A program made the position numbers and the translations under genes. From assembly GCA_947624065.1 (NCBI GenBank), contig CANQIO010000001.1:71659-117590 (forward strand): a stretch of DNA of 45,932 bases. The letters run 5' to 3'. The stretch is from an uncultured Oscillospiraceae bacterium (lineage in GTDB: Bacteria > Bacillota > Clostridia > Oscillospirales > Oscillospiraceae). Below are positions 1 to 45,932 of the stretch, one piece after another (position 1 is the first letter of the stretch; every line of letters begins with the position of its first letter). The notes under the pieces were generated by a model. The model had not been told where the DNA came from, searched no databases, and saw only the letters and a list, made by a program, of their open reading frames with translations.

Positions 1-1119
1 GTTGTCCTGGGAGATCGCCGCGCCGTTGCCGGCGGTAAAGGGTGTCCCGTCGTTGACGAAAAGGCTCTCCTGACCGCTGAGGGTCACGTCCTCCCGCGCG
101 GTGGCCGCCACGGCCGCCGCCGGGACGAAGTGCTCCTCCGTGGCGGTGATCGTGCCTGCATTCAGTCCCTTGGCCAGATACTCCGCGTCCGCCAGGGTGG
201 TTTCGCCGTCGCCGTTCAGGTCGGTGAAGCCCTCGGAGGACTCCCCCGCTACGGTCCGCATCATCATGAGCCGGTCGTCCCCGTCGATGTCGCCGTCGCC
301 GTCCACATCGCCGATGCGCAGCACGCCGTAGTGCACCGCGCCGTCATAGCCGGCCAGCTTCCCGACAGTCAGACGGATGGTGACGCCGTCGCTCTCCCCC
401 AGGCTGACGGTCTGGGTATAGGTGGCAAAACCAGTCCCGGAGATGGTCAGGGTATGGTCCCCCGCCGCCAGGCCGGTGAAGCTGACAGTACCGCCGGCAG
501 TGACGGTCTGCTGAGAAAGCTCCGCCCCGGACAGCAGCACGTTGAAGGAGGGCGTCCACGCCGTCTCCAGCGCCATCTTCACGGTCACGTCGATCTGACC
601 GCGGGCATCGGAAAAGAATACCGGCGCCACCGGCTCCATCGAGGGCTCCGGCGTCTCTTCGGGCTCTTCGCTGGCCTCCGGATCCGGCGTCTGGTCAGGC
701 TCCGCGCTGGCGTCCGGGTCGGGCGTCTCGGTCGGCTCCGCGTCGGTGTCCGGTTCCGGCGTTGCCGTGGGCTCCGCATCGGCATCCGGTTCCGGCGTTG
801 CCGAGGGTTCGGGCGACTCGGTATTCTCCGGCAGAGGGGCCGGCGTATCGGTCGGCAAAGGCGACTCGGCCGGCTCCATGCCGGCCTCTGGCGTCGCCGT
901 GGGCTCCGGCGTCCCCTCGGCCTCTTCCGGCGCGGGGGTCGCCGTCTCAGCGGGCGCCGCCGTCGGCTCCGCCGTGGGGGTCGGGGTCTCGGTCGGCTCC
1001 GCCGTCGGTCCGTCCGTGAAATATGGCGTATCGCCGGGCGCCTCGTCCTCGGCCGCCACAGGAACAGCCATGCTGAGCAGCATGAGCATTGCCAGCATCG
1101 CCGCGATCATTCTTTTCAT
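1..1119 (-). CDS. secreted dockerin-domain protein (partial, 3' end outside window)
   Basis: The first 373 residues are present and the frame is still open at the window edge. Residues 1-23 form a signal peptide (MKRMIAAMLAMLMLL, ending near VAA). Residues about 30-170 are a low-complexity Thr/Pro/Glu linker built on repeated ATPEPD-like units. A small beta-rich, PEGA-like segment follows at about 175-255. At about 270-323 there is a dockerin module with two calcium loops, DVDGDGDIDGDD and DLNGDGETTLAD. Dockerins bind cohesins on scaffoldins or on the cell surface, so the protein is probably exported and anchored or assembled outside the cell. The catalytic or binding module, if any, would lie beyond the edge. 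The start ATG has GAGGTG a few bases upstream and a good promoter 50-80 bases upstream. It is unusual that the linker comes before the dockerin and that the dockerin is internal. Confidence 0.85.
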   Translation of the reverse strand, partial: MKRMIAAMLAMLMLLSMAVPVAAEDEAPGDTPYFTDGPTAEPTETPTPTAEPTAAPAETATPAPEEAEGTPEPTATPEAGMEPAESPLPTDTPAPLPENTESPEPSATPEPDADAEPTATPEPDTDAEPTETPDPDASAEPDQTPDPEASEEPEETPEPSMEPVAPVFFSDARGQIDVTVKMALETAWTPSFNVLLSGAELSQQTVTAGGTVSFTGLAAGDHTLTISGTGFATYTQTVSLGESDGVTIRLTVGKLAGYDGAVHYGVLRIGDVDGDGDIDGDDRLMMMRTVAGESSEGFTDLNGDGETTLADAEYLAKGLNAGTITATEEHFVPAAAVAATAREDVTLSGQESLFVNDGTPFTAGNGAAISQDN

Positions 1120-1170
1120 GGCTACACCTCATCTTCTTCGATCCGCCAATGGAAGATCAGTTTCCGACAT

Positions 1171-1199
1171 ATTTTAACAGGTTTACCATAACAGTGCAA
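1171..1199 (-). promoter_or_regulatory. sigma-A promoter of the dockerin gene
   Basis: On the minus strand TTGCAC (1194-1199) and TAAAAT (1171-1176) are separated by exactly 17 bases, and the dockerin ATG lies 52 bases downstream of the -10 box. Confidence 0.65.
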
Positions 1200-1289
1200 T
1201 AGTTTTATTACGTTATCCGTCAAAATCTTCTCAAAATTGTCCGCATGGCGCGCCCCGCCGGCACATACAGTGCTTCGGGAGGGATGGGA

Positions 1290-1412
1290 ATGGACATACG
1301 GCATATCCATCCGCAGCCGGACGAGCCCGCCCGCCAGGCGGAGCGGCTGGCGGAGCTGGTAACGGCCCTGGCGCGGAAGCTGGCCGCCCGGCGGGAGGCG
1401 GAGGACCGATGA
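1290..1412 (+). CDS. small ORF (40 aa) translationally coupled to the recombinase
   Basis: I do not recognise this product. It is 40 residues, starts MDIRHIHPQP and is then mostly Ala/Arg/Glu/Leu, which predicts one amphipathic helix (about residues 11-40). The chosen ATG at 1290 follows GGGAGGG (1277-1283) at good spacing. An in-frame ATG at 1284 is too close to that ribosome binding site, and one at 1245 has none. Its stop codon overlaps the recombinase start as ATGA, which suggests translational coupling. Inference only: it may be a small partner or regulator of the recombinase. It could also be a non-functional leader peptide. Confidence 0.5.
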   Translation: MDIRHIHPQPDEPARQAERLAELVTALARKLAARREAEDR

Positions 1413-2860
1413 CATGGGCCGTATATGCCCGCCAGTCGGTGGAGAAGCAAAACAGCCTCTCCATCGACGGACAGATCGAGCTGTGCCGCCGGACGGCGGG
1501 CTGTTCCCTGGCGGTCTATGAGGACCGGGGATATTCCGGCAAAAATACCCGCCGGCCGGCCTTTCAGCGGCTGCTGACAGACGTGCGGGCGGGTAAGATC
1601 GAAAAGCTCTTCGTATACCGGCTGGACCGGTTCTCCCGGTCCGTGGCGGATTTCGGCCGCCTCTGGGAGACGCTGCAGGCCAACGGCGTGGAGTTCGTAT
1701 CCGTCAGCGAGAACTTCGACACCTCCACCCCCATGGGACGGGCCATGCTGCACATCATCATGGTCTTTGCCCAGCTGGAACGGGAGACCACCGCCCAGCG
1801 CGTCCGGGACAACTACTACCGCCGGGCTGGGCTGGGCTCCTGGCCCGGCGGGCCGCCCCCCTACGGGTACGCCATCGGCCGGATCACAGAGGGAGGGCGG
1901 ACCGCACCGGCCCTTCAGATCGTGCCGGAGCAGGCGGCGGCGGTGCGCCGGGCCTTCGAGGAATACGCCCGGCCGGGGGCCACGCTGGGCAGCGTGGCCC
2001 GGCTCATGAACGAGGCGTCCCTCCCCGCGCCCCGGCGGGGAGCCTGGGACGGGGCGGCCCTGTCCCGGCTGCTGCACGGGCCGGTATACGTGATGGCCGA
2101 CCGGGAGGTCTATCTGCACTTCACGGCCCTGGGCGCGGCGGTCACTTCCCCGGCGGAGGATTTTGACGGCGTCCACGGGCTGCTGCTGGTCGGCCGCCGG
2201 GACCGGGCGGGAAAGCGCTATGCCCCCGCCAGGGAGCAGGCCCTGTCCGTGCTGAACAGCCCCGGCATCGTGCCGGCGGCGCTCTGGCTGGCGTGTCAGC
2301 GGAAGCTGGGGCGGAATGCCCAGCTGAAAAACAGCGGCAGCGGCACCCACACCTGGCTCAGCGGCCTGCTCAAGTGCGCCGCCTGCGGCTACAGCCTGAA
2401 GGTGACGGCGGACGGGCCCCGCCGGTATGTCCACTGCGGCGGCCGCTACAGCATGACCGGCTGCCGCGCCGCCGTGCAGGCGGATCTGGACGCGTTGGAG
2501 AGCGCCGTACAGGTCCAGCTCCAGCAGTTTCTGGACAGCTGCCCGCCCCCCTCCGCCCCGCCGTCCGACGACACCGCTTCGCGTCTTGAGGAACTGGACC
2601 GGCGGTGCGACCGTCTGCTGGACGCCTTCTCCCAGAGCGGCGACATGTCCAGCGCCGCCCTCCGCCGGGCGCTGGACCGGCTGGAGGAGAAGCGCCAGGC
2701 CATCCTGTCGGCCCAGCGGCGAATGGCCGCTCGCCCCGCTTCCCAGGCCCGCATCCGATTCAGGGATCTCGACTTCGAGGACAAGAAGATCGTGGCGCGC
2801 CAGTTCCTGCGGCGGATCGACGTGGGGGACGGCTGCGCCGATGTCTATTGGAACATATAA
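1409..2860 (+). CDS. large serine recombinase, resolvase/recombinase family
   Basis: This 483-residue protein has the large serine recombinase layout. The N-terminal resolvase catalytic domain (about 1-150) has VYARQS with the nucleophile Ser10 and the conserved YRLDRFSR segment. It is followed by the recombinase domain (about 160-290), a zinc ribbon starting CAACGYS near residue 330, and a C-terminal Glu/Arg-rich coiled-coil. Such enzymes catalyse site-specific integration, excision or inversion through a phosphoserine intermediate. It is the only recognisable protein gene on the plus strand. No second element end or cargo is visible beside it, so it may be a remnant, a domesticated gene, or the end of an element whose other end lies left of the window. 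GC content is like the chromosome, unlike the cargo of the element at the right edge. Confidence 0.9.
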   Translation: MTWAVYARQSVEKQNSLSIDGQIELCRRTAGCSLAVYEDRGYSGKNTRRPAFQRLLTDVRAGKIEKLFVYRLDRFSRSVADFGRLWETLQANGVEFVSVSENFDTSTPMGRAMLHIIMVFAQLERETTAQRVRDNYYRRAGLGSWPGGPPPYGYAIGRITEGGRTAPALQIVPEQAAAVRRAFEEYARPGATLGSVARLMNEASLPAPRRGAWDGAALSRLLHGPVYVMADREVYLHFTALGAAVTSPAEDFDGVHGLLLVGRRDRAGKRYAPAREQALSVLNSPGIVPAALWLACQRKLGRNAQLKNSGSGTHTWLSGLLKCAACGYSLKVTADGPRRYVHCGGRYSMTGCRAAVQADLDALESAVQVQLQQFLDSCPPPSAPPSDDTASRLEELDRRCDRLLDAFSQSGDMSSAALRRALDRLEEKRQAILSAQRRMAARPASQARIRFRDLDFEDKKIVARQFLRRIDVGDGCADVYWNI

Positions 2861-2890
2861 AAGCCCGGCTCATACGAGCCGGGCATATTT
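2855..2890 (-). terminator. bidirectional intrinsic terminator between recombinase and helicase genes
   Basis: A perfect 9-bp stem (GCCCGGCTC, 2863-2871, with GAGCCGGGC, 2876-2884) has a 4-base loop and sits between two convergent genes. On the minus strand it is followed by TTTTATAT and serves the helicase gene. On the plus strand it is followed by ATATTT and lies 2 bases after the recombinase stop. Confidence 0.8.
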
Positions 2891-5037
2891 CACAGCTTTT
2901 TCAGTTTTGCCCGGAAGGAGATGGCCCGGGGCGTGGCCATGGAGTCGAACTGCACCAGATGGGCCCCCTTGTCCGTGTCCACCGCCACCACCGTGCCGGG
3001 CCCCAGTACCTCGTGGCTCACCCGGTCCCCCTCGGAAAACCGGCCCTCGTCCGTGCTGTCCGGCAGATACCGCTCGCTGGCGCGGACATATTCCCGCGCG
3101 TCGGCGATGAGCCCCTCCTTCGGCGGCTGGGTATACTCCAGCAGCGCCGGGTCGATGTCCAGCACGAACCGGGAGGGATACCGGGGCGAGCCGTCCATGT
3201 TCCGCCCCTCCGCCTCCGTGAGATACAGCCGCTTCTCCGCCCTCGTCATGGCCACGAAGGCCAGCCGCCGCTCCTCCTCCATGGCCGGGAGGGTCCGGGT
3301 CCGCCGGGAGGGGAACACCCCCTCGTTCATGCCGCACAGGAACACATAGGGAAACTCCAGCCCTTTGGCCGCGTGGACGGTCATGAGCTTGACCTTGTCC
3401 CCCGCTTGCTCCGCGTCGGCGTTGGTGAACAGCGCGATGTGGGCCAGGTAGTGCTCCAGCCCGGCCTCCTCCCCGCAGCTCGTCTCATACTCATATACCG
3501 ACTGCTTCAGCTCCGCCAGATTGTCCAGCCTCTCCTGGGCTCCCTCGGTCCGCAGGGCCAGCTCATAGCCGCTGGCGTTCAGGATGGCGCTGAGCACCTC
3601 CGACACCGGCCGATCGCCATACTCCGCCCCGAAGGTCTCGATGAGGCTGACAAAGGCCGTCGCCTTGGTGCCCTTGAAGATGTCGTCCTCCAGATGCCGG
3701 ACCAGGGCCGCATAGAGCGTGCAGTCCTCCTTCGCCGCCGTCTGCTCCAGAAACGCCATCCGCCGCTGGCCCATGTTCCGCTTGGGGGCGTTGACCACCC
3801 GGCGGAAGTCCAGGTCGTCCCTGTACGCGATCATGCGCAGATAGCTGAGCGCGTCCTTGATCTCCGCCCGGCCGAAGAAGGGCACGCCGCTGTAGATGGC
3901 ATAGGGCACCTTGCGACTACGCAGCACGTCCTCGATCGACCGGGTCACATAGTGGGCGCGGTAGAGCGCCGTCATCTCCCGCCAGGCCACGCCGCAGTCA
4001 TGGAGCTGCTGCATCTGAAGAGCCATCCACTCCGCCTCCCCCTCGGCGTTGTCCCCGTGGTGGCACAGCACGCTCTCCCCGTCCGGCAGCGTGGGGATGA
4101 GCGCCTTTTTGATGCGGGTGCGGTTCTTGTCGATCAGGCTGTTGGCCGCCGCCAGGATCTGGGGCGTGGAGCGGTAGTTGTCCATCATCATGATGGTCTT
4201 TGTGCCGGGGAACTTCTTGTCGAAGTCCAACAGATACCGCACGTCGGCCCCCCGCCAGGTATAGATGGTCTGATCCGGGTCCCCCACGATGAACAGGTTC
4301 TTATGATAGCCGCAAAGCGCCTCCATCAGCTCGTACTGGATGGAGTCGATGTCCTGGAACTCGTCGATCATGATGTATTCCAGCCGTCGCTGCCATTTGA
4401 GGCGGATGTCCTCATTCTGCCGGAAGATGTGCAGGGTGAAGATGATGAGGTCGTTATAGTCCAGCCCAAAGCACTTCTTCTCCTGGTAGAGATAGCCATA
4501 GAAGATGATGTCCTGGGCGCTAGTGGCCCGCTCATATTTCTCCCGCAGCGCGTCCAGGTCCATGGTGAGCATGTCCTGGTAGTAGTCCGGCCGCTTGAAG
4601 AGCTTGAGGATCTCGATCATGTCCCGGGCCTTGGCGAAGGTCATGTCCCGCAGGGAGAGTCCCCGCTCCTCATAGATGATGCGCAGCATCGCGTCGATGT
4701 CGGAGTTGTCCAGCACCAGGAAGCTCTTGGGGTACTGCACAGCGTAGCTGTCCTCCTGGAGCACGGACACGCAGAAGCCATGGAAGGTGTTGATATAGCC
4801 GGTGTCGTTGTCCCCCGTCAGGGCGTGGATGCGCTGGCGCATCTCATTGGCCGCCTTGTTGGTGAAGGTGACGCACAGGATGTTCCCCGGCAGGATGCCC
4901 AGCTCGTTCACCAGATAGGCGAACCGATAGGTCAGCGCCCGGGTCTTGCCGGAGCCGGCCCCGGCGATGACGCGCACGTATCCCTCTGTGGTCGTGACCG
5001 CCTCTCTCTGGGCGGGGTTGAGATGGTGGTCCTCCAT
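2890..5037 (-). CDS. UvrD/PcrA-like superfamily 1 DNA helicase
   Basis: This is a 715-residue 3'-5' ATP-dependent DNA helicase of the UvrD/Rep/PcrA family, acting in repair and in clearing replication roadblocks. The visible motifs are the Q-motif LNPAQREAV (6-14), Walker A GAGSGKT (26-32), FTNKAANEM, motif II DEFQD, motif III VGDPDQTIYTWRGA, NYRST, the late motif TVHAAKGLEFPYVF and VAMTRA. The last 60 residues contain GDRVSHEVLGPGTVV, resembling the Tudor-like tail of PcrA. AAGGAG lies about 10 bases before the ATG. Only 35 bases separate it from the HsdR-N gene upstream, so the two are probably co-transcribed. It may be the housekeeping PcrA of the cell or an accessory paralogue; the sequence alone does not decide this. 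Confidence 0.93.
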   Translation of the reverse strand: MEDHHLNPAQREAVTTTEGYVRVIAGAGSGKTRALTYRFAYLVNELGILPGNILCVTFTNKAANEMRQRIHALTGDNDTGYINTFHGFCVSVLQEDSYAVQYPKSFLVLDNSDIDAMLRIIYEERGLSLRDMTFAKARDMIEILKLFKRPDYYQDMLTMDLDALREKYERATSAQDIIFYGYLYQEKKCFGLDYNDLIIFTLHIFRQNEDIRLKWQRRLEYIMIDEFQDIDSIQYELMEALCGYHKNLFIVGDPDQTIYTWRGADVRYLLDFDKKFPGTKTIMMMDNYRSTPQILAAANSLIDKNRTRIKKALIPTLPDGESVLCHHGDNAEGEAEWMALQMQQLHDCGVAWREMTALYRAHYVTRSIEDVLRSRKVPYAIYSGVPFFGRAEIKDALSYLRMIAYRDDLDFRRVVNAPKRNMGQRRMAFLEQTAAKEDCTLYAALVRHLEDDIFKGTKATAFVSLIETFGAEYGDRPVSEVLSAILNASGYELALRTEGAQERLDNLAELKQSVYEYETSCGEEAGLEHYLAHIALFTNADAEQAGDKVKLMTVHAAKGLEFPYVFLCGMNEGVFPSRRTRTLPAMEEERRLAFVAMTRAEKRLYLTEAEGRNMDGSPRYPSRFVLDIDPALLEYTQPPKEGLIADAREYVRASERYLPDSTDEGRFSEGDRVSHEVLGPGTVVAVDTDKGAHLVQFDSMATPRAISFRAKLKKL

Positions 5038-5072
5038 GGCTCATCCGCTCCTTCCCACAAAATGATGATCTT

Positions 5073-6287
5073 TCACTTTTTCGCCGATTTCACGATCTGT
5101 CTGTACTCGTCCCGCACAATGGAATAAGAGATCAGGTCCGCCACCAGTCCGATCATATCCGGCTCATCCAACCGCAAAAGATGATCCGCTGTGATCGTGC
5201 CAAGATAATAGCCGCCCTGGTGGATGATTTTTGGGTATCGCTTCGATACCAGTTCCATGAGTCCCTCTTTCCTGCCGCTTCCTATCCTTCCCACCGCGAT
5301 CCTGCCATGGTGATAGAACCGCAGCGTCTTTCCCGACAGGACCAAATTATCCTCTGCCACCAACTGCAAAGCGTGGTGGGATATCTTCTCATCATCGTGG
5401 GCAACACAGATCGCTGTTTTTGGCGGTTGCTCCGTCAGGTCCCAGCTACTTTTCCAATAGGTCGCCAATCCAATAGAATAAAACTCCGTATTTCCGTCCA
5501 CATCCACGAGGAACGAACGATACGGGCCAAAAAACTGTCCTCCGCTGCCGTTTCCATAGGTCAACATGCGAACGCCATAATCCTCCACGAGACGGAACAG
5601 CCCATGATCGCCAACCGGCATTTTGACCCGTTCGTCCAGCAACGCTTCTTCGAAGTTGAACAGCGCAAGGGCCATCTCAAAAGGCGTGGCGCTGCTTATA
5701 TCCTGCAAATAGTCGTCACCAGCCGCATCAAATGATGCCCTCAGTGCGTCTGCCAGCCTCTCATACGCTATCCGCGGCGGGGACAGTTGTACCGCTTCCT
5801 CGACATATTTCCCCTCCAGCATCTGGCCATACTCTGGCAGGGTCCTGATTTGAATGTACTTATTCTCCCGCTCGTCGAATTTATAGCAGAAAGTCTGCTC
5901 GCCATTGGTCAGCAGCGTATACATACTGCCCAGCGCATCGCTGTATCTCTGTGCCTGATCGAAAGCGCGCTCATCAAGATAAACGCTTTCCGCCTTGCAC
6001 TCGATGACGGCAAGTGGAGCCTGCATGCTGTCCGGTGTCAATGCGCAAATGACGATATCCGCCCGATCTCTCGTACGGAGCCCGAAATGAGACAGCGGCT
6101 CCTCCACGAAGATCATATTCTCTGGGACCTTCAGTTCCCGCAGCAAATATGAGATAACACGCTGCCGCACCGTCTCTTCCGGGGTGATATAGATCAGCTT
6201 CTTCCGGATCGGGTCGAGATAGCAGTTCAGCTTATTCCTCTGGTAAATCTTTGGCAGCGTCGCCTTGGATAAGTCCATACTCTCCAT
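5073..6287 (-). CDS. HsdR N-terminal-type PD-(D/E)XK nuclease-domain protein
   Basis: The 404-residue protein begins with a domain like the nuclease part of type I restriction subunit R. It has an early acidic pair (PEETVRQR, Glu37/38), Asp77 in RADIVI, and Glu96-x-Lys98 in AVIECKAE, followed by a QxxxY motif (Gln111-Tyr115), a combination expected of an active PD-(D/E)XK site. Residues about 130-400 match no domain I recognise; they look like a mixed alpha/beta region with EFYSIG and YYLGTI segments and no helicase motifs. An AAGGAGG ribosome binding site lies just before the ATG, directly after a long perfect inverted repeat. The next gene downstream is a superfamily 1 helicase, so nuclease and helicase activities may be supplied by two adjacent proteins. 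A stand-alone defence or repair role is possible but unproven. Confidence 0.75.
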   Translation of the reverse strand: MESMDLSKATLPKIYQRNKLNCYLDPIRKKLIYITPEETVRQRVISYLLRELKVPENMIFVEEPLSHFGLRTRDRADIVICALTPDSMQAPLAVIECKAESVYLDERAFDQAQRYSDALGSMYTLLTNGEQTFCYKFDERENKYIQIRTLPEYGQMLEGKYVEEAVQLSPPRIAYERLADALRASFDAAGDDYLQDISSATPFEMALALFNFEEALLDERVKMPVGDHGLFRLVEDYGVRMLTYGNGSGGQFFGPYRSFLVDVDGNTEFYSIGLATYWKSSWDLTEQPPKTAICVAHDDEKISHHALQLVAEDNLVLSGKTLRFYHHGRIAVGRIGSGRKEGLMELVSKRYPKIIHQGGYYLGTITADHLLRLDEPDMIGLVADLISYSIVRDEYRQIVKSAKK

Positions 6288-6301
6288 GACTGGCCTCCTT
6301 C

Positions 6302-6328
6302 TGTACAGATAACGCCATTATCTGTACA
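6302..6328. repeat. perfect 11-bp inverted repeat upstream of the HsdR-N gene
   Basis: TGTACAGATAA (6302-6312) and TTATCTGTACA (6318-6328) are separated by CGCCA. The repeat ends a few bases before the ribosome binding site of the nuclease gene on the minus strand, and a possible -10 box (GATAAT) lies inside it. It could be a repressor operator or an mRNA hairpin beside the ribosome binding site. No U-tract follows, so it does not look like a terminator. Confidence 0.7.
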
Positions 6329-6350
6329 TTTCTGTCCCATAAAACGGACT

Positions 6351-7163
6351 TCACCGCGTCCGGAGCTGCCAGAAGGCCACCGCCCCGGCGGCGGCCACGT
6401 TCAGGGAGTCCACGCCGTTTTTCATGGGGATGCGCACGGTCCAGTCACAGGCCGCCACCGTGCGGGGCGAGAGGCCGTCTCCTTCCGCGCCCAGCACCAC
6501 CGCCAGCCGCCCGATGCCGGCCAGGCGGCCGTCGTCGATGTCGATGGCCCGCTCGTCCAGAGCCAGGGCCGCCGTCTGAAAGCCCAGCTTACGCAGCGCG
6601 TCCAGCCCTTGGCCCGGCCAGCGCTCCACATAGGCCCAGGGCACCTGCAGCACTGTGCCCATGCTGACCCGCACGGCCCGCCGGTTCAAGGGGTCGCAGC
6701 AGGTCTCCGTCAGCAACACCCCGTCCATGCCCAGCGCCGCCGCGGAGCGGAAGATGGCGCCCACGTTCACCGCGTCCACCACGCCCTCCAGTACCGCCAC
6801 CCGCCGGGCCCCGGCGCATACCTCCTCCACGGTCCGGTCCTTCGGCCGGCGCATGGCGCACAGCACGCCCCGATCCACCCGGTAGCCGGTAAGGGCCTGG
6901 AGCACCTCCGGCGGGCCGGTATAGACGGGGATGGGCCCGCATCTCTCCGCCAGGGCCCCGCCCTGGCCCCGCAGATGACGGGCCTCCATCAGCATGGACA
7001 GCGGCTCGTATCCCGCCTCCAGAGCCACCCGGATGGCCTTCACGCTCTCCACGATGAACAGCCCCATCTCCGGCTCCCGGCGGTTGCGCAGCTGCGCCTC
7101 CGTCAGCCGGGCATACGCGTCCAGCTCCGGCGCGTTGATGTCCGTCAGTTCCACGATCCGCAT
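6351..7163 (-). CDS. SpoU/TrmH-family RNA 2'-O-methyltransferase
   Basis: This 270-residue SPOUT enzyme should transfer a methyl group from S-adenosylmethionine to a ribose 2'-OH in rRNA or tRNA. The C-terminal catalytic domain shows the three family motifs: NVGAIFRSAAALG (motif 1, with the catalytic Arg), VVLGAEGDGLS (motif 2) and IPMKNGVDSLNVAAAGAV (motif 3), which form the knotted cofactor site. The N-terminal 100 residues match the substrate-binding domain of RlmB/TsnR-like enzymes (FIVESVKAI). GGGAGGT precedes the ATG. It has its own extended -10 promoter just after the purine terminator. The exact RNA target cannot be read from the sequence. Confidence 0.9.
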   Translation of the reverse strand: MRIVELTDINAPELDAYARLTEAQLRNRREPEMGLFIVESVKAIRVALEAGYEPLSMLMEARHLRGQGGALAERCGPIPVYTGPPEVLQALTGYRVDRGVLCAMRRPKDRTVEEVCAGARRVAVLEGVVDAVNVGAIFRSAAALGMDGVLLTETCCDPLNRRAVRVSMGTVLQVPWAYVERWPGQGLDALRKLGFQTAALALDERAIDIDDGRLAGIGRLAVVLGAEGDGLSPRTVAACDWTVRIPMKNGVDSLNVAAAGAVAFWQLRTR

Positions 7164-7195
7164 GCACCCACCTCCCGCGATATCGTGATATGCTG

Positions 7196-7204
7196 ATTAT
7201 AGCA
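7196..7204 (-). promoter_or_regulatory. extended -10 promoter of the RNA methyltransferase gene
   Basis: The minus strand reads TGCTATAAT, a consensus -10 box with the extended TGn element. The -35 region (TTTTCC at 17-base spacing) is weak. A small inverted repeat, ATATC-GT-GATAT, lies just downstream of the likely start point. Confidence 0.6.
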
Positions 7205-7220
7205 TGTTTCCTCTCTCCGG

Positions 7221-7255
7221 AAAAGAAAAACCGGGCCGGCGCAATGCCGGCCCGG
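7221..7255 (-). terminator. intrinsic terminator of the purine operon
   Basis: A perfect 10-bp GC-rich stem (7231-7240 with 7246-7255, loop of 5) is followed on the minus strand by TTTTTCTTTT. It lies 12 bases beyond the purL stop codon. Confidence 0.92.
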
Positions 7256-7267
7256 ATGCGGGATCGA

Positions 7268-10200
7268 TCAGTTATTCTTGAAATACGCCACCGCGGCGCG
7301 GAACAGGCCCATGTCATACTCGCCGGGCACATTTTTGTACAGATGCTCCCCTACCCGCTCGGTGTGGCCCATCTTGCCCAGCACCCGCCCGTCGGGGCTG
7401 GTGATGCCCTCGATGGCATAGACGGAGCCGTTGGGGTTGAAGTCCGTGTCCATGGAGGGCACGCCGGAAAGGTCCACATACTGGGTGGCGATCTGGCCAT
7501 TCTCCGCCAGAGTCCGGACCATCTTCTCCGATGCCAGGAACCGGCCCTCGCCGTGGGAGATGGGCACGCAGTACACCTCGCCGGGCCGGGTATTGGCCAG
7601 CCAGGGGGACTTGTTGGAGGCCACCCGGGTCCGCACGATCTTGGACTGGTGCCGGCCGATGGTGTTGTAGCTCAGGGTTGGGCAGTTCTCGTCGGTATCC
7701 ACGATCTTGCCGAAGGGCACCAGGCCCAGCTTGATCAGCGCCTGGAAGCCGTTGCAGATGCCCAGCATCAGCCCGTCCCGCTGCTCCAAGAGCTTCGTGA
7801 CCTGCTCCCGCACAGGGCCGCCCCGGAAGAAGGCGGCGATGAACTTGGCGCTACCCTCTGGCTCGTCGCCGCCGGAGAAGCCGCCGGGCAGCACGATCAT
7901 CTGGGCGCGCTCTATGGCCTCCGCCGCCCTCTGGATGCTCCGGGCGGTATCGGCGGCGGTCAGGTTGCGCACCACCAAGATCTCCGCCTCGCCGCCGGCC
8001 TCGGTCACGGCCCGGGCGGTGTCATACTCGCAGTTGGTGCCGGGGAACACGGAGATTAGCGCCTTGGGCCGGGCACAGAGCACCGCGGGAGCTTTGCGCT
8101 CGCCGGCGGTATAGGAAAACACCTCCACGGCACCGGTCTCGCCGGTGCGGGTGGGATATACGTCCGCCAGCACGGCCTCGTTGAGGACCAGCAGCTCGTC
8201 GATGGGGGCGCTGTCGCCGCCCAGGTCGATGACCGGCTCCGCGGTGGTGACGCCCACGCGGCGGGCATAGGCACAGTCGGTATCCGACTCCAGCTCCGCC
8301 ACGATGGCCCCGTAAAACGGGATGTGCCACAGTTCCCCCGTCATCTCCTCGTTAGCCTTAAATCCAACGCGGTTGCCGAAGGACATCTTCATCACCGCCT
8401 CGGCGGCGCTCTCCTCGATGGCCCAGGCGGCCTTCACCTTACCCTGTTGGGCCAGAGCGTGAAACGCATCCCAGGCTGCCTTGGTGTGCTCCGGCTCGTT
8501 GCCGCCGAACACATACACCGGGTGCCCCGCCTCTTTGAACTCCGGCGAGAGCACATCCCCGGCCAGGATGGGGGCGATGGCGAAGGAGATCAACGTAGGC
8601 GGCACGTCCTTGTCCATGAAGGAGCCGGACATGGAGTCCTTGCCGCCGATGGCGGCGCAGCCGTAGTCCAGCTGGGCCTCCAGGGCCCCCAGCAGCGCGG
8701 AGAAGGGCTTGCCCCAGCGCGCCGGGTCGTCCCGCAGCTTTTCGAAAAATTCCTGGAAGGTGAGATAGGCGTCCTTATAGTCCGCGCCGGCGGCCACGAT
8801 CTTGGTCAGGGACGTGACCACGCTGTCCATGGCCCCGGCGTAGGGGTCCACGGTGAGCCGGTCGGCATCGCAGCCCCAGGCCATGACGCTGGCCTGGTCG
8901 GTGTGCTGCCCCGGCAGCACCGGCAGCAGCGCCGCCATGGCCTGGGCCGGGGAGGTCTGGGTCCGGCCGCCGAAGGGCATGAGCACGCTGCCCGCGCCGA
9001 TGGTGCTGTCGAACCGCTCCGTGAGGCCCCGCCGGGAGGCGCACTTAAGGCTCGCGGCCATATCCCGCAGCGAGCCAAAGCGGGCCTGGCCCATGGCGGT
9101 CCGGTCCTTCTCCGGCACGGACACCGCCGCGTGCTTCACCGCGCCGTTGGTGTTCAAAAACGCCCGGCTCAGATCCGCGATGGTCCGGCCCTTCCAGGTC
9201 ATCACCATCCGGGGGCTCTCGGTGACCACCGCCACCCGGTACGCCTCCAGGTTCTCCGCCTGAGCGGCGGCAATGAACGCCGCCTCGTCCTCCGGTGCCA
9301 CCACCACGGCCATGCGCTCCTGGCTCTCGGAGATGGCCAGCTCCGTGCCGTCCAGGCCGTCATACTTTTTGCGCACCGCGTCCAGGTCGATGGCAAGGCC
9401 GTCCGCCAGCTCGCCGATGGCCACGCTGACGCCGCCGGCGCCAAAGTCGTTGCAGCGTTTGATGAGCCGGGTCACGTTCCCGTCCCGGAAAAGGCGCTGG
9501 ATCTTCCGCTCCTCGGGGGCGTTGCCCTTCTGGACCTCGGAGGCCATGGTCTGCAGGGACTTGGTGTTGTGGCTCTTGGAGGAGCCGGTGGCACCGCCGA
9601 TGCCGTCCCGGCCGGTCCGGCCGCCCAGCAGGATGACCACGTCGCCGGGCGCGGGCTCCTCCCGGCGCACGTTCTCCGCCGGGGCAGCCGCCACCACCAC
9701 GCCGCACTCCAGGCGCTTGGCGATATACCCCTCGTGATACATCTCGGCCACATGGCCGGTGGCCAGGCCGATCTGGTTGCCGTAGGAGGAATAGCCCGCC
9801 GCGGCGGTCTGGGCCAGCTTCCGCTGGGGCAGCTTGCCGGGGATGGTCTTGTCCAGACCCACCCGTGGGTCTCCGCCGCCGGTGACGCGCATGGCCTGGT
9901 GTACGTAGGCCCGGCCGGACAGGGGGTCCCGGATGCAGCCGCCGATGCAGGTGGCCGCGCCGCCGAAGGGCTCGATCTCCGTGGGGTGGTTGTGGGTCTC
10001 GTTTTTGAACATGAGCAGCCAGTCCTGTGTGTCGCCGTCCACATCGGCGGGCACATGGATGGAGCAAGCGTTGATCTCCTCGCTCTCGTCCAGCTCGGGC
10101 AGCTCGCCACGCTTTTTCAGCACCTTGGTGCCCAGAGTGGCGATGTCCATGAGGGTCTGTGGCCGCGCCGCGGCCTTCTCGGGCCCATAGACCTCTTCCC

Positions 10201-10966
10201 TGGCCGCCAGATACCGCCCATAGGCCGCCCGGACCGCCGGGTCGGCGATGTCCGCGCGGTCGATGTGGGTGGAAAAGGTGGTGTGGCGGCAGTGGTCGGA
10301 CCAGTAGGTATCCACCACCCGCACCTCGGTGAGGGTGGGGTCCCGGTGCTCTTCGTTTTTGAAATAGTTCTGGAGGAACTTCAAGTCGTCCAGGTCCATG
10401 GCCAGGCCCAGAGAGTCCAGCAGCGCGCCCAGGGCCGCCTCATCCATGGCGGTGAAGCCCTCCACCGTCTGCACATGGTCGGGCACGGCATAGGTCCGCT
10501 CCAGGGTCTCCGGCTTTTCCAGAGACGCCTCCCGGCTCTCCACGGGGTTGATGACATAGCCTCTGATCTTCGCCATGTCCTCCGGGGACAGGTCCCCCCG
10601 CAGCAGGTACACCTTGGCATAGGACACCAGCGGCCGCTCCACGCCGGCCATCAGCTGGATGCACTGGGCGGCGGAGTCAGCCCGCTGGTCGAACTGGCCC
10701 GGCAGGGCCTCCACCGCGAGGCAAGTCCACGCTCCCTCCGGCATGGGGAAGGTCTCGTCGTAGACCAGGTCCACCTGGGGCTCGGAAAAGACCACGGACC
10801 GGGCCTCGTCAAAGACCGCCCGGTCGATGCGGTCCGCGTCATACCGGTTCAGGATGCGCACTTCCTCCAGGGACTTCACGCCCAGGAAGTCCCGCAGGTC
10901 GCCGAGCAGACCGGCGCTCTCCGGGGACACCCCCGGCTTTTTCTCCACGTATATCCGATAGACCAT
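7268..10966 (-). CDS. purL: phosphoribosylformylglycinamidine synthase, single-chain large form
   Basis: This enzyme converts FGAR, glutamine and ATP to FGAM, the fourth step of purine synthesis. At 1232 residues it is the large single-chain type in which the PurS-like, synthetase and glutaminase parts are fused. This explains why no purS or purQ is present. The N-terminal 150 residues are PurS-like. AIR-synthetase-like ATP domains occupy the middle (for example GGRTGRDGIGGATGSS and FGAGGVSVAIGELADG). The class I glutaminase domain begins near residue 968 (VFPGTNCEYD), with the nucleophile Cys1071 in GICNGFQ and His1201/Glu1203 in GHTER. It is the last gene of the purine operon, 8 bases after purD. 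The GGAGG upstream is rather far from the ATG, so translation probably depends partly on coupling to purD. Confidence 0.97.
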   Translation of the reverse strand: MVYRIYVEKKPGVSPESAGLLGDLRDFLGVKSLEEVRILNRYDADRIDRAVFDEARSVVFSEPQVDLVYDETFPMPEGAWTCLAVEALPGQFDQRADSAAQCIQLMAGVERPLVSYAKVYLLRGDLSPEDMAKIRGYVINPVESREASLEKPETLERTYAVPDHVQTVEGFTAMDEAALGALLDSLGLAMDLDDLKFLQNYFKNEEHRDPTLTEVRVVDTYWSDHCRHTTFSTHIDRADIADPAVRAAYGRYLAAREEVYGPEKAAARPQTLMDIATLGTKVLKKRGELPELDESEEINACSIHVPADVDGDTQDWLLMFKNETHNHPTEIEPFGGAATCIGGCIRDPLSGRAYVHQAMRVTGGGDPRVGLDKTIPGKLPQRKLAQTAAAGYSSYGNQIGLATGHVAEMYHEGYIAKRLECGVVVAAAPAENVRREEPAPGDVVILLGGRTGRDGIGGATGSSKSHNTKSLQTMASEVQKGNAPEERKIQRLFRDGNVTRLIKRCNDFGAGGVSVAIGELADGLAIDLDAVRKKYDGLDGTELAISESQERMAVVVAPEDEAAFIAAAQAENLEAYRVAVVTESPRMVMTWKGRTIADLSRAFLNTNGAVKHAAVSVPEKDRTAMGQARFGSLRDMAASLKCASRRGLTERFDSTIGAGSVLMPFGGRTQTSPAQAMAALLPVLPGQHTDQASVMAWGCDADRLTVDPYAGAMDSVVTSLTKIVAAGADYKDAYLTFQEFFEKLRDDPARWGKPFSALLGALEAQLDYGCAAIGGKDSMSGSFMDKDVPPTLISFAIAPILAGDVLSPEFKEAGHPVYVFGGNEPEHTKAAWDAFHALAQQGKVKAAWAIEESAAEAVMKMSFGNRVGFKANEEMTGELWHIPFYGAIVAELESDTDCAYARRVGVTTAEPVIDLGGDSAPIDELLVLNEAVLADVYPTRTGETGAVEVFSYTAGERKAPAVLCARPKALISVFPGTNCEYDTARAVTEAGGEAEILVVRNLTAADTARSIQRAAEAIERAQMIVLPGGFSGGDEPEGSAKFIAAFFRGGPVREQVTKLLEQRDGLMLGICNGFQALIKLGLVPFGKIVDTDENCPTLSYNTIGRHQSKIVRTRVASNKSPWLANTRPGEVYCVPISHGEGRFLASEKMVRTLAENGQIATQYVDLSGVPSMDTDFNPNGSVYAIEGITSPDGRVLGKMGHTERVGEHLYKNVPGEYDMGLFRAAVAYFKNN

Positions 10967-10974
10967 ATCCGCTC

Positions 10975-12243
10975 TCAGCCCTCCAGCGCCTTCAACGCCC
11001 GCGCACCGATGTCATGGCGGCAGTAGGCGTTGGCAAAATGCACCTTCTCCGCGTCGGCGTAGGCGGCCTGGATGGCCGCGGGCAGGCTGTCCGCCACGGC
11101 GGTGACACCCAGCACCCGGCCGCCGCTGGTCAGCAGCTTTCCATTTTCCAGCTTCGCCCCGGCCACATACACCTGGGCGGTGACGCCCTCGTCACAGGTG
11201 ATCTCATAGCCCTTTTCGTAGTGCTCGGGATAGCCGTCGCTCGCCAGGATGACGCAGCAGGCGTGCTTTTCGGAAAAGCGCACCTCCGTCCCGGCCAGGG
11301 TCCCGTTCTGGCAGGCCATCATGACCGTGAGCAGGTCGGACTCCATCAGCGGCAGCACCACCTGGGTCTCCGGGTCGCCGAAGCGGCAGTTGTACTCGAT
11401 GACACGGGGCCCGTCGGGAGTGAGCATCAGGCCGAAGTAGAGGCAGCCCCGGAAGGGCCGGCCCTCGGCCGCCATGGCGGCGATGGTGGGCTTGAAGATG
11501 GTCTCCATGCACACGTCGGCAATATCCTTGGTGTAATAGGGGTTGGGGGCCACGGTGCCCATGCCGCCGGTGTTGAGGCCCTCATCGTTATCGCGGGCCC
11601 GCTTGTGGTCCATGGAGGACACCATGGGCTTGACGGTCTTCCCGTCGGTGAAGGCCAGCACGGACACCTCCGGGCCGGTCAAAAATTCCTCCACCACGAT
11701 CTGGTCGCCGCTGGCGCCGAATTTTTTGTCCTCCATGATGGACTTCACGGCCTCCACGGCCTCTTCCCTGGTCTGGGCGATGAGCACGCCCTTGCCCAGA
11801 GCCAGGCCGTCGGCCTTCACCACCGTGGGCAGCGGCGCGGTCTGGACGTATGCCAGCGCCGCGGCGGGGTCGTCAAAGACCTCGTAGGACGCGGTGGGGA
11901 TGCCGTATTTCTTCATGAGGTTTTTGGAAAAGACCTTGCTGCCCTCGATGATGGCGGCGTTTTTCGCCGGACCGAAGCAGGGCACCCCCGCCGCCTCCAG
12001 CGCGTCCACCATCCCCAGCACCAGGGGGTCGTCCGGGGTGACCACCGCAAAGTCGACGCCTGTTTCCTTGGCAAAGCGCACCGCGCCCTGGATGTCCTTG
12101 GCACCCACATCCACGCACACCGCGTCCGCGGCGATGCCGCCGTTGCCGGGCAGGGCGTAGATCGTCTCCACATCGGGGTTTTCCTTCAGCTTACGGATGA
12201 CGGCGTGTTCCCGGCCGCCGCTGCCGATGACCATGAGCTTCAT
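10975..12243 (-). CDS. purD: phosphoribosylamine-glycine ligase (GAR synthetase)
   Basis: The 422-residue ATP-grasp enzyme joins glycine to phosphoribosylamine to give GAR, the second step of the pathway. It begins MKLMVIGSGGREHA, the family signature. ATP-grasp features include GPAKNAAIIEGSK, VVKADGLALGKGV and the metal-binding segment RFGDPETQVVLPL. Length is normal. GGAGG lies 8 bases before the ATG. It sits between the AICAR transformylase gene (19-base gap) and purL (8-base gap) in the operon. Confidence 0.97.
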   Translation of the reverse strand: MKLMVIGSGGREHAVIRKLKENPDVETIYALPGNGGIAADAVCVDVGAKDIQGAVRFAKETGVDFAVVTPDDPLVLGMVDALEAAGVPCFGPAKNAAIIEGSKVFSKNLMKKYGIPTASYEVFDDPAAALAYVQTAPLPTVVKADGLALGKGVLIAQTREEAVEAVKSIMEDKKFGASGDQIVVEEFLTGPEVSVLAFTDGKTVKPMVSSMDHKRARDNDEGLNTGGMGTVAPNPYYTKDIADVCMETIFKPTIAAMAAEGRPFRGCLYFGLMLTPDGPRVIEYNCRFGDPETQVVLPLMESDLLTVMMACQNGTLAGTEVRFSEKHACCVILASDGYPEHYEKGYEITCDEGVTAQVYVAGAKLENGKLLTSGGRVLGVTAVADSLPAAIQAAYADAEKVHFANAYCRHDIGARALKALEG

Positions 12244-12262
12244 AGAGGGGTCCTCCCTATCA

Positions 12263-13441
12263 TCAATGGTGGAACAGCCGCATGCCCGTGAAGGCCATGA
12301 CGATGCCGTATTTGTCCGCCGTCTCGATCACGTTGTCGTCCCGGATGCTGCCGCCGGGCTCGGCGATATAGGCCACGCCGGACTTACGGGCCCGCTCCAC
12401 GTTGTCCCCGAAGGGGAAGAACGCGTCGCTCCCTACGGTCACGCCGCTCTGCGTGGCGATCCATGCCTTTTTCTCCGCCGCCGTCAGCGGCTCGGGCTTC
12501 TCCGTGAACACGTTCTGCCAGGCCCCGTCGGAGAGCACGTCCTCATATTCGTCGGAGATGTACACGTCGATGGCGTTGTCCCGGTCGGGCCGGCGGATGC
12601 CGGGCTTGAAGGGCAGGCGCAGGACCTTTTCATGCTGCCGGAGATACCAGTTGTCCGCCTTGTTGCCGGCAAGGCGCGTGCAGTGGATGCGGCTCTGCTG
12701 GCCCGCGCCCACGCCGATGGCCTGGCCGTCCTTGACATAGCAGACGGAGTTGGACTGGGTGTACTTGAGGGTGATGAGGGCCACGGTCATGTCGATGACC
12801 GCCTCAGGGGGCAGGGTCTTGTTCCTGGTCACGATGTTGGCGAAGGCCTCCGCCGTGACCTTATAGTCGTTGCGGCCCTGCTGGAAAGTGATGCCGTACA
12901 CGTCCTTGCGCTCCACCGGGGCGGGGACGTAGTCCGGGTCGATCTCGACCACGTTATAATTGCCCTTTTTCTTGGTCCTGAGGATGGCCAGGGCCTCGGG
13001 CGTATAGCCTGGGGCGATGACGCCGTCGGAGACCTCCTCTTTCAGATACCGGGCGGTGGCCTCGTCGCAGACCTCGCTGAGGGCCGCCCAGTCGCCGTAG
13101 GAGCACAGCCGGTCCGCGCCCCGGGCCCGGATATAGGCGCAGGCGATGGGAGAAAGCTCCGCCGCCGGGTCCACGAAATAGATCTTCTTATCCGTCTCAG
13201 ACAGGGGCTTGCCCACGGCGGCTCCCGCCGGGGACACATGCTTGAAGCTGGCGGCGGCGGGCAGGCCGGTGGCCTCGGAAAGCTCCTTCACCAGCTGCCA
13301 GGAGTTGAACGCGTCCATGAAGTTGATATAGCCCGGCTTGCCGTTGAGCACCTGGATGGGCAGGTCCCGGCCGTCGGACATAAAGATGCAGGAGGGCTTC
13401 TGGTTGGGGTTGCAGCCGTATTTCAGTTCCAGTTCTTTCAT
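12263..13441 (-). CDS. purH: stand-alone AICAR transformylase (PurH C-terminal activity)
   Basis: The 392-residue protein corresponds to the formyltransferase half of bifunctional PurH: AICAR plus 10-formyl-tetrahydrofolate gives FAICAR. It starts with LKYGCNPNQKPS and keeps the catalytic Lys-His pair in SFKHVSPAGAA. It lacks the N-terminal MGS-like IMP cyclohydrolase domain, and that step is supplied by the unrelated gene just upstream. The C-terminal half has GVGAGQQSRIHCTRLA and SDAFFPFGDNV, typical of the family. AAAGGGAG precedes the ATG. It is one of the two formyl-folate users in this operon, which fits control by a ZTP riboswitch. Confidence 0.95.
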   Translation of the reverse strand: MKELELKYGCNPNQKPSCIFMSDGRDLPIQVLNGKPGYINFMDAFNSWQLVKELSEATGLPAAASFKHVSPAGAAVGKPLSETDKKIYFVDPAAELSPIACAYIRARGADRLCSYGDWAALSEVCDEATARYLKEEVSDGVIAPGYTPEALAILRTKKKGNYNVVEIDPDYVPAPVERKDVYGITFQQGRNDYKVTAEAFANIVTRNKTLPPEAVIDMTVALITLKYTQSNSVCYVKDGQAIGVGAGQQSRIHCTRLAGNKADNWYLRQHEKVLRLPFKPGIRRPDRDNAIDVYISDEYEDVLSDGAWQNVFTEKPEPLTAAEKKAWIATQSGVTVGSDAFFPFGDNVERARKSGVAYIAEPGGSIRDDNVIETADKYGIVMAFTGMRLFHH

Positions 13442-13456
13442 TGCTCGCGCTCCCTT

Positions 13457-14161
13457 TCAGGCGTTGTGTTTGTTGACGATCACCGTGTCCCGCGCCCCCG
13501 TCTCCAGGTCGATCATGGACACGTACAGGGACACCTTGTTGTCCTCGTTGAGGGCCGCCCATACCTGTTCCGCCAGGGATTTGGCATCGGCCGCGGCGAT
13601 GGCCACCGGGGCGGGCTCGCCCGCATAGGACGGCAGGGGCTCCCCATCGGCGGCGTAGGTGTGGATGATGTGGCCCAGGCCAGCCTGGGGCTTGTCGTAC
13701 TCATAGAAATACCGGCAGCAGCAGGCCGGGTCCCCGTCCAGGCTCTTGAGGATGGAGAGCTTATAGCTGCCGTCCGGGCTCACCAGCCCGGAGATGCGGG
13801 GGGTCCAATTGGGCCCGTCCGGCTCAAAGGCCCGGGTGCGCAGGGCGGCGGCAAAGGTCTGGCCGGACAGCAGGGCGTCCCGGATGGTATCGGTCTGGTC
13901 CCCGTTGGTGACCACAGTCTCCCGGCCGACGAGGCGCACAGGGTGGTAAATGATCAGGCTGGGGTCCACCATCTTGGCCGGGTCGTGGGCCTGGGTGCGG
14001 ATGCCATCCTCGGTCCCGACGAACACCCGGTTGCGGCTGTTGACGCTGCGGCCCATGATGAAATAGACGATGACGGCCTTTTTACCGTCGGCGCTGCGGC
14101 CCAGGACGATGCCCCGGCCGGGATAGGTCCGCTCGCTGAGATACGCTGCCAAGTCAGTCAT
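13457..14161 (-). CDS. IMP cyclohydrolase, PurO-type
   Basis: The 234-residue protein resembles the IMP cyclohydrolase family first known from archaea (PurO), which closes FAICAR to IMP, the last step of the pathway. Supporting segments are the N-terminal YPGRGIVLGRSADGKKAVIVYFIMGRSVNSRNR and the central ISGLVSPDGSYKLSILKS. It is not homologous to the MGS-like cyclohydrolase domain of normal bacterial PurH, so the last two reactions use two separate proteins here. Its start overlaps the purN stop by 8 bases (ATGACTGA), and AAGGAGG lies 7 bases before the ATG. The position between purN and the AICAR transformylase gene supports the assignment. Confidence 0.88.
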   Translation of the reverse strand: MTDLAAYLSERTYPGRGIVLGRSADGKKAVIVYFIMGRSVNSRNRVFVGTEDGIRTQAHDPAKMVDPSLIIYHPVRLVGRETVVTNGDQTDTIRDALLSGQTFAAALRTRAFEPDGPNWTPRISGLVSPDGSYKLSILKSLDGDPACCCRYFYEYDKPQAGLGHIIHTYAADGEPLPSYAGEPAPVAIAAADAKSLAEQVWAALNEDNKVSLYVSMIDLETGARDTVIVNKHNA

Positions 14162-14771
14162 GCTCTTTCCTCCTTGCGATGTCCGCGGCGACCATCTCCG
14201 CCGCCTGGGGCAGGATGATCCACTCCGCCTGTTCCATGACCCGCCGCTGCAAGCGCTCCGGCGTGTCCCCGTCCTCGATCATGACAGGTTTTTGCAGGAT
14301 GATGCGCCCCCCGTCGGGGATCTCGTTGACAAAATGCACCGTGGCGCCGGTGACCTTCACGCCCCGCTTGAGGGCCTCCTCATGGACCTTCAGGCCGTAA
14401 TACCCCTTGCCGCAGAAGGAGGGGATCAGCGCCGGATGGACGTTCAAAATGCGCTCCGGGAACCGGTCGGTGAAATCCTTGCTGAGGATGCTCATGAAGC
14501 CCGCCAGCACGATCATCTCCGCGCCGGCCCGGTCCAGTGCTTTCAGGATCGCCGCCTCGAAAGCCTCCTGACTGCCCAGCTCCTTCTGGGAGCAGACCAC
14601 CGCGGGCACGCCCGCCTTTTCCGCTCTCGTCAGGGCATAGGCCCCCGGCTGGCTGGATACCACCAGAACGATCTGGCCGGAATGGAGCTTCCCGGACGCC
14701 TGGGCGTCCAGCAGCGCCTGCAGGTTGGTGCCGCCGCCGGAGACGAACACGGCGATGCGCGTCTTTGTCAT
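14154..14771 (-). CDS. purN: GAR transformylase, folate-dependent
   Basis: The 205-residue enzyme formylates GAR to FGAR using 10-formyl-tetrahydrofolate, the third step. It begins with IAVFVSGGGTNLQAL and contains NVHPALIPSF with the catalytic His; the catalytic Asp is in PDGG. The residue three positions before that Asp is Asn (VNEIPDGG), where many homologues have Asp, a minor variation. Length is normal. Its ATG overlaps the purM stop as ATGA, so the two are coupled. Confidence 0.96.
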   Translation of the reverse strand: MTKTRIAVFVSGGGTNLQALLDAQASGKLHSGQIVLVVSSQPGAYALTRAEKAGVPAVVCSQKELGSQEAFEAAILKALDRAGAEMIVLAGFMSILSKDFTDRFPERILNVHPALIPSFCGKGYYGLKVHEEALKRGVKVTGATVHFVNEIPDGGRIILQKPVMIEDGDTPERLQRRVMEQAEWIILPQAAEMVAADIARRKEHD

Positions 14772-15814
14772 ACCAGCTGCACCCTCTCTCCGCCGGAGAC
14801 GACCGCGCCCAGCACATAGGCGTCCTCGCCCTGCTCCCGCAGCACCGCCAGGGCCCGGTCCGCGTCCGCCTCGGCCACGGTGACGGTCATGCCCACGCCC
14901 ATGTTGAAGGTGTTGAACATGTCCCGTTCGGGGATCTCCCCCGCCTTTTGGATGAGGCCAAAGACGGCAGGGGTCCGTACCGCCGCTTTTTCGATGCGGA
15001 CGGAGAGATGCGCCGGGATGCTCCGGGGAATGTTCTCATAAAACCCGCCGCCGGTGATGTGGCTGACACCCTTGACAGTCACCGCCTGCATCAGGGCCAG
15101 CACGGGCTTCACATAGATCCTGGTGGGGGTCAGCAGCGCCTCGCCCAGGGTCATGCCCAGCGCGTCATGGTACTGGTCCAGCGCCTGGGGATGCTCGTCC
15201 AGGCCGAACACCTTCCGCACCAGGGAGAAGCCGTTGGAGTGCACCCCTGTGGAGGGCAGCGCCAGCAGCACGTCCCCCGCCTGTGTGGCAGAAGTATCCA
15301 ATATCTTGCTCTTGTCCACGATGCCCACGGTGAAGCCGGCCAGGTCATAGTCGTCCTCAGGCATGACGCCGGGGTGCTCGGCGGTCTCGCCGCCCACCAG
15401 GGCGCAGCCGGCCTGGACGCAGCCCTCGGCCACCCCCGCCACGATGGCGGCGATGCGCTCGGGGATATTCCTCCCGCAGGCGATGTAATCCAGGAAGAAG
15501 AGCGGCTTTGCGCCCGCGCAGACCACGTCGTTGACGCACATGGCCACGCAGTCGATGCCGATGGTGTCATGCTTGTCCAGATACTGGGCGACGCGCAGCT
15601 TGGTGCCCACGCCGTCGGTGCCGGAGATGAGCACCGGGTGCTCCATGCCGGCCAGGTCCGGCTCGAAAAGCCCGCCGAACCCGCCGATGCCCCCCAGCAC
15701 GCCGGGGATGGCGGTACGGCCGATATGGCGCTTCATCAGTTCCACCGCTTTGTAGCCGGCGGTGATGTCCACGCCGGCGGCGGCATAGCTGGCAGAATAG
15801 CTCTCCTCAGGCAT
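14768..15814 (-). CDS. purM: AIR synthetase (phosphoribosylformylglycinamidine cyclo-ligase)
   Basis: PurM converts FGAM to AIR with ATP, the fifth step. With the chosen start (MPEESYSASYAAAGVD) it is 348 residues. This ATG has GGGAGG 7 bases upstream and overlaps the purF stop as ATGCCTGA; an in-frame upstream ATG at 15847 would lie inside purF without a ribosome binding site. Family segments are the Gly-rich GGIGGFGGLFEPDL, LISGTDGVGTKL, CALVGGETAEHPG and the conserved ITGGGFYENIPR near the C-terminus. Confidence 0.96.
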   Translation of the reverse strand: MPEESYSASYAAAGVDITAGYKAVELMKRHIGRTAIPGVLGGIGGFGGLFEPDLAGMEHPVLISGTDGVGTKLRVAQYLDKHDTIGIDCVAMCVNDVVCAGAKPLFFLDYIACGRNIPERIAAIVAGVAEGCVQAGCALVGGETAEHPGVMPEDDYDLAGFTVGIVDKSKILDTSATQAGDVLLALPSTGVHSNGFSLVRKVFGLDEHPQALDQYHDALGMTLGEALLTPTRIYVKPVLALMQAVTVKGVSHITGGGFYENIPRSIPAHLSVRIEKAAVRTPAVFGLIQKAGEIPERDMFNTFNMGVGMTVTVAEADADRALAVLREQGEDAYVLGAVVSGGERVQLV

Positions 15815-17249
15815 TGTCGGGCCTCCCCTCGCTGATCTTGTACTCAAAGCGGCTCTTGGCGCTGTTTTTGGGAACGGCCGTAGGGTAGTTGTTGGTGAAG
15901 CAGGCGTCGCAGAAGCCCTCGCAGCTCTCCCCGCCCAGCAGCCAGGGCAGATCCTCCACCGGCAGATAGCCCAAGCTGTCAGCCCCGATGATGGCGCAGA
16001 TCTCCTCCACCGTGTGGTGGCAGGCGATCAGATTCTCCCGGGAGTCGATGTCGGTGCCGTAGTAGCAGGGGTTCAAAAACGGCGGCGCGCTGATGCGCAT
16101 ATGCACTGCGGCGGCGCCGGCCTCCCGCAGCAGGTTCACGAACCGGGCGCTGGTGGTGCCCCGGACGATGGAGTCGTCCACCACCACCACACGCTTGCCC
16201 CGGATGACGCTGGCCACCGGGTTGAGCTTGATGCGCACCAAGTCCTCCCGGGTGCTCTGGCCCGGCGCGATGAAGGTGCGGCCGATATACTTGTTCTTGA
16301 TGAAGCCCACGCCGTAGGGGATGCCGGAGGCGCGGGCATAGCCCAGCGCCGCGTCCAGCCCCGAGTCGGGCACGCCGATGACCACGTCCGCCTCCACGCT
16401 GTGGCGCCGCGCCAGCCGCTCGCCGGCCCGGACCCGCGCCTCGTGGACGGACACGCCGTCGATGACGGAGTCGGGCCGGGCAAAGTAGATGTGCTCGAAC
16501 ACGCACAGCTTCTTCGGCGCTTTGCCGCAGTGGTCCCGGATGGACTCCACGCCGTCCTTGGAGAACACCACGATCTCCCCCGGCTCCACATCCCGGATGA
16601 ACCGGGCGTTCACCGCCTCCAGCGCGCAGGTCTCCGAGGCCACCACATAGGTCCCGTCCTCCCGCTGGCCGAAGCACAGCGGCCGGAAGCCGTTCTCATC
16701 CCGCACGGCCAGCAGCTTGGACGGGCTCATGACCACCATGGAGTAGGCGCCCTTGATGAGGAACATGGCCTGGTTGACCGCCTGCTCGATGGAGGGGGCG
16801 GTGAGCCGCTCCTTGGTGATGACGTAGGAGATGACTTCCGTATCGCTGGTGGTGTGGAAGATGGAGCCCTGCAGCTCCAGGGCTTTGCGCAGCTCCGCGG
16901 AATTGACCAGGTTCCCGTTGTGGGCCAGGGCCATGCGGCCCTTGATATGGTTGACCACCATGGGCTGGCAGTTCTCCCGGCCATTGCCGCCGGTGGTGCC
17001 GTAGCGGACGTGGCCCACGGCCATGTTCCCCTCCGGAAGGTGGTTCAGCACCGGGCTCGTGAACACGTCGCTGACCAGACCGGTGTCCTTATAGAAGCTG
17101 AACAGGCCGTCGTCGTTGATCACGATGCCGCAGCTCTCCTGTCCGCGGTGCTGCAGGGCATACAGGCCGTAATAGGCCATGGGCGCCAAGGGCGTCTGCC
17201 CGGGGGCAAAGATGCCCAGCACGCCGCATTCCTCGTGCAGAGTACTCAT
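15807..17249 (-). CDS. purF: amidophosphoribosyltransferase
   Basis: The 480-residue enzyme makes phosphoribosylamine from PRPP and glutamine, the committed step. The sequence begins MSTLHEECGVLGIF. By family knowledge the first seven residues are a propeptide that is removed to expose the nucleophile Cys8. The C-terminal phosphoribosyltransferase domain has the PRPP motif VVVVDDSIVRGTT. Four cysteines fit the [4Fe-4S] cluster of the Bacillus-type enzyme: one in KLCVFEHIYFARPDS, one in FLNPCYYG, and two in SCEGFCDACF. It lies 9 bases after purC, with AAAGGAG just before the ATG. Feedback inhibition by purine nucleotides is expected from the family. Confidence 0.97.
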   Translation of the reverse strand: MSTLHEECGVLGIFAPGQTPLAPMAYYGLYALQHRGQESCGIVINDDGLFSFYKDTGLVSDVFTSPVLNHLPEGNMAVGHVRYGTTGGNGRENCQPMVVNHIKGRMALAHNGNLVNSAELRKALELQGSIFHTTSDTEVISYVITKERLTAPSIEQAVNQAMFLIKGAYSMVVMSPSKLLAVRDENGFRPLCFGQREDGTYVVASETCALEAVNARFIRDVEPGEIVVFSKDGVESIRDHCGKAPKKLCVFEHIYFARPDSVIDGVSVHEARVRAGERLARRHSVEADVVIGVPDSGLDAALGYARASGIPYGVGFIKNKYIGRTFIAPGQSTREDLVRIKLNPVASVIRGKRVVVVDDSIVRGTTSARFVNLLREAGAAAVHMRISAPPFLNPCYYGTDIDSRENLIACHHTVEEICAIIGADSLGYLPVEDLPWLLGGESCEGFCDACFTNNYPTAVPKNSAKSRFEYKISEGRPDNA

Positions 17250-17258
17250 AACGCTCCT

Positions 17259-17966
17259 TTAGCCCAAAATGCGCTTCATCATCTCGGCGTAGGCGTCCTC
17301 CACCCCGCCCAGGTCCCTGCGGAAGCGGTCCTTGTCCAGCTTCTCATGGGTGGTGCTGTCCCAGAACCGGCAGGTGTCGGGGCTGATCTCGTCGGCCAGG
17401 ACCAGCTTGCCGTCGGAGGTCTTGCCGAACTCCAGCTTGAAGTCCACCAAGTCCACGTTCACCGCCTTGAAAAAGGCCTTGAGCACGTCATTGACCTTGA
17501 AGGCCATGGCCTTGATGGCGGCCAGCTCCTCCTTGGTGCACAGCTTGAGGGCCAGGGCGTGGTAGTCGTTGATCAGCGGGTCGCCCAGCGCGTCGTTCTT
17601 ATAGGAAGTCTCGAAGGTGGGCTCGTCGAACACGATCCCCTCCTCCACGCCGTAGCGCTTGGCAAAGCTGCCGGCGGAGATGTTGCGGATGATGACCTCC
17701 AGGGGCACGATGGAGACCTTTTTCACCACGGTCTCCCGGTCGCTCAGCTCTTCTACAAAGTGGGTGGGCACGCCCTCCTTTTCCAGGATGCCCATCAGGT
17801 AGTTGGTGACCCGGTTGTTGATGGCGCCCTTGCCGGCGATCTGGCCCTTTTTCAGGCCGTTGAAGGCGGTGGCGTCGTCCTTGTAGGAGACGATCACCAG
17901 ATCGGGGTCGTCGGTGGCGTAGACCTTTTTGGCCTTGCCCTCATAGATCTGCTCTTTCTTCTGCAC
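17259..17966 (-). CDS. purC: SAICAR synthetase
   Basis: PurC joins CAIR and aspartate with ATP to give SAICAR. The 235-residue sequence begins [17 protein letters not shown], the family N-terminus. It has [20 protein letters not shown] and LVDFKLEFG, with the conserved [14 protein letters not shown] near the C-terminus. The start codon is GTG, supported by GGGAGGT 8 bases upstream; no ATG fits. It follows purE after 32 bases. Confidence 0.97.
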
Positions 17967-17998
17967 GGTAATATACCTCCCAAAAAGATGGTGTGATT

Positions 17999-18493
17999 TC
18001 AGTGGTTGAATCGCGCTTCCACCGCGGCGTTTTTGGCCAGGACCTTTTCCGTCTCAGCGGCACGGGCGGCGGCGAGCTTGTCCGCCAGCGCCTCGTCCGA
18101 GAGGGCCAGCATCTGCACGCAAAGCAGGGCGGCGTTGACAGCTCCGTCTATCCCAACGGTGGCGACCGGGATGCCGGAGGGCATCTGCACCGTGGACAGC
18201 AGCGCGTCAACGCCGTCTAAACTTTTGGACTTTAAAGGGATGCCAACGACAGGCAGGATGGTATTGGCGGCGATGGCGCCAGCCAGGTGGGCCGCCATGC
18301 CGGCGGCGGCGATGATCGCGCCGAACCCGTTCGCCCGGGCGCTTCGGGCAAAATCCCGCGCCTGGTCCGGCGTGCGGTGCGCGGAAAACACATGCACCTC
18401 TATGGGCACATCGAATTCCGCCAGCTTGGCGGCAGCCTTCTCCACGACGGGCAGATCGCTGTCGCTGCCCATGATAATGGCGACTTTCTTCAT
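17999..18493 (-). CDS. purE: N5-CAIR mutase (class I PurE)
   Basis: The 164-residue first gene of the purine operon begins [12 protein letters not shown]. It contains FSAHRTPD and [11 protein letters not shown], the motifs of the class I enzyme that isomerises N5-CAIR to CAIR. Class I PurE normally works with PurK, but no purK is present in this operon, so PurK is elsewhere or non-enzymatic carboxylation supplies CAIR. AGGGAG lies 7 bases before the ATG. It is directly downstream of the ZTP riboswitch. Confidence 0.97.
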
Positions 18494-18507
18494 TGATGCA
18501 CTCCCTT

Positions 18508-18552
18508 AAACAAAATACGGACAGCCCTATCCACTCGCAAATAGAACTGCCC
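18508..18552 (-). terminator. terminator hairpin of the ZTP riboswitch expression platform
   Basis: On the minus strand GGGCAGTTCTAT (18552-18541) can pair with ATAGGGCTGTCC (18530-18519) around a 10-base loop, followed by GTATTTTGTTT. The first arm reuses the conserved GGGCA at the 3' end of the aptamer, so aptamer and terminator are mutually exclusive. This is the usual arrangement for a switch that is on when ligand is bound. Confidence 0.8.
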
Positions 18553-18618
18553 AGACGGTCGGCATAAACAATGAAATTGGCTCCCCCGCGTGCCTCGCGT
18601 ACCGTCAGTTGCCAACTC
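18548..18618 (-). promoter_or_regulatory. ZTP (pfl-motif) riboswitch aptamer
   Basis: The purE leader contains the conserved pieces of the ZTP/ZMP riboswitch in order. P1 pairs GAGTTGGC (18618-18611) with GCCAATTTC (18581-18573). ACTGACGG (18609-18602) forms the internal loop. P2 is CGCG-AGGCA-CGCG, then comes GGGGAG (18586-18581), and a 3' segment CCGTCTGGGCA (18558-18548). CCGTC can pair with GACGG (18606-18602), the expected pseudoknot. The family is known to sense ZTP/AICAR, which accumulate when 10-formyl-tetrahydrofolate is scarce, and to control purine and folate genes. The position, about 55 bases before purE and 20 bases after the start point, agrees fully. Confidence 0.92.
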
Positions 18619-18641
18619 ATGCGTGTTTCATTGTCAAACTT

Positions 18642-18671
18642 ATTATATCAAACCGCAAAACGGAAAGTCAA
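18642..18671 (-). promoter_or_regulatory. sigma-A promoter of the purine operon
   Basis: TTGACT (18671-18666) and a perfect TATAAT (18647-18642) are separated by 18 bases on the minus strand. Transcription would start near 18635, giving a leader of about 140 bases that contains the riboswitch. The -35 box and spacer overlap the last codons of the truncated deacetylase gene. Confidence 0.85.
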
Positions 18672-19325
18672 TTCTCGCCCTCCGCCGGGGAAAGACATTT
18701 TTCTGCCATATAACTGGTAATTTTTAGCCATTCTGCCCAGTGTGTCCCGACCGGCCTGCCGCCGGGGCCTTTCCTCTGTCCGGGACGGCTCCACGTCCCA
18801 CTGGATGGGATAGATGCCCATGTCCCGGATGGTGGTGATGACCTCGTCGTCGTATTCCCCATAGGGGCAGCGGAACAGCTTCACGTCCTGGCCCGTGATG
18901 GCCTCGATCTTGCCCGCGCACAGGCTCACCTCGTCGATGATCTGCTTCTTGGACAGCTTCGCCATGTGCGGGTGCGTGTCCGAGTGGTCGCCGATCTCCA
19001 TACCCGCGTCGGCCAGGGCCTGGACGCTCTCCGGGTATTTGTCTGCCCACTGCCCCACCAGGAAGAAGGTGGCCTTCACGCCGTAGGAGTTCAGGATGTC
19101 GATGAGCTTCTGGGTGTCCTCGTTGCCCCAGGCGGCGTCGAAGGTCAGGCTGACGGCCTTGTTGTCCCGCTCCACGCAGTAGATGGGCAGCTCCCTTGCG
19201 GAGGCGGACACGCCCACGATGGCGGGGCTGTTCACCACCCAAAATATAGCCGCCACCGCAAGCACCAGGGCGGCGGGGCCCAGGGACCTGCGGTGTTTCA
19301 TAAGTATGCGTTTGATGTTGTTCAA
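18648..19325 (-). CDS. polysaccharide deacetylase, C-terminally truncated
   Basis: The 225-residue protein has an N-terminal membrane anchor (about residues 16-38) and a NodB-type deacetylase domain of the PdaB/chitin-deacetylase kind. Motif 1 is LTFDAAWGNEDT, motif 2 GDHSDTHPHM (metal His residues), motif 3 FRCPYGEYDD and motif 4 PIQWDVEP. After motif 4 the sequence turns into an Arg-rich tail with no family resemblance, and motif 5 (Leu-x-His) plus about 50 residues are missing. It is therefore probably inactive or altered. The stop lies within the purine operon promoter. The start is probably TTG, with GGGGGG upstream; an ATG eight codons further in has no ribosome binding site. Confidence 0.8.
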   Translation of the reverse strand: MNNIKRILMKHRRSLGPAALVLAVAAIFWVVNSPAIVGVSASARELPIYCVERDNKAVSLTFDAAWGNEDTQKLIDILNSYGVKATFFLVGQWADKYPESVQALADAGMEIGDHSDTHPHMAKLSKKQIIDEVSLCAGKIEAITGQDVKLFRCPYGEYDDEVITTIRDMGIYPIQWDVEPSRTEERPRRQAGRDTLGRMAKNYQLYGRKMSFPGGGRELTFRFAV

Positions 19326-19412
19326 AAACGTTCCCCCCGACTTCGGTTTTGGTACATCCTATGTGGCCGCCTGTCGGTTTATGTACCCGGCGCACGCACC
19401 GCGCCGCCGACG

Positions 19413-19449
19413 GAAAAAGAGAGGCGGCGGAAAGACTTTCCGCCGTCTC
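19413..19449 (-). terminator. intrinsic terminator of the opp operon
   Basis: A 13-bp stem (19421-19433 with 19437-19449, one G-T pair, 3-base loop) is followed on the minus strand by TCTTTTTC. It lies about 10 bases after the stop of the last gene of the operon. Confidence 0.88.
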
Positions 19450-19459
19450 ATTTCATGTT

Positions 19460-19861
19460 TCATGCGCGGTAGTACAGTGCCAGCAGCACGCCCGCCAGCG
19501 CCAGATAGCCCAGCCCCGTGAAGAGCACGCACCGCACATCCGGCCGGTCTTTCTCCCTCCGGCGCGCCTTGTACTCTTCGTAGGTCAGCCGGCTCTCGAA
19601 CCGGTCCTTCCGGGGGGAGAATTTGCGCAGCAGCGTATGCATGGCAAAGCCCATGGGGTCGAAGGCCCCCTCCGCGCTCACCAGCGCCAGCGCGCCGAAG
19701 CAAGTCAGGAAGATCCCCGCCACGAAAGCGCCGTCGCAGAGCATCCGCAGGGGCGTGGGAGCCTCATAGCTGTTCCACTGGAACGCCGCCACGGCCGCCC
19801 CGATCAGAAGCCCCGCCCCGGCGCTGACGAACCATGGGCGATTGCGCCTGAAAAAGCTCAT
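19460..19861 (-). CDS. small membrane protein, DUF3899-like
   Basis: The 133-residue protein has three hydrophobic segments (about residues 10-27, 42-62 and 111-131). Between the second and third is a basic cytoplasmic loop with RKDRFESRLTYEEYKARRREKDRP. The layout resembles the DUF3899 membrane proteins of Firmicutes; no function is known to me. Its ATG overlaps the oppF stop as ATGA and the operon terminator follows directly, so it is the last gene of the transporter operon. The coupling suggests a role in the transporter or its membrane environment, but this is inference. Confidence 0.7.
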   Translation of the reverse strand: MSFFRRNRPWFVSAGAGLLIGAAVAAFQWNSYEAPTPLRMLCDGAFVAGIFLTCFGALALVSAEGAFDPMGFAMHTLLRKFSPRKDRFESRLTYEEYKARRREKDRPDVRCVLFTGLGYLALAGVLLALYYRA

Positions 19862-21078
19862 AGGCCGTACTCCGCCTTGTACCGGGCCGCCTCCGCGCTG
19901 TTGGCGCTGACAAAGTGTCCGGGGACGATCTCCATGAACTGCGGCCCCTCCTGGGAATAGTCATGGGCGATGGCCGGCTGGTAAACGATGCGCTTGCGGC
20001 GCTGCTCATAGTCCGGGTCCGGCAGCGGGATGGCCGACAGCAGGCTCCGGGTGTAGGGGTGCATGGGATGGGCGAACAGCTCGTCGGACCCGGCCAGCTC
20101 CACGATCTTGCCAAAATACATCACCGCGATCCGGTCGGAGAAATACTTGACCACCGACAGGTCGTGGGCGATGAACAGAATGGTCAGCCCCATCTCGTGG
20201 CGCAGATCGTTGAGCAGGTTGATGACCTGGGCCTGGATGGACACGTCCAGGGCCGACACCGGCTCGTCGGCGATGATGAGCTCGGGCTTCATGACGACGG
20301 CCCGGGCGATGCCGATGCGCTGGCGCTGGCCGCCGGAGAACTCATGGGGATACCGGTCCGCGTGTTCCTTCACCAGCCCCACCCGCTCCAGCATCTGGCA
20401 GACCTGGTCGTTGATGTACTTCTCGTCCCGGACGCCCTGGATGCGCAGGCCCTCGGCGATGATCTCCCGCACGGTCATGCGGGGGTTCAGGGACGAGACC
20501 GGGTCCTGGAAGATCATCTGCATCTTGGTGACGATGTTCTCCCTGGACGCCTCCTTCAAACGCGCGTCCCGCTCCTTTTCCAGGGCATGGCGCGCCTCAC
20601 CGGACGCCGCGGCCAGCCTGGGCTCATATTCCTCCCGGATCTCCCGCACCCGGCGTTCCCGGTAGAGCTTGACGCAGTCCTTCTGGTCCCGGCGGGCCTC
20701 CTTCGCGGCCTGCTTCTGCTCCTGGATAAAGGCGGCCAGGCGCTGCTCCTCGGCCTGGACGGCCTGGGCGTCGCCGGACTTTTTCAGTTCCTCCGTCCGC
20801 TGGGCGGAGGCCTTCTTCTCCGCGGCGATGGCGTCGGTGAAGGTCCGGGGACCGGCGCTGATGCGCTGGCCCTTGAAGATCACCTCGCCGCCGGTGATGT
20901 TATACAGCTTGATGATGGCCCGGCCGGTGGTGGTCTTGCCGCAGCCGGACTCGCCCACCAGGCCGAACACCTCGCCCGGATAGATGTCAAAGCTGATGTC
21001 GTCCACCGCCTTGAAGTCCTTCCGGCCGAAATACTGCTTCAGGTGGCGTACCTGCAGGACGGGCTCACGGTTATCCAT
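19858..21078 (-). CDS. oppF: oligopeptide ABC transporter ATPase OppF-type, with inserted coiled coil
   Basis: The 406-residue ATPase powers peptide import with OppD. Walker A is GESGCGKT (42-49), Q-loop MIFQDP (188-193), signature FSGGQRQR (247-254), Walker B LIIADEP (267-273) and H-loop His305. It ends with the dipeptide/oligopeptide-specific region AHPMHPYTRSLLSAIPLPDPD. Residues about 72-183 are an extra, highly charged helical segment (Glu/Lys/Arg/Ala-rich) between Walker A and the Q-loop, where typical OppF proteins have only about ten residues. This makes it about 80 residues longer than usual. It overlaps the oppD stop by 8 bases (ATGGATAA). Confidence 0.94.
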   Translation of the reverse strand: MDNREPVLQVRHLKQYFGRKDFKAVDDISFDIYPGEVFGLVGESGCGKTTTGRAIIKLYNITGGEVIFKGQRISAGPRTFTDAIAAEKKASAQRTEELKKSGDAQAVQAEEQRLAAFIQEQKQAAKEARRDQKDCVKLYRERRVREIREEYEPRLAAASGEARHALEKERDARLKEASRENIVTKMQMIFQDPVSSLNPRMTVREIIAEGLRIQGVRDEKYINDQVCQMLERVGLVKEHADRYPHEFSGGQRQRIGIARAVVMKPELIIADEPVSALDVSIQAQVINLLNDLRHEMGLTILFIAHDLSVVKYFSDRIAVMYFGKIVELAGSDELFAHPMHPYTRSLLSAIPLPDPDYEQRRKRIVYQPAIAHDYSQEGPQFMEIVPGHFVSANSAEAARYKAEYGL

Positions 21079-23215
21079 TGGCGGCCTCCTCCCTCTCTCT
21101 CATGCGCCGGATGCGGTCCGTGACGCTCTTGGGCGGGTCGATCTTGGGCGCCTTGGGGTGCAGCAGCCATGTGGCCGCCCAGTGGGTATCGGAGATCTGG
21201 AACATGGGCGGCTCCCGCTCGAAATCCACGGCCAGGGCGTACTCGTTGCGCTCGGCAAAGGCGTCCCCCTTGGGGGGATAGACCATGTTGGGCGGCGTGC
21301 CGCCGATGGCCTCCAGCTTCTCCTTGGTGTCCAGGTCCGGCATGGACGCCAGCAGCGCCCAGGTATAGGGGTGGGCCGGGTGATAGAACACATCCCGCGC
21401 CGTGCCGTACTCCACGATCTTGCCGGCGTACATCACCGCCACCCGGTCGGCCATGTTGGCCACCACGCCCAGGTCGTGGGTAATAAAGATGACGCTGATA
21501 TTGCGCTTGCGCTTGACCTCGTTGATCAGCTCCAGGATCTGGGCCTGGATGGTCACGTCCAGCGCGGTGGTGGGCTCGTCGCATATGAGGATCTCCGGAT
21601 TGGCCGCCACAGCGATGGCAATGACGATCCGCTGGCGCATGCCGCCGGAGAACTCGAAGGGGTACTGTTTGAAGCGCTTGCGTGGCTCCTTGATGCCCAC
21701 ATCCTCCATGATGCTGATGGCCTTGTCGTAGGCCGCCTGCTTGGAGACCTTGTTGGTCATGGTATAGCTCATGCCCCGCAGCGCCTCCACCATCTCCCGG
21801 GCCTGGGCGGCATAATCCGCCTCCGGGCCGGCGGCCAGCTCCTGCTCATAGGAAGCGGCCAGCTCCTCCATGGCGGTGACGATGTTCCGGCGGGTCAGGT
21901 CCAGATCCACCAGCACGGCGGGGGTCACCTTGCCCACGTCGGACCTGCGGGCCGCGGCGCGCTTGAGCTTCTCGGTCTGCCGCGCCTCGCGGCGCAGCTC
22001 CTTGGGGTTGTTGACCACGCCGTCAAAATACCGGCGCAGGTTCTTTTCCATGGTGGTGCCGAAGGTGGTGGCCTTGGTGTTCTGATGCAGGCTCAGCCGG
22101 TCGATGGACCGGTCCGTCAGCTCGCTCAGCTCCCTGGCCGCCCGCTCGCAGGCGGCCTTGTCCAGCGTCTCCCGCTGGAAAACCGGCAGCGCCTGCCGGA
22201 TGGCCGCGGCCGCCTTCTCCTTCAGCGGCAGCGCCTGCTGGGCGCTGTGGCGCAGTGCCGCCGCCAGATCGGCGAGAAAGCCGTCCATGAACTGCTCGTC
22301 CAGATAGGGCCGGGCCATGGCGTTCATCCCGTCCGTATCCAGCCCCTGCAGGGCGGCCTTGTCGCCATGCTGGATGGTGTAGCCCAAGGCGAAGAAGTCC
22401 GGCTCGGTCCTGCCCAGGGCCGCTTTCAGCTCATTTTGAAGGGCCGTGAGGCAGTCGGTGAGCTCCCGGCCGTCCTTGCCGTCATAGGCATGCTCGGCCT
22501 TTTGCAGCCGTTCCAGCGTGTCCGCGAAGGGCTTCTCCCCCTTGGACAGTAGATAGGGGTCGTAGCTCTTTTCGATCTTCTCGTCCAGCTCCCGGAATTG
22601 GGGCTGCATGCGCTTTAAGTCGTTTTCATGCACGTCCACCAGCATCTGATCGATGCTCAGCACGGCGGAGTCGGCATAGTCCCTGGCCAGATGGTAGGCG
22701 CTCTCCAGGCGGCTGGCCTCCCCGGCCATGGCCCGGAACGTACGCAGCTGCTCCCGCACCCGCTCCGCCGGACAGCCGGCGGCGGACATGGCCTTCTCGA
22801 TCTGGCCCAGCTTGGCGGTATAGTCCTTCCTGGCGTTTTTCCGGTTGGTGCGGCCGTTGAGGATGGTGGCCTCGGTCATCTGCTTGCCGATGCGCATGAT
22901 GGGATTCAGGGACGACAGCGGGTCCTGGAAGATCATGGTGATCAGATTGCCGCGGATCTTCTCAAAATCCCGCTCGGTGTATTTGATCAGGTCGTCGCCC
23001 CGATAGATGATCTCGCCGCCCTCCACGATGCTGTTGCCGGCCAGGATGCCCAGGATGGCCTTGGCGGTGACGGACTTGCCGGAACCGGACTCGCCCACGA
23101 TGCACAGGGTCTCCCCCTTCTCCAGATCGAAGCTGATGTCCCGGACGGCCTTGACAGTGCCCTCGTTGACCTTGAAGGAGATGCGCAGATTCTTTACTTC
23201 CAGCGTTTTACTCAT
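21071..23215 (-). CDS. oppD: oligopeptide ABC transporter ATPase OppD-type, with ~360-residue insertion
   Basis: At 714 residues this is about twice the usual OppD length. The ATPase core is complete: Walker A GESGSGKS (41-48), Q-loop MIFQDP (94-99), signature FSGGMRQR (522-529), Walker B ILICDEP (542-548), H-loop His580, and the peptide-transporter C-terminal HPAHPYTWALLASMPDLD. Residues about 131-493, within the helical subdomain between Q-loop and signature, are an insertion predicted to be largely alpha-helical and coiled-coil. It has many Glu/Lys/Ala/Leu and a few possible loops near DGKDGREL and TDGMNAM. Normal sequence resumes at YDKAISIMEDVGIKEP. The open frame is continuous, so this is not a fusion artefact of a frameshift. 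Its stop-start spacing from oppC is 3 bases. Confidence 0.93.
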   Translation of the reverse strand: MSKTLEVKNLRISFKVNEGTVKAVRDISFDLEKGETLCIVGESGSGKSVTAKAILGILAGNSIVEGGEIIYRGDDLIKYTERDFEKIRGNLITMIFQDPLSSLNPIMRIGKQMTEATILNGRTNRKNARKDYTAKLGQIEKAMSAAGCPAERVREQLRTFRAMAGEASRLESAYHLARDYADSAVLSIDQMLVDVHENDLKRMQPQFRELDEKIEKSYDPYLLSKGEKPFADTLERLQKAEHAYDGKDGRELTDCLTALQNELKAALGRTEPDFFALGYTIQHGDKAALQGLDTDGMNAMARPYLDEQFMDGFLADLAAALRHSAQQALPLKEKAAAAIRQALPVFQRETLDKAACERAARELSELTDRSIDRLSLHQNTKATTFGTTMEKNLRRYFDGVVNNPKELRREARQTEKLKRAAARRSDVGKVTPAVLVDLDLTRRNIVTAMEELAASYEQELAAGPEADYAAQAREMVEALRGMSYTMTNKVSKQAAYDKAISIMEDVGIKEPRKRFKQYPFEFSGGMRQRIVIAIAVAANPEILICDEPTTALDVTIQAQILELINEVKRKRNISVIFITHDLGVVANMADRVAVMYAGKIVEYGTARDVFYHPAHPYTWALLASMPDLDTKEKLEAIGGTPPNMVYPPKGDAFAERNEYALAVDFEREPPMFQISDTHWAATWLLHPKAPKIDPPKSVTDRIRRMREREEAANG

Positions 23216-23218
23216 GGC

Positions 23219-24706
23219 TCACTCCTCCACGCCCCGCAGCGACGGGTTGAACGCGTCGCGCAGACCGTTGCCGAAAATGTTGAAGCAGATGAGAAGGATC
23301 GAGATGAACACCGCCGGGAAGAAAACGCAGTGGGGATAGGTGGACAGGGCCGCCTGGCCGTTGTTGAGCATGGTGCCCACGCTGGTCACGGTGCTGGACT
23401 GGAGGTTCACGATGCCCAGATAGGTCATGTTGGCCTCGGTGAAGATGACGCCGGGGATGCTCAGCACGGAGGTGGTGACGATGAAGCCCGCGGCGTTGGG
23501 CAGGATGTGGCGGAAGATGATCCGCCGGTCCTTGGCGCCCAGGGTCCGGGCCGCCAGCACGTATTCCTGGCCCTTGAAGCGGTAGAACTGGGCGCGGACC
23601 GTGGACGACTCCCCGATCCAGTCGAAGAAGATGAACGCGAAGAACAGCGTCACGATCACGCCCACCTTTTTCGCCAGATAGATCTGGAACAGGCTCATGA
23701 ACACCACCGTGGGCACCTCCCACAGGATGTCCTTGATCCGCTCGAAGATCAGATCGAACCAGCCGCCGTAATAGCCCTCCAGCGCGCCCACCACGATGCC
23801 GATGCCCAGGGAGATGGAGGACACCAGCACGCTCAGCACCAGGCTCAGCCGGGCGCCCAGCGCCAGCCGGGCAAAGATGTCGTAGCCATAGGAGTCCGCG
23901 CCGAACAGGAACGACGCCTCGTGGCCGTGCTGATACTTATACCACTCGGAATACAGCACCCGGCACTGGACCTGGGCGCCGTTCATCTTAGAGATGGTAT
24001 ACAGCGCTTCGCCGTTCTCGTCCCGCAAGAAGATGTCCTGGAGCTGGCCGTTCTCGTCCCGCTGGGCCACGCCCTTGGCGTTGGTCAGATACCAGCCGTT
24101 GGCGTTGCCCTTGTTGACCTGGTATTTCACCTGGCTGTCGTCGATGACGGGATAGAACAGCTGCACGCCCTGCTCCTGCTCATAGGCGCGGGCCGCCTCA
24201 TACTCCTTGCTGGTGAGCAGCACCGTGGCGTAGCCCACCTTGGCGTAGGAGTCGATGGTGAGGTCATAAAGCGTGTTCTTCCGCCCGGCGTCCACCACCT
24301 GCTCATAGGGCTCGGACGCCTCCACGATTGCCCCGGGGATGGCACTGTAATAGTCATAGGTCTGCTGGTTGGCGGTGACGCTGGAGCAGCCGTCCCAGAA
24401 CCCCAGGCCCAGCCTGACGCACAGCCCGTTCCTGGGAAGGGCATAGCTGTAGTAGTTGTCATATTGGGTCCCGCCATAGGGGGACACGATGGGGCCCACC
24501 GCGGCATAGATGGCCAGGATCAGGATCACAAAGGCGCACACCACGCTGCCCCGGTTGCGGGCAAAGCGGCTCATGGCGTCCCGGAAATAGCCCACGGGCT
24601 TGGTGTCCAGCTTCTTGTCGTGGACGCTCCCCTCCCGCCGGACCACGGCAAAGCACGACTCGTCCATGTCCATATAGGGGGCAAACTGTTCCGGTTTATA
24701 GCTCAT
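23219..24706 (-). CDS. oppC: oligopeptide ABC transporter permease OppC-type, with large outer domain
   Basis: The 495-residue permease has the OppC N-terminal segment, a first membrane helix at about 55-75, and then about 185 extra residues (78-262) rich in Tyr, Asp, Asn and Gln. Family topology would place these outside the membrane. The usual core follows: FGADSYGYDIFARLALGARLSL (268-289), several membrane helices and the EAA loop EYVLAARTLGAKDRRIIFRH (381-400), which contacts the ATPases. Typical OppC is about 300 residues. The start at 24706 has GGAGGAGG 8 bases upstream and overlaps the oppB stop by 11 bases; an in-frame upstream start at 24796 would lie deep in oppB. Confidence 0.93.
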   Translation of the reverse strand: MSYKPEQFAPYMDMDESCFAVVRREGSVHDKKLDTKPVGYFRDAMSRFARNRGSVVCAFVILILAIYAAVGPIVSPYGGTQYDNYYSYALPRNGLCVRLGLGFWDGCSSVTANQQTYDYYSAIPGAIVEASEPYEQVVDAGRKNTLYDLTIDSYAKVGYATVLLTSKEYEAARAYEQEQGVQLFYPVIDDSQVKYQVNKGNANGWYLTNAKGVAQRDENGQLQDIFLRDENGEALYTISKMNGAQVQCRVLYSEWYKYQHGHEASFLFGADSYGYDIFARLALGARLSLVLSVLVSSISLGIGIVVGALEGYYGGWFDLIFERIKDILWEVPTVVFMSLFQIYLAKKVGVIVTLFFAFIFFDWIGESSTVRAQFYRFKGQEYVLAARTLGAKDRRIIFRHILPNAAGFIVTTSVLSIPGVIFTEANMTYLGIVNLQSSTVTSVGTMLNNGQAALSTYPHCVFFPAVFISILLICFNIFGNGLRDAFNPSLRGVEE

Positions 24707-25664
24707 TGGTCTTGCCTCCTCCCATACGGATGCGGGGGTCAATGAAGCCGTAGCTGAGGTCGAACAGCAGTCCCGCCACCAGGCCCACGGCCACATAGAA
24801 CATGCTGATGGTCATGAACACGGCGTAGTCCCGGCTGGTGATGGACAAAAGATACGTCTTGCCGATGCCGGGGATGGCGAAGATCTGCTCGATGATCATG
24901 GAGCCGGAGATGACATAGATCACGTCCGCCATGAACGACGGCAGCAGCGGCACCATGGAGTTGCGCAGGGCGTGGCGCACCGTGGCCTGCCGGTAGGTCA
25001 AGCCCTTGGTCCGGGCCATGAGCATATAGTCCGTGGTCAGCGTCTCGGTCAGCTCCGCCCGCACCAGGCGCATGTCGCCGGCGATGGTGCCGAAGCTCAG
25101 CGCCATGATGGGCATGATCGCGCTGCGCAGCATGGACCAGGAGAAAAAGTCGTTGCCGGTGTTGAGCACCAGCGGGAACAGGTTCAGCTTGAAGCCCACG
25201 AAGTATTGCAGCAAAAACGCGTACACGAACGCCGGCACGGAGATGAAGAACATGATGAACACGTTGATCGCCTGGTCCTGCCACTTGTTCTTGAAGATGG
25301 CCGCCAGGATGCCGAAGATCAGCCCCAGCGGCGTGGAGATCACGATGGACACCACGTTCACGTACACCGTATAGGGCAGCTTCTCCGCCAGATACTCCGT
25401 CACGTCCTGCAAAAAGGTGCCGATGGTGGTGCAGAAGCCCCAGTCCCACTCGGTGAACACCTTTTTCAGGAAGATGCCGTATTGGACCATGATGGGCTCG
25501 TCGTAGCCCCAGGCCTTGCGCATATCCCGCACGGCCTGGTCAAAGCCGCCCTGGACCGCGTGGATCTGGTTGGGCAGCAGCCGGATGAGCACGAACAGCA
25601 TGGTCATGATGATAAAGCCGCTGATGACCATCATCACGCAGCGCTTGAGGATGTATTTTCCCAT
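24696..25664 (-). CDS. oppB: oligopeptide ABC transporter permease OppB-type
   Basis: The 322-residue permease is of normal length. It begins MGKYILKRCVMM with the first membrane helix at about 10-30. The outer loop contains GYDEPIMVQYGIFLKKV, and the EAA loop is DYMLMARTKGLTYRQATVRHALRN before MVPLLPSF. It ends with DLSYGFIDPRIR, typical of the family. Unlike the other four components it has no large insertion. A GAAGGGAAGAGAG stretch precedes the ATG. It is separated from oppA by 110 bases containing a strong hairpin. Confidence 0.95.
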   Translation of the reverse strand: MGKYILKRCVMMVISGFIIMTMLFVLIRLLPNQIHAVQGGFDQAVRDMRKAWGYDEPIMVQYGIFLKKVFTEWDWGFCTTIGTFLQDVTEYLAEKLPYTVYVNVVSIVISTPLGLIFGILAAIFKNKWQDQAINVFIMFFISVPAFVYAFLLQYFVGFKLNLFPLVLNTGNDFFSWSMLRSAIMPIMALSFGTIAGDMRLVRAELTETLTTDYMLMARTKGLTYRQATVRHALRNSMVPLLPSFMADVIYVISGSMIIEQIFAIPGIGKTYLLSITSRDYAVFMTISMFYVAVGLVAGLLFDLSYGFIDPRIRMGGGKTNEL

Positions 25665-25720
25665 GGGTCGCTCTCTTCCCTTCTTTCCGTATCCCGCTCA
25701 GCGGGGGAATATTTTGACAC

Positions 25721-25754
25721 GGCAGGCGGCGGCAGTTGCCTGCCTCCGCCTGCC
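25721..25754 (-). other. intercistronic hairpin between oppA and oppB
   Basis: GGCAGGCGG (25721-25729) pairs with CCGCCTGCC (25746-25754), and inside it GGCAG (25731-25735) pairs with CTGCC (25740-25744) around TTGC. No U-tract follows on the minus strand, so it is more likely an mRNA-stabilising or partial-attenuation element that keeps oppA mRNA in excess over the permease genes, as is common for binding-protein genes. Confidence 0.6.
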
Positions 25755-25774
25755 GGTCCGATGCGGGATTGGGA

Positions 25775-28105
25775 TCAATAGGTCAGATTGTTGTTCTGGG
25801 AGGCGCAGTAATCGGCCCACTCGGCGTCATCCATGGTGAAGGTCATATAGGCCGTGCCGCCGAAGCCCACCAGGGAGTTGATGTACTCTTCGGAGCCCAG
25901 GACCACGCGCTGGGAATACATGGCGGCGGAGGCATCGTAGAACAGCACCACCTGGCCGTACCACTCCAGCACGCCCTTCTCGATGCCAGCCAGGATCTGG
26001 TTGCGGGTATCCAGGTCCGCCACGGCGTACTCGCCCATGCACAGCTCCACGTACCAGTCGTAGGCGCTCATGGTGATGTCCTCGCCGTTCACGTTGATGG
26101 TGATCTGATGGGTGGTCCCGTCATAGCCGTAGACCAGGTTGTAGGCGGGATCGGTGTAGCACTGCATCATAGAGTAGGGGTCCATGTCCGCGCCGCCCCA
26201 GCTGGTGCAGGCCATGTCGGCCAGGCCGTTCTCGCAGCTGGTGTACACATCCTCAACCACCACCAGGTTCACGGTCACCTTGCCCTCCAGGGAGGTGCCC
26301 ACGGTGGCGTCATTGATGGCGGCCTGGATGAAGTTGGTCCAGTCCTGATAGAGCTTGGTGTCCTCCCAGCAGTGGAAGTCCAGCTCCACCGTCTGGTCCT
26401 CGCTCAGGATGCCCTGCTCGATGGCCTCGTCATAGGCGGCCTGGAACAGCTCCGCCGCGGCCTCCTTGTCATAACCGGTGATCTGGCTCTCGTCCTCCAC
26501 GCCGTACAGCTCGCACAGCGCCTGCTTGGCATACTCGCTGTCGCGGTAGAGCTCGCCGGTGTCGGGGTCGCAGATGTAGCAGTAGTTCAGCAGGCCGTAG
26601 CCCGGCTCGGACACGGCCATGATCTGGGCGAAGCCCACCCGGTCCATGGACAGGGAGATGGCGTGCCGGAAGTCCTGCAGCTGCAGGATGGAGTGGTTGA
26701 CAGTGTCGGTGTCCTCGGTGGCGAGCATCTCCGGATCGGTGTTGAAGCTCAGCACCCAGGTATAGTCCAGAGGCGCGTAGTAGGTGTATTCGCTGCTGCC
26801 GTAGGTCTCCATGTCCTCGTTGCGCAGGCCCACATAGTCGCTGTTGCCCTGCAGGAACAGGTTCAGACGGGTGGCCGGGTCGTCCACGAACTCAATGTCG
26901 ATGCCCGTGGTCTGATAGAGGCCCTCGAACCGGGGATCGCTGTAGCCGAACCAGTTCTCGTTGCGCTCAAGCACGATGTGCTTGTCGGCCTGATACACGG
27001 TCAGCTTGTAGGGGCCGCAGGAGATCCACTTGTCCACGCTGGTGCCGTAGGTGCTCTTGACGATATCGCCGGTGTCCTCCTTCAGCGCCTCGTACATGGG
27101 CTCATAGATAGGAGTGATGCCCAGGCTGTAGCAGGCGTAGAACTCGGTGGTGGGGTTGGCCAGGATCAGGGTGATGGAGTAGTCGTCGTTCTTCACGATG
27201 CCCACCTGGTCGAAGTCGATGGCCTCCACATCCTCCAGAGTGAAGCAGAACTCGATCCAGTTCTCGGGCACGTCGCCGCCCACCTGGCACAGATCCACCA
27301 GGTCGTTATACAGCGCCTCGTCCACCAGGATGTCCACGCCGTGTTCATACTTCTCCATGAAGTCGGTGCCGTCGGACAGGATGAAGTAGTCGGCATAGCC
27401 GTCGGCCACGGCCTGCTCCATGCTCTCGCCCCACCAGTAGCAGGACTCGGCGGTGTTGATGTAGACCTCGCCGGCCTCCTCGAAGGAGACGTAGCCCACG
27501 GTCTCGTTGGCGTCCATGTGCATCAGGCCGCCGCCGTTATAGTACTGCTTGGCGTTGGCCAGGCCCGCGGTGCCCTCATAGAACTGGGAGGCGCGGTAGT
27601 TCTTCATCTCGGGGTTCAGGAACTGCTGGACGGAGTAGAGGTAAGTATCCGCGTTGATGGGCTCACCGTTCTCCCAGCACATATCCGGGTTCAGATCGAT
27701 CTTCCAGGCGTATCCCTCGGTGGCGTCGGCGGGCACGCCGTAGGTCTCGTTGCCGGCATAATCCGCGGTCACGTCCACGGGCATCGCGGAGGCGGCCACC
27801 GGCCAGATGTCGTAGCCGTCCTTGGTCTCGTTCATCATGAACTCATAGAAGGCGGAGCTGGTATAGCCCTGGATGTCCGCCTCGGTGGAGTTCTCCCAGT
27901 CGGTGGGCGACCAGGTGTTGATGCCGCCGGTGGACCACTTCTCATGGAAGGTGTAGGTGGGCTCCGCAGGCTCAGGCGTGGGTTCTGCCGTTGCCTCGGG
28001 CGTGGGCGTGGGCTCGGGTTCCTTGGACTGACCGCAGCCAGCCAGCAGGCCCAGCATCATGGCTGCCGCCAGCAGCAGAGCCAAAAGCTTCTTTCCGTTC
28101 ATCAT
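25775..28105 (-). CDS. oppA: oligopeptide-binding lipoprotein OppA-type (SBP family 5), enlarged
   Basis: The 776-residue extracellular solute-binding protein captures peptides for the transporter. A lipoprotein signal peptide ends in LLAGCGQ, so the mature protein is anchored through the Cys. A Thr/Pro/Glu linker (PTPTPEATAEPTPEP) follows, similar in style to the linker of the dockerin protein. The family 5 binding domain occupies the rest, with segments such as LSMDRVGFAQIM and FQAAYDEAIEQG. Typical OppA proteins are about 540 residues, so this one is roughly 200 longer. Two ATGs are adjacent (28105 and 28102), with AGGAGG 5 or 8 bases upstream; the second is equally likely. A promoter and a highly structured leader lie upstream. 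Confidence 0.94.
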   Translation of the reverse strand: MMNGKKLLALLLAAAMMLGLLAGCGQSKEPEPTPTPEATAEPTPEPAEPTYTFHEKWSTGGINTWSPTDWENSTEADIQGYTSSAFYEFMMNETKDGYDIWPVAASAMPVDVTADYAGNETYGVPADATEGYAWKIDLNPDMCWENGEPINADTYLYSVQQFLNPEMKNYRASQFYEGTAGLANAKQYYNGGGLMHMDANETVGYVSFEEAGEVYINTAESCYWWGESMEQAVADGYADYFILSDGTDFMEKYEHGVDILVDEALYNDLVDLCQVGGDVPENWIEFCFTLEDVEAIDFDQVGIVKNDDYSITLILANPTTEFYACYSLGITPIYEPMYEALKEDTGDIVKSTYGTSVDKWISCGPYKLTVYQADKHIVLERNENWFGYSDPRFEGLYQTTGIDIEFVDDPATRLNLFLQGNSDYVGLRNEDMETYGSSEYTYYAPLDYTWVLSFNTDPEMLATEDTDTVNHSILQLQDFRHAISLSMDRVGFAQIMAVSEPGYGLLNYCYICDPDTGELYRDSEYAKQALCELYGVEDESQITGYDKEAAAELFQAAYDEAIEQGILSEDQTVELDFHCWEDTKLYQDWTNFIQAAINDATVGTSLEGKVTVNLVVVEDVYTSCENGLADMACTSWGGADMDPYSMMQCYTDPAYNLVYGYDGTTHQITINVNGEDITMSAYDWYVELCMGEYAVADLDTRNQILAGIEKGVLEWYGQVVLFYDASAAMYSQRVVLGSEEYINSLVGFGGTAYMTFTMDDAEWADYCASQNNNLTY

Positions 28106-28140
28106 TCATTCCTCCTAGTTTATCTGCGCGACGCGCTGCG

Positions 28141-28250
28141 CCGTAAGATTACGTGCCTTTGCCGTTTGGAAAAGCCCATCGCTTGTATCCCGATACAAGC
28201 GCAAATGGGGCGCCCCATTTGCGGTTTCGCATTTTTATGTAGTAAAATGC
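28141..28250 (-). promoter_or_regulatory. structured oppA leader with tandem inverted repeats
   Basis: Between the promoter and oppA are several inverted repeats in a row: GCATTTTACT / AAAAATGC (28250-28229); a perfect 24-base palindrome with half-site CGCAAATGGGGC (28200-28223); GCTTGTATC-CC-GATACAAGC (28181-28200), sharing its edge with the palindrome; and CGTAA-GA-TTACG (28142-28153). No U-tract follows any of them. I do not recognise a known riboswitch class. They could form a regulatory RNA, RNA stabilisers, or operator sites. Confidence 0.65.
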
Positions 28251-28270
28251 TAGCGTCGTAAATTTCGTCA

Positions 28271-28299
28271 AATATACCACGAAACTCGCTCGCACGCAA
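28271..28299 (-). promoter_or_regulatory. sigma-A promoter of the opp operon
   Basis: TTGCGT (28299-28294) and TATATT (28276-28271) are 17 bases apart on the minus strand, giving a leader of about 155 bases before oppA. Confidence 0.7.
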
Positions 28300-28381
28300 G
28301 CGTTCGCCGGAAAAATCTACATTTTACCCACGCCCGCCCCTCTGCCGGGCGTGTTCTTTGATAAAAATGGCAATGCGTTCC

Positions 28382-28409
28382 AAAAAGCGGGAGGCCGCCG
28401 GCCTCCCGC
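28382..28409 (-). terminator. intrinsic terminator of the pyrimidine operon
   Basis: A perfect 10-bp stem (GCGGGAGGCC, 28387-28396, with 28400-28409) with a 3-base loop is followed on the minus strand by TTTTT, 7 bases after the pyrB stop. Confidence 0.9.
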
Positions 28410-28415
28410 TTTGGA

Positions 28416-29510
28416 TCATGTCCCCATATCTTCCCTCTCCGCGGCCGTCTCACAGTACAGGCACCGGCAGACGCCGTCCTCCGTGCGGCGGAACGCCTGC
28501 GGCAGCTCCTGCTCCGTCTGGCAGATGCACCGCCTGTTGCGGCAGCGGTAGCCGCTCATCACCAGGTCCGGCTCCAGCCCGGCGGGAGCGGCGGGCGTTT
28601 TGGCCTCCTCCAGCAGCTTCAGAATGAGGGCCATGCGCATGTACTTGCCGTTCAGGGCCTGGCGGAAATAGGCCGCCCGCGGGTCGGCGTCCACCGCCAC
28701 GCTGATCTCGTTGACCCGGGGCAGCGGGTGCAGCACGGCCATGTTCTTTTTGGCCGCGGCCATCTTTTCCGGCGTGAGCACATAGCTGTCCTTCAGCCGC
28801 TCATACTGCTCCGGGTCGGCGAACCGCTCCCGCTGGATGCGGGTCATGTAGAGGATGTCCAATCCTGGGATGGCCCCGTCCAGATCGGCGGTCTCGAAGT
28901 AAGGGATGCCCTGCTTGCCCATGGACTGCAGCACATAGTCGGGCATGCGCAGCTCCTGCGGGGAGATGAGCACGAACTGGGTCCCCTCGTAGCGGCTCAT
29001 GGCCCCCACCAGGGAGTGGACCGTGCGGCCGTATTTGAGGTCGCCGCAAAGGCCGATGGTCAGATGGTCGAACCGGCCCATCTCCCGCCGGATGGTGAGC
29101 AGGTCCGCCAGGGTCTGGGTGGGATGGCAGTGGCCGCCGTCGCCGGCGTTGATGACCGGCACGGCGGCGTTGCGCGCCGCCACATACGCCGCCCCGTCCC
29201 GGGGATGGCGCATGGCGATGATGTCGGCGTAGCAGCTGACGATCCTGGCCGTGTCCGCCACGCTCTCGCCCTTGGCGGCGGAGGAGCTGGCCGCCTCGGA
29301 AAAGCCCAGCACATGGCCGCCCAGCTCGTACATGGCCGCCTCGAAGCTGAGCCGGGTCCGGGTGGAGGGCTCGAAAAAGAGGGTCGCCAGCTTTTTCCCC
29401 TCGCAGGCGTGGGCATACTTCTCCGGGTGGGCGATGATGTCCAGGGCCGTGTCCGTCAGCGCGTCCAGTTCCTGCACGCTCAGGTCCAGGATGTCGATGA
29501 GGCTCCTCAT
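28416..29510 (-). CDS. pyrB: aspartate carbamoyltransferase fused to a PyrI-like zinc domain
   Basis: The 364-residue protein makes carbamoyl aspartate from carbamoyl phosphate and aspartate. The catalytic part (1-305) has [13 protein letters not shown] (45-57, carbamoyl phosphate site) and [13 protein letters not shown]. After a short Ala/Pro linker, the last 45 residues hold Cys323-x4-Cys328-x21-Cys350-x2-Cys353 with a CRNRRCIC start and CLYCE end. This closely follows the zinc-binding domain of the regulatory chain PyrI (Cys-x4-Cys ... Cys-x2-Cys). The nucleotide-binding allosteric domain of PyrI is absent, and no pyrI lies nearby. In the Escherichia coli enzyme the zinc domain is what contacts the catalytic chain. 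The start overlaps the pyrE stop as ATGA. Confidence 0.93.
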
Positions 29511-30151
29511 GCCTTGGCCTCCATCCAGCTCTCGTCGGACGGGTCGTTCCGGAAAGCAATCAGCCGCGCCACGTCGGCGGGCTTGATATACCCCCCCTCC
29601 GCCGCCACACGGGCGATCTCGTCAAAATCCGTCAGGGAGACGTTCTTCACATTGGCCGCCGCCAGCCGCTCCAGGCCCTTTTTCATGCCGTAGGTGAAGA
29701 TGCTCACGATGCCCAGCACGTCCGCGCCGGCCTCCCGGAGCACGTCCACCACCTCCAGCACGCTGCCGCCGGTGGAGATCAGGTCCTCCACCACGACCAC
29801 CTTCTGGCCCGGCTCCAGGGCCCCCTCGATCTGGTTTTTCCGGCCGTGGTCCTTGGCCCCGGAGCGCACGTAGCCCATGGGCAGGCCCATGATGTGGCCG
29901 GTGATGGCCGCGTGGGCGATACCGGCGGTGGACGTGCCCATCAGCACCTCCGCGTCGGGATAGTTCTCCCGCACCAGCCGGGCCAGGCCGTTCTCCACGT
30001 CCGTGCGCACCCCAGGCGCGGTCAGGGTCAGGCGGTTGTCGCAGTATACCGGGCTCTTGATGCCGCTGGCCCAGGTGAAGGGCTCCTCCGGGCGGAAGAA
30101 CACCGCCTTGATCGACAGCAGGTCCCTGGCAATGAGAGTTTTCAGTTCCAT
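29507..30151 (-). CDS. pyrE: orotate phosphoribosyltransferase
   Basis: PyrE couples orotate to PRPP, giving OMP. With the start at 30151 ([17 protein letters not shown]) it has 214 residues. AAGGAG lies 7 bases before this ATG, and a longer in-frame start at 30193 would overlap pyrF. The sequence has [26 protein letters not shown] and the PRPP motif [13 protein letters not shown]. The gene lies 10 bases after pyrF. Confidence 0.96.
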
Positions 30152-30161
30152 ACGCAGCTCC

Positions 30162-30863
30162 TTAATCCACAAATTCCGCAATGCACCGCTCATAGGCCGC
30201 CACCGGGTCGGCGGCCGCCGTGATGGGCCGGCCCACCACGATATAGTCCGAGCCCGCTTTCTTCGCCTCGGCGGGGGTCATGACCCGCTTCTGGTCGCCC
30301 CTGTCCCCGTCGGCAAAGCGCACGCCCGGCGTGACGGTGAGAAAGCCCGCGCCGCAGCGCGCGTGGACCTTCCCCGCCTCCAGCGGCGAGCACACCACGC
30401 CGTCCAGCCCAGCGTTTTTGGCCGTCTCGGCGTAATGGAGCACCACCTGGTCTATGGGCTCATGGATGAGCAGGTCCCGCTCCATGCTCTGCTGGTCGGT
30501 GGAGGTGAGCTGGGTCACCGCGATGAGCAGCGGCCGGGTGCCGTCGGGGCGCGTGATGCCCTCCAGCGCCGCCTCCATCATGGCGGTGGTCCCCGCCGCG
30601 TGCAGGTTCACGATGTCCACGTCCAGGCCCGACAGCACCGCCATGGCCTTTTTCACCGTGTTGGGGATGTCGTGCAGCTTCAGGTCCAGGAAGATCCTGT
30701 GTCCCCGCGCCTTGATCTGGCGCACGATCTGGGGCCCCTCGGCGTAATAGAGCTCCATCCCGATCTTTACGAAGGGCTTTTTCTCCCCCGTAAACCGATC
30801 CAAAAAACCGTATACGGCCTCTGCGCTCGCAAAGTCGCAGGCCACGATCACATCCTTACCCAT
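30162..30863 (-). CDS. pyrF: orotidine 5'-phosphate decarboxylase
   Basis: The 233-residue TIM-barrel enzyme decarboxylates OMP to UMP, the last step. The catalytic array is complete: Asp10 and Lys33 near the N-terminus and Asp60-x-Lys62-x2-Asp65 in LDLKLHD. The phosphate-binding part near the C-terminus is YIVVGRPIT. It overlaps the pyrD stop by 8 bases (ATGGGTAA), with AGGAGG just upstream. Confidence 0.97.
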   Translation of the reverse strand: MGKDVIVACDFASAEAVYGFLDRFTGEKKPFVKIGMELYYAEGPQIVRQIKARGHRIFLDLKLHDIPNTVKKAMAVLSGLDVDIVNLHAAGTTAMMEAALEGITRPDGTRPLLIAVTQLTSTDQQSMERDLLIHEPIDQVVLHYAETAKNAGLDGVVCSPLEAGKVHARCGAGFLTVTPGVRFADGDRGDQKRVMTPAEAKKAGSDYIVVGRPITAAADPVAAYERCIAEFVD

Positions 30864-31770
30864 GGGCCCCTCCTATGATATCTCTCAGATTTTCGATGCC
30901 ATATCTCGCCATCGCCCCCGGCAGGGCGGCGATGATGTCCCGGCAGGCATAGGGATCGACGAGATTGGCCGCGCCCACCTCCACGGCCGTGGCGCCGGCC
31001 AGCATCATCTCGATCACGTCCTCCGCCGAGCTGACGCCGCCCATGCCCACGATGGGGACGGACACCGCCTCATAGACCTGGTAGACCATCCGCACCGCCA
31101 CCGGGAACACCGCCGGGCCGGACAGCCCGCCGGTGCCGTTGGCCAGCAGCGGCCGCTTCCTTTTCAGATCGATGCGCATGCCCAGCAGGGTGTTGATGAG
31201 GCTGATGCCGTCGGCCCCCGCGTCCTCGCAGGCGCGGGCGATGGACGCGATGTCCGTCACGTTGGGCGTCAGCTTCACGATCACCGGCTTATGGGTCACC
31301 GCCTTCACCGCCCGGACCACGCTGGCCGCGGCGGCCGGGTCCGTGCCGAAGCTCATGCCGCCCCCATGGACGTTGGGACAGCTGATGTTGACCTCCAGCC
31401 AGCCCACCTGGGGCTGCTCGTCCAGCCTGGCACAGGTGTAGGCGTAGTCCTCCAGGGAAAAGCCGCTGACGTTGGCCATCACCGGCTTGTGGAACACCTT
31501 CGCCAGCCTGGGCAGTTCCTCGGCGATGACCGCCTCCACGCCGGGATTCTGCAGGCCCACGGCGTTGAGCATGCCCGCGCCGCACTCGGCGATGCGCGGC
31601 TGGGGGTTGCCGAAGCGGGGCGCCCTGGTGGTGCCCTTGAAGGAGAAGGTCCCCAGGCAGTTGATGTCGTAGTATTCGGCGAATTCGCAGCCGTAGCCGA
31701 AGGTGCCGGAGGCGGGGATCACGGGGTTATCCAGCTCCACGCCGCACAGCGTCACGCTCAGCGCGTCCAT
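30856..31770 (-). CDS. pyrD: dihydroorotate dehydrogenase catalytic subunit, class 1B
   Basis: The 304-residue FMN enzyme oxidises dihydroorotate to orotate and passes electrons to PyrK and NAD. It has VIPASGTFGYG at the N-terminus, the active-site segment EVNISCPNV with the class 1 catalytic Cys, and the FMN/phosphate-binding IVGMGGVSSAEDVIEMM. The start at 31770 has GGGGGAG just upstream and overlaps the pyrK stop by 13 bases; in-frame ATGs further upstream lie inside pyrK. Confidence 0.96.
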   Translation of the reverse strand: MDALSVTLCGVELDNPVIPASGTFGYGCEFAEYYDINCLGTFSFKGTTRAPRFGNPQPRIAECGAGMLNAVGLQNPGVEAVIAEELPRLAKVFHKPVMANVSGFSLEDYAYTCARLDEQPQVGWLEVNISCPNVHGGGMSFGTDPAAAASVVRAVKAVTHKPVIVKLTPNVTDIASIARACEDAGADGISLINTLLGMRIDLKRKRPLLANGTGGLSGPAVFPVAVRMVYQVYEAVSVPIVGMGGVSSAEDVIEMMLAGATAVEVGAANLVDPYACRDIIAALPGAMARYGIENLRDIIGGAHG

Positions 31771-32492
31771 ACGATCTCCCCCTTCCGGAACACGGGCCCG
31801 TCCCTGCACACCCGCTTGGGACCGTTTACGGTCTCGCGGGTGCATCCCACGCATGCGCCGAACCCGCAGCCCATCCGGGCCTCAAAGCTGAGCTGGCCGT
31901 CACCGGACGCCTTCTCACAGACCGCCCGGAGCATGGGCTCGGGGCCGCAGGCATAATAAAAGCTGTATCCCGGCCTCAGCGCATCAGTCACGAAGCCGGG
32001 CACGCCATAGCTGCCGTCCGCCGTGGCCACGGTCACGTCGCAGCCCAGGGCGCGGAACTCGTCCTCATAAAAGACATCGTCCCCGGTATTGAAGCCCAGC
32101 ACGGCGGAGACGCGCTTTCCCTCCGCCCGCAGCACCCTTGCCAGCCAGTAGAGGGGCGCTGTGCCGATGCCGCCGCCCAGCAGCAGGGGCCTGTCCCCGG
32201 CCAGCGCCGTGTCAAAGCCATTGCCCAGACCCGTGAGCACATCCAGCCTCTCCCCCGGTCCCATGGCCGCCATGGCCTCCGTGCCATGGCCGACGACCTT
32301 ATAGACGAGCGTGAGCGCTCCCGGCTCCCCGTCGCACACGGAGATGGGCCGGCGCAGATAATGCCCCGGCAGGGCGATGTTCACGAACTGCCCCGGCGCG
32401 GTGACGGCCGACGTGTCCCCCGCCAGGCGCATCCGGTAGACCCCGGCGGCCAGCGGGCTGTTTTCCGCGATCTCGAAAATGACCTTCTTCAT
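31758..32492 (-). CDS. pyrK: dihydroorotate dehydrogenase electron transfer subunit
   Basis: The 244-residue subunit carries FAD and a [2Fe-2S] cluster and links PyrD to NAD. The N-terminal FAD domain contains YLRRPISVCD. The NAD-side domain contains LLLGGGIGTAPLYWLA and YYACGPEPMLRAV. The cluster cysteines are in CGFGACVGCTRE and the later KRVC, that is Cys-x4-Cys-x2-Cys-x11-Cys. Its ATG is one base after the carB stop codon. Confidence 0.96.
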   Translation of the reverse strand: MKKVIFEIAENSPLAAGVYRMRLAGDTSAVTAPGQFVNIALPGHYLRRPISVCDGEPGALTLVYKVVGHGTEAMAAMGPGERLDVLTGLGNGFDTALAGDRPLLLGGGIGTAPLYWLARVLRAEGKRVSAVLGFNTGDDVFYEDEFRALGCDVTVATADGSYGVPGFVTDALRPGYSFYYACGPEPMLRAVCEKASGDGQLSFEARMGCGFGACVGCTRETVNGPKRVCRDGPVFRKGEIVWTR

Positions 32493-32493
32493 C

Positions 32494-35400
32494 TCACGCG
32501 TCGATGGTGGAGATGGTCAGCGTGGTCTCCTCCAGCACGTCCAGCAGCACCTCCACCGTATCCAGGCTGGTGAAGATGGACACGTTGTTCTCCGTGGCCA
32601 GCTGGCGGATCTTCACGCCGTCGTTGACGCCGGTCTCGCTGCCGATGTCCCGGGTGTTGATGACGTAGGCCAGGTGCCCCTGGCGGATGGCGTCGGGGAT
32701 CTCCTCGCTGCCGTCGCTGATCTTGTGCAGCACATGAGTGCGGATGCCGTTCTCCTTGAGGAAATTGGCGGTGCCGGGGGTGGCCTCGATGTTGAAGCCC
32801 AGATTATAGAACCGGCGGATCAGGGGCAGGGCCTCCTGGCGGTCCTTGCGGGCGATGGTGACGAACACCGTGCCGTAATTGAGCAGCCGCATGCCGCCGG
32901 CCTGCAGGGCCTTATAGAGGGCGCGGTTGAGCTTGTTGTCGTAGCCGATGGCCTCACCGGTGGACTTCATCTCCGGGGACAGGTAGGCGTCCATGCCCTT
33001 GAGCTTGTTGAAGGAGAACACCGGCACCTTCACGTAATAGCGCTGCTTCTCCTCCGGATAGAGGTCGAAGATGCCCTGCTCCTTCAGGCTCCGGCCCAGG
33101 ATGACCTCCGTGGCGATGTCGGCCAGGGAGTACCCGGTGGCCTTGGAGAGGAACGGCACCGTCCGGCTGGACCGGGGGTTCACCTCGATGATGTACACGT
33201 CGTCGTTCCTGTCCACGATGAACTGGATGTTATAGAGCCCCACGATGCCGATACCCAGGCCCAGCTTTTTCGCGTACTGGAGGATGACGCCCTTGACCCG
33301 GTCGGAGATGGAGAAGGTGGGATAGATGCTGATGGAGTCGCCGGAGTGGATGCCGGTGCGCTCCACCAGCTCCATGATGCCCGGCACGAACACGTCCCGG
33401 CCGTCGCAGATGGCGTCCACCTCCACCTCTTTGCCCAGGATGTACTTGTCCACCAGCACCGGCTTGTCTGCGTCGATCTCCACGGCGGTCTTGAGGTAAT
33501 GGCGCAGCTGCTCCTCGTTGGCCACGATCTGCATGGCCCGGCCGCCCAGCACGAAGGACGGCCGTACCAGCACGGGATAGCCGATCTCGGCGGCGGCCTT
33601 CACCCCCGACTCGATGTCCGTGACGGCCTGGCCGGCGGGCTGGGGGATGCCCAGATCCCGGAGGACCTTTTCAAAAGCGTCCCGGTTCTCAGCCCGCTCG
33701 ATGGCCTCGCAGTCCGTGCCGATGATCTGCACGCCCCGCTCCATCAGCGGCTGGGCCAGGTTGATGGCCGTCTGGCCGCCCAGGGAGGCAATGACGCCCT
33801 CCGGCTTTTCGAAGTCGATGATGGCCATGGCGTCCTCCGGCGTCAGGGGCTCGAAGTAGAGCTTGTCGGCGGTGGTGTAGTCGGTGGAGACGGTCTCCGG
33901 GTTGTTGTTGATGATGATGGCCTCATAACCGGCCTTTTTGATGGTCTGCACGGCGTGGACGGTGGAATAGTCGAACTCTACCCCCTGGCCGATGCGGATG
34001 GGGCCCGCCCCCAGCACCACGATCTTCTTTTTCTCCGTCAGGCGGGAGTCGTTCTTCCCGCTGTAGGAGGAATAGAGGTAGGCGATATACTTGCCGGTGT
34101 GCAGGGTGTCCACCATGCGGAACACCGGCGTGATGCCCCGGCTGCGGCGCTTTTCATAGACCTCCACCTCCGTCAGGTTCCAGAGGGAGGCGATAGTTTT
34201 GTCGGAAAAGCCCATGACCTTGGCGTCCCGAAGGGTCTGCACATCGTTGATGTTGGCCGCCAGCCGCCGCTCCATGTTCACGATCTTTTTCAGCGACTGA
34301 AGGAACAGCTCCGTGATCATGGTGGCCTTGTGGAGCGCGTCGATGCTCACGCCCCGGCGGATCAGCTCCGTCACGGCGAAAATGCCATCGTCCCGGAACT
34401 GGCGGATGTAGTCCAGCAGCTCCCCGTCGGTCATGCCGTCGAACTTGGCCATGCGGAAGTGGCACACGCCGATCTCCAGGGAGCGGACGGACTTGAGCAT
34501 GCACTCCTCCAGGGTGGAGCCGATGCCCATGACCTCGCCGGTGGCCTTCATCTGGGTGCCCAGGGTATTGGGCGCGTCGGCGAATTTATCGAAGGGGAAC
34601 CGGGGGAATTTGGCCACGATGTAGTCCAGGCTGGGTTCGATGGCGGCGGTGCCGCCGGCCACGGGGATCTCCTCCAGGGCCATGCCCATGGCGATCTTGG
34701 CGGTGACGCGGGCGATAGGATAGCCGCTGGCCTTACTGGCCAGGGCCGAGGAACGGCTGACCCGGGGGTTGACCTCGATGAGGAAATACTCGCTGGAGGT
34801 GGGGTTCAGCGCGAACTGGACGTTGCAGCCGCCCTCGATCTTCAGCTCCCGGATGATCTTGATGGCGCTGTCGTTGAGCATCTTCAGGTCATGCTCGTTC
34901 AATGACAGGATGGGCGCCACCACGATGGAGTCGCCGGTATGCACGCCCACCGGGTCCACGTTCTCCATGCCGCAGATGGTGATGGTGTGGTCGTTGGAGT
35001 CCCGCATGACCTCGAACTCGATCTCCTTGTAGCCCTTCACGCTCTTCTCCACCAGCACCTGATGCACCGGGGAGAGCTTGAAGGCGTTCAGACCGATCTC
35101 CACCAGCTCCTCCTCGTTGTTGGCAAAGCCGCCGCCGGTGCCGCCCAGAGTGAACGCCGGCCGCAGCACCACCGGATAGCCGATGTCCAGGGCGGCCTTT
35201 TTCGCCTCCTCGATGGAGTAGGTGATCTCCGAGGGGATGACGGGCTCGCCGATGGCCTGGCACATCTCTTTAAAGAGCTCCCGGTCCTCCGCCCGCTCGA
35301 TGCTCTCGCTGGGGGTGCCCAGCAGCTGCACCCGGCATTCCCGCAGGATGCCCTTTTTCTCCAGCTGCATGGCCAGGTTCAGGCCCGTCTGTCCGCCGAT

Positions 35401-35667
35401 GCCGGGGATGATGGCGTCCGGCCGCTCGTAGCGCAGGATCTTGGCCACATATTCCAGGGTCAGCGGCTCCATGTAGACCTTGTCCGCGATGGCGGTGTCG
35501 GTCATGATGGTGGCGGGATTGGAGTTGCACAGGATGACCTCGTACCCCTCCTCCTTCAGCGCCAGGCACGCCTGGGTGCCGGCGTAGTCGAATTCCGCCG
35601 CCTGGCCGATGACGATGGGGCCGGAGCCGATGATGAGCACTTTTTTGATGTCCGTTCTCTTTGCCAT
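32494..35667 (-). CDS. carB: carbamoyl phosphate synthase large subunit
   Basis: The 1057-residue protein makes carbamoyl phosphate from bicarbonate, ATP and ammonia. It begins KKVLIIGSGPIVIGQAAEFDYAG. It contains two ATP-grasp halves (the second starts near KKIVVLGAGPIRIGQGVEFDYS), an oligomerisation region, and a C-terminal MGS-like allosteric domain of about 130 residues. The start at 35667 is supported by GGAGG 6 bases upstream; the in-frame start at 35754 lies in pyrC. No carA is present beside it, so the glutaminase subunit must come from elsewhere. It lies 19 bases after pyrC. Confidence 0.97.
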   Translation of the reverse strand: MAKRTDIKKVLIIGSGPIVIGQAAEFDYAGTQACLALKEEGYEVILCNSNPATIMTDTAIADKVYMEPLTLEYVAKILRYERPDAIIPGIGGQTGLNLAMQLEKKGILRECRVQLLGTPSESIERAEDRELFKEMCQAIGEPVIPSEITYSIEEAKKAALDIGYPVVLRPAFTLGGTGGGFANNEEELVEIGLNAFKLSPVHQVLVEKSVKGYKEIEFEVMRDSNDHTITICGMENVDPVGVHTGDSIVVAPILSLNEHDLKMLNDSAIKIIRELKIEGGCNVQFALNPTSSEYFLIEVNPRVSRSSALASKASGYPIARVTAKIAMGMALEEIPVAGGTAAIEPSLDYIVAKFPRFPFDKFADAPNTLGTQMKATGEVMGIGSTLEECMLKSVRSLEIGVCHFRMAKFDGMTDGELLDYIRQFRDDGIFAVTELIRRGVSIDALHKATMITELFLQSLKKIVNMERRLAANINDVQTLRDAKVMGFSDKTIASLWNLTEVEVYEKRRSRGITPVFRMVDTLHTGKYIAYLYSSYSGKNDSRLTEKKKIVVLGAGPIRIGQGVEFDYSTVHAVQTIKKAGYEAIIINNNPETVSTDYTTADKLYFEPLTPEDAMAIIDFEKPEGVIASLGGQTAINLAQPLMERGVQIIGTDCEAIERAENRDAFEKVLRDLGIPQPAGQAVTDIESGVKAAAEIGYPVLVRPSFVLGGRAMQIVANEEQLRHYLKTAVEIDADKPVLVDKYILGKEVEVDAICDGRDVFVPGIMELVERTGIHSGDSISIYPTFSISDRVKGVILQYAKKLGLGIGIVGLYNIQFIVDRNDDVYIIEVNPRSSRTVPFLSKATGYSLADIATEVILGRSLKEQGIFDLYPEEKQRYYVKVPVFSFNKLKGMDAYLSPEMKSTGEAIGYDNKLNRALYKALQAGGMRLLNYGTVFVTIARKDRQEALPLIRRFYNLGFNIEATPGTANFLKENGIRTHVLHKISDGSEEIPDAIRQGHLAYVINTRDIGSETGVNDGVKIRQLATENNVSIFTSLDTVEVLLDVLEETTLTISTIDA

Positions 35668-35686
35668 GTTTGCCTCCAGAGTCGTT

Positions 35687-36898
35687 CTATCGTGAATACT
35701 GTTCGTTTTGATAAACCGTCTGTCCGTTCCGGACGGCCGCCACGCAGGCGCCATAGACCTCCATGCCCGCGAAGGGCGTGGCCCTTCCCTTGGAGAGGAA
35801 GTCCGCCGGGTCCACAGTATAGGGCCGGTCCAGCTCCCAGACCGCGTATTCCTCCCCCGCCGGGATGCCGAACCGCCGCCGGGGCGCGTCTGCCAGCAGC
35901 GCGACGAGCTTCTCCAGGGGCAGGATGCCCGGCCGCACCAGCTTCGTATACAGCACCGGGAACGCGGTCTCCAGCCCCACGATCCCCATGGCGCTCTTTT
36001 CCAGGCCCCGAGACTTCTCCTCCGCGCTGTGGGGCGCGTGGTCGGTGGCGATCATGTCCACGGTCCCGTCCAGCAGCCCCCCGATCAGCGCTTCCCGGTC
36101 CTCTTTCGAACGCAGGGGCGGGTTCATCTTGAACCGGCCGTCCTCCTGCAGGTCGCCCTCGTCCAGCACGAGATAGTGGGGCCCGGTCTCGCATGTCACG
36201 TCCACACCCTTGGCCTTGGCGGCGCGGATGAGGGCCACGCTCTCCTTCGTGGAGATGTGGCACACGTGGTAGGCGCAGCCGGTCTCCTTCGCCAGGCGCA
36301 GGTCCCTTTCGATCTGCCGCCACTCGCTCTCGGAGCTGATGCCCCGGTGGCCGTGGGCGGCGGCGTAGGTCCCGGCGTGGATGTATCCGCCATGCAAAAG
36401 ACTGTTGTCCTCGCAGTGGGCGGCGATGATCTTTCCCAGGCTTTTGGCCTTTTCCATGGCCGCGCGCATCATGCTCTCGGACTGCACGCCCCGGCCGTCG
36501 TCGGAGAAGGCGATCACATCCGGCGCCATGGCCTCCATATCCGCCAGGCGCTCGCCCTTCTCCCCCATCGTGATGGCTCCATAGGGATAGACGGCGACGG
36601 CCGCGTCCCGGTCGATGACGGCCCGCTCCGCCGCCAGGGTCACGGCGCTGTCCGGCACCGGGTCCAGGTTGGGCATGGCGCACACGGCGGTATAGCCCCC
36701 GCGGGCCGCCGCGGCGGAGCCGGCGGCGATGGTCTCTTTATAAGAAAAGCCCGGCTCACGAAAATGCACATGCACATCGCAAAAACCGGGCAAAACGACA
36801 TATCTGCCATCGGGGAAAGCGGGAACGGCCCCCATGGGGGGATAGAAACGGGAATAGTGCTCCGGGTCGAACAAAACGGCCTTTGCCAGCTTCTGCAC
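35687..36898 (-). CDS. pyrC: dihydroorotase
   Basis: The 403-residue amidohydrolase cyclises carbamoyl aspartate to dihydroorotate. It has the class I signature DVHVHFREPG (41-50, metal His43 and His45), AHCEDNSL, HVCHISTKES and ATDHAPHSAEEK with the catalytic Asp. The start codon is GTG, 8 bases after GGGGG; no ATG fits better. It is the first gene of the pyrimidine operon, about 55 bases after the promoter. Confidence 0.96.
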   Translation of the reverse strand: MQKLAKAVLFDPEHYSRFYPPMGAVPAFPDGRYVVLPGFCDVHVHFREPGFSYKETIAAGSAAAARGGYTAVCAMPNLDPVPDSAVTLAAERAVIDRDAAVAVYPYGAITMGEKGERLADMEAMAPDVIAFSDDGRGVQSESMMRAAMEKAKSLGKIIAAHCEDNSLLHGGYIHAGTYAAAHGHRGISSESEWRQIERDLRLAKETGCAYHVCHISTKESVALIRAAKAKGVDVTCETGPHYLVLDEGDLQEDGRFKMNPPLRSKEDREALIGGLLDGTVDMIATDHAPHSAEEKSRGLEKSAMGIVGLETAFPVLYTKLVRPGILPLEKLVALLADAPRRRFGIPAGEEYAVWELDRPYTVDPADFLSKGRATPFAGMEVYGACVAAVRNGQTVYQNEQYSR

Positions 36899-36958
36899 AG
36901 CGCGTTCCCCCTCTCGGCAACATAAGCGCGTCCCGTCAGCCGGAGCGCTATTTTCAGC

Positions 36959-36987
36959 ATTTTACCACGCCGGTGTCCGCTTGTCAA
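36959..36987 (-). promoter_or_regulatory. sigma-A promoter of the pyrimidine operon
   Basis: A consensus TTGACA (36987-36982) and TAAAAT (36964-36959) are exactly 17 bases apart on the minus strand. The leader to pyrC is only about 50 bases, too short for a PyrR-type attenuator, and none is visible. Confidence 0.85.
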
Positions 36988-37012
36988 CGAATCACAGACA
37001 GGCCGTCCCCAC

Positions 37013-37041
37013 AAAAAACGGGACCGGCCGAGGCCGGTCCC
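37013..37041 (-). terminator. intrinsic terminator of the M16 peptidase gene
   Basis: A perfect 10-bp stem (GGGACCGGCC, 37020-37029, with 37032-37041) with a 2-base loop is followed on the minus strand by TTTTTT. Confidence 0.92.
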
Positions 37042-37057
37042 TATCTATTTTTGCCAT

Positions 37058-39949
37058 TTACTGCAGGGGCTCCACGCTGTCCAGTCCCTGGCAGGCGTCC
37101 AGTACGGTCTGTCCGCCGATGACGCACACATGGCCGGCCGCGCATACCTGCTCGATGGTGTCCGCGACGGCCGTCAGCTGTTCCGGCGTGGTCCGGAGGA
37201 TCTCCCGGCGCTGCCGGTCCAGGTCCTCCTGGCCCTGTCCGTTCAGCCAGAGGCTCGCCGCCCGGCTGCCCTCCATCCAGGGAGACAGCACCGGCTCCGT
37301 GGAGGCGATGGTGCTGACGATATACTTGCCGATATCGCCGCCGGCGCACACATCCCGCAGCGCCTGGCCGGACCGGGCGAAGGTATCCAGGGTCTTGGCC
37401 GGGCTGGGGTCCCGGAAGCTGGTGAAGCCCACGTCCCCCATGGGCCGCACGGAGAGCGCCACGCCGTAAGCGCCGCCCTTCACGCGCACCTCGCTCCAGA
37501 GGTAGTCGAAGGTCAGCAGCTGCCCGGCCACCAGGGCCGCGCCGGAGAAGGCCGTGCCCAGGCTGTTGAGGTTGGCGGCCTCGGCGGCGAAGCCGATCTC
37601 CGCCGGGATGAGGAAGCCCTCCTTCTTGGCCGGCAGGGGCGCGTACGCCGCCGCCGGGCCCATGGGCGCGCTGCCCAGCACTGCCATCACATCCCGCACA
37701 AAGCCGTCGTCCCCCTGTCCGGTGAGGCTCACGGTGAGCCGCTGCCGGGTGAAGAGCTTGGCGCACAGCGCGCCCAGCTCCTGGCACAGGGCCTTGCCGG
37801 ACCGGTCGAAGTCCTTTTCCGCCGCCTGGAGCATGCGCAGCATGCTGATGCCCTGGACCGCCTCGCCCACGGCGCCCCTGGCGGAGCACTGGGCGGACAC
37901 GCGCATGGCGCCGTAGCTGTTGCCCCGCATGACGATCGTCTGCTCCAGCTCGATGCGCTCCTGGCGCAGGATGTTGTAGATATAGGCGGTGTCGTCGAAC
38001 CGGGAACGGTTGAGGATCTCGTCCAGCAGCCGGACGGCGTCCTGCTTCCGGTCGGAGAGCATGGAGAGGTTCACCGCGAGGTACGGCGTGGCCTTTGCCA
38101 GCTCATCCGGCGCGGCGCACACGTTCATCGACGCGGAGAACCGGCCCAGCGAGCCCTCCAGCTGGCTGTGCAGCTCCAGCACGGAATAGTGCTCCGTGGC
38201 CACCTGGCTCAGCAGCTTTGCCAGCAGCTTCGCCTTCTGCAGCTCCGCCGTCGGCAGATCTGCCAGGGAGAAATACAGGTCCAGATAGGTGATGCCGTCG
38301 GTCTCCACGGGCTGGTGCAGCACCGTCACGCCATCCAGTTCCTCTACATTCTGGACAAGGCGCACCCCCTTCTCCGGGATGTCGCTGACCGAGAGGACCG
38401 GCAGGCAGGCCAGCGCCTCCGGCGTGTCCGGCGCCTCCTGCCGGGCGCGCAGAGCCGCGAACTGGGCCAGTACGGCGTCGATGCGCTCCTTGTCCCAGCC
38501 GGCCTTCACCGCCGCCAAACGCTCCGCCTCCGCCTGGCGCTTTTCCGCGCCCAGGGTCTTGGAGGGCAGCATGCACACCCGCGCCGTATGGGGGTTGTCC
38601 AGCAGCGTCTGGCGCAAAAAGCCCTCGAACCAGCTGGCGTCGATCTTCGCCCGCAGGGAGGCGAACATCGCGTCAAAACGGAAGTTCTCCGCCGGGTCGC
38701 CGCCATAGAGCCAGGTGGTCATGGCGTTGATGGCGTACACCAGCCCCCGGGGCATGGTGCCGAAATCCTTCTCCCGGGTGACGAACTCCAGGCGGTTGAG
38801 GATGCTGTGCAGCCGCTCATGGTCCAGGCCGTTGTCCGCCAGGTCCGCCAAGGTCTTTTCCACCGTGGCCCAGATGCGGTCCTTGTCGGCGGGGGCGGCG
38901 TTGCGGATCACCAGCATGGCGTACAGCTGCTCGATGCCGTCCACGCCCTCGAAGGACACGTCCTCGCACAGCTCCTCGTCCAGCAGCGCCTTGGTCAGCG
39001 GCGCCTCGTTGGAGCCGCACAGGGTGCTGGTCAGCACGGAGAAAGCCATGCTCTTCTCCAGCTCGGAGAACTGCCCGAACACCCATCCGGCGGCCAGGAT
39101 GGCCTTGTTGGCCGCGTCCTCCTCCGGGCCGATCTCATAGCAGCAGGTGCTCTCCGCCGGGTGCACCGGCGCCTGCAGGGGGATGTCCGCGTCCGGATCG
39201 ATGCGCTCATAGTCCGCCAAAAAGCCGTCGATCTTCCCCAGGACGGTGTCCAGATCCATCTGGCCGTCCAGGAAGATATAGGAGTTGGAGGGGTGATAGA
39301 ACCGGGCGTGGCTGGCCAGGTAATTTTCATAGGTCAGCTCCGGGATGTGGTCCGGATGACCGCCGGACTCATAGCCGTAGCAGTTGTCCGGGAACAGCAG
39401 CCGCCCCAGCTCCCCGGACAGCACCGAATCCGGCGAGGCGAACACGCCCTTCATCTCATTGTAGACCACGCCGTTGCAGCGCAGCTCCCCCTCGGGGCTG
39501 TCCAGCTCATAGTGCCAGCCCTCCTGCAGGAAGCTGTGGGGATCGGAGATGCTCAGCGGGTGCAGCACCGCGTCCATATACACGTCGATCAGGTTCAAAA
39601 AGTCCTGGTCGTTGCGGCTGGACACGGGATACATGGTCTTGTCCGGGAAGGTCATGGCGTTGAGGAAGGTGGCCATGGAGCTCTTGAGCAGCTCCACGAA
39701 GGGCTCCTTCACCGGATATTTCTCCGAGCCGTTCAGCACCGAGTGCTCCAGAATATGGAACACGCCGGTGTCATCCTGGGGGATGGTCTTGAAGGTGATG
39801 GCAAAGGTCTTGTTATCGTCCGGCCGGTCCAGCCAGATGAGCTGCGCGCCGGTCTTGGCGTGCTCCATCCGCCACATGGTGGCCCCGATCTCCGGCAGCG
39901 CCTGAGGATACAGGACCTGGAACCCGCGGATCATATCTCTTTTTTGCAT
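37058..39949 (-). CDS. M16C (PreP/Cym1-like) zinc metallopeptidase
   Basis: The 963-residue protein matches presequence-protease-like M16C peptidases, which degrade peptides inside a closed chamber. The inverted zinc motif is HILEH (His65, Glu68, His69) in a FHILEHSVLNGSEKYPVKEPF context, and the third ligand is probably Glu165 in YNEMKGVF. The second half repeats the fold without the active site (YGVALSVRPMGDVGF). There is no signal peptide, so it should act in the cytoplasm. The start at 39949 has AAAGGAC 7 bases upstream; the longer in-frame start has no such site. A role in breaking down peptides brought in by the nearby Opp system is possible but is inference. Confidence 0.94.
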   Translation of the reverse strand: MQKRDMIRGFQVLYPQALPEIGATMWRMEHAKTGAQLIWLDRPDDNKTFAITFKTIPQDDTGVFHILEHSVLNGSEKYPVKEPFVELLKSSMATFLNAMTFPDKTMYPVSSRNDQDFLNLIDVYMDAVLHPLSISDPHSFLQEGWHYELDSPEGELRCNGVVYNEMKGVFASPDSVLSGELGRLLFPDNCYGYESGGHPDHIPELTYENYLASHARFYHPSNSYIFLDGQMDLDTVLGKIDGFLADYERIDPDADIPLQAPVHPAESTCCYEIGPEEDAANKAILAAGWVFGQFSELEKSMAFSVLTSTLCGSNEAPLTKALLDEELCEDVSFEGVDGIEQLYAMLVIRNAAPADKDRIWATVEKTLADLADNGLDHERLHSILNRLEFVTREKDFGTMPRGLVYAINAMTTWLYGGDPAENFRFDAMFASLRAKIDASWFEGFLRQTLLDNPHTARVCMLPSKTLGAEKRQAEAERLAAVKAGWDKERIDAVLAQFAALRARQEAPDTPEALACLPVLSVSDIPEKGVRLVQNVEELDGVTVLHQPVETDGITYLDLYFSLADLPTAELQKAKLLAKLLSQVATEHYSVLELHSQLEGSLGRFSASMNVCAAPDELAKATPYLAVNLSMLSDRKQDAVRLLDEILNRSRFDDTAYIYNILRQERIELEQTIVMRGNSYGAMRVSAQCSARGAVGEAVQGISMLRMLQAAEKDFDRSGKALCQELGALCAKLFTRQRLTVSLTGQGDDGFVRDVMAVLGSAPMGPAAAYAPLPAKKEGFLIPAEIGFAAEAANLNSLGTAFSGAALVAGQLLTFDYLWSEVRVKGGAYGVALSVRPMGDVGFTSFRDPSPAKTLDTFARSGQALRDVCAGGDIGKYIVSTIASTEPVLSPWMEGSRAASLWLNGQGQEDLDRQRREILRTTPEQLTAVADTIEQVCAAGHVCVIGGQTVLDACQGLDSVEPLQ

Positions 39950-40038
39950 GTTGCGTCCTTTCCGGCGGTATGGGCCGCTGCCCCGCCAATGTGTTCTTGT
40001 GCGCCGGCAGCGCCGGGCACAATGGGTGTTTCCTCCGT

Positions 40039-40044
40039 ATTTTA
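40039..40044 (-). promoter_or_regulatory. extended -10 promoter candidate for the M16 peptidase gene
   Basis: The minus strand reads TGGTAAAAT, a good -10 box with the TGn extension, 90 bases before the start codon. The -35 region (CTGACG at 19-base spacing) is weak. Confidence 0.45.
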
Positions 40045-40093
40045 CCATGTCGTGCGGTTCCGGCGTCAGCCGGGAGCGCGACTGGTATTTTGA

Positions 40094-40124
40094 GGTACAA
40101 TAGCGGCTTTTCCGCTATTGTACC
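40094..40124. repeat. perfect 13-bp inverted repeat between MBOAT and M16 genes
   Basis: GGTACAATAGCGG (40094-40106) and CCGCTATTGTACC (40112-40124) are separated by 5 bases. On the minus strand TACAAT of the first arm stands 16 bases after TTGCAT, a possible promoter whose start region would be covered by the repeat. The flanks have no strong U-tract, so an operator or an mRNA hairpin is as likely as a terminator. Confidence 0.6.
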
Positions 40125-40172
40125 ACATTTTCACTTGGATGCAACAGCTTTTCGCGCGATCCCGCCAAGCTC

Positions 40173-41138
40173 TCAGAACTGCGCGTAGATAGACTCCTGC
40201 GCCGCGATGTCCAGCGAGCAGAACAGCACCACCACCAGCACATAGTAGAGCGCCCAGCGATAGGGCCACTTCAGGCCCGCCAGCTTCTCCTGTACGTCGA
40301 TGTTCCTGTATTTCAGATAGTCCACGACGAGTACGGCCAGAAAGCTCAGCCCCATCACGGCCAGGCCGCCGGTCCCGCCCAGGGCGCTGAAATCGATCGC
40401 GCTCCGGATGCTGAAGAGGACCCCGGAGCCCAGCTGGACATGCAAGCTGTCCCCCAGCCGCATCAGGGCGTCCGGCAGGGACACTGCCCGGAAAAACAGC
40501 ATGCCGAACATCCACAGCGTCAGTGTCCGCAGCGACTGGAACGCGTGCCACCACCCGCTCTCCTCCCGGATATGCAGCCCTGTTTTCATCTTTTCAAACA
40601 CCGGCTCCAGCAGCTGCCCCGCTACGATCACGAACCAGAACCACCAGCCCTCGCCGATAATGTATTTCCAGCTGTTCCCGTGCCACAGCCCCATGCAGGA
40701 CCATAGCACCAGCATCGCCGCATAGGAGGGGATCTTCTTCCCTTTCTTCCTGCCAAATCTCCGTCTGCTGGCCGCTCCCAGCCGGATGAACGGGCCGGAC
40801 TTCAGCAGGGGATTCATGATATAGTCCCGAAGCCATGTGCCCAGGGTGATGTGCCACCGGCGCCAGAATTCCTGGATGTTCCGGGAGAAAAACGGCGCGC
40901 GGAAATTCTCCGGCAGGGTGATCCCGAAGCAGCCAGACACCCCCAGCGCGATGTCCATCATGCCGGAAAAATCCGTATACAGCTGCACAAGATACACCGC
41001 CGTGGCGACCCACACGCAGATCCCCCGGCTGGTTTCCGGCGCGGCCCACAGCCCTTCCGCAATCACCGCCGCCCGGTTGGCTATGGCCAGCTTCTTGAAG
41101 AGCCCCCAGGCGATGCGGATAAGCCCCGCCCGGAGCAT
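40173..41138 (-). pseudogene. MBOAT-family O-acyltransferase (AlgI/DltB-like), 5' end removed by insertion
   Basis: The remaining 321 residues are the C-terminal two thirds of a membrane-bound O-acyltransferase used to O-acetylate polysaccharides. Preserved are WGLFKKLAIANR, QLYTDFSGMMDIALG, LPENFRAPFFSRNI, EFWRRWHITLGTWLRDYI and the catalytic His in MGLWHGNSWK, plus several membrane helices. The N-terminal 150 or so residues are missing. Immediately upstream of the present ATG is a TAA in the same frame, and the sequence becomes the 3' end of a serine recombinase gene. The simplest reading is that a mobile element integrated into this gene; the missing 5' part should lie beyond the right edge. 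No ribosome binding site precedes the ATG. Confidence 0.85.
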
Positions 41139-42594
41139 GTTGCGTTAAATCCGAACCGAACGCTTCTTCGATCTCTTTCAGCGTGATGGTCTCCGTCCCA
41201 TCGTGGTAGTTGAAGGTGAATACCAGCTTATCGTCAAAAACGTAGACCGAGTTGATGAACGTATCGATAATGCCCTTTTGATAGGCCGGGTCATCGGCGT
41301 TGCCGAATTTGAATCGGCTGATCCAGCTGACGATCTGTTCTTTCTTGTATGTGGGCCTTCGCATCTGCGCTTGCAGGATGGCGATTTTCAAATCGTCCCG
41401 CTGCGCCTCTAGCCTGTCCAGCCGCTCCTTGGTGGACGAGGTGAGCACTCCCGCCTGTATCGCGTCGAGCATATTTTCTATGCCCTTTTCACACTCCTGA
41501 AGCTGATGCCGCAGTGCCGGCAGGGTCGCGTCCTCCTGCTCCTGCAGCTTCACGATAGACTCCGCGATGCGTTCGATCTCCTGATCTTGCAGCACCCGCT
41601 TCACCGTACAGAGCACGACAGCCCGCTCTATCCACTGTTTCTTGATTGCCTTACGTTTGCATCCCAAATGACGCTTCGCGCCGCCGCATTTGTAGTAATA
41701 ATGCTTGACGCCCTTCGTGCCGCTGGTGCCACTCTCGCCCACCATTAGCCGCCCGCAGGTCCCGCAGAACAGCTTCGTAGTCAGCAAATACTCATCCGCC
41801 GCCTTCGCCTTGGCAGGAGCTTTCCTGTTCTTCTCCAGCCGCTCCTGCACCCGCGCAAAGGTCTCCTCGTCAATGATCGCCGGAACGCCATTGGGCACGA
41901 CCACGCCGCCGTAGCGGTACTCACCTATGTACTTCCGGTTTTTCAGCATGATGCTCACCGTGGCACACCGGAACGGCCTTCCCTGGGTCGTCGTCAGTCC
42001 CCGGTCGTTGAGCGACTGTGCGATGTCCGTGATCGTCTCGCCGTCGGCGTAGCGGGTGAATATCTCCCTGACGATCGGCGCGGTCAGCGGGTCGATCACA
42101 AAGGAGCCGTCCGCGTCTACGGTATAGCCCAGCGCCCGCCAGCCGCCGTTATTCTTGCACTTCAGAGCGTTCTCCTTCTGGCCCCGGTGGATCTTTTCTG
42201 ACAGTTCCGCCGAGTAATACTCCGCGTAGCCCTCCAACATGGATTCGAGAATGATACCCTCCGGCCCCTCGGATATATTCTCCTTGGCGGACAGCACCTT
42301 GACCCCGTTCTTTTTCAGAATGTGCTTGTAGTGGGCACTGTCATAGCGGTCACGGGAAAATCGATCCAGCTTCCACACCAGCACCACGTCGAACAGGCCC
42401 TTTTCACTGTCCCGGATCATTCGCTGGAAATCGGGACGGTCGGCGGTGCGAGCGGACAAGGCCCGGTCGATATAGCTGCACAGGACCGTGATCCCGTTGC
42501 GCTCGGCATACTCATTGCATTCGCGTATCTGTCCCTCTATGCTCTCTTCCCGCTGATTGTCCGACGAGTACCGGGCATAGATCACTGCTTTCAT
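40594..42594 (-). CDS. large serine recombinase of the integrated element, reading through its own end
   Basis: The open frame encodes 666 residues, but only about the first 485 are recombinase. The catalytic domain has VIYARYSS (nucleophile Ser10) and VWKLDRFSRDRYD. The recombinase domain runs about 160-280 (GWRALGYTVDADG), the zinc ribbon starts LFCGTCGRLM, and a long coiled coil follows, ending near EIEEAFGSD. From about position 41139 the frame enters the chromosomal MBOAT gene in a different frame, and the last 181 residues are a shadow of that gene. This recombinase type usually drives conjugative or mobilisable elements of Firmicutes. GAACCAATG has GGTGAG upstream. In the circular form of the element the C-terminus would differ. 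Confidence 0.9.
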   Translation of the reverse strand: MKAVIYARYSSDNQREESIEGQIRECNEYAERNGITVLCSYIDRALSARTADRPDFQRMIRDSEKGLFDVVLVWKLDRFSRDRYDSAHYKHILKKNGVKVLSAKENISEGPEGIILESMLEGYAEYYSAELSEKIHRGQKENALKCKNNGGWRALGYTVDADGSFVIDPLTAPIVREIFTRYADGETITDIAQSLNDRGLTTTQGRPFRCATVSIMLKNRKYIGEYRYGGVVVPNGVPAIIDEETFARVQERLEKNRKAPAKAKAADEYLLTTKLFCGTCGRLMVGESGTSGTKGVKHYYYKCGGAKRHLGCKRKAIKKQWIERAVVLCTVKRVLQDQEIERIAESIVKLQEQEDATLPALRHQLQECEKGIENMLDAIQAGVLTSSTKERLDRLEAQRDDLKIAILQAQMRRPTYKKEQIVSWISRFKFGNADDPAYQKGIIDTFINSVYVFDDKLVFTFNYHDGTETITLKEIEEAFGSDLTQHAPGGAYPHRLGALQEAGHSQPGGGDCGRAVGRAGNQPGDLRVGRHGGVSCAAVYGFFRHDGHRAGGVWLLRDHPAGEFPRAVFLPEHPGILAPVAHHPGHMASGLYHESPAEVRPVHPAGSGQQTEIWQEEREEDPLLCGDAGAMVLHGAVAREQLEIHYRRGLVVLVRDRSGAAAGAGV

Positions 42595-42693
42595 TGGTTC
42601 TCACCGCCTTCTGGCACTTAAAGCAATGCTTCATTAGTATTACATTAATCAATTCGCAATTTAGTTATCCGCTTAGGATTACTCTCGTTATTG

Positions 42694-43566
42694 TCAAACC
42701 ACATTGGCCACAGGGAATGGAGGCAATGGTAAATTAGATATTAACAACTCTTGCCCGCGGGTGCGCTTCTTTGATGCACAAGTGTAATCTAAGAAAAAAG
42801 GTTGGTAACTGGCACCAGCTTTACTATATATACCACAGATAAAGGGAGCATCATCATAGCTGATAATCCAATCGAGATGATGGACATTTCTGACATATTC
42901 TGCTAATTCAAGATGGTCACTTGTCTTATAATAATGACGATAAATCTGTGGCCCTTTTTCATAGTAGGGCGGGTCAAAATAAGCAAAACAACTTTCCCGC
43001 ATAAAACGAGCATCTTGAGATTTCATAAATCGTATAGCATCGTTACAGTACACTTCTACAGCATCCTTATAGGCGGACATTTGTGAAATCACATCTATGA
43101 TTTTTTTCTTATTAAACCGACAATCGATACTGTATTTTGACTTCTGACTAATACCTCCAATTGGATTAGCGTTCAATATCCCAGAAAAATTGGTACGGTT
43201 AAAAAACAGACCGGCATATGCTAAATCGAGCAAGTCTGCTTGATCTAATGTAACCATCTCTCGGAAAGGCAAATACTGCTTCCATGTATCAATAGTTACA
43301 TCCGTATTCTCTATTCTATTACACAAATCATTAGTATGCTGGAACACGCATTCCCAGAACGCATATAATAAAATATCTTTTTCGCACAAAACTAACTTCT
43401 GAATATGCTCACGCTGTAATAAGGCAAGTCCAACTGCAGCGCTTCCTGCGTATGGCTCAAAAAAGGTACAACCATAAAGATGATTTGCTTCCAAAAGTGC
43501 ATCTATGTACCCTGCTAACAATCTCTTTGCGCCCGGATAACGGAGTGGGTTAATCAATTCTGGCAT
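42694..43566 (-). CDS. D12-class DNA adenine N6-methyltransferase
   Basis: The 290-residue enzyme resembles Dam/DpnM-type methyltransferases. It has RYPGAK (9-14), the S-adenosylmethionine motif FFEPYAGSAAVG (35-46), FFNRTNFSG (121-129) and the catalytic DPPY (198-201). It should methylate adenine in a short DNA sequence; the site cannot be told from the sequence, and GATC is only one possibility. GGAGGG precedes the ATG, and it follows the ParB-like gene by 15 bases, so the two form an operon. No restriction endonuclease is recognisable within the window, so it is either an orphan methyltransferase or part of a system whose other parts are the ParB-like protein or genes beyond the edge. AT-rich codons mark it as acquired. 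Confidence 0.9.
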   Translation of the reverse strand: MPELINPLRYPGAKRLLAGYIDALLEANHLYGCTFFEPYAGSAAVGLALLQREHIQKLVLCEKDILLYAFWECVFQHTNDLCNRIENTDVTIDTWKQYLPFREMVTLDQADLLDLAYAGLFFNRTNFSGILNANPIGGISQKSKYSIDCRFNKKKIIDVISQMSAYKDAVEVYCNDAIRFMKSQDARFMRESCFAYFDPPYYEKGPQIYRHYYKTSDHLELAEYVRNVHHLDWIISYDDAPFICGIYSKAGASYQPFFLDYTCASKKRTRGQELLISNLPLPPFPVANVV

Positions 43567-43581
43567 AGCATGATCCCTCCA

Positions 43582-45111
43582 TTACTCAATTAGGTTTATG
43601 ATTCCTTGAATCAGAGTAAACATGCCGCCAGCAGCAATACCCTCTAAAGATTCCGCCGTGACATTGATATTGCCCGGATAGTGTATGTTTGCATTGAGAA
43701 ATCTGCGATCACGAGCTGCTATAACGCGATCATAAGCAAGTATTAGATCTTGCTCTGGAAAGATAACTGGTTTGTTCGCTGCTTCCCCTACAAAGCCTTC
43801 CATGGCACTAAGGGTAGGCAAACCGCCTCGCAAACTCTGCATATAGGCTCCCCAAAGATTTGTTTGTTTGAGTCGTAACCGTAATAATTGCTCATATACG
43901 GTTCTTAATACCATACCCGTGGCAATTGGAAAAACACAATATGCCTTTTGCCGCCGACAATTTTCTGTGGATAGTTTATATAATTCGTTTACTGCATGTA
44001 TTGCTCCCTGATGTTCTGGATCAGCAGGATTTAATTTGCCGTGCCAATTCAATATCTCAAAAAACGAGCGAGGCGGAGGACCCCCAGGTCGGGGGCCTCC
44101 AGTAAGAGGCATTTCAGTATTAGCTTCCCCGTTCTCTCTGTGCGTACGCTCTTGTTCACCGCCAGCAGGTGCCTCTTCTTGTGGGAAGGCATTATTACCA
44201 TCGACATCTACATTGTTATCGCCAGCATCATTTTCCTCTACAAGGCCAACATCCACGAACGCTTGAAGAAGTGGTCGGATTTCAGGAATATCTGACAATA
44301 CGTTTCGCGTGGTAACCGCTTCCTGAACAACCGCTTTTTCAAACACCAATATAGCAATTTGTTCAAATAGCACATTGTTTATTTGGGAAATAGTATTGAA
44401 TGACTCGTCATATGATAAACTGAAAAAAGTTTTAGGGCTCACTTTTTCGCCGGTTGGTCCTATAAATTTGGCTTTAAACATGCGCCAAAACGGATCAGTC
44501 TTTAAATCAACAATCCTATGTTCAAAGGTTGGATTAGCTTCCTTATATTTTTCATATACATGATAGAAAAGTGTATAGTCCCGAATATCTTCCCTTATCT
44601 CACTTTCTTTTACGCTAGTTATTCTGGATAGATCACGAACACTCTGTCCGTTTCCAGCATTATAATTGGATGCAAAAAACTGTTTCTTTGCAAGAGGCTT
44701 CCACTCTTTAACACCTTCGATGTGTCGTCTGGACATCAGCGCGAGAGCTGCCTCACGACTGGGTAGCACATCAACTTCAATTTGAACACAATTTGCCATT
44801 ACCATTTCCGATGCATGCGGAATGCGGTGCTTAAAGCTATCTGGTACTAGGTCGCGTGAGAGCAACAACTGAGGAGCACATGTCCTTCGATTACCTTCTA
44901 TAACAACATAATGCCCATCTTCTTGTAGGGCAACTATTCGTTCCCCCGGCAAAAGACTACCATATTCATTTATTGAGACAGCAAGCTTGCATACATCTTC
45001 ATAAGTTAATAAGTATTCTCTGATATCAGCCTGTTCACGATCTGCTAGAATAATAAAACGCGGGTTTTGCACATCAAGAACCAAGTCTAGCGGTGATACA
45101 ACGGCAGTCAC
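43582..45111 (-). CDS. ParB-like N-terminal-domain protein of unknown role
   Basis: The product is about 509 residues. Its N-terminal 110 residues resemble ParB/sulfiredoxin-fold domains: VQNPRF, SINEYGSLLPGERIV and VIEGNRRTCA (the ParB-like EGNRR box). A helical region containing RRHIEGVKEWKPLAKKQ follows, then a low-complexity Asp/Asn/Glu/Pro/Gly linker at about 295-365. The C-terminal helical domain contains LRTVYEQLLRLRLKQ. I do not recognise the full-length family. The start is GTG at 45111, with AGGGGG 7 bases upstream; longer in-frame ATGs have no ribosome binding site. It is transcribed with the adenine methyltransferase. It does not look like a chromosome-partition ParB, because no ParA is present. 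Confidence 0.75.
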   Translation of the reverse strand: MTAVVSPLDLVLDVQNPRFIILADREQADIREYLLTYEDVCKLAVSINEYGSLLPGERIVALQEDGHYVVIEGNRRTCAPQLLLSRDLVPDSFKHRIPHASEMVMANCVQIEVDVLPSREAALALMSRRHIEGVKEWKPLAKKQFFASNYNAGNGQSVRDLSRITSVKESEIREDIRDYTLFYHVYEKYKEANPTFEHRIVDLKTDPFWRMFKAKFIGPTGEKVSPKTFFSLSYDESFNTISQINNVLFEQIAILVFEKAVVQEAVTTRNVLSDIPEIRPLLQAFVDVGLVEENDAGDNNVDVDGNNAFPQEEAPAGGEQERTHRENGEANTEMPLTGGPRPGGPPPRSFFEILNWHGKLNPADPEHQGAIHAVNELYKLSTENCRRQKAYCVFPIATGMVLRTVYEQLLRLRLKQTNLWGAYMQSLRGGLPTLSAMEGFVGEAANKPVIFPEQDLILAYDRVIAARDRRFLNANIHYPGNINVTAESLEGIAAGGMFTLIQGIINLIE

Positions 45112-45133
45112 AACACAACCCCCTAACATTTGA

Positions 45134-45159
45134 ATTGAATATACGCACATTGAATATAC
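45134..45159. repeat. direct repeats upstream of the ParB-like gene
   Basis: ATTGAATATAC occurs twice (45134-45144 and 45149-45159) with a 15-base period, in the likely promoter region; TGGTATATT on the minus strand next to the second copy is a possible extended -10 box. They could be binding sites of a regulator. Confidence 0.45.
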
Positions 45160-45334
45160 CACATTTCGTCAAAGAGAGGAAGCTCCTTTGTATCCAATTA
45201 CTTCCGCACGAGTGTCTTTCTGCAGACCACGTTGATGGAAGTGTGACAATTCAATGTATTCTGCGCTCCTTTATAACCTTGAAGATAAAAAGTCATGTGA
45301 GAGTGCACATTTTGTTGATCCATTCCCACTACCA

Positions 45335-45932
45335 TTATATCTGCTTTCCGGCTCTGCACTTCCAAATGGCCATAGGATGCTCTGCAATACGCGTAAGAAT
45401 GTCACCGTCTGTAAAGATCTCTTGAGGGCGATATTGCCTCGCTCGGAAAGAATCCAGAAAGGTCTTCTCTTCTTTACTCAACACAAGCAACTGCTCCAGA
45501 TAAACAATACATTCTTTTTGCGCATCGGCCACATCAAAGAAAGCCCCGTTCCGCAACACGGGCAACAGATCAGTTTTGATCTGGTTTTGGGTTATCGAGG
45601 TGATAGAGTCAAATGTAAAGGCAGTGGGAGTTTCCTCAGACCCTATGGCACTGTAAAAGACTATACACTTTCGGAGCCTCTCCTGCTCACTTTCATCGAA
45701 CAGCCCAAAACGCAGCATATTGGAAAGGTCGAAGAGATCCCGCGGCGCTGCCCGATTTAGGAGCGCCACGATCTTTGACGCAAAAATCTCCATCGGTTCT
45801 ACACTTAAAACAGTCAGAGCCTGTTCCAGCCACGGCAGTTTGACCGCTCTGCGCCTTGGTTCCAGCACATGGCAGCGGAGCATATAGTTGATCTCGATCT
45901 TCAGATTGTCCCGCACGCCCCCGGCGTTTTGA
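45335..45932 (-). CDS. AbiEii/AbiGii-type toxin nucleotidyltransferase (partial, 5' end outside window)
   Basis: The last 198 residues are present and the frame continues past the window edge (QNAGGVRDNLKIEIN), so the GTG at 45916 is probably internal. The segment matches the second half of type IV abortive-infection toxins: KIEINYMLRCHVLEP, MEIFASKIVALLNRAAPRDLFDL and a helical C-terminus. In the family, the N-terminal nucleotidyltransferase GSxxxD site and the antitoxin AbiEi lie upstream, here beyond the edge. Such toxins act in phage exclusion and plasmid or element maintenance. It precedes the ParB-like/methyltransferase pair by about 220 bases on the same strand; that gap holds only the promoter region and repeats noted separately. 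Confidence 0.85.
   Translation of the reverse strand, partial: QNAGGVRDNLKIEINYMLRCHVLEPRRRAVKLPWLEQALTVLSVEPMEIFASKIVALLNRAAPRDLFDLSNMLRFGLFDESEQERLRKCIVFYSAIGSEETPTAFTFDSITSITQNQIKTDLLPVLRNGAFFDVADAQKECIVYLEQLLVLSKEEKTFLDSFRARQYRPQEIFTDGDILTRIAEHPMAIWKCRAGKQI

Follow-up and report, generated by a model that had tools for sequence, protein, structure and literature searches.

A probable ZMP/ZTP riboswitch heading a nine-gene purine operon of an uncultured Oscillospiraceae bacterium

The purine operon and its leader

The window, i.e., the whole stretch of 45,932 nucleotides analysed here, sits on contig 1 of a source genome of 1.92 Mb (81 contigs, about 75% complete). Its host is very likely a gut bacterium of the Oscillospiraceae, since the four nearest named relatives of its cyclohydrolase protein belong to Oscillospiraceae metagenome-assembled genomes (83-89% identity). 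The isolate names of these relatives start with "Lapin", which suggests that the host animals are probably rabbits. The minus strand of the window carries a series of purine genes, which were named by NCBIfam and Pfam profile searches and are listed here in the order of transcription together with the terminator behind the last of them.

17999..18493, minus strand: purE (TIGR01162, 193 bits)
17259..17966, minus strand: purC (TIGR00081)
15807..17249, minus strand: purF (TIGR01134)
14768..15847, minus strand: purM (TIGR00878); the TTG start was set mechanically and the true start is probably slightly further in
14154..14771, minus strand: purN, formyl-folate-dependent GAR transformylase (TIGR00639)
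13457..14161, minus strand: IMP cyclohydrolase-like (PurO-like) gene (PF07826, 211.8 bits)
12263..13441, minus strand: stand-alone AICAR transformylase of the PurH C-terminal type (NF005492, 706 bits)
10975..12243, minus strand: purD (TIGR00877)
7268..10966, minus strand: purL, single-chain FGAM synthase (TIGR01857, 1656 bits)
7231..7255, minus strand: intrinsic terminator closing the operon, a 10-pair GC hairpin followed by TTTTTCTTTT (terminator scan)

The gaps between these genes range from -41 to +32 bases, and the next gene lies 104 bases beyond purL. Because the gaps are short and a strong terminator (7255-7231) stands before the next gene, the nine genes from purE to purL are well supported as one unit, in agreement with the first-pass annotation, which had described a nine-gene purine operon. 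It had also placed both formyl-folate-dependent enzymes therein, and PurN and the AICAR transformylase are indeed encoded. A weak promoter-like match (9/12) lies inside the operon at 17997-17970. With regard to the cyclohydrolase (13457-14161), two NCBIfam PurO models give 55 and 47 bits, i.e., values below their cut-offs of 150 and 158; the gene looks like a bacterial PurO-like branch that stands alongside the stand-alone AICAR transformylase.

The leader upstream of purE contains the following elements.

18642..18671, minus strand: sigma-70-type promoter TTGACT-18-TATAAT with TG before the -10 element (11/12 consensus bases)
18542..18622, minus strand: RF01750 aptamer with P1, P2 and P3 (covariance model, 45.9 bits; covariation in the genus)
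18602..18606, minus strand: 5' strand GACGG of the pseudoknot, in J1/2 (sequence; invariant in 25 genus rows)
18548..18564, minus strand: P3 helix and loop, in which TGCC (18564-18561) pairs with GGCA (18551-18548)
18554..18558, minus strand: 3' strand CCGTC of the pseudoknot, in the P3 loop (sequence; invariant in the genus rows)
18519..18552, minus strand: competing hairpin (terminator stem) that reuses GGGCA of P3 (scan, fold and covariation)
18508..18517, minus strand: U-rich terminator tail TATTTTGTTT (terminator scan, tail score)
18501..18507, minus strand: Shine-Dalgarno sequence AAGGGAG of purE (sequence)

A conserved ZTP aptamer with the pseudoknot GACGG/CCGTC had been proposed, along with a search of the minus strand by Infernal and the Rfam pfl/ZTP model. 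This search (Rfam 15) matches RF01750 (ZMP/ZTP, pfl) to 18622-18542 with 45.9 bits, i.e., above the gathering score of 39 (E 1.9e-4), and covers the model in full length (1-86). The pseudoknot lies where it had been placed and consists of five standard pairs. RF01750 is the sole Rfam match of the window at the gathering threshold, and the match in the window is also the only one of this model within the incomplete source genome. By its class, the aptamer would bind ZMP/ZTP. The discovery of the ZMP/ZTP riboswitch is reportedly due to Kim et al. (2015). P1 of the window is imperfect and could adopt a second register, in which the 5' leader CAATGAAA (18633-18626) pairs with TTTCATTG (18576-18569, minus strand), i.e., with the 3' side of P1; this pairing competes with P1 as the Rfam model draws it, in a shorter register.

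The 5' arm of the competing hairpin, GGGCAGTTCTATTT (18552-18539), starts inside P3 and pairs with 18532-18519, which results in 14 pairs by direct count and 16 in the simple terminator scan. Its 3' strand (the invader) forms G-U pairs and shows no bulge over the 14 pairs. That is, the hairpin at 18552-18519 takes a strand of P3 and is followed by TATTTTGTTT, such that the mutually exclusive terminator reusing GGGCA is present as described in the first-pass annotation. In the minimum-energy fold of the full leader, the hairpin forms and P3 is lost. The U tail starts with GTA and reaches a tail score of 3.03, which is undercut by only one of the 33 scored hairpins of other genera (the formula is said to follow d'Aubenton Carafa); the U tract of the window is real yet comparatively weak.

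A consensus promoter, likewise expected upstream, is found with 11 of 12 matching bases, where chance would on average give 0.5 promoter-like matches (1.4-kb scan). Its -35 and -10 regions are kept in 27 of 28 aligned leaders of the genus, the exception being G322b, for which the script gave no promoter match. About 23-70 bases upstream of the -35 element, CTGGGCAGAATAGCTAAAAATTACCA (18740-18715) and then GGCGGAAAAATGTC (18707-18694, minus strand) seem, by eye, to be conserved across much of the clade introduced below and might form a protein-binding site. This stretch overlaps the 3' part of a deacetylase ORF (19325-18648), which covers the -35 element as well. The genes upstream on the same strand (18648-25664, minus) encode a polysaccharide deacetylase, a DUF3899 protein and an oligopeptide ABC transporter.

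Covariation of the aptamer and the competing hairpin

We compared the fold energies of the window with those of shuffled sequences. The hairpin stretch shows a z-score of -1.24 (22 of 200 shuffles are as stable), the 101-base aptamer piece one of +0.84, and two full leaders reach -0.66 and -0.10. Since these energies are near those of the shuffles, fold energy was rejected as support for the structure. The evidence beyond chance is the covariance-model score together with the covariation observed in relatives.

For the latter, we used an alignment (A1) of 25 rows from the genus, 24 of them distinct, i.e., the window and 24 further loci; one locus with an insertion in the aptamer (L054 of G321) was excluded. 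Within the aptamer, 96.5% of the pair cells are paired, and two-sided changes are found at 6 pairs and in 11 cells. None of 500 shuffles is as high for the number of two-sided pairs, the number of two-sided cells or the covariation score. The P1 helix, counted with two P2-side pairs, is supported by covariation, with two-sided changes at 6 pairs and 94.4% of its cells paired. P2 (3 pairs) and P3 both form; P2 is invariant and P3 shows no two-sided change, while the aptamer core is largely and the pseudoknot wholly invariant over the 25 rows. P2, P3 and the pseudoknot are therefore consistent with the structure rather than supported by covariation.

The competing hairpin was assessed on the same 25 rows. 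Here, 94.6% of the cells are paired, and two-sided changes occur at 6 pairs (3/500 shuffles as high) and in 21 cells (0/500). Its covariation score is 0.359 compared to 0.281 for shuffles, which related rows may beat without any structure, and to a maximum of 0.216 for slid versions, which retain the relatedness and are clearly lower, although it was the row of the window from which the structure had been taken. Of the five measures, one, i.e., further standard pair types, is not above the shuffles for either the aptamer (155/500) or the hairpin (351/500).

Distribution and leader variation in the genus

RF01750 is present in at least 127 of 300 genomes of the family and in 24 of 35 genomes of the genus. 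The 26 matches of the genus score between 35.3 and 53 bits, compared to up to 70.4 bits in the family among the best matches listed. A strong purE match was obtained for 27 genus genomes, including all 24 with an aptamer, and all eight of the 35 genomes without a strong purE match are without the aptamer. With the exception of one aptamer cut by a contig end, all located aptamers of the genus (25/26) precede purE.

To describe the gene neighborhoods, we used 20 of the 25 congener places and 40 places from 36 genomes of other genera, among the matches listed; both sets were hand-picked for long contigs and variety and are thus non-random. In all 21 genus regions, i.e., that of the window and those of 20 congeners, the aptamer is followed by purE as the first gene. 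The full set of nine genes is seen in 14 of the 20 fetched congener regions, and the remaining six stop at contig ends. One congener region (L142) has about 1.6 kb more than the window between the AICAR transformylase gene and purD, which encodes a MutS domain V protein, and similar gaps are seen in L137, L138, L140, L143, L145, L146 and L149.

For the 40 chosen aptamers of other genera, we found 15 ahead of purE, 6 ahead of a cyclohydrolase gene and 19 ahead of something else. Among the latter, 14 first genes were located mechanically and 10 of those were searched, which named five fhs, two pfl, one gene of a pfl-activating enzyme and one glyA, with one left without a match. In L173, L174, L179, L180, L193 and L161, the aptamer lies just before the genes of the cyclohydrolase and the AICAR transformylase; purN is directly upstream in five of these, i.e., the aptamer is inside a pur operon. 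The locus of the window had been considered a clean natural example. It is clean but not rare: since purE of a pur operon follows 15/40 of the aptamers sampled in other genera, the arrangement is common in the family.

We also compared the tails that follow the hairpins, using 28 leaders of the genus and 33 of the 40 other-genus places; seven were dropped because the stem found by the simple search had fewer than 8 pairs. Among the 33 retained cases, a hairpin that starts at GGGC of P3 and has a U run behind it recurs, with a median longest T run of 5 within the first 9 bases. The genus leaders were split into a clade of 20 and the other 8. The clade comprises 19 rows that group together in the PurE+PurC tree (support 99/97), and G318, which falls outside on a long branch, has a poor purC match and was included on account of its leader. 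The median longest T run is 2 for the clade and 3 for the other 8 genus leaders, and no run longer than 2 is found in 14/20 clade leaders, in 2/8 of the rest of the genus and in 1/33 hairpins of other genera (the Mann-Whitney p-values of this comparison ignore shared descent). A T run of 4 is present in the window, its nearest relative (G316) and G311. Nor does a stronger stem compensate for the tail, the hairpins of the clade being slightly weaker (median -18.05 kcal/mol, compared to -20.7 in other genera). As the U runs are mostly missing on top of this, it is not clear that the clade has conserved intrinsic termination. The weak tails may, however, stop the polymerase with the help of factors.

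A second alignment (A2) covers 17 U-poor leaders, i.e., the 14 without a run longer than 2 plus G318, G322a and G324, whose longest run is 3. The U-poor leaders of G326 and G307 have hairpins of 14-15 pairs. Although three of the 17 have no recognisable aptamer, 95% of the hairpin cells are paired, with 11 two-sided cells (2/500 shuffles as high); the two-sided changes occur at just 3 pairs, which is not above the shuffles (169/500). The three leaders without recognisable aptamer (G323, G309, G327) belong to the 14 and cluster in the tree (support 89/97). Within the 10.2 kb searched, they give no RF01750 match up to an E-value of 5, and they retain the promoter, the leader start, the hairpin and purE. 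Their aptamers are remodelled or deleted at approximately the following places.

L216:1325-1500, plus strand: leader with promoter, hairpin and purE kept
L218:1345-1500, plus strand: leader with promoter, hairpin and purE kept
L221:1993-2150, minus strand: leader with promoter, hairpin and purE kept

It is conceivable, and we put it forward only tentatively, that the expression platform of the clade has become a hairpin lacking a nearby U tract, which keeps its pairing via compensating changes and shares GGGCA with the aptamer, and that in three species the aptamer was remodelled or deleted whereas promoter, hairpin and purE were retained. Such a hairpin would act other than by canonical intrinsic termination, i.e., by a factor-dependent stop or pause or by protection of the transcript, and the species of the window would have kept or regained the U tract. 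An aptamer-plus-platform covariation model of ZTP switches has been built from a seed of 187 sequences chosen by terminator prediction, according to the excerpts of PMC13273304 at hand; such a filter might miss the U-poor hairpins of this clade. On the loss or degeneration of ZTP switches, no paper was found in the open-licence text of PubMed Central, where absence proves little.

Alternatively, the switch of the clade could be decaying, with poor termination, a largely constitutive purE and an aptamer that either persists by inertia or is lost. The missing T runs, the three species that keep promoter, hairpin and purE without an RF01750 match and the genus scores below the best of the family would fit such a decay, but the pseudoknot shows no variation across the 25 genus rows and a large part of the aptamer core shows none either, the hairpin stays paired in the U-poor leaders with two-sided changes (though at 3 pairs only), and the window itself has its U tract. 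We thus regard decay as rather unlikely, noting that it is partly compatible with an ON switch in the window and bears mostly on the relatives.

Proposed control of the operon

We consider it highly probable that the element of the window belongs to the known ZMP/ZTP class and acts as a transcriptional ON riboswitch at the head of the nine-gene purine operon. Transcription would start near 18634, as judged from the -10 element, such that the aptamer is made first. With ZMP/ZTP bound, the pseudoknot and P3 would hold and the invader (18532-18519) would be kept from GGGCAGUUCUAUUU, which would allow read-through from purE to purL. Without the ligand, the invader would displace P3 and the pseudoknot, and the hairpin formed over TATTTTGTTT would stop transcription before purE. 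We infer the ON direction because, in the published mechanism, the ligand stabilises the pseudoknot and blocks the displacement of P3. The direction is uncertain to the extent that predicted OFF-type ZTP switches exist elsewhere, as reported in the excerpted text of PMC9481103.

The riboswitch class, its mechanism and its purine targets are already published, as the excerpts of PMC2864571, PMC10085676 and PMC7337938 state, and the first-pass annotation had rightly called the class (RF01750) known. For the pfl motif, overlapping terminators and purine targets were noted by Weinberg and others; the consulted part of their paper names purH, fhs, pfl, glyA and folD as targets, while most others are other purine steps or conversions of THF one-carbon adducts (PMC2864571). 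Compared with this motif (RF01750) as the excerpts of PMC2864571 and PMC7266159 describe it, the window has the same aptamer, the same pseudoknot, the same overlap of the 3' region with the terminator and the same position ahead of purine genes; beside the imperfect P1 with its second register, no essential difference was found. In the pfl ZTP riboswitch of Clostridium beijerinckii, the terminator likewise forms once the invader has displaced P3 together with the pseudoknot, and the switch is ON with ligand; its invader shows three wobbles and two bulges in the portion of PMC10085676 available, whereas that of the window has G-U pairs without a bulge and its target is a pur operon. The ZMP riboswitch of Thermosinus carboxydivorans, compared by its description in the excerpts of PMC7337938, is also an ON switch that sets the pseudoknot against a rho-independent terminator.

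One may also assume that the aptamer is real while the control is translational, i.e., that the ligand or the hairpin alters the access to the Shine-Dalgarno sequence of purE. The end of the hairpin is 24-27 bases away from the purE start codon in 20/20 clade leaders, 14 of which are without a close U run, which is in line with this assumption. The predicted openness of the Shine-Dalgarno sequence, on the other hand, is nearly the same in the window whether the hairpin is forced (0.31) or excluded (0.30), and over 28 leaders it rises in some and falls in others (the prediction omits the energy of the pseudoknot). The biggest change, from 0.86 to 0.12 in G257, is a drop in the ON fold, opposite to what an ON switch would need. 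Furthermore, the leader of the window contains no anti-Shine-Dalgarno strand visible by eye and retains TATTTTGTTT. Since the predicted access shows no consistent difference between the folds, a shift to translational control is unsupported, and we think it very improbable. That a functionless hairpin and a weak model match coincide by chance, as fold energies close to those of shuffles might suggest, has next to no probability given the score above the curated cut-off, the match in 24/35 genus genomes, the covariation and the fixed position before purE.

Returning to the transcriptional ON switch, two further claims about its role went too far. Control of the whole pathway had been proposed, and most purine genes are in fact within the unit. 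Yet purB, which makes ZMP, lies outside the operon. No purB was found in the source genome (about 75% complete), while 34 of 35 genomes of the genus have a match (31 above the cut-off). In all 22 genus genomes having both the aptamer and a near-full purB match (21 above the cut-off, G257 just below), purB is on a contig other than that of the aptamer. With regard to further regulators, RF00167 was not found in the incomplete source genome. A second purine regulator of the PurR type was not recognised there either, since the sole match to the Bacillus-type PurR is partial and far under the cut-off (21.7 vs. 258.7 bits; an ORF with a phosphoribosyltransferase domain near 29.7 kb of the window).

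The switch had also been assumed to relieve the exact bottleneck that raises ZTP. The operon encodes the two consumers of formyl-folate rather than its makers, so that the switch would not increase the supply if a shortage of formyl-folate is the cause, and the steps from PurF to PurC, encoded there as well, feed ZMP synthesis. ZTP switches of other genera in the family do head fhs, pfl and glyA. The operon thus supplies the pathway of its own inducer, which is an odd control logic: switching it on would draw ZMP onward via the transformylase, yet also send more into ZMP. This may be a useful feed-forward or merely the mark of a high purine demand. A search of the open-licence text of PubMed Central, where absence proves little, found no paper on a ZTP riboswitch with "positive feedback".

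Taken by itself, the finding in the window is correct and ordinary, as both the riboswitch class and this type of location are known, and it adds one more clean example of a single ZTP switch gating the greater part of de novo purine synthesis. Comparing the leaders of the genus is more useful than this single example. In some of them the switch has a U tract, in others an intact aptamer stands over a U-poor hairpin, and in others again the hairpin is kept while a recognisable aptamer has been lost. Because one genus shows all three leader states, its natural sequences can test how a transcriptional riboswitch is rebuilt or lost, and it is this modest question that the comparison raises.
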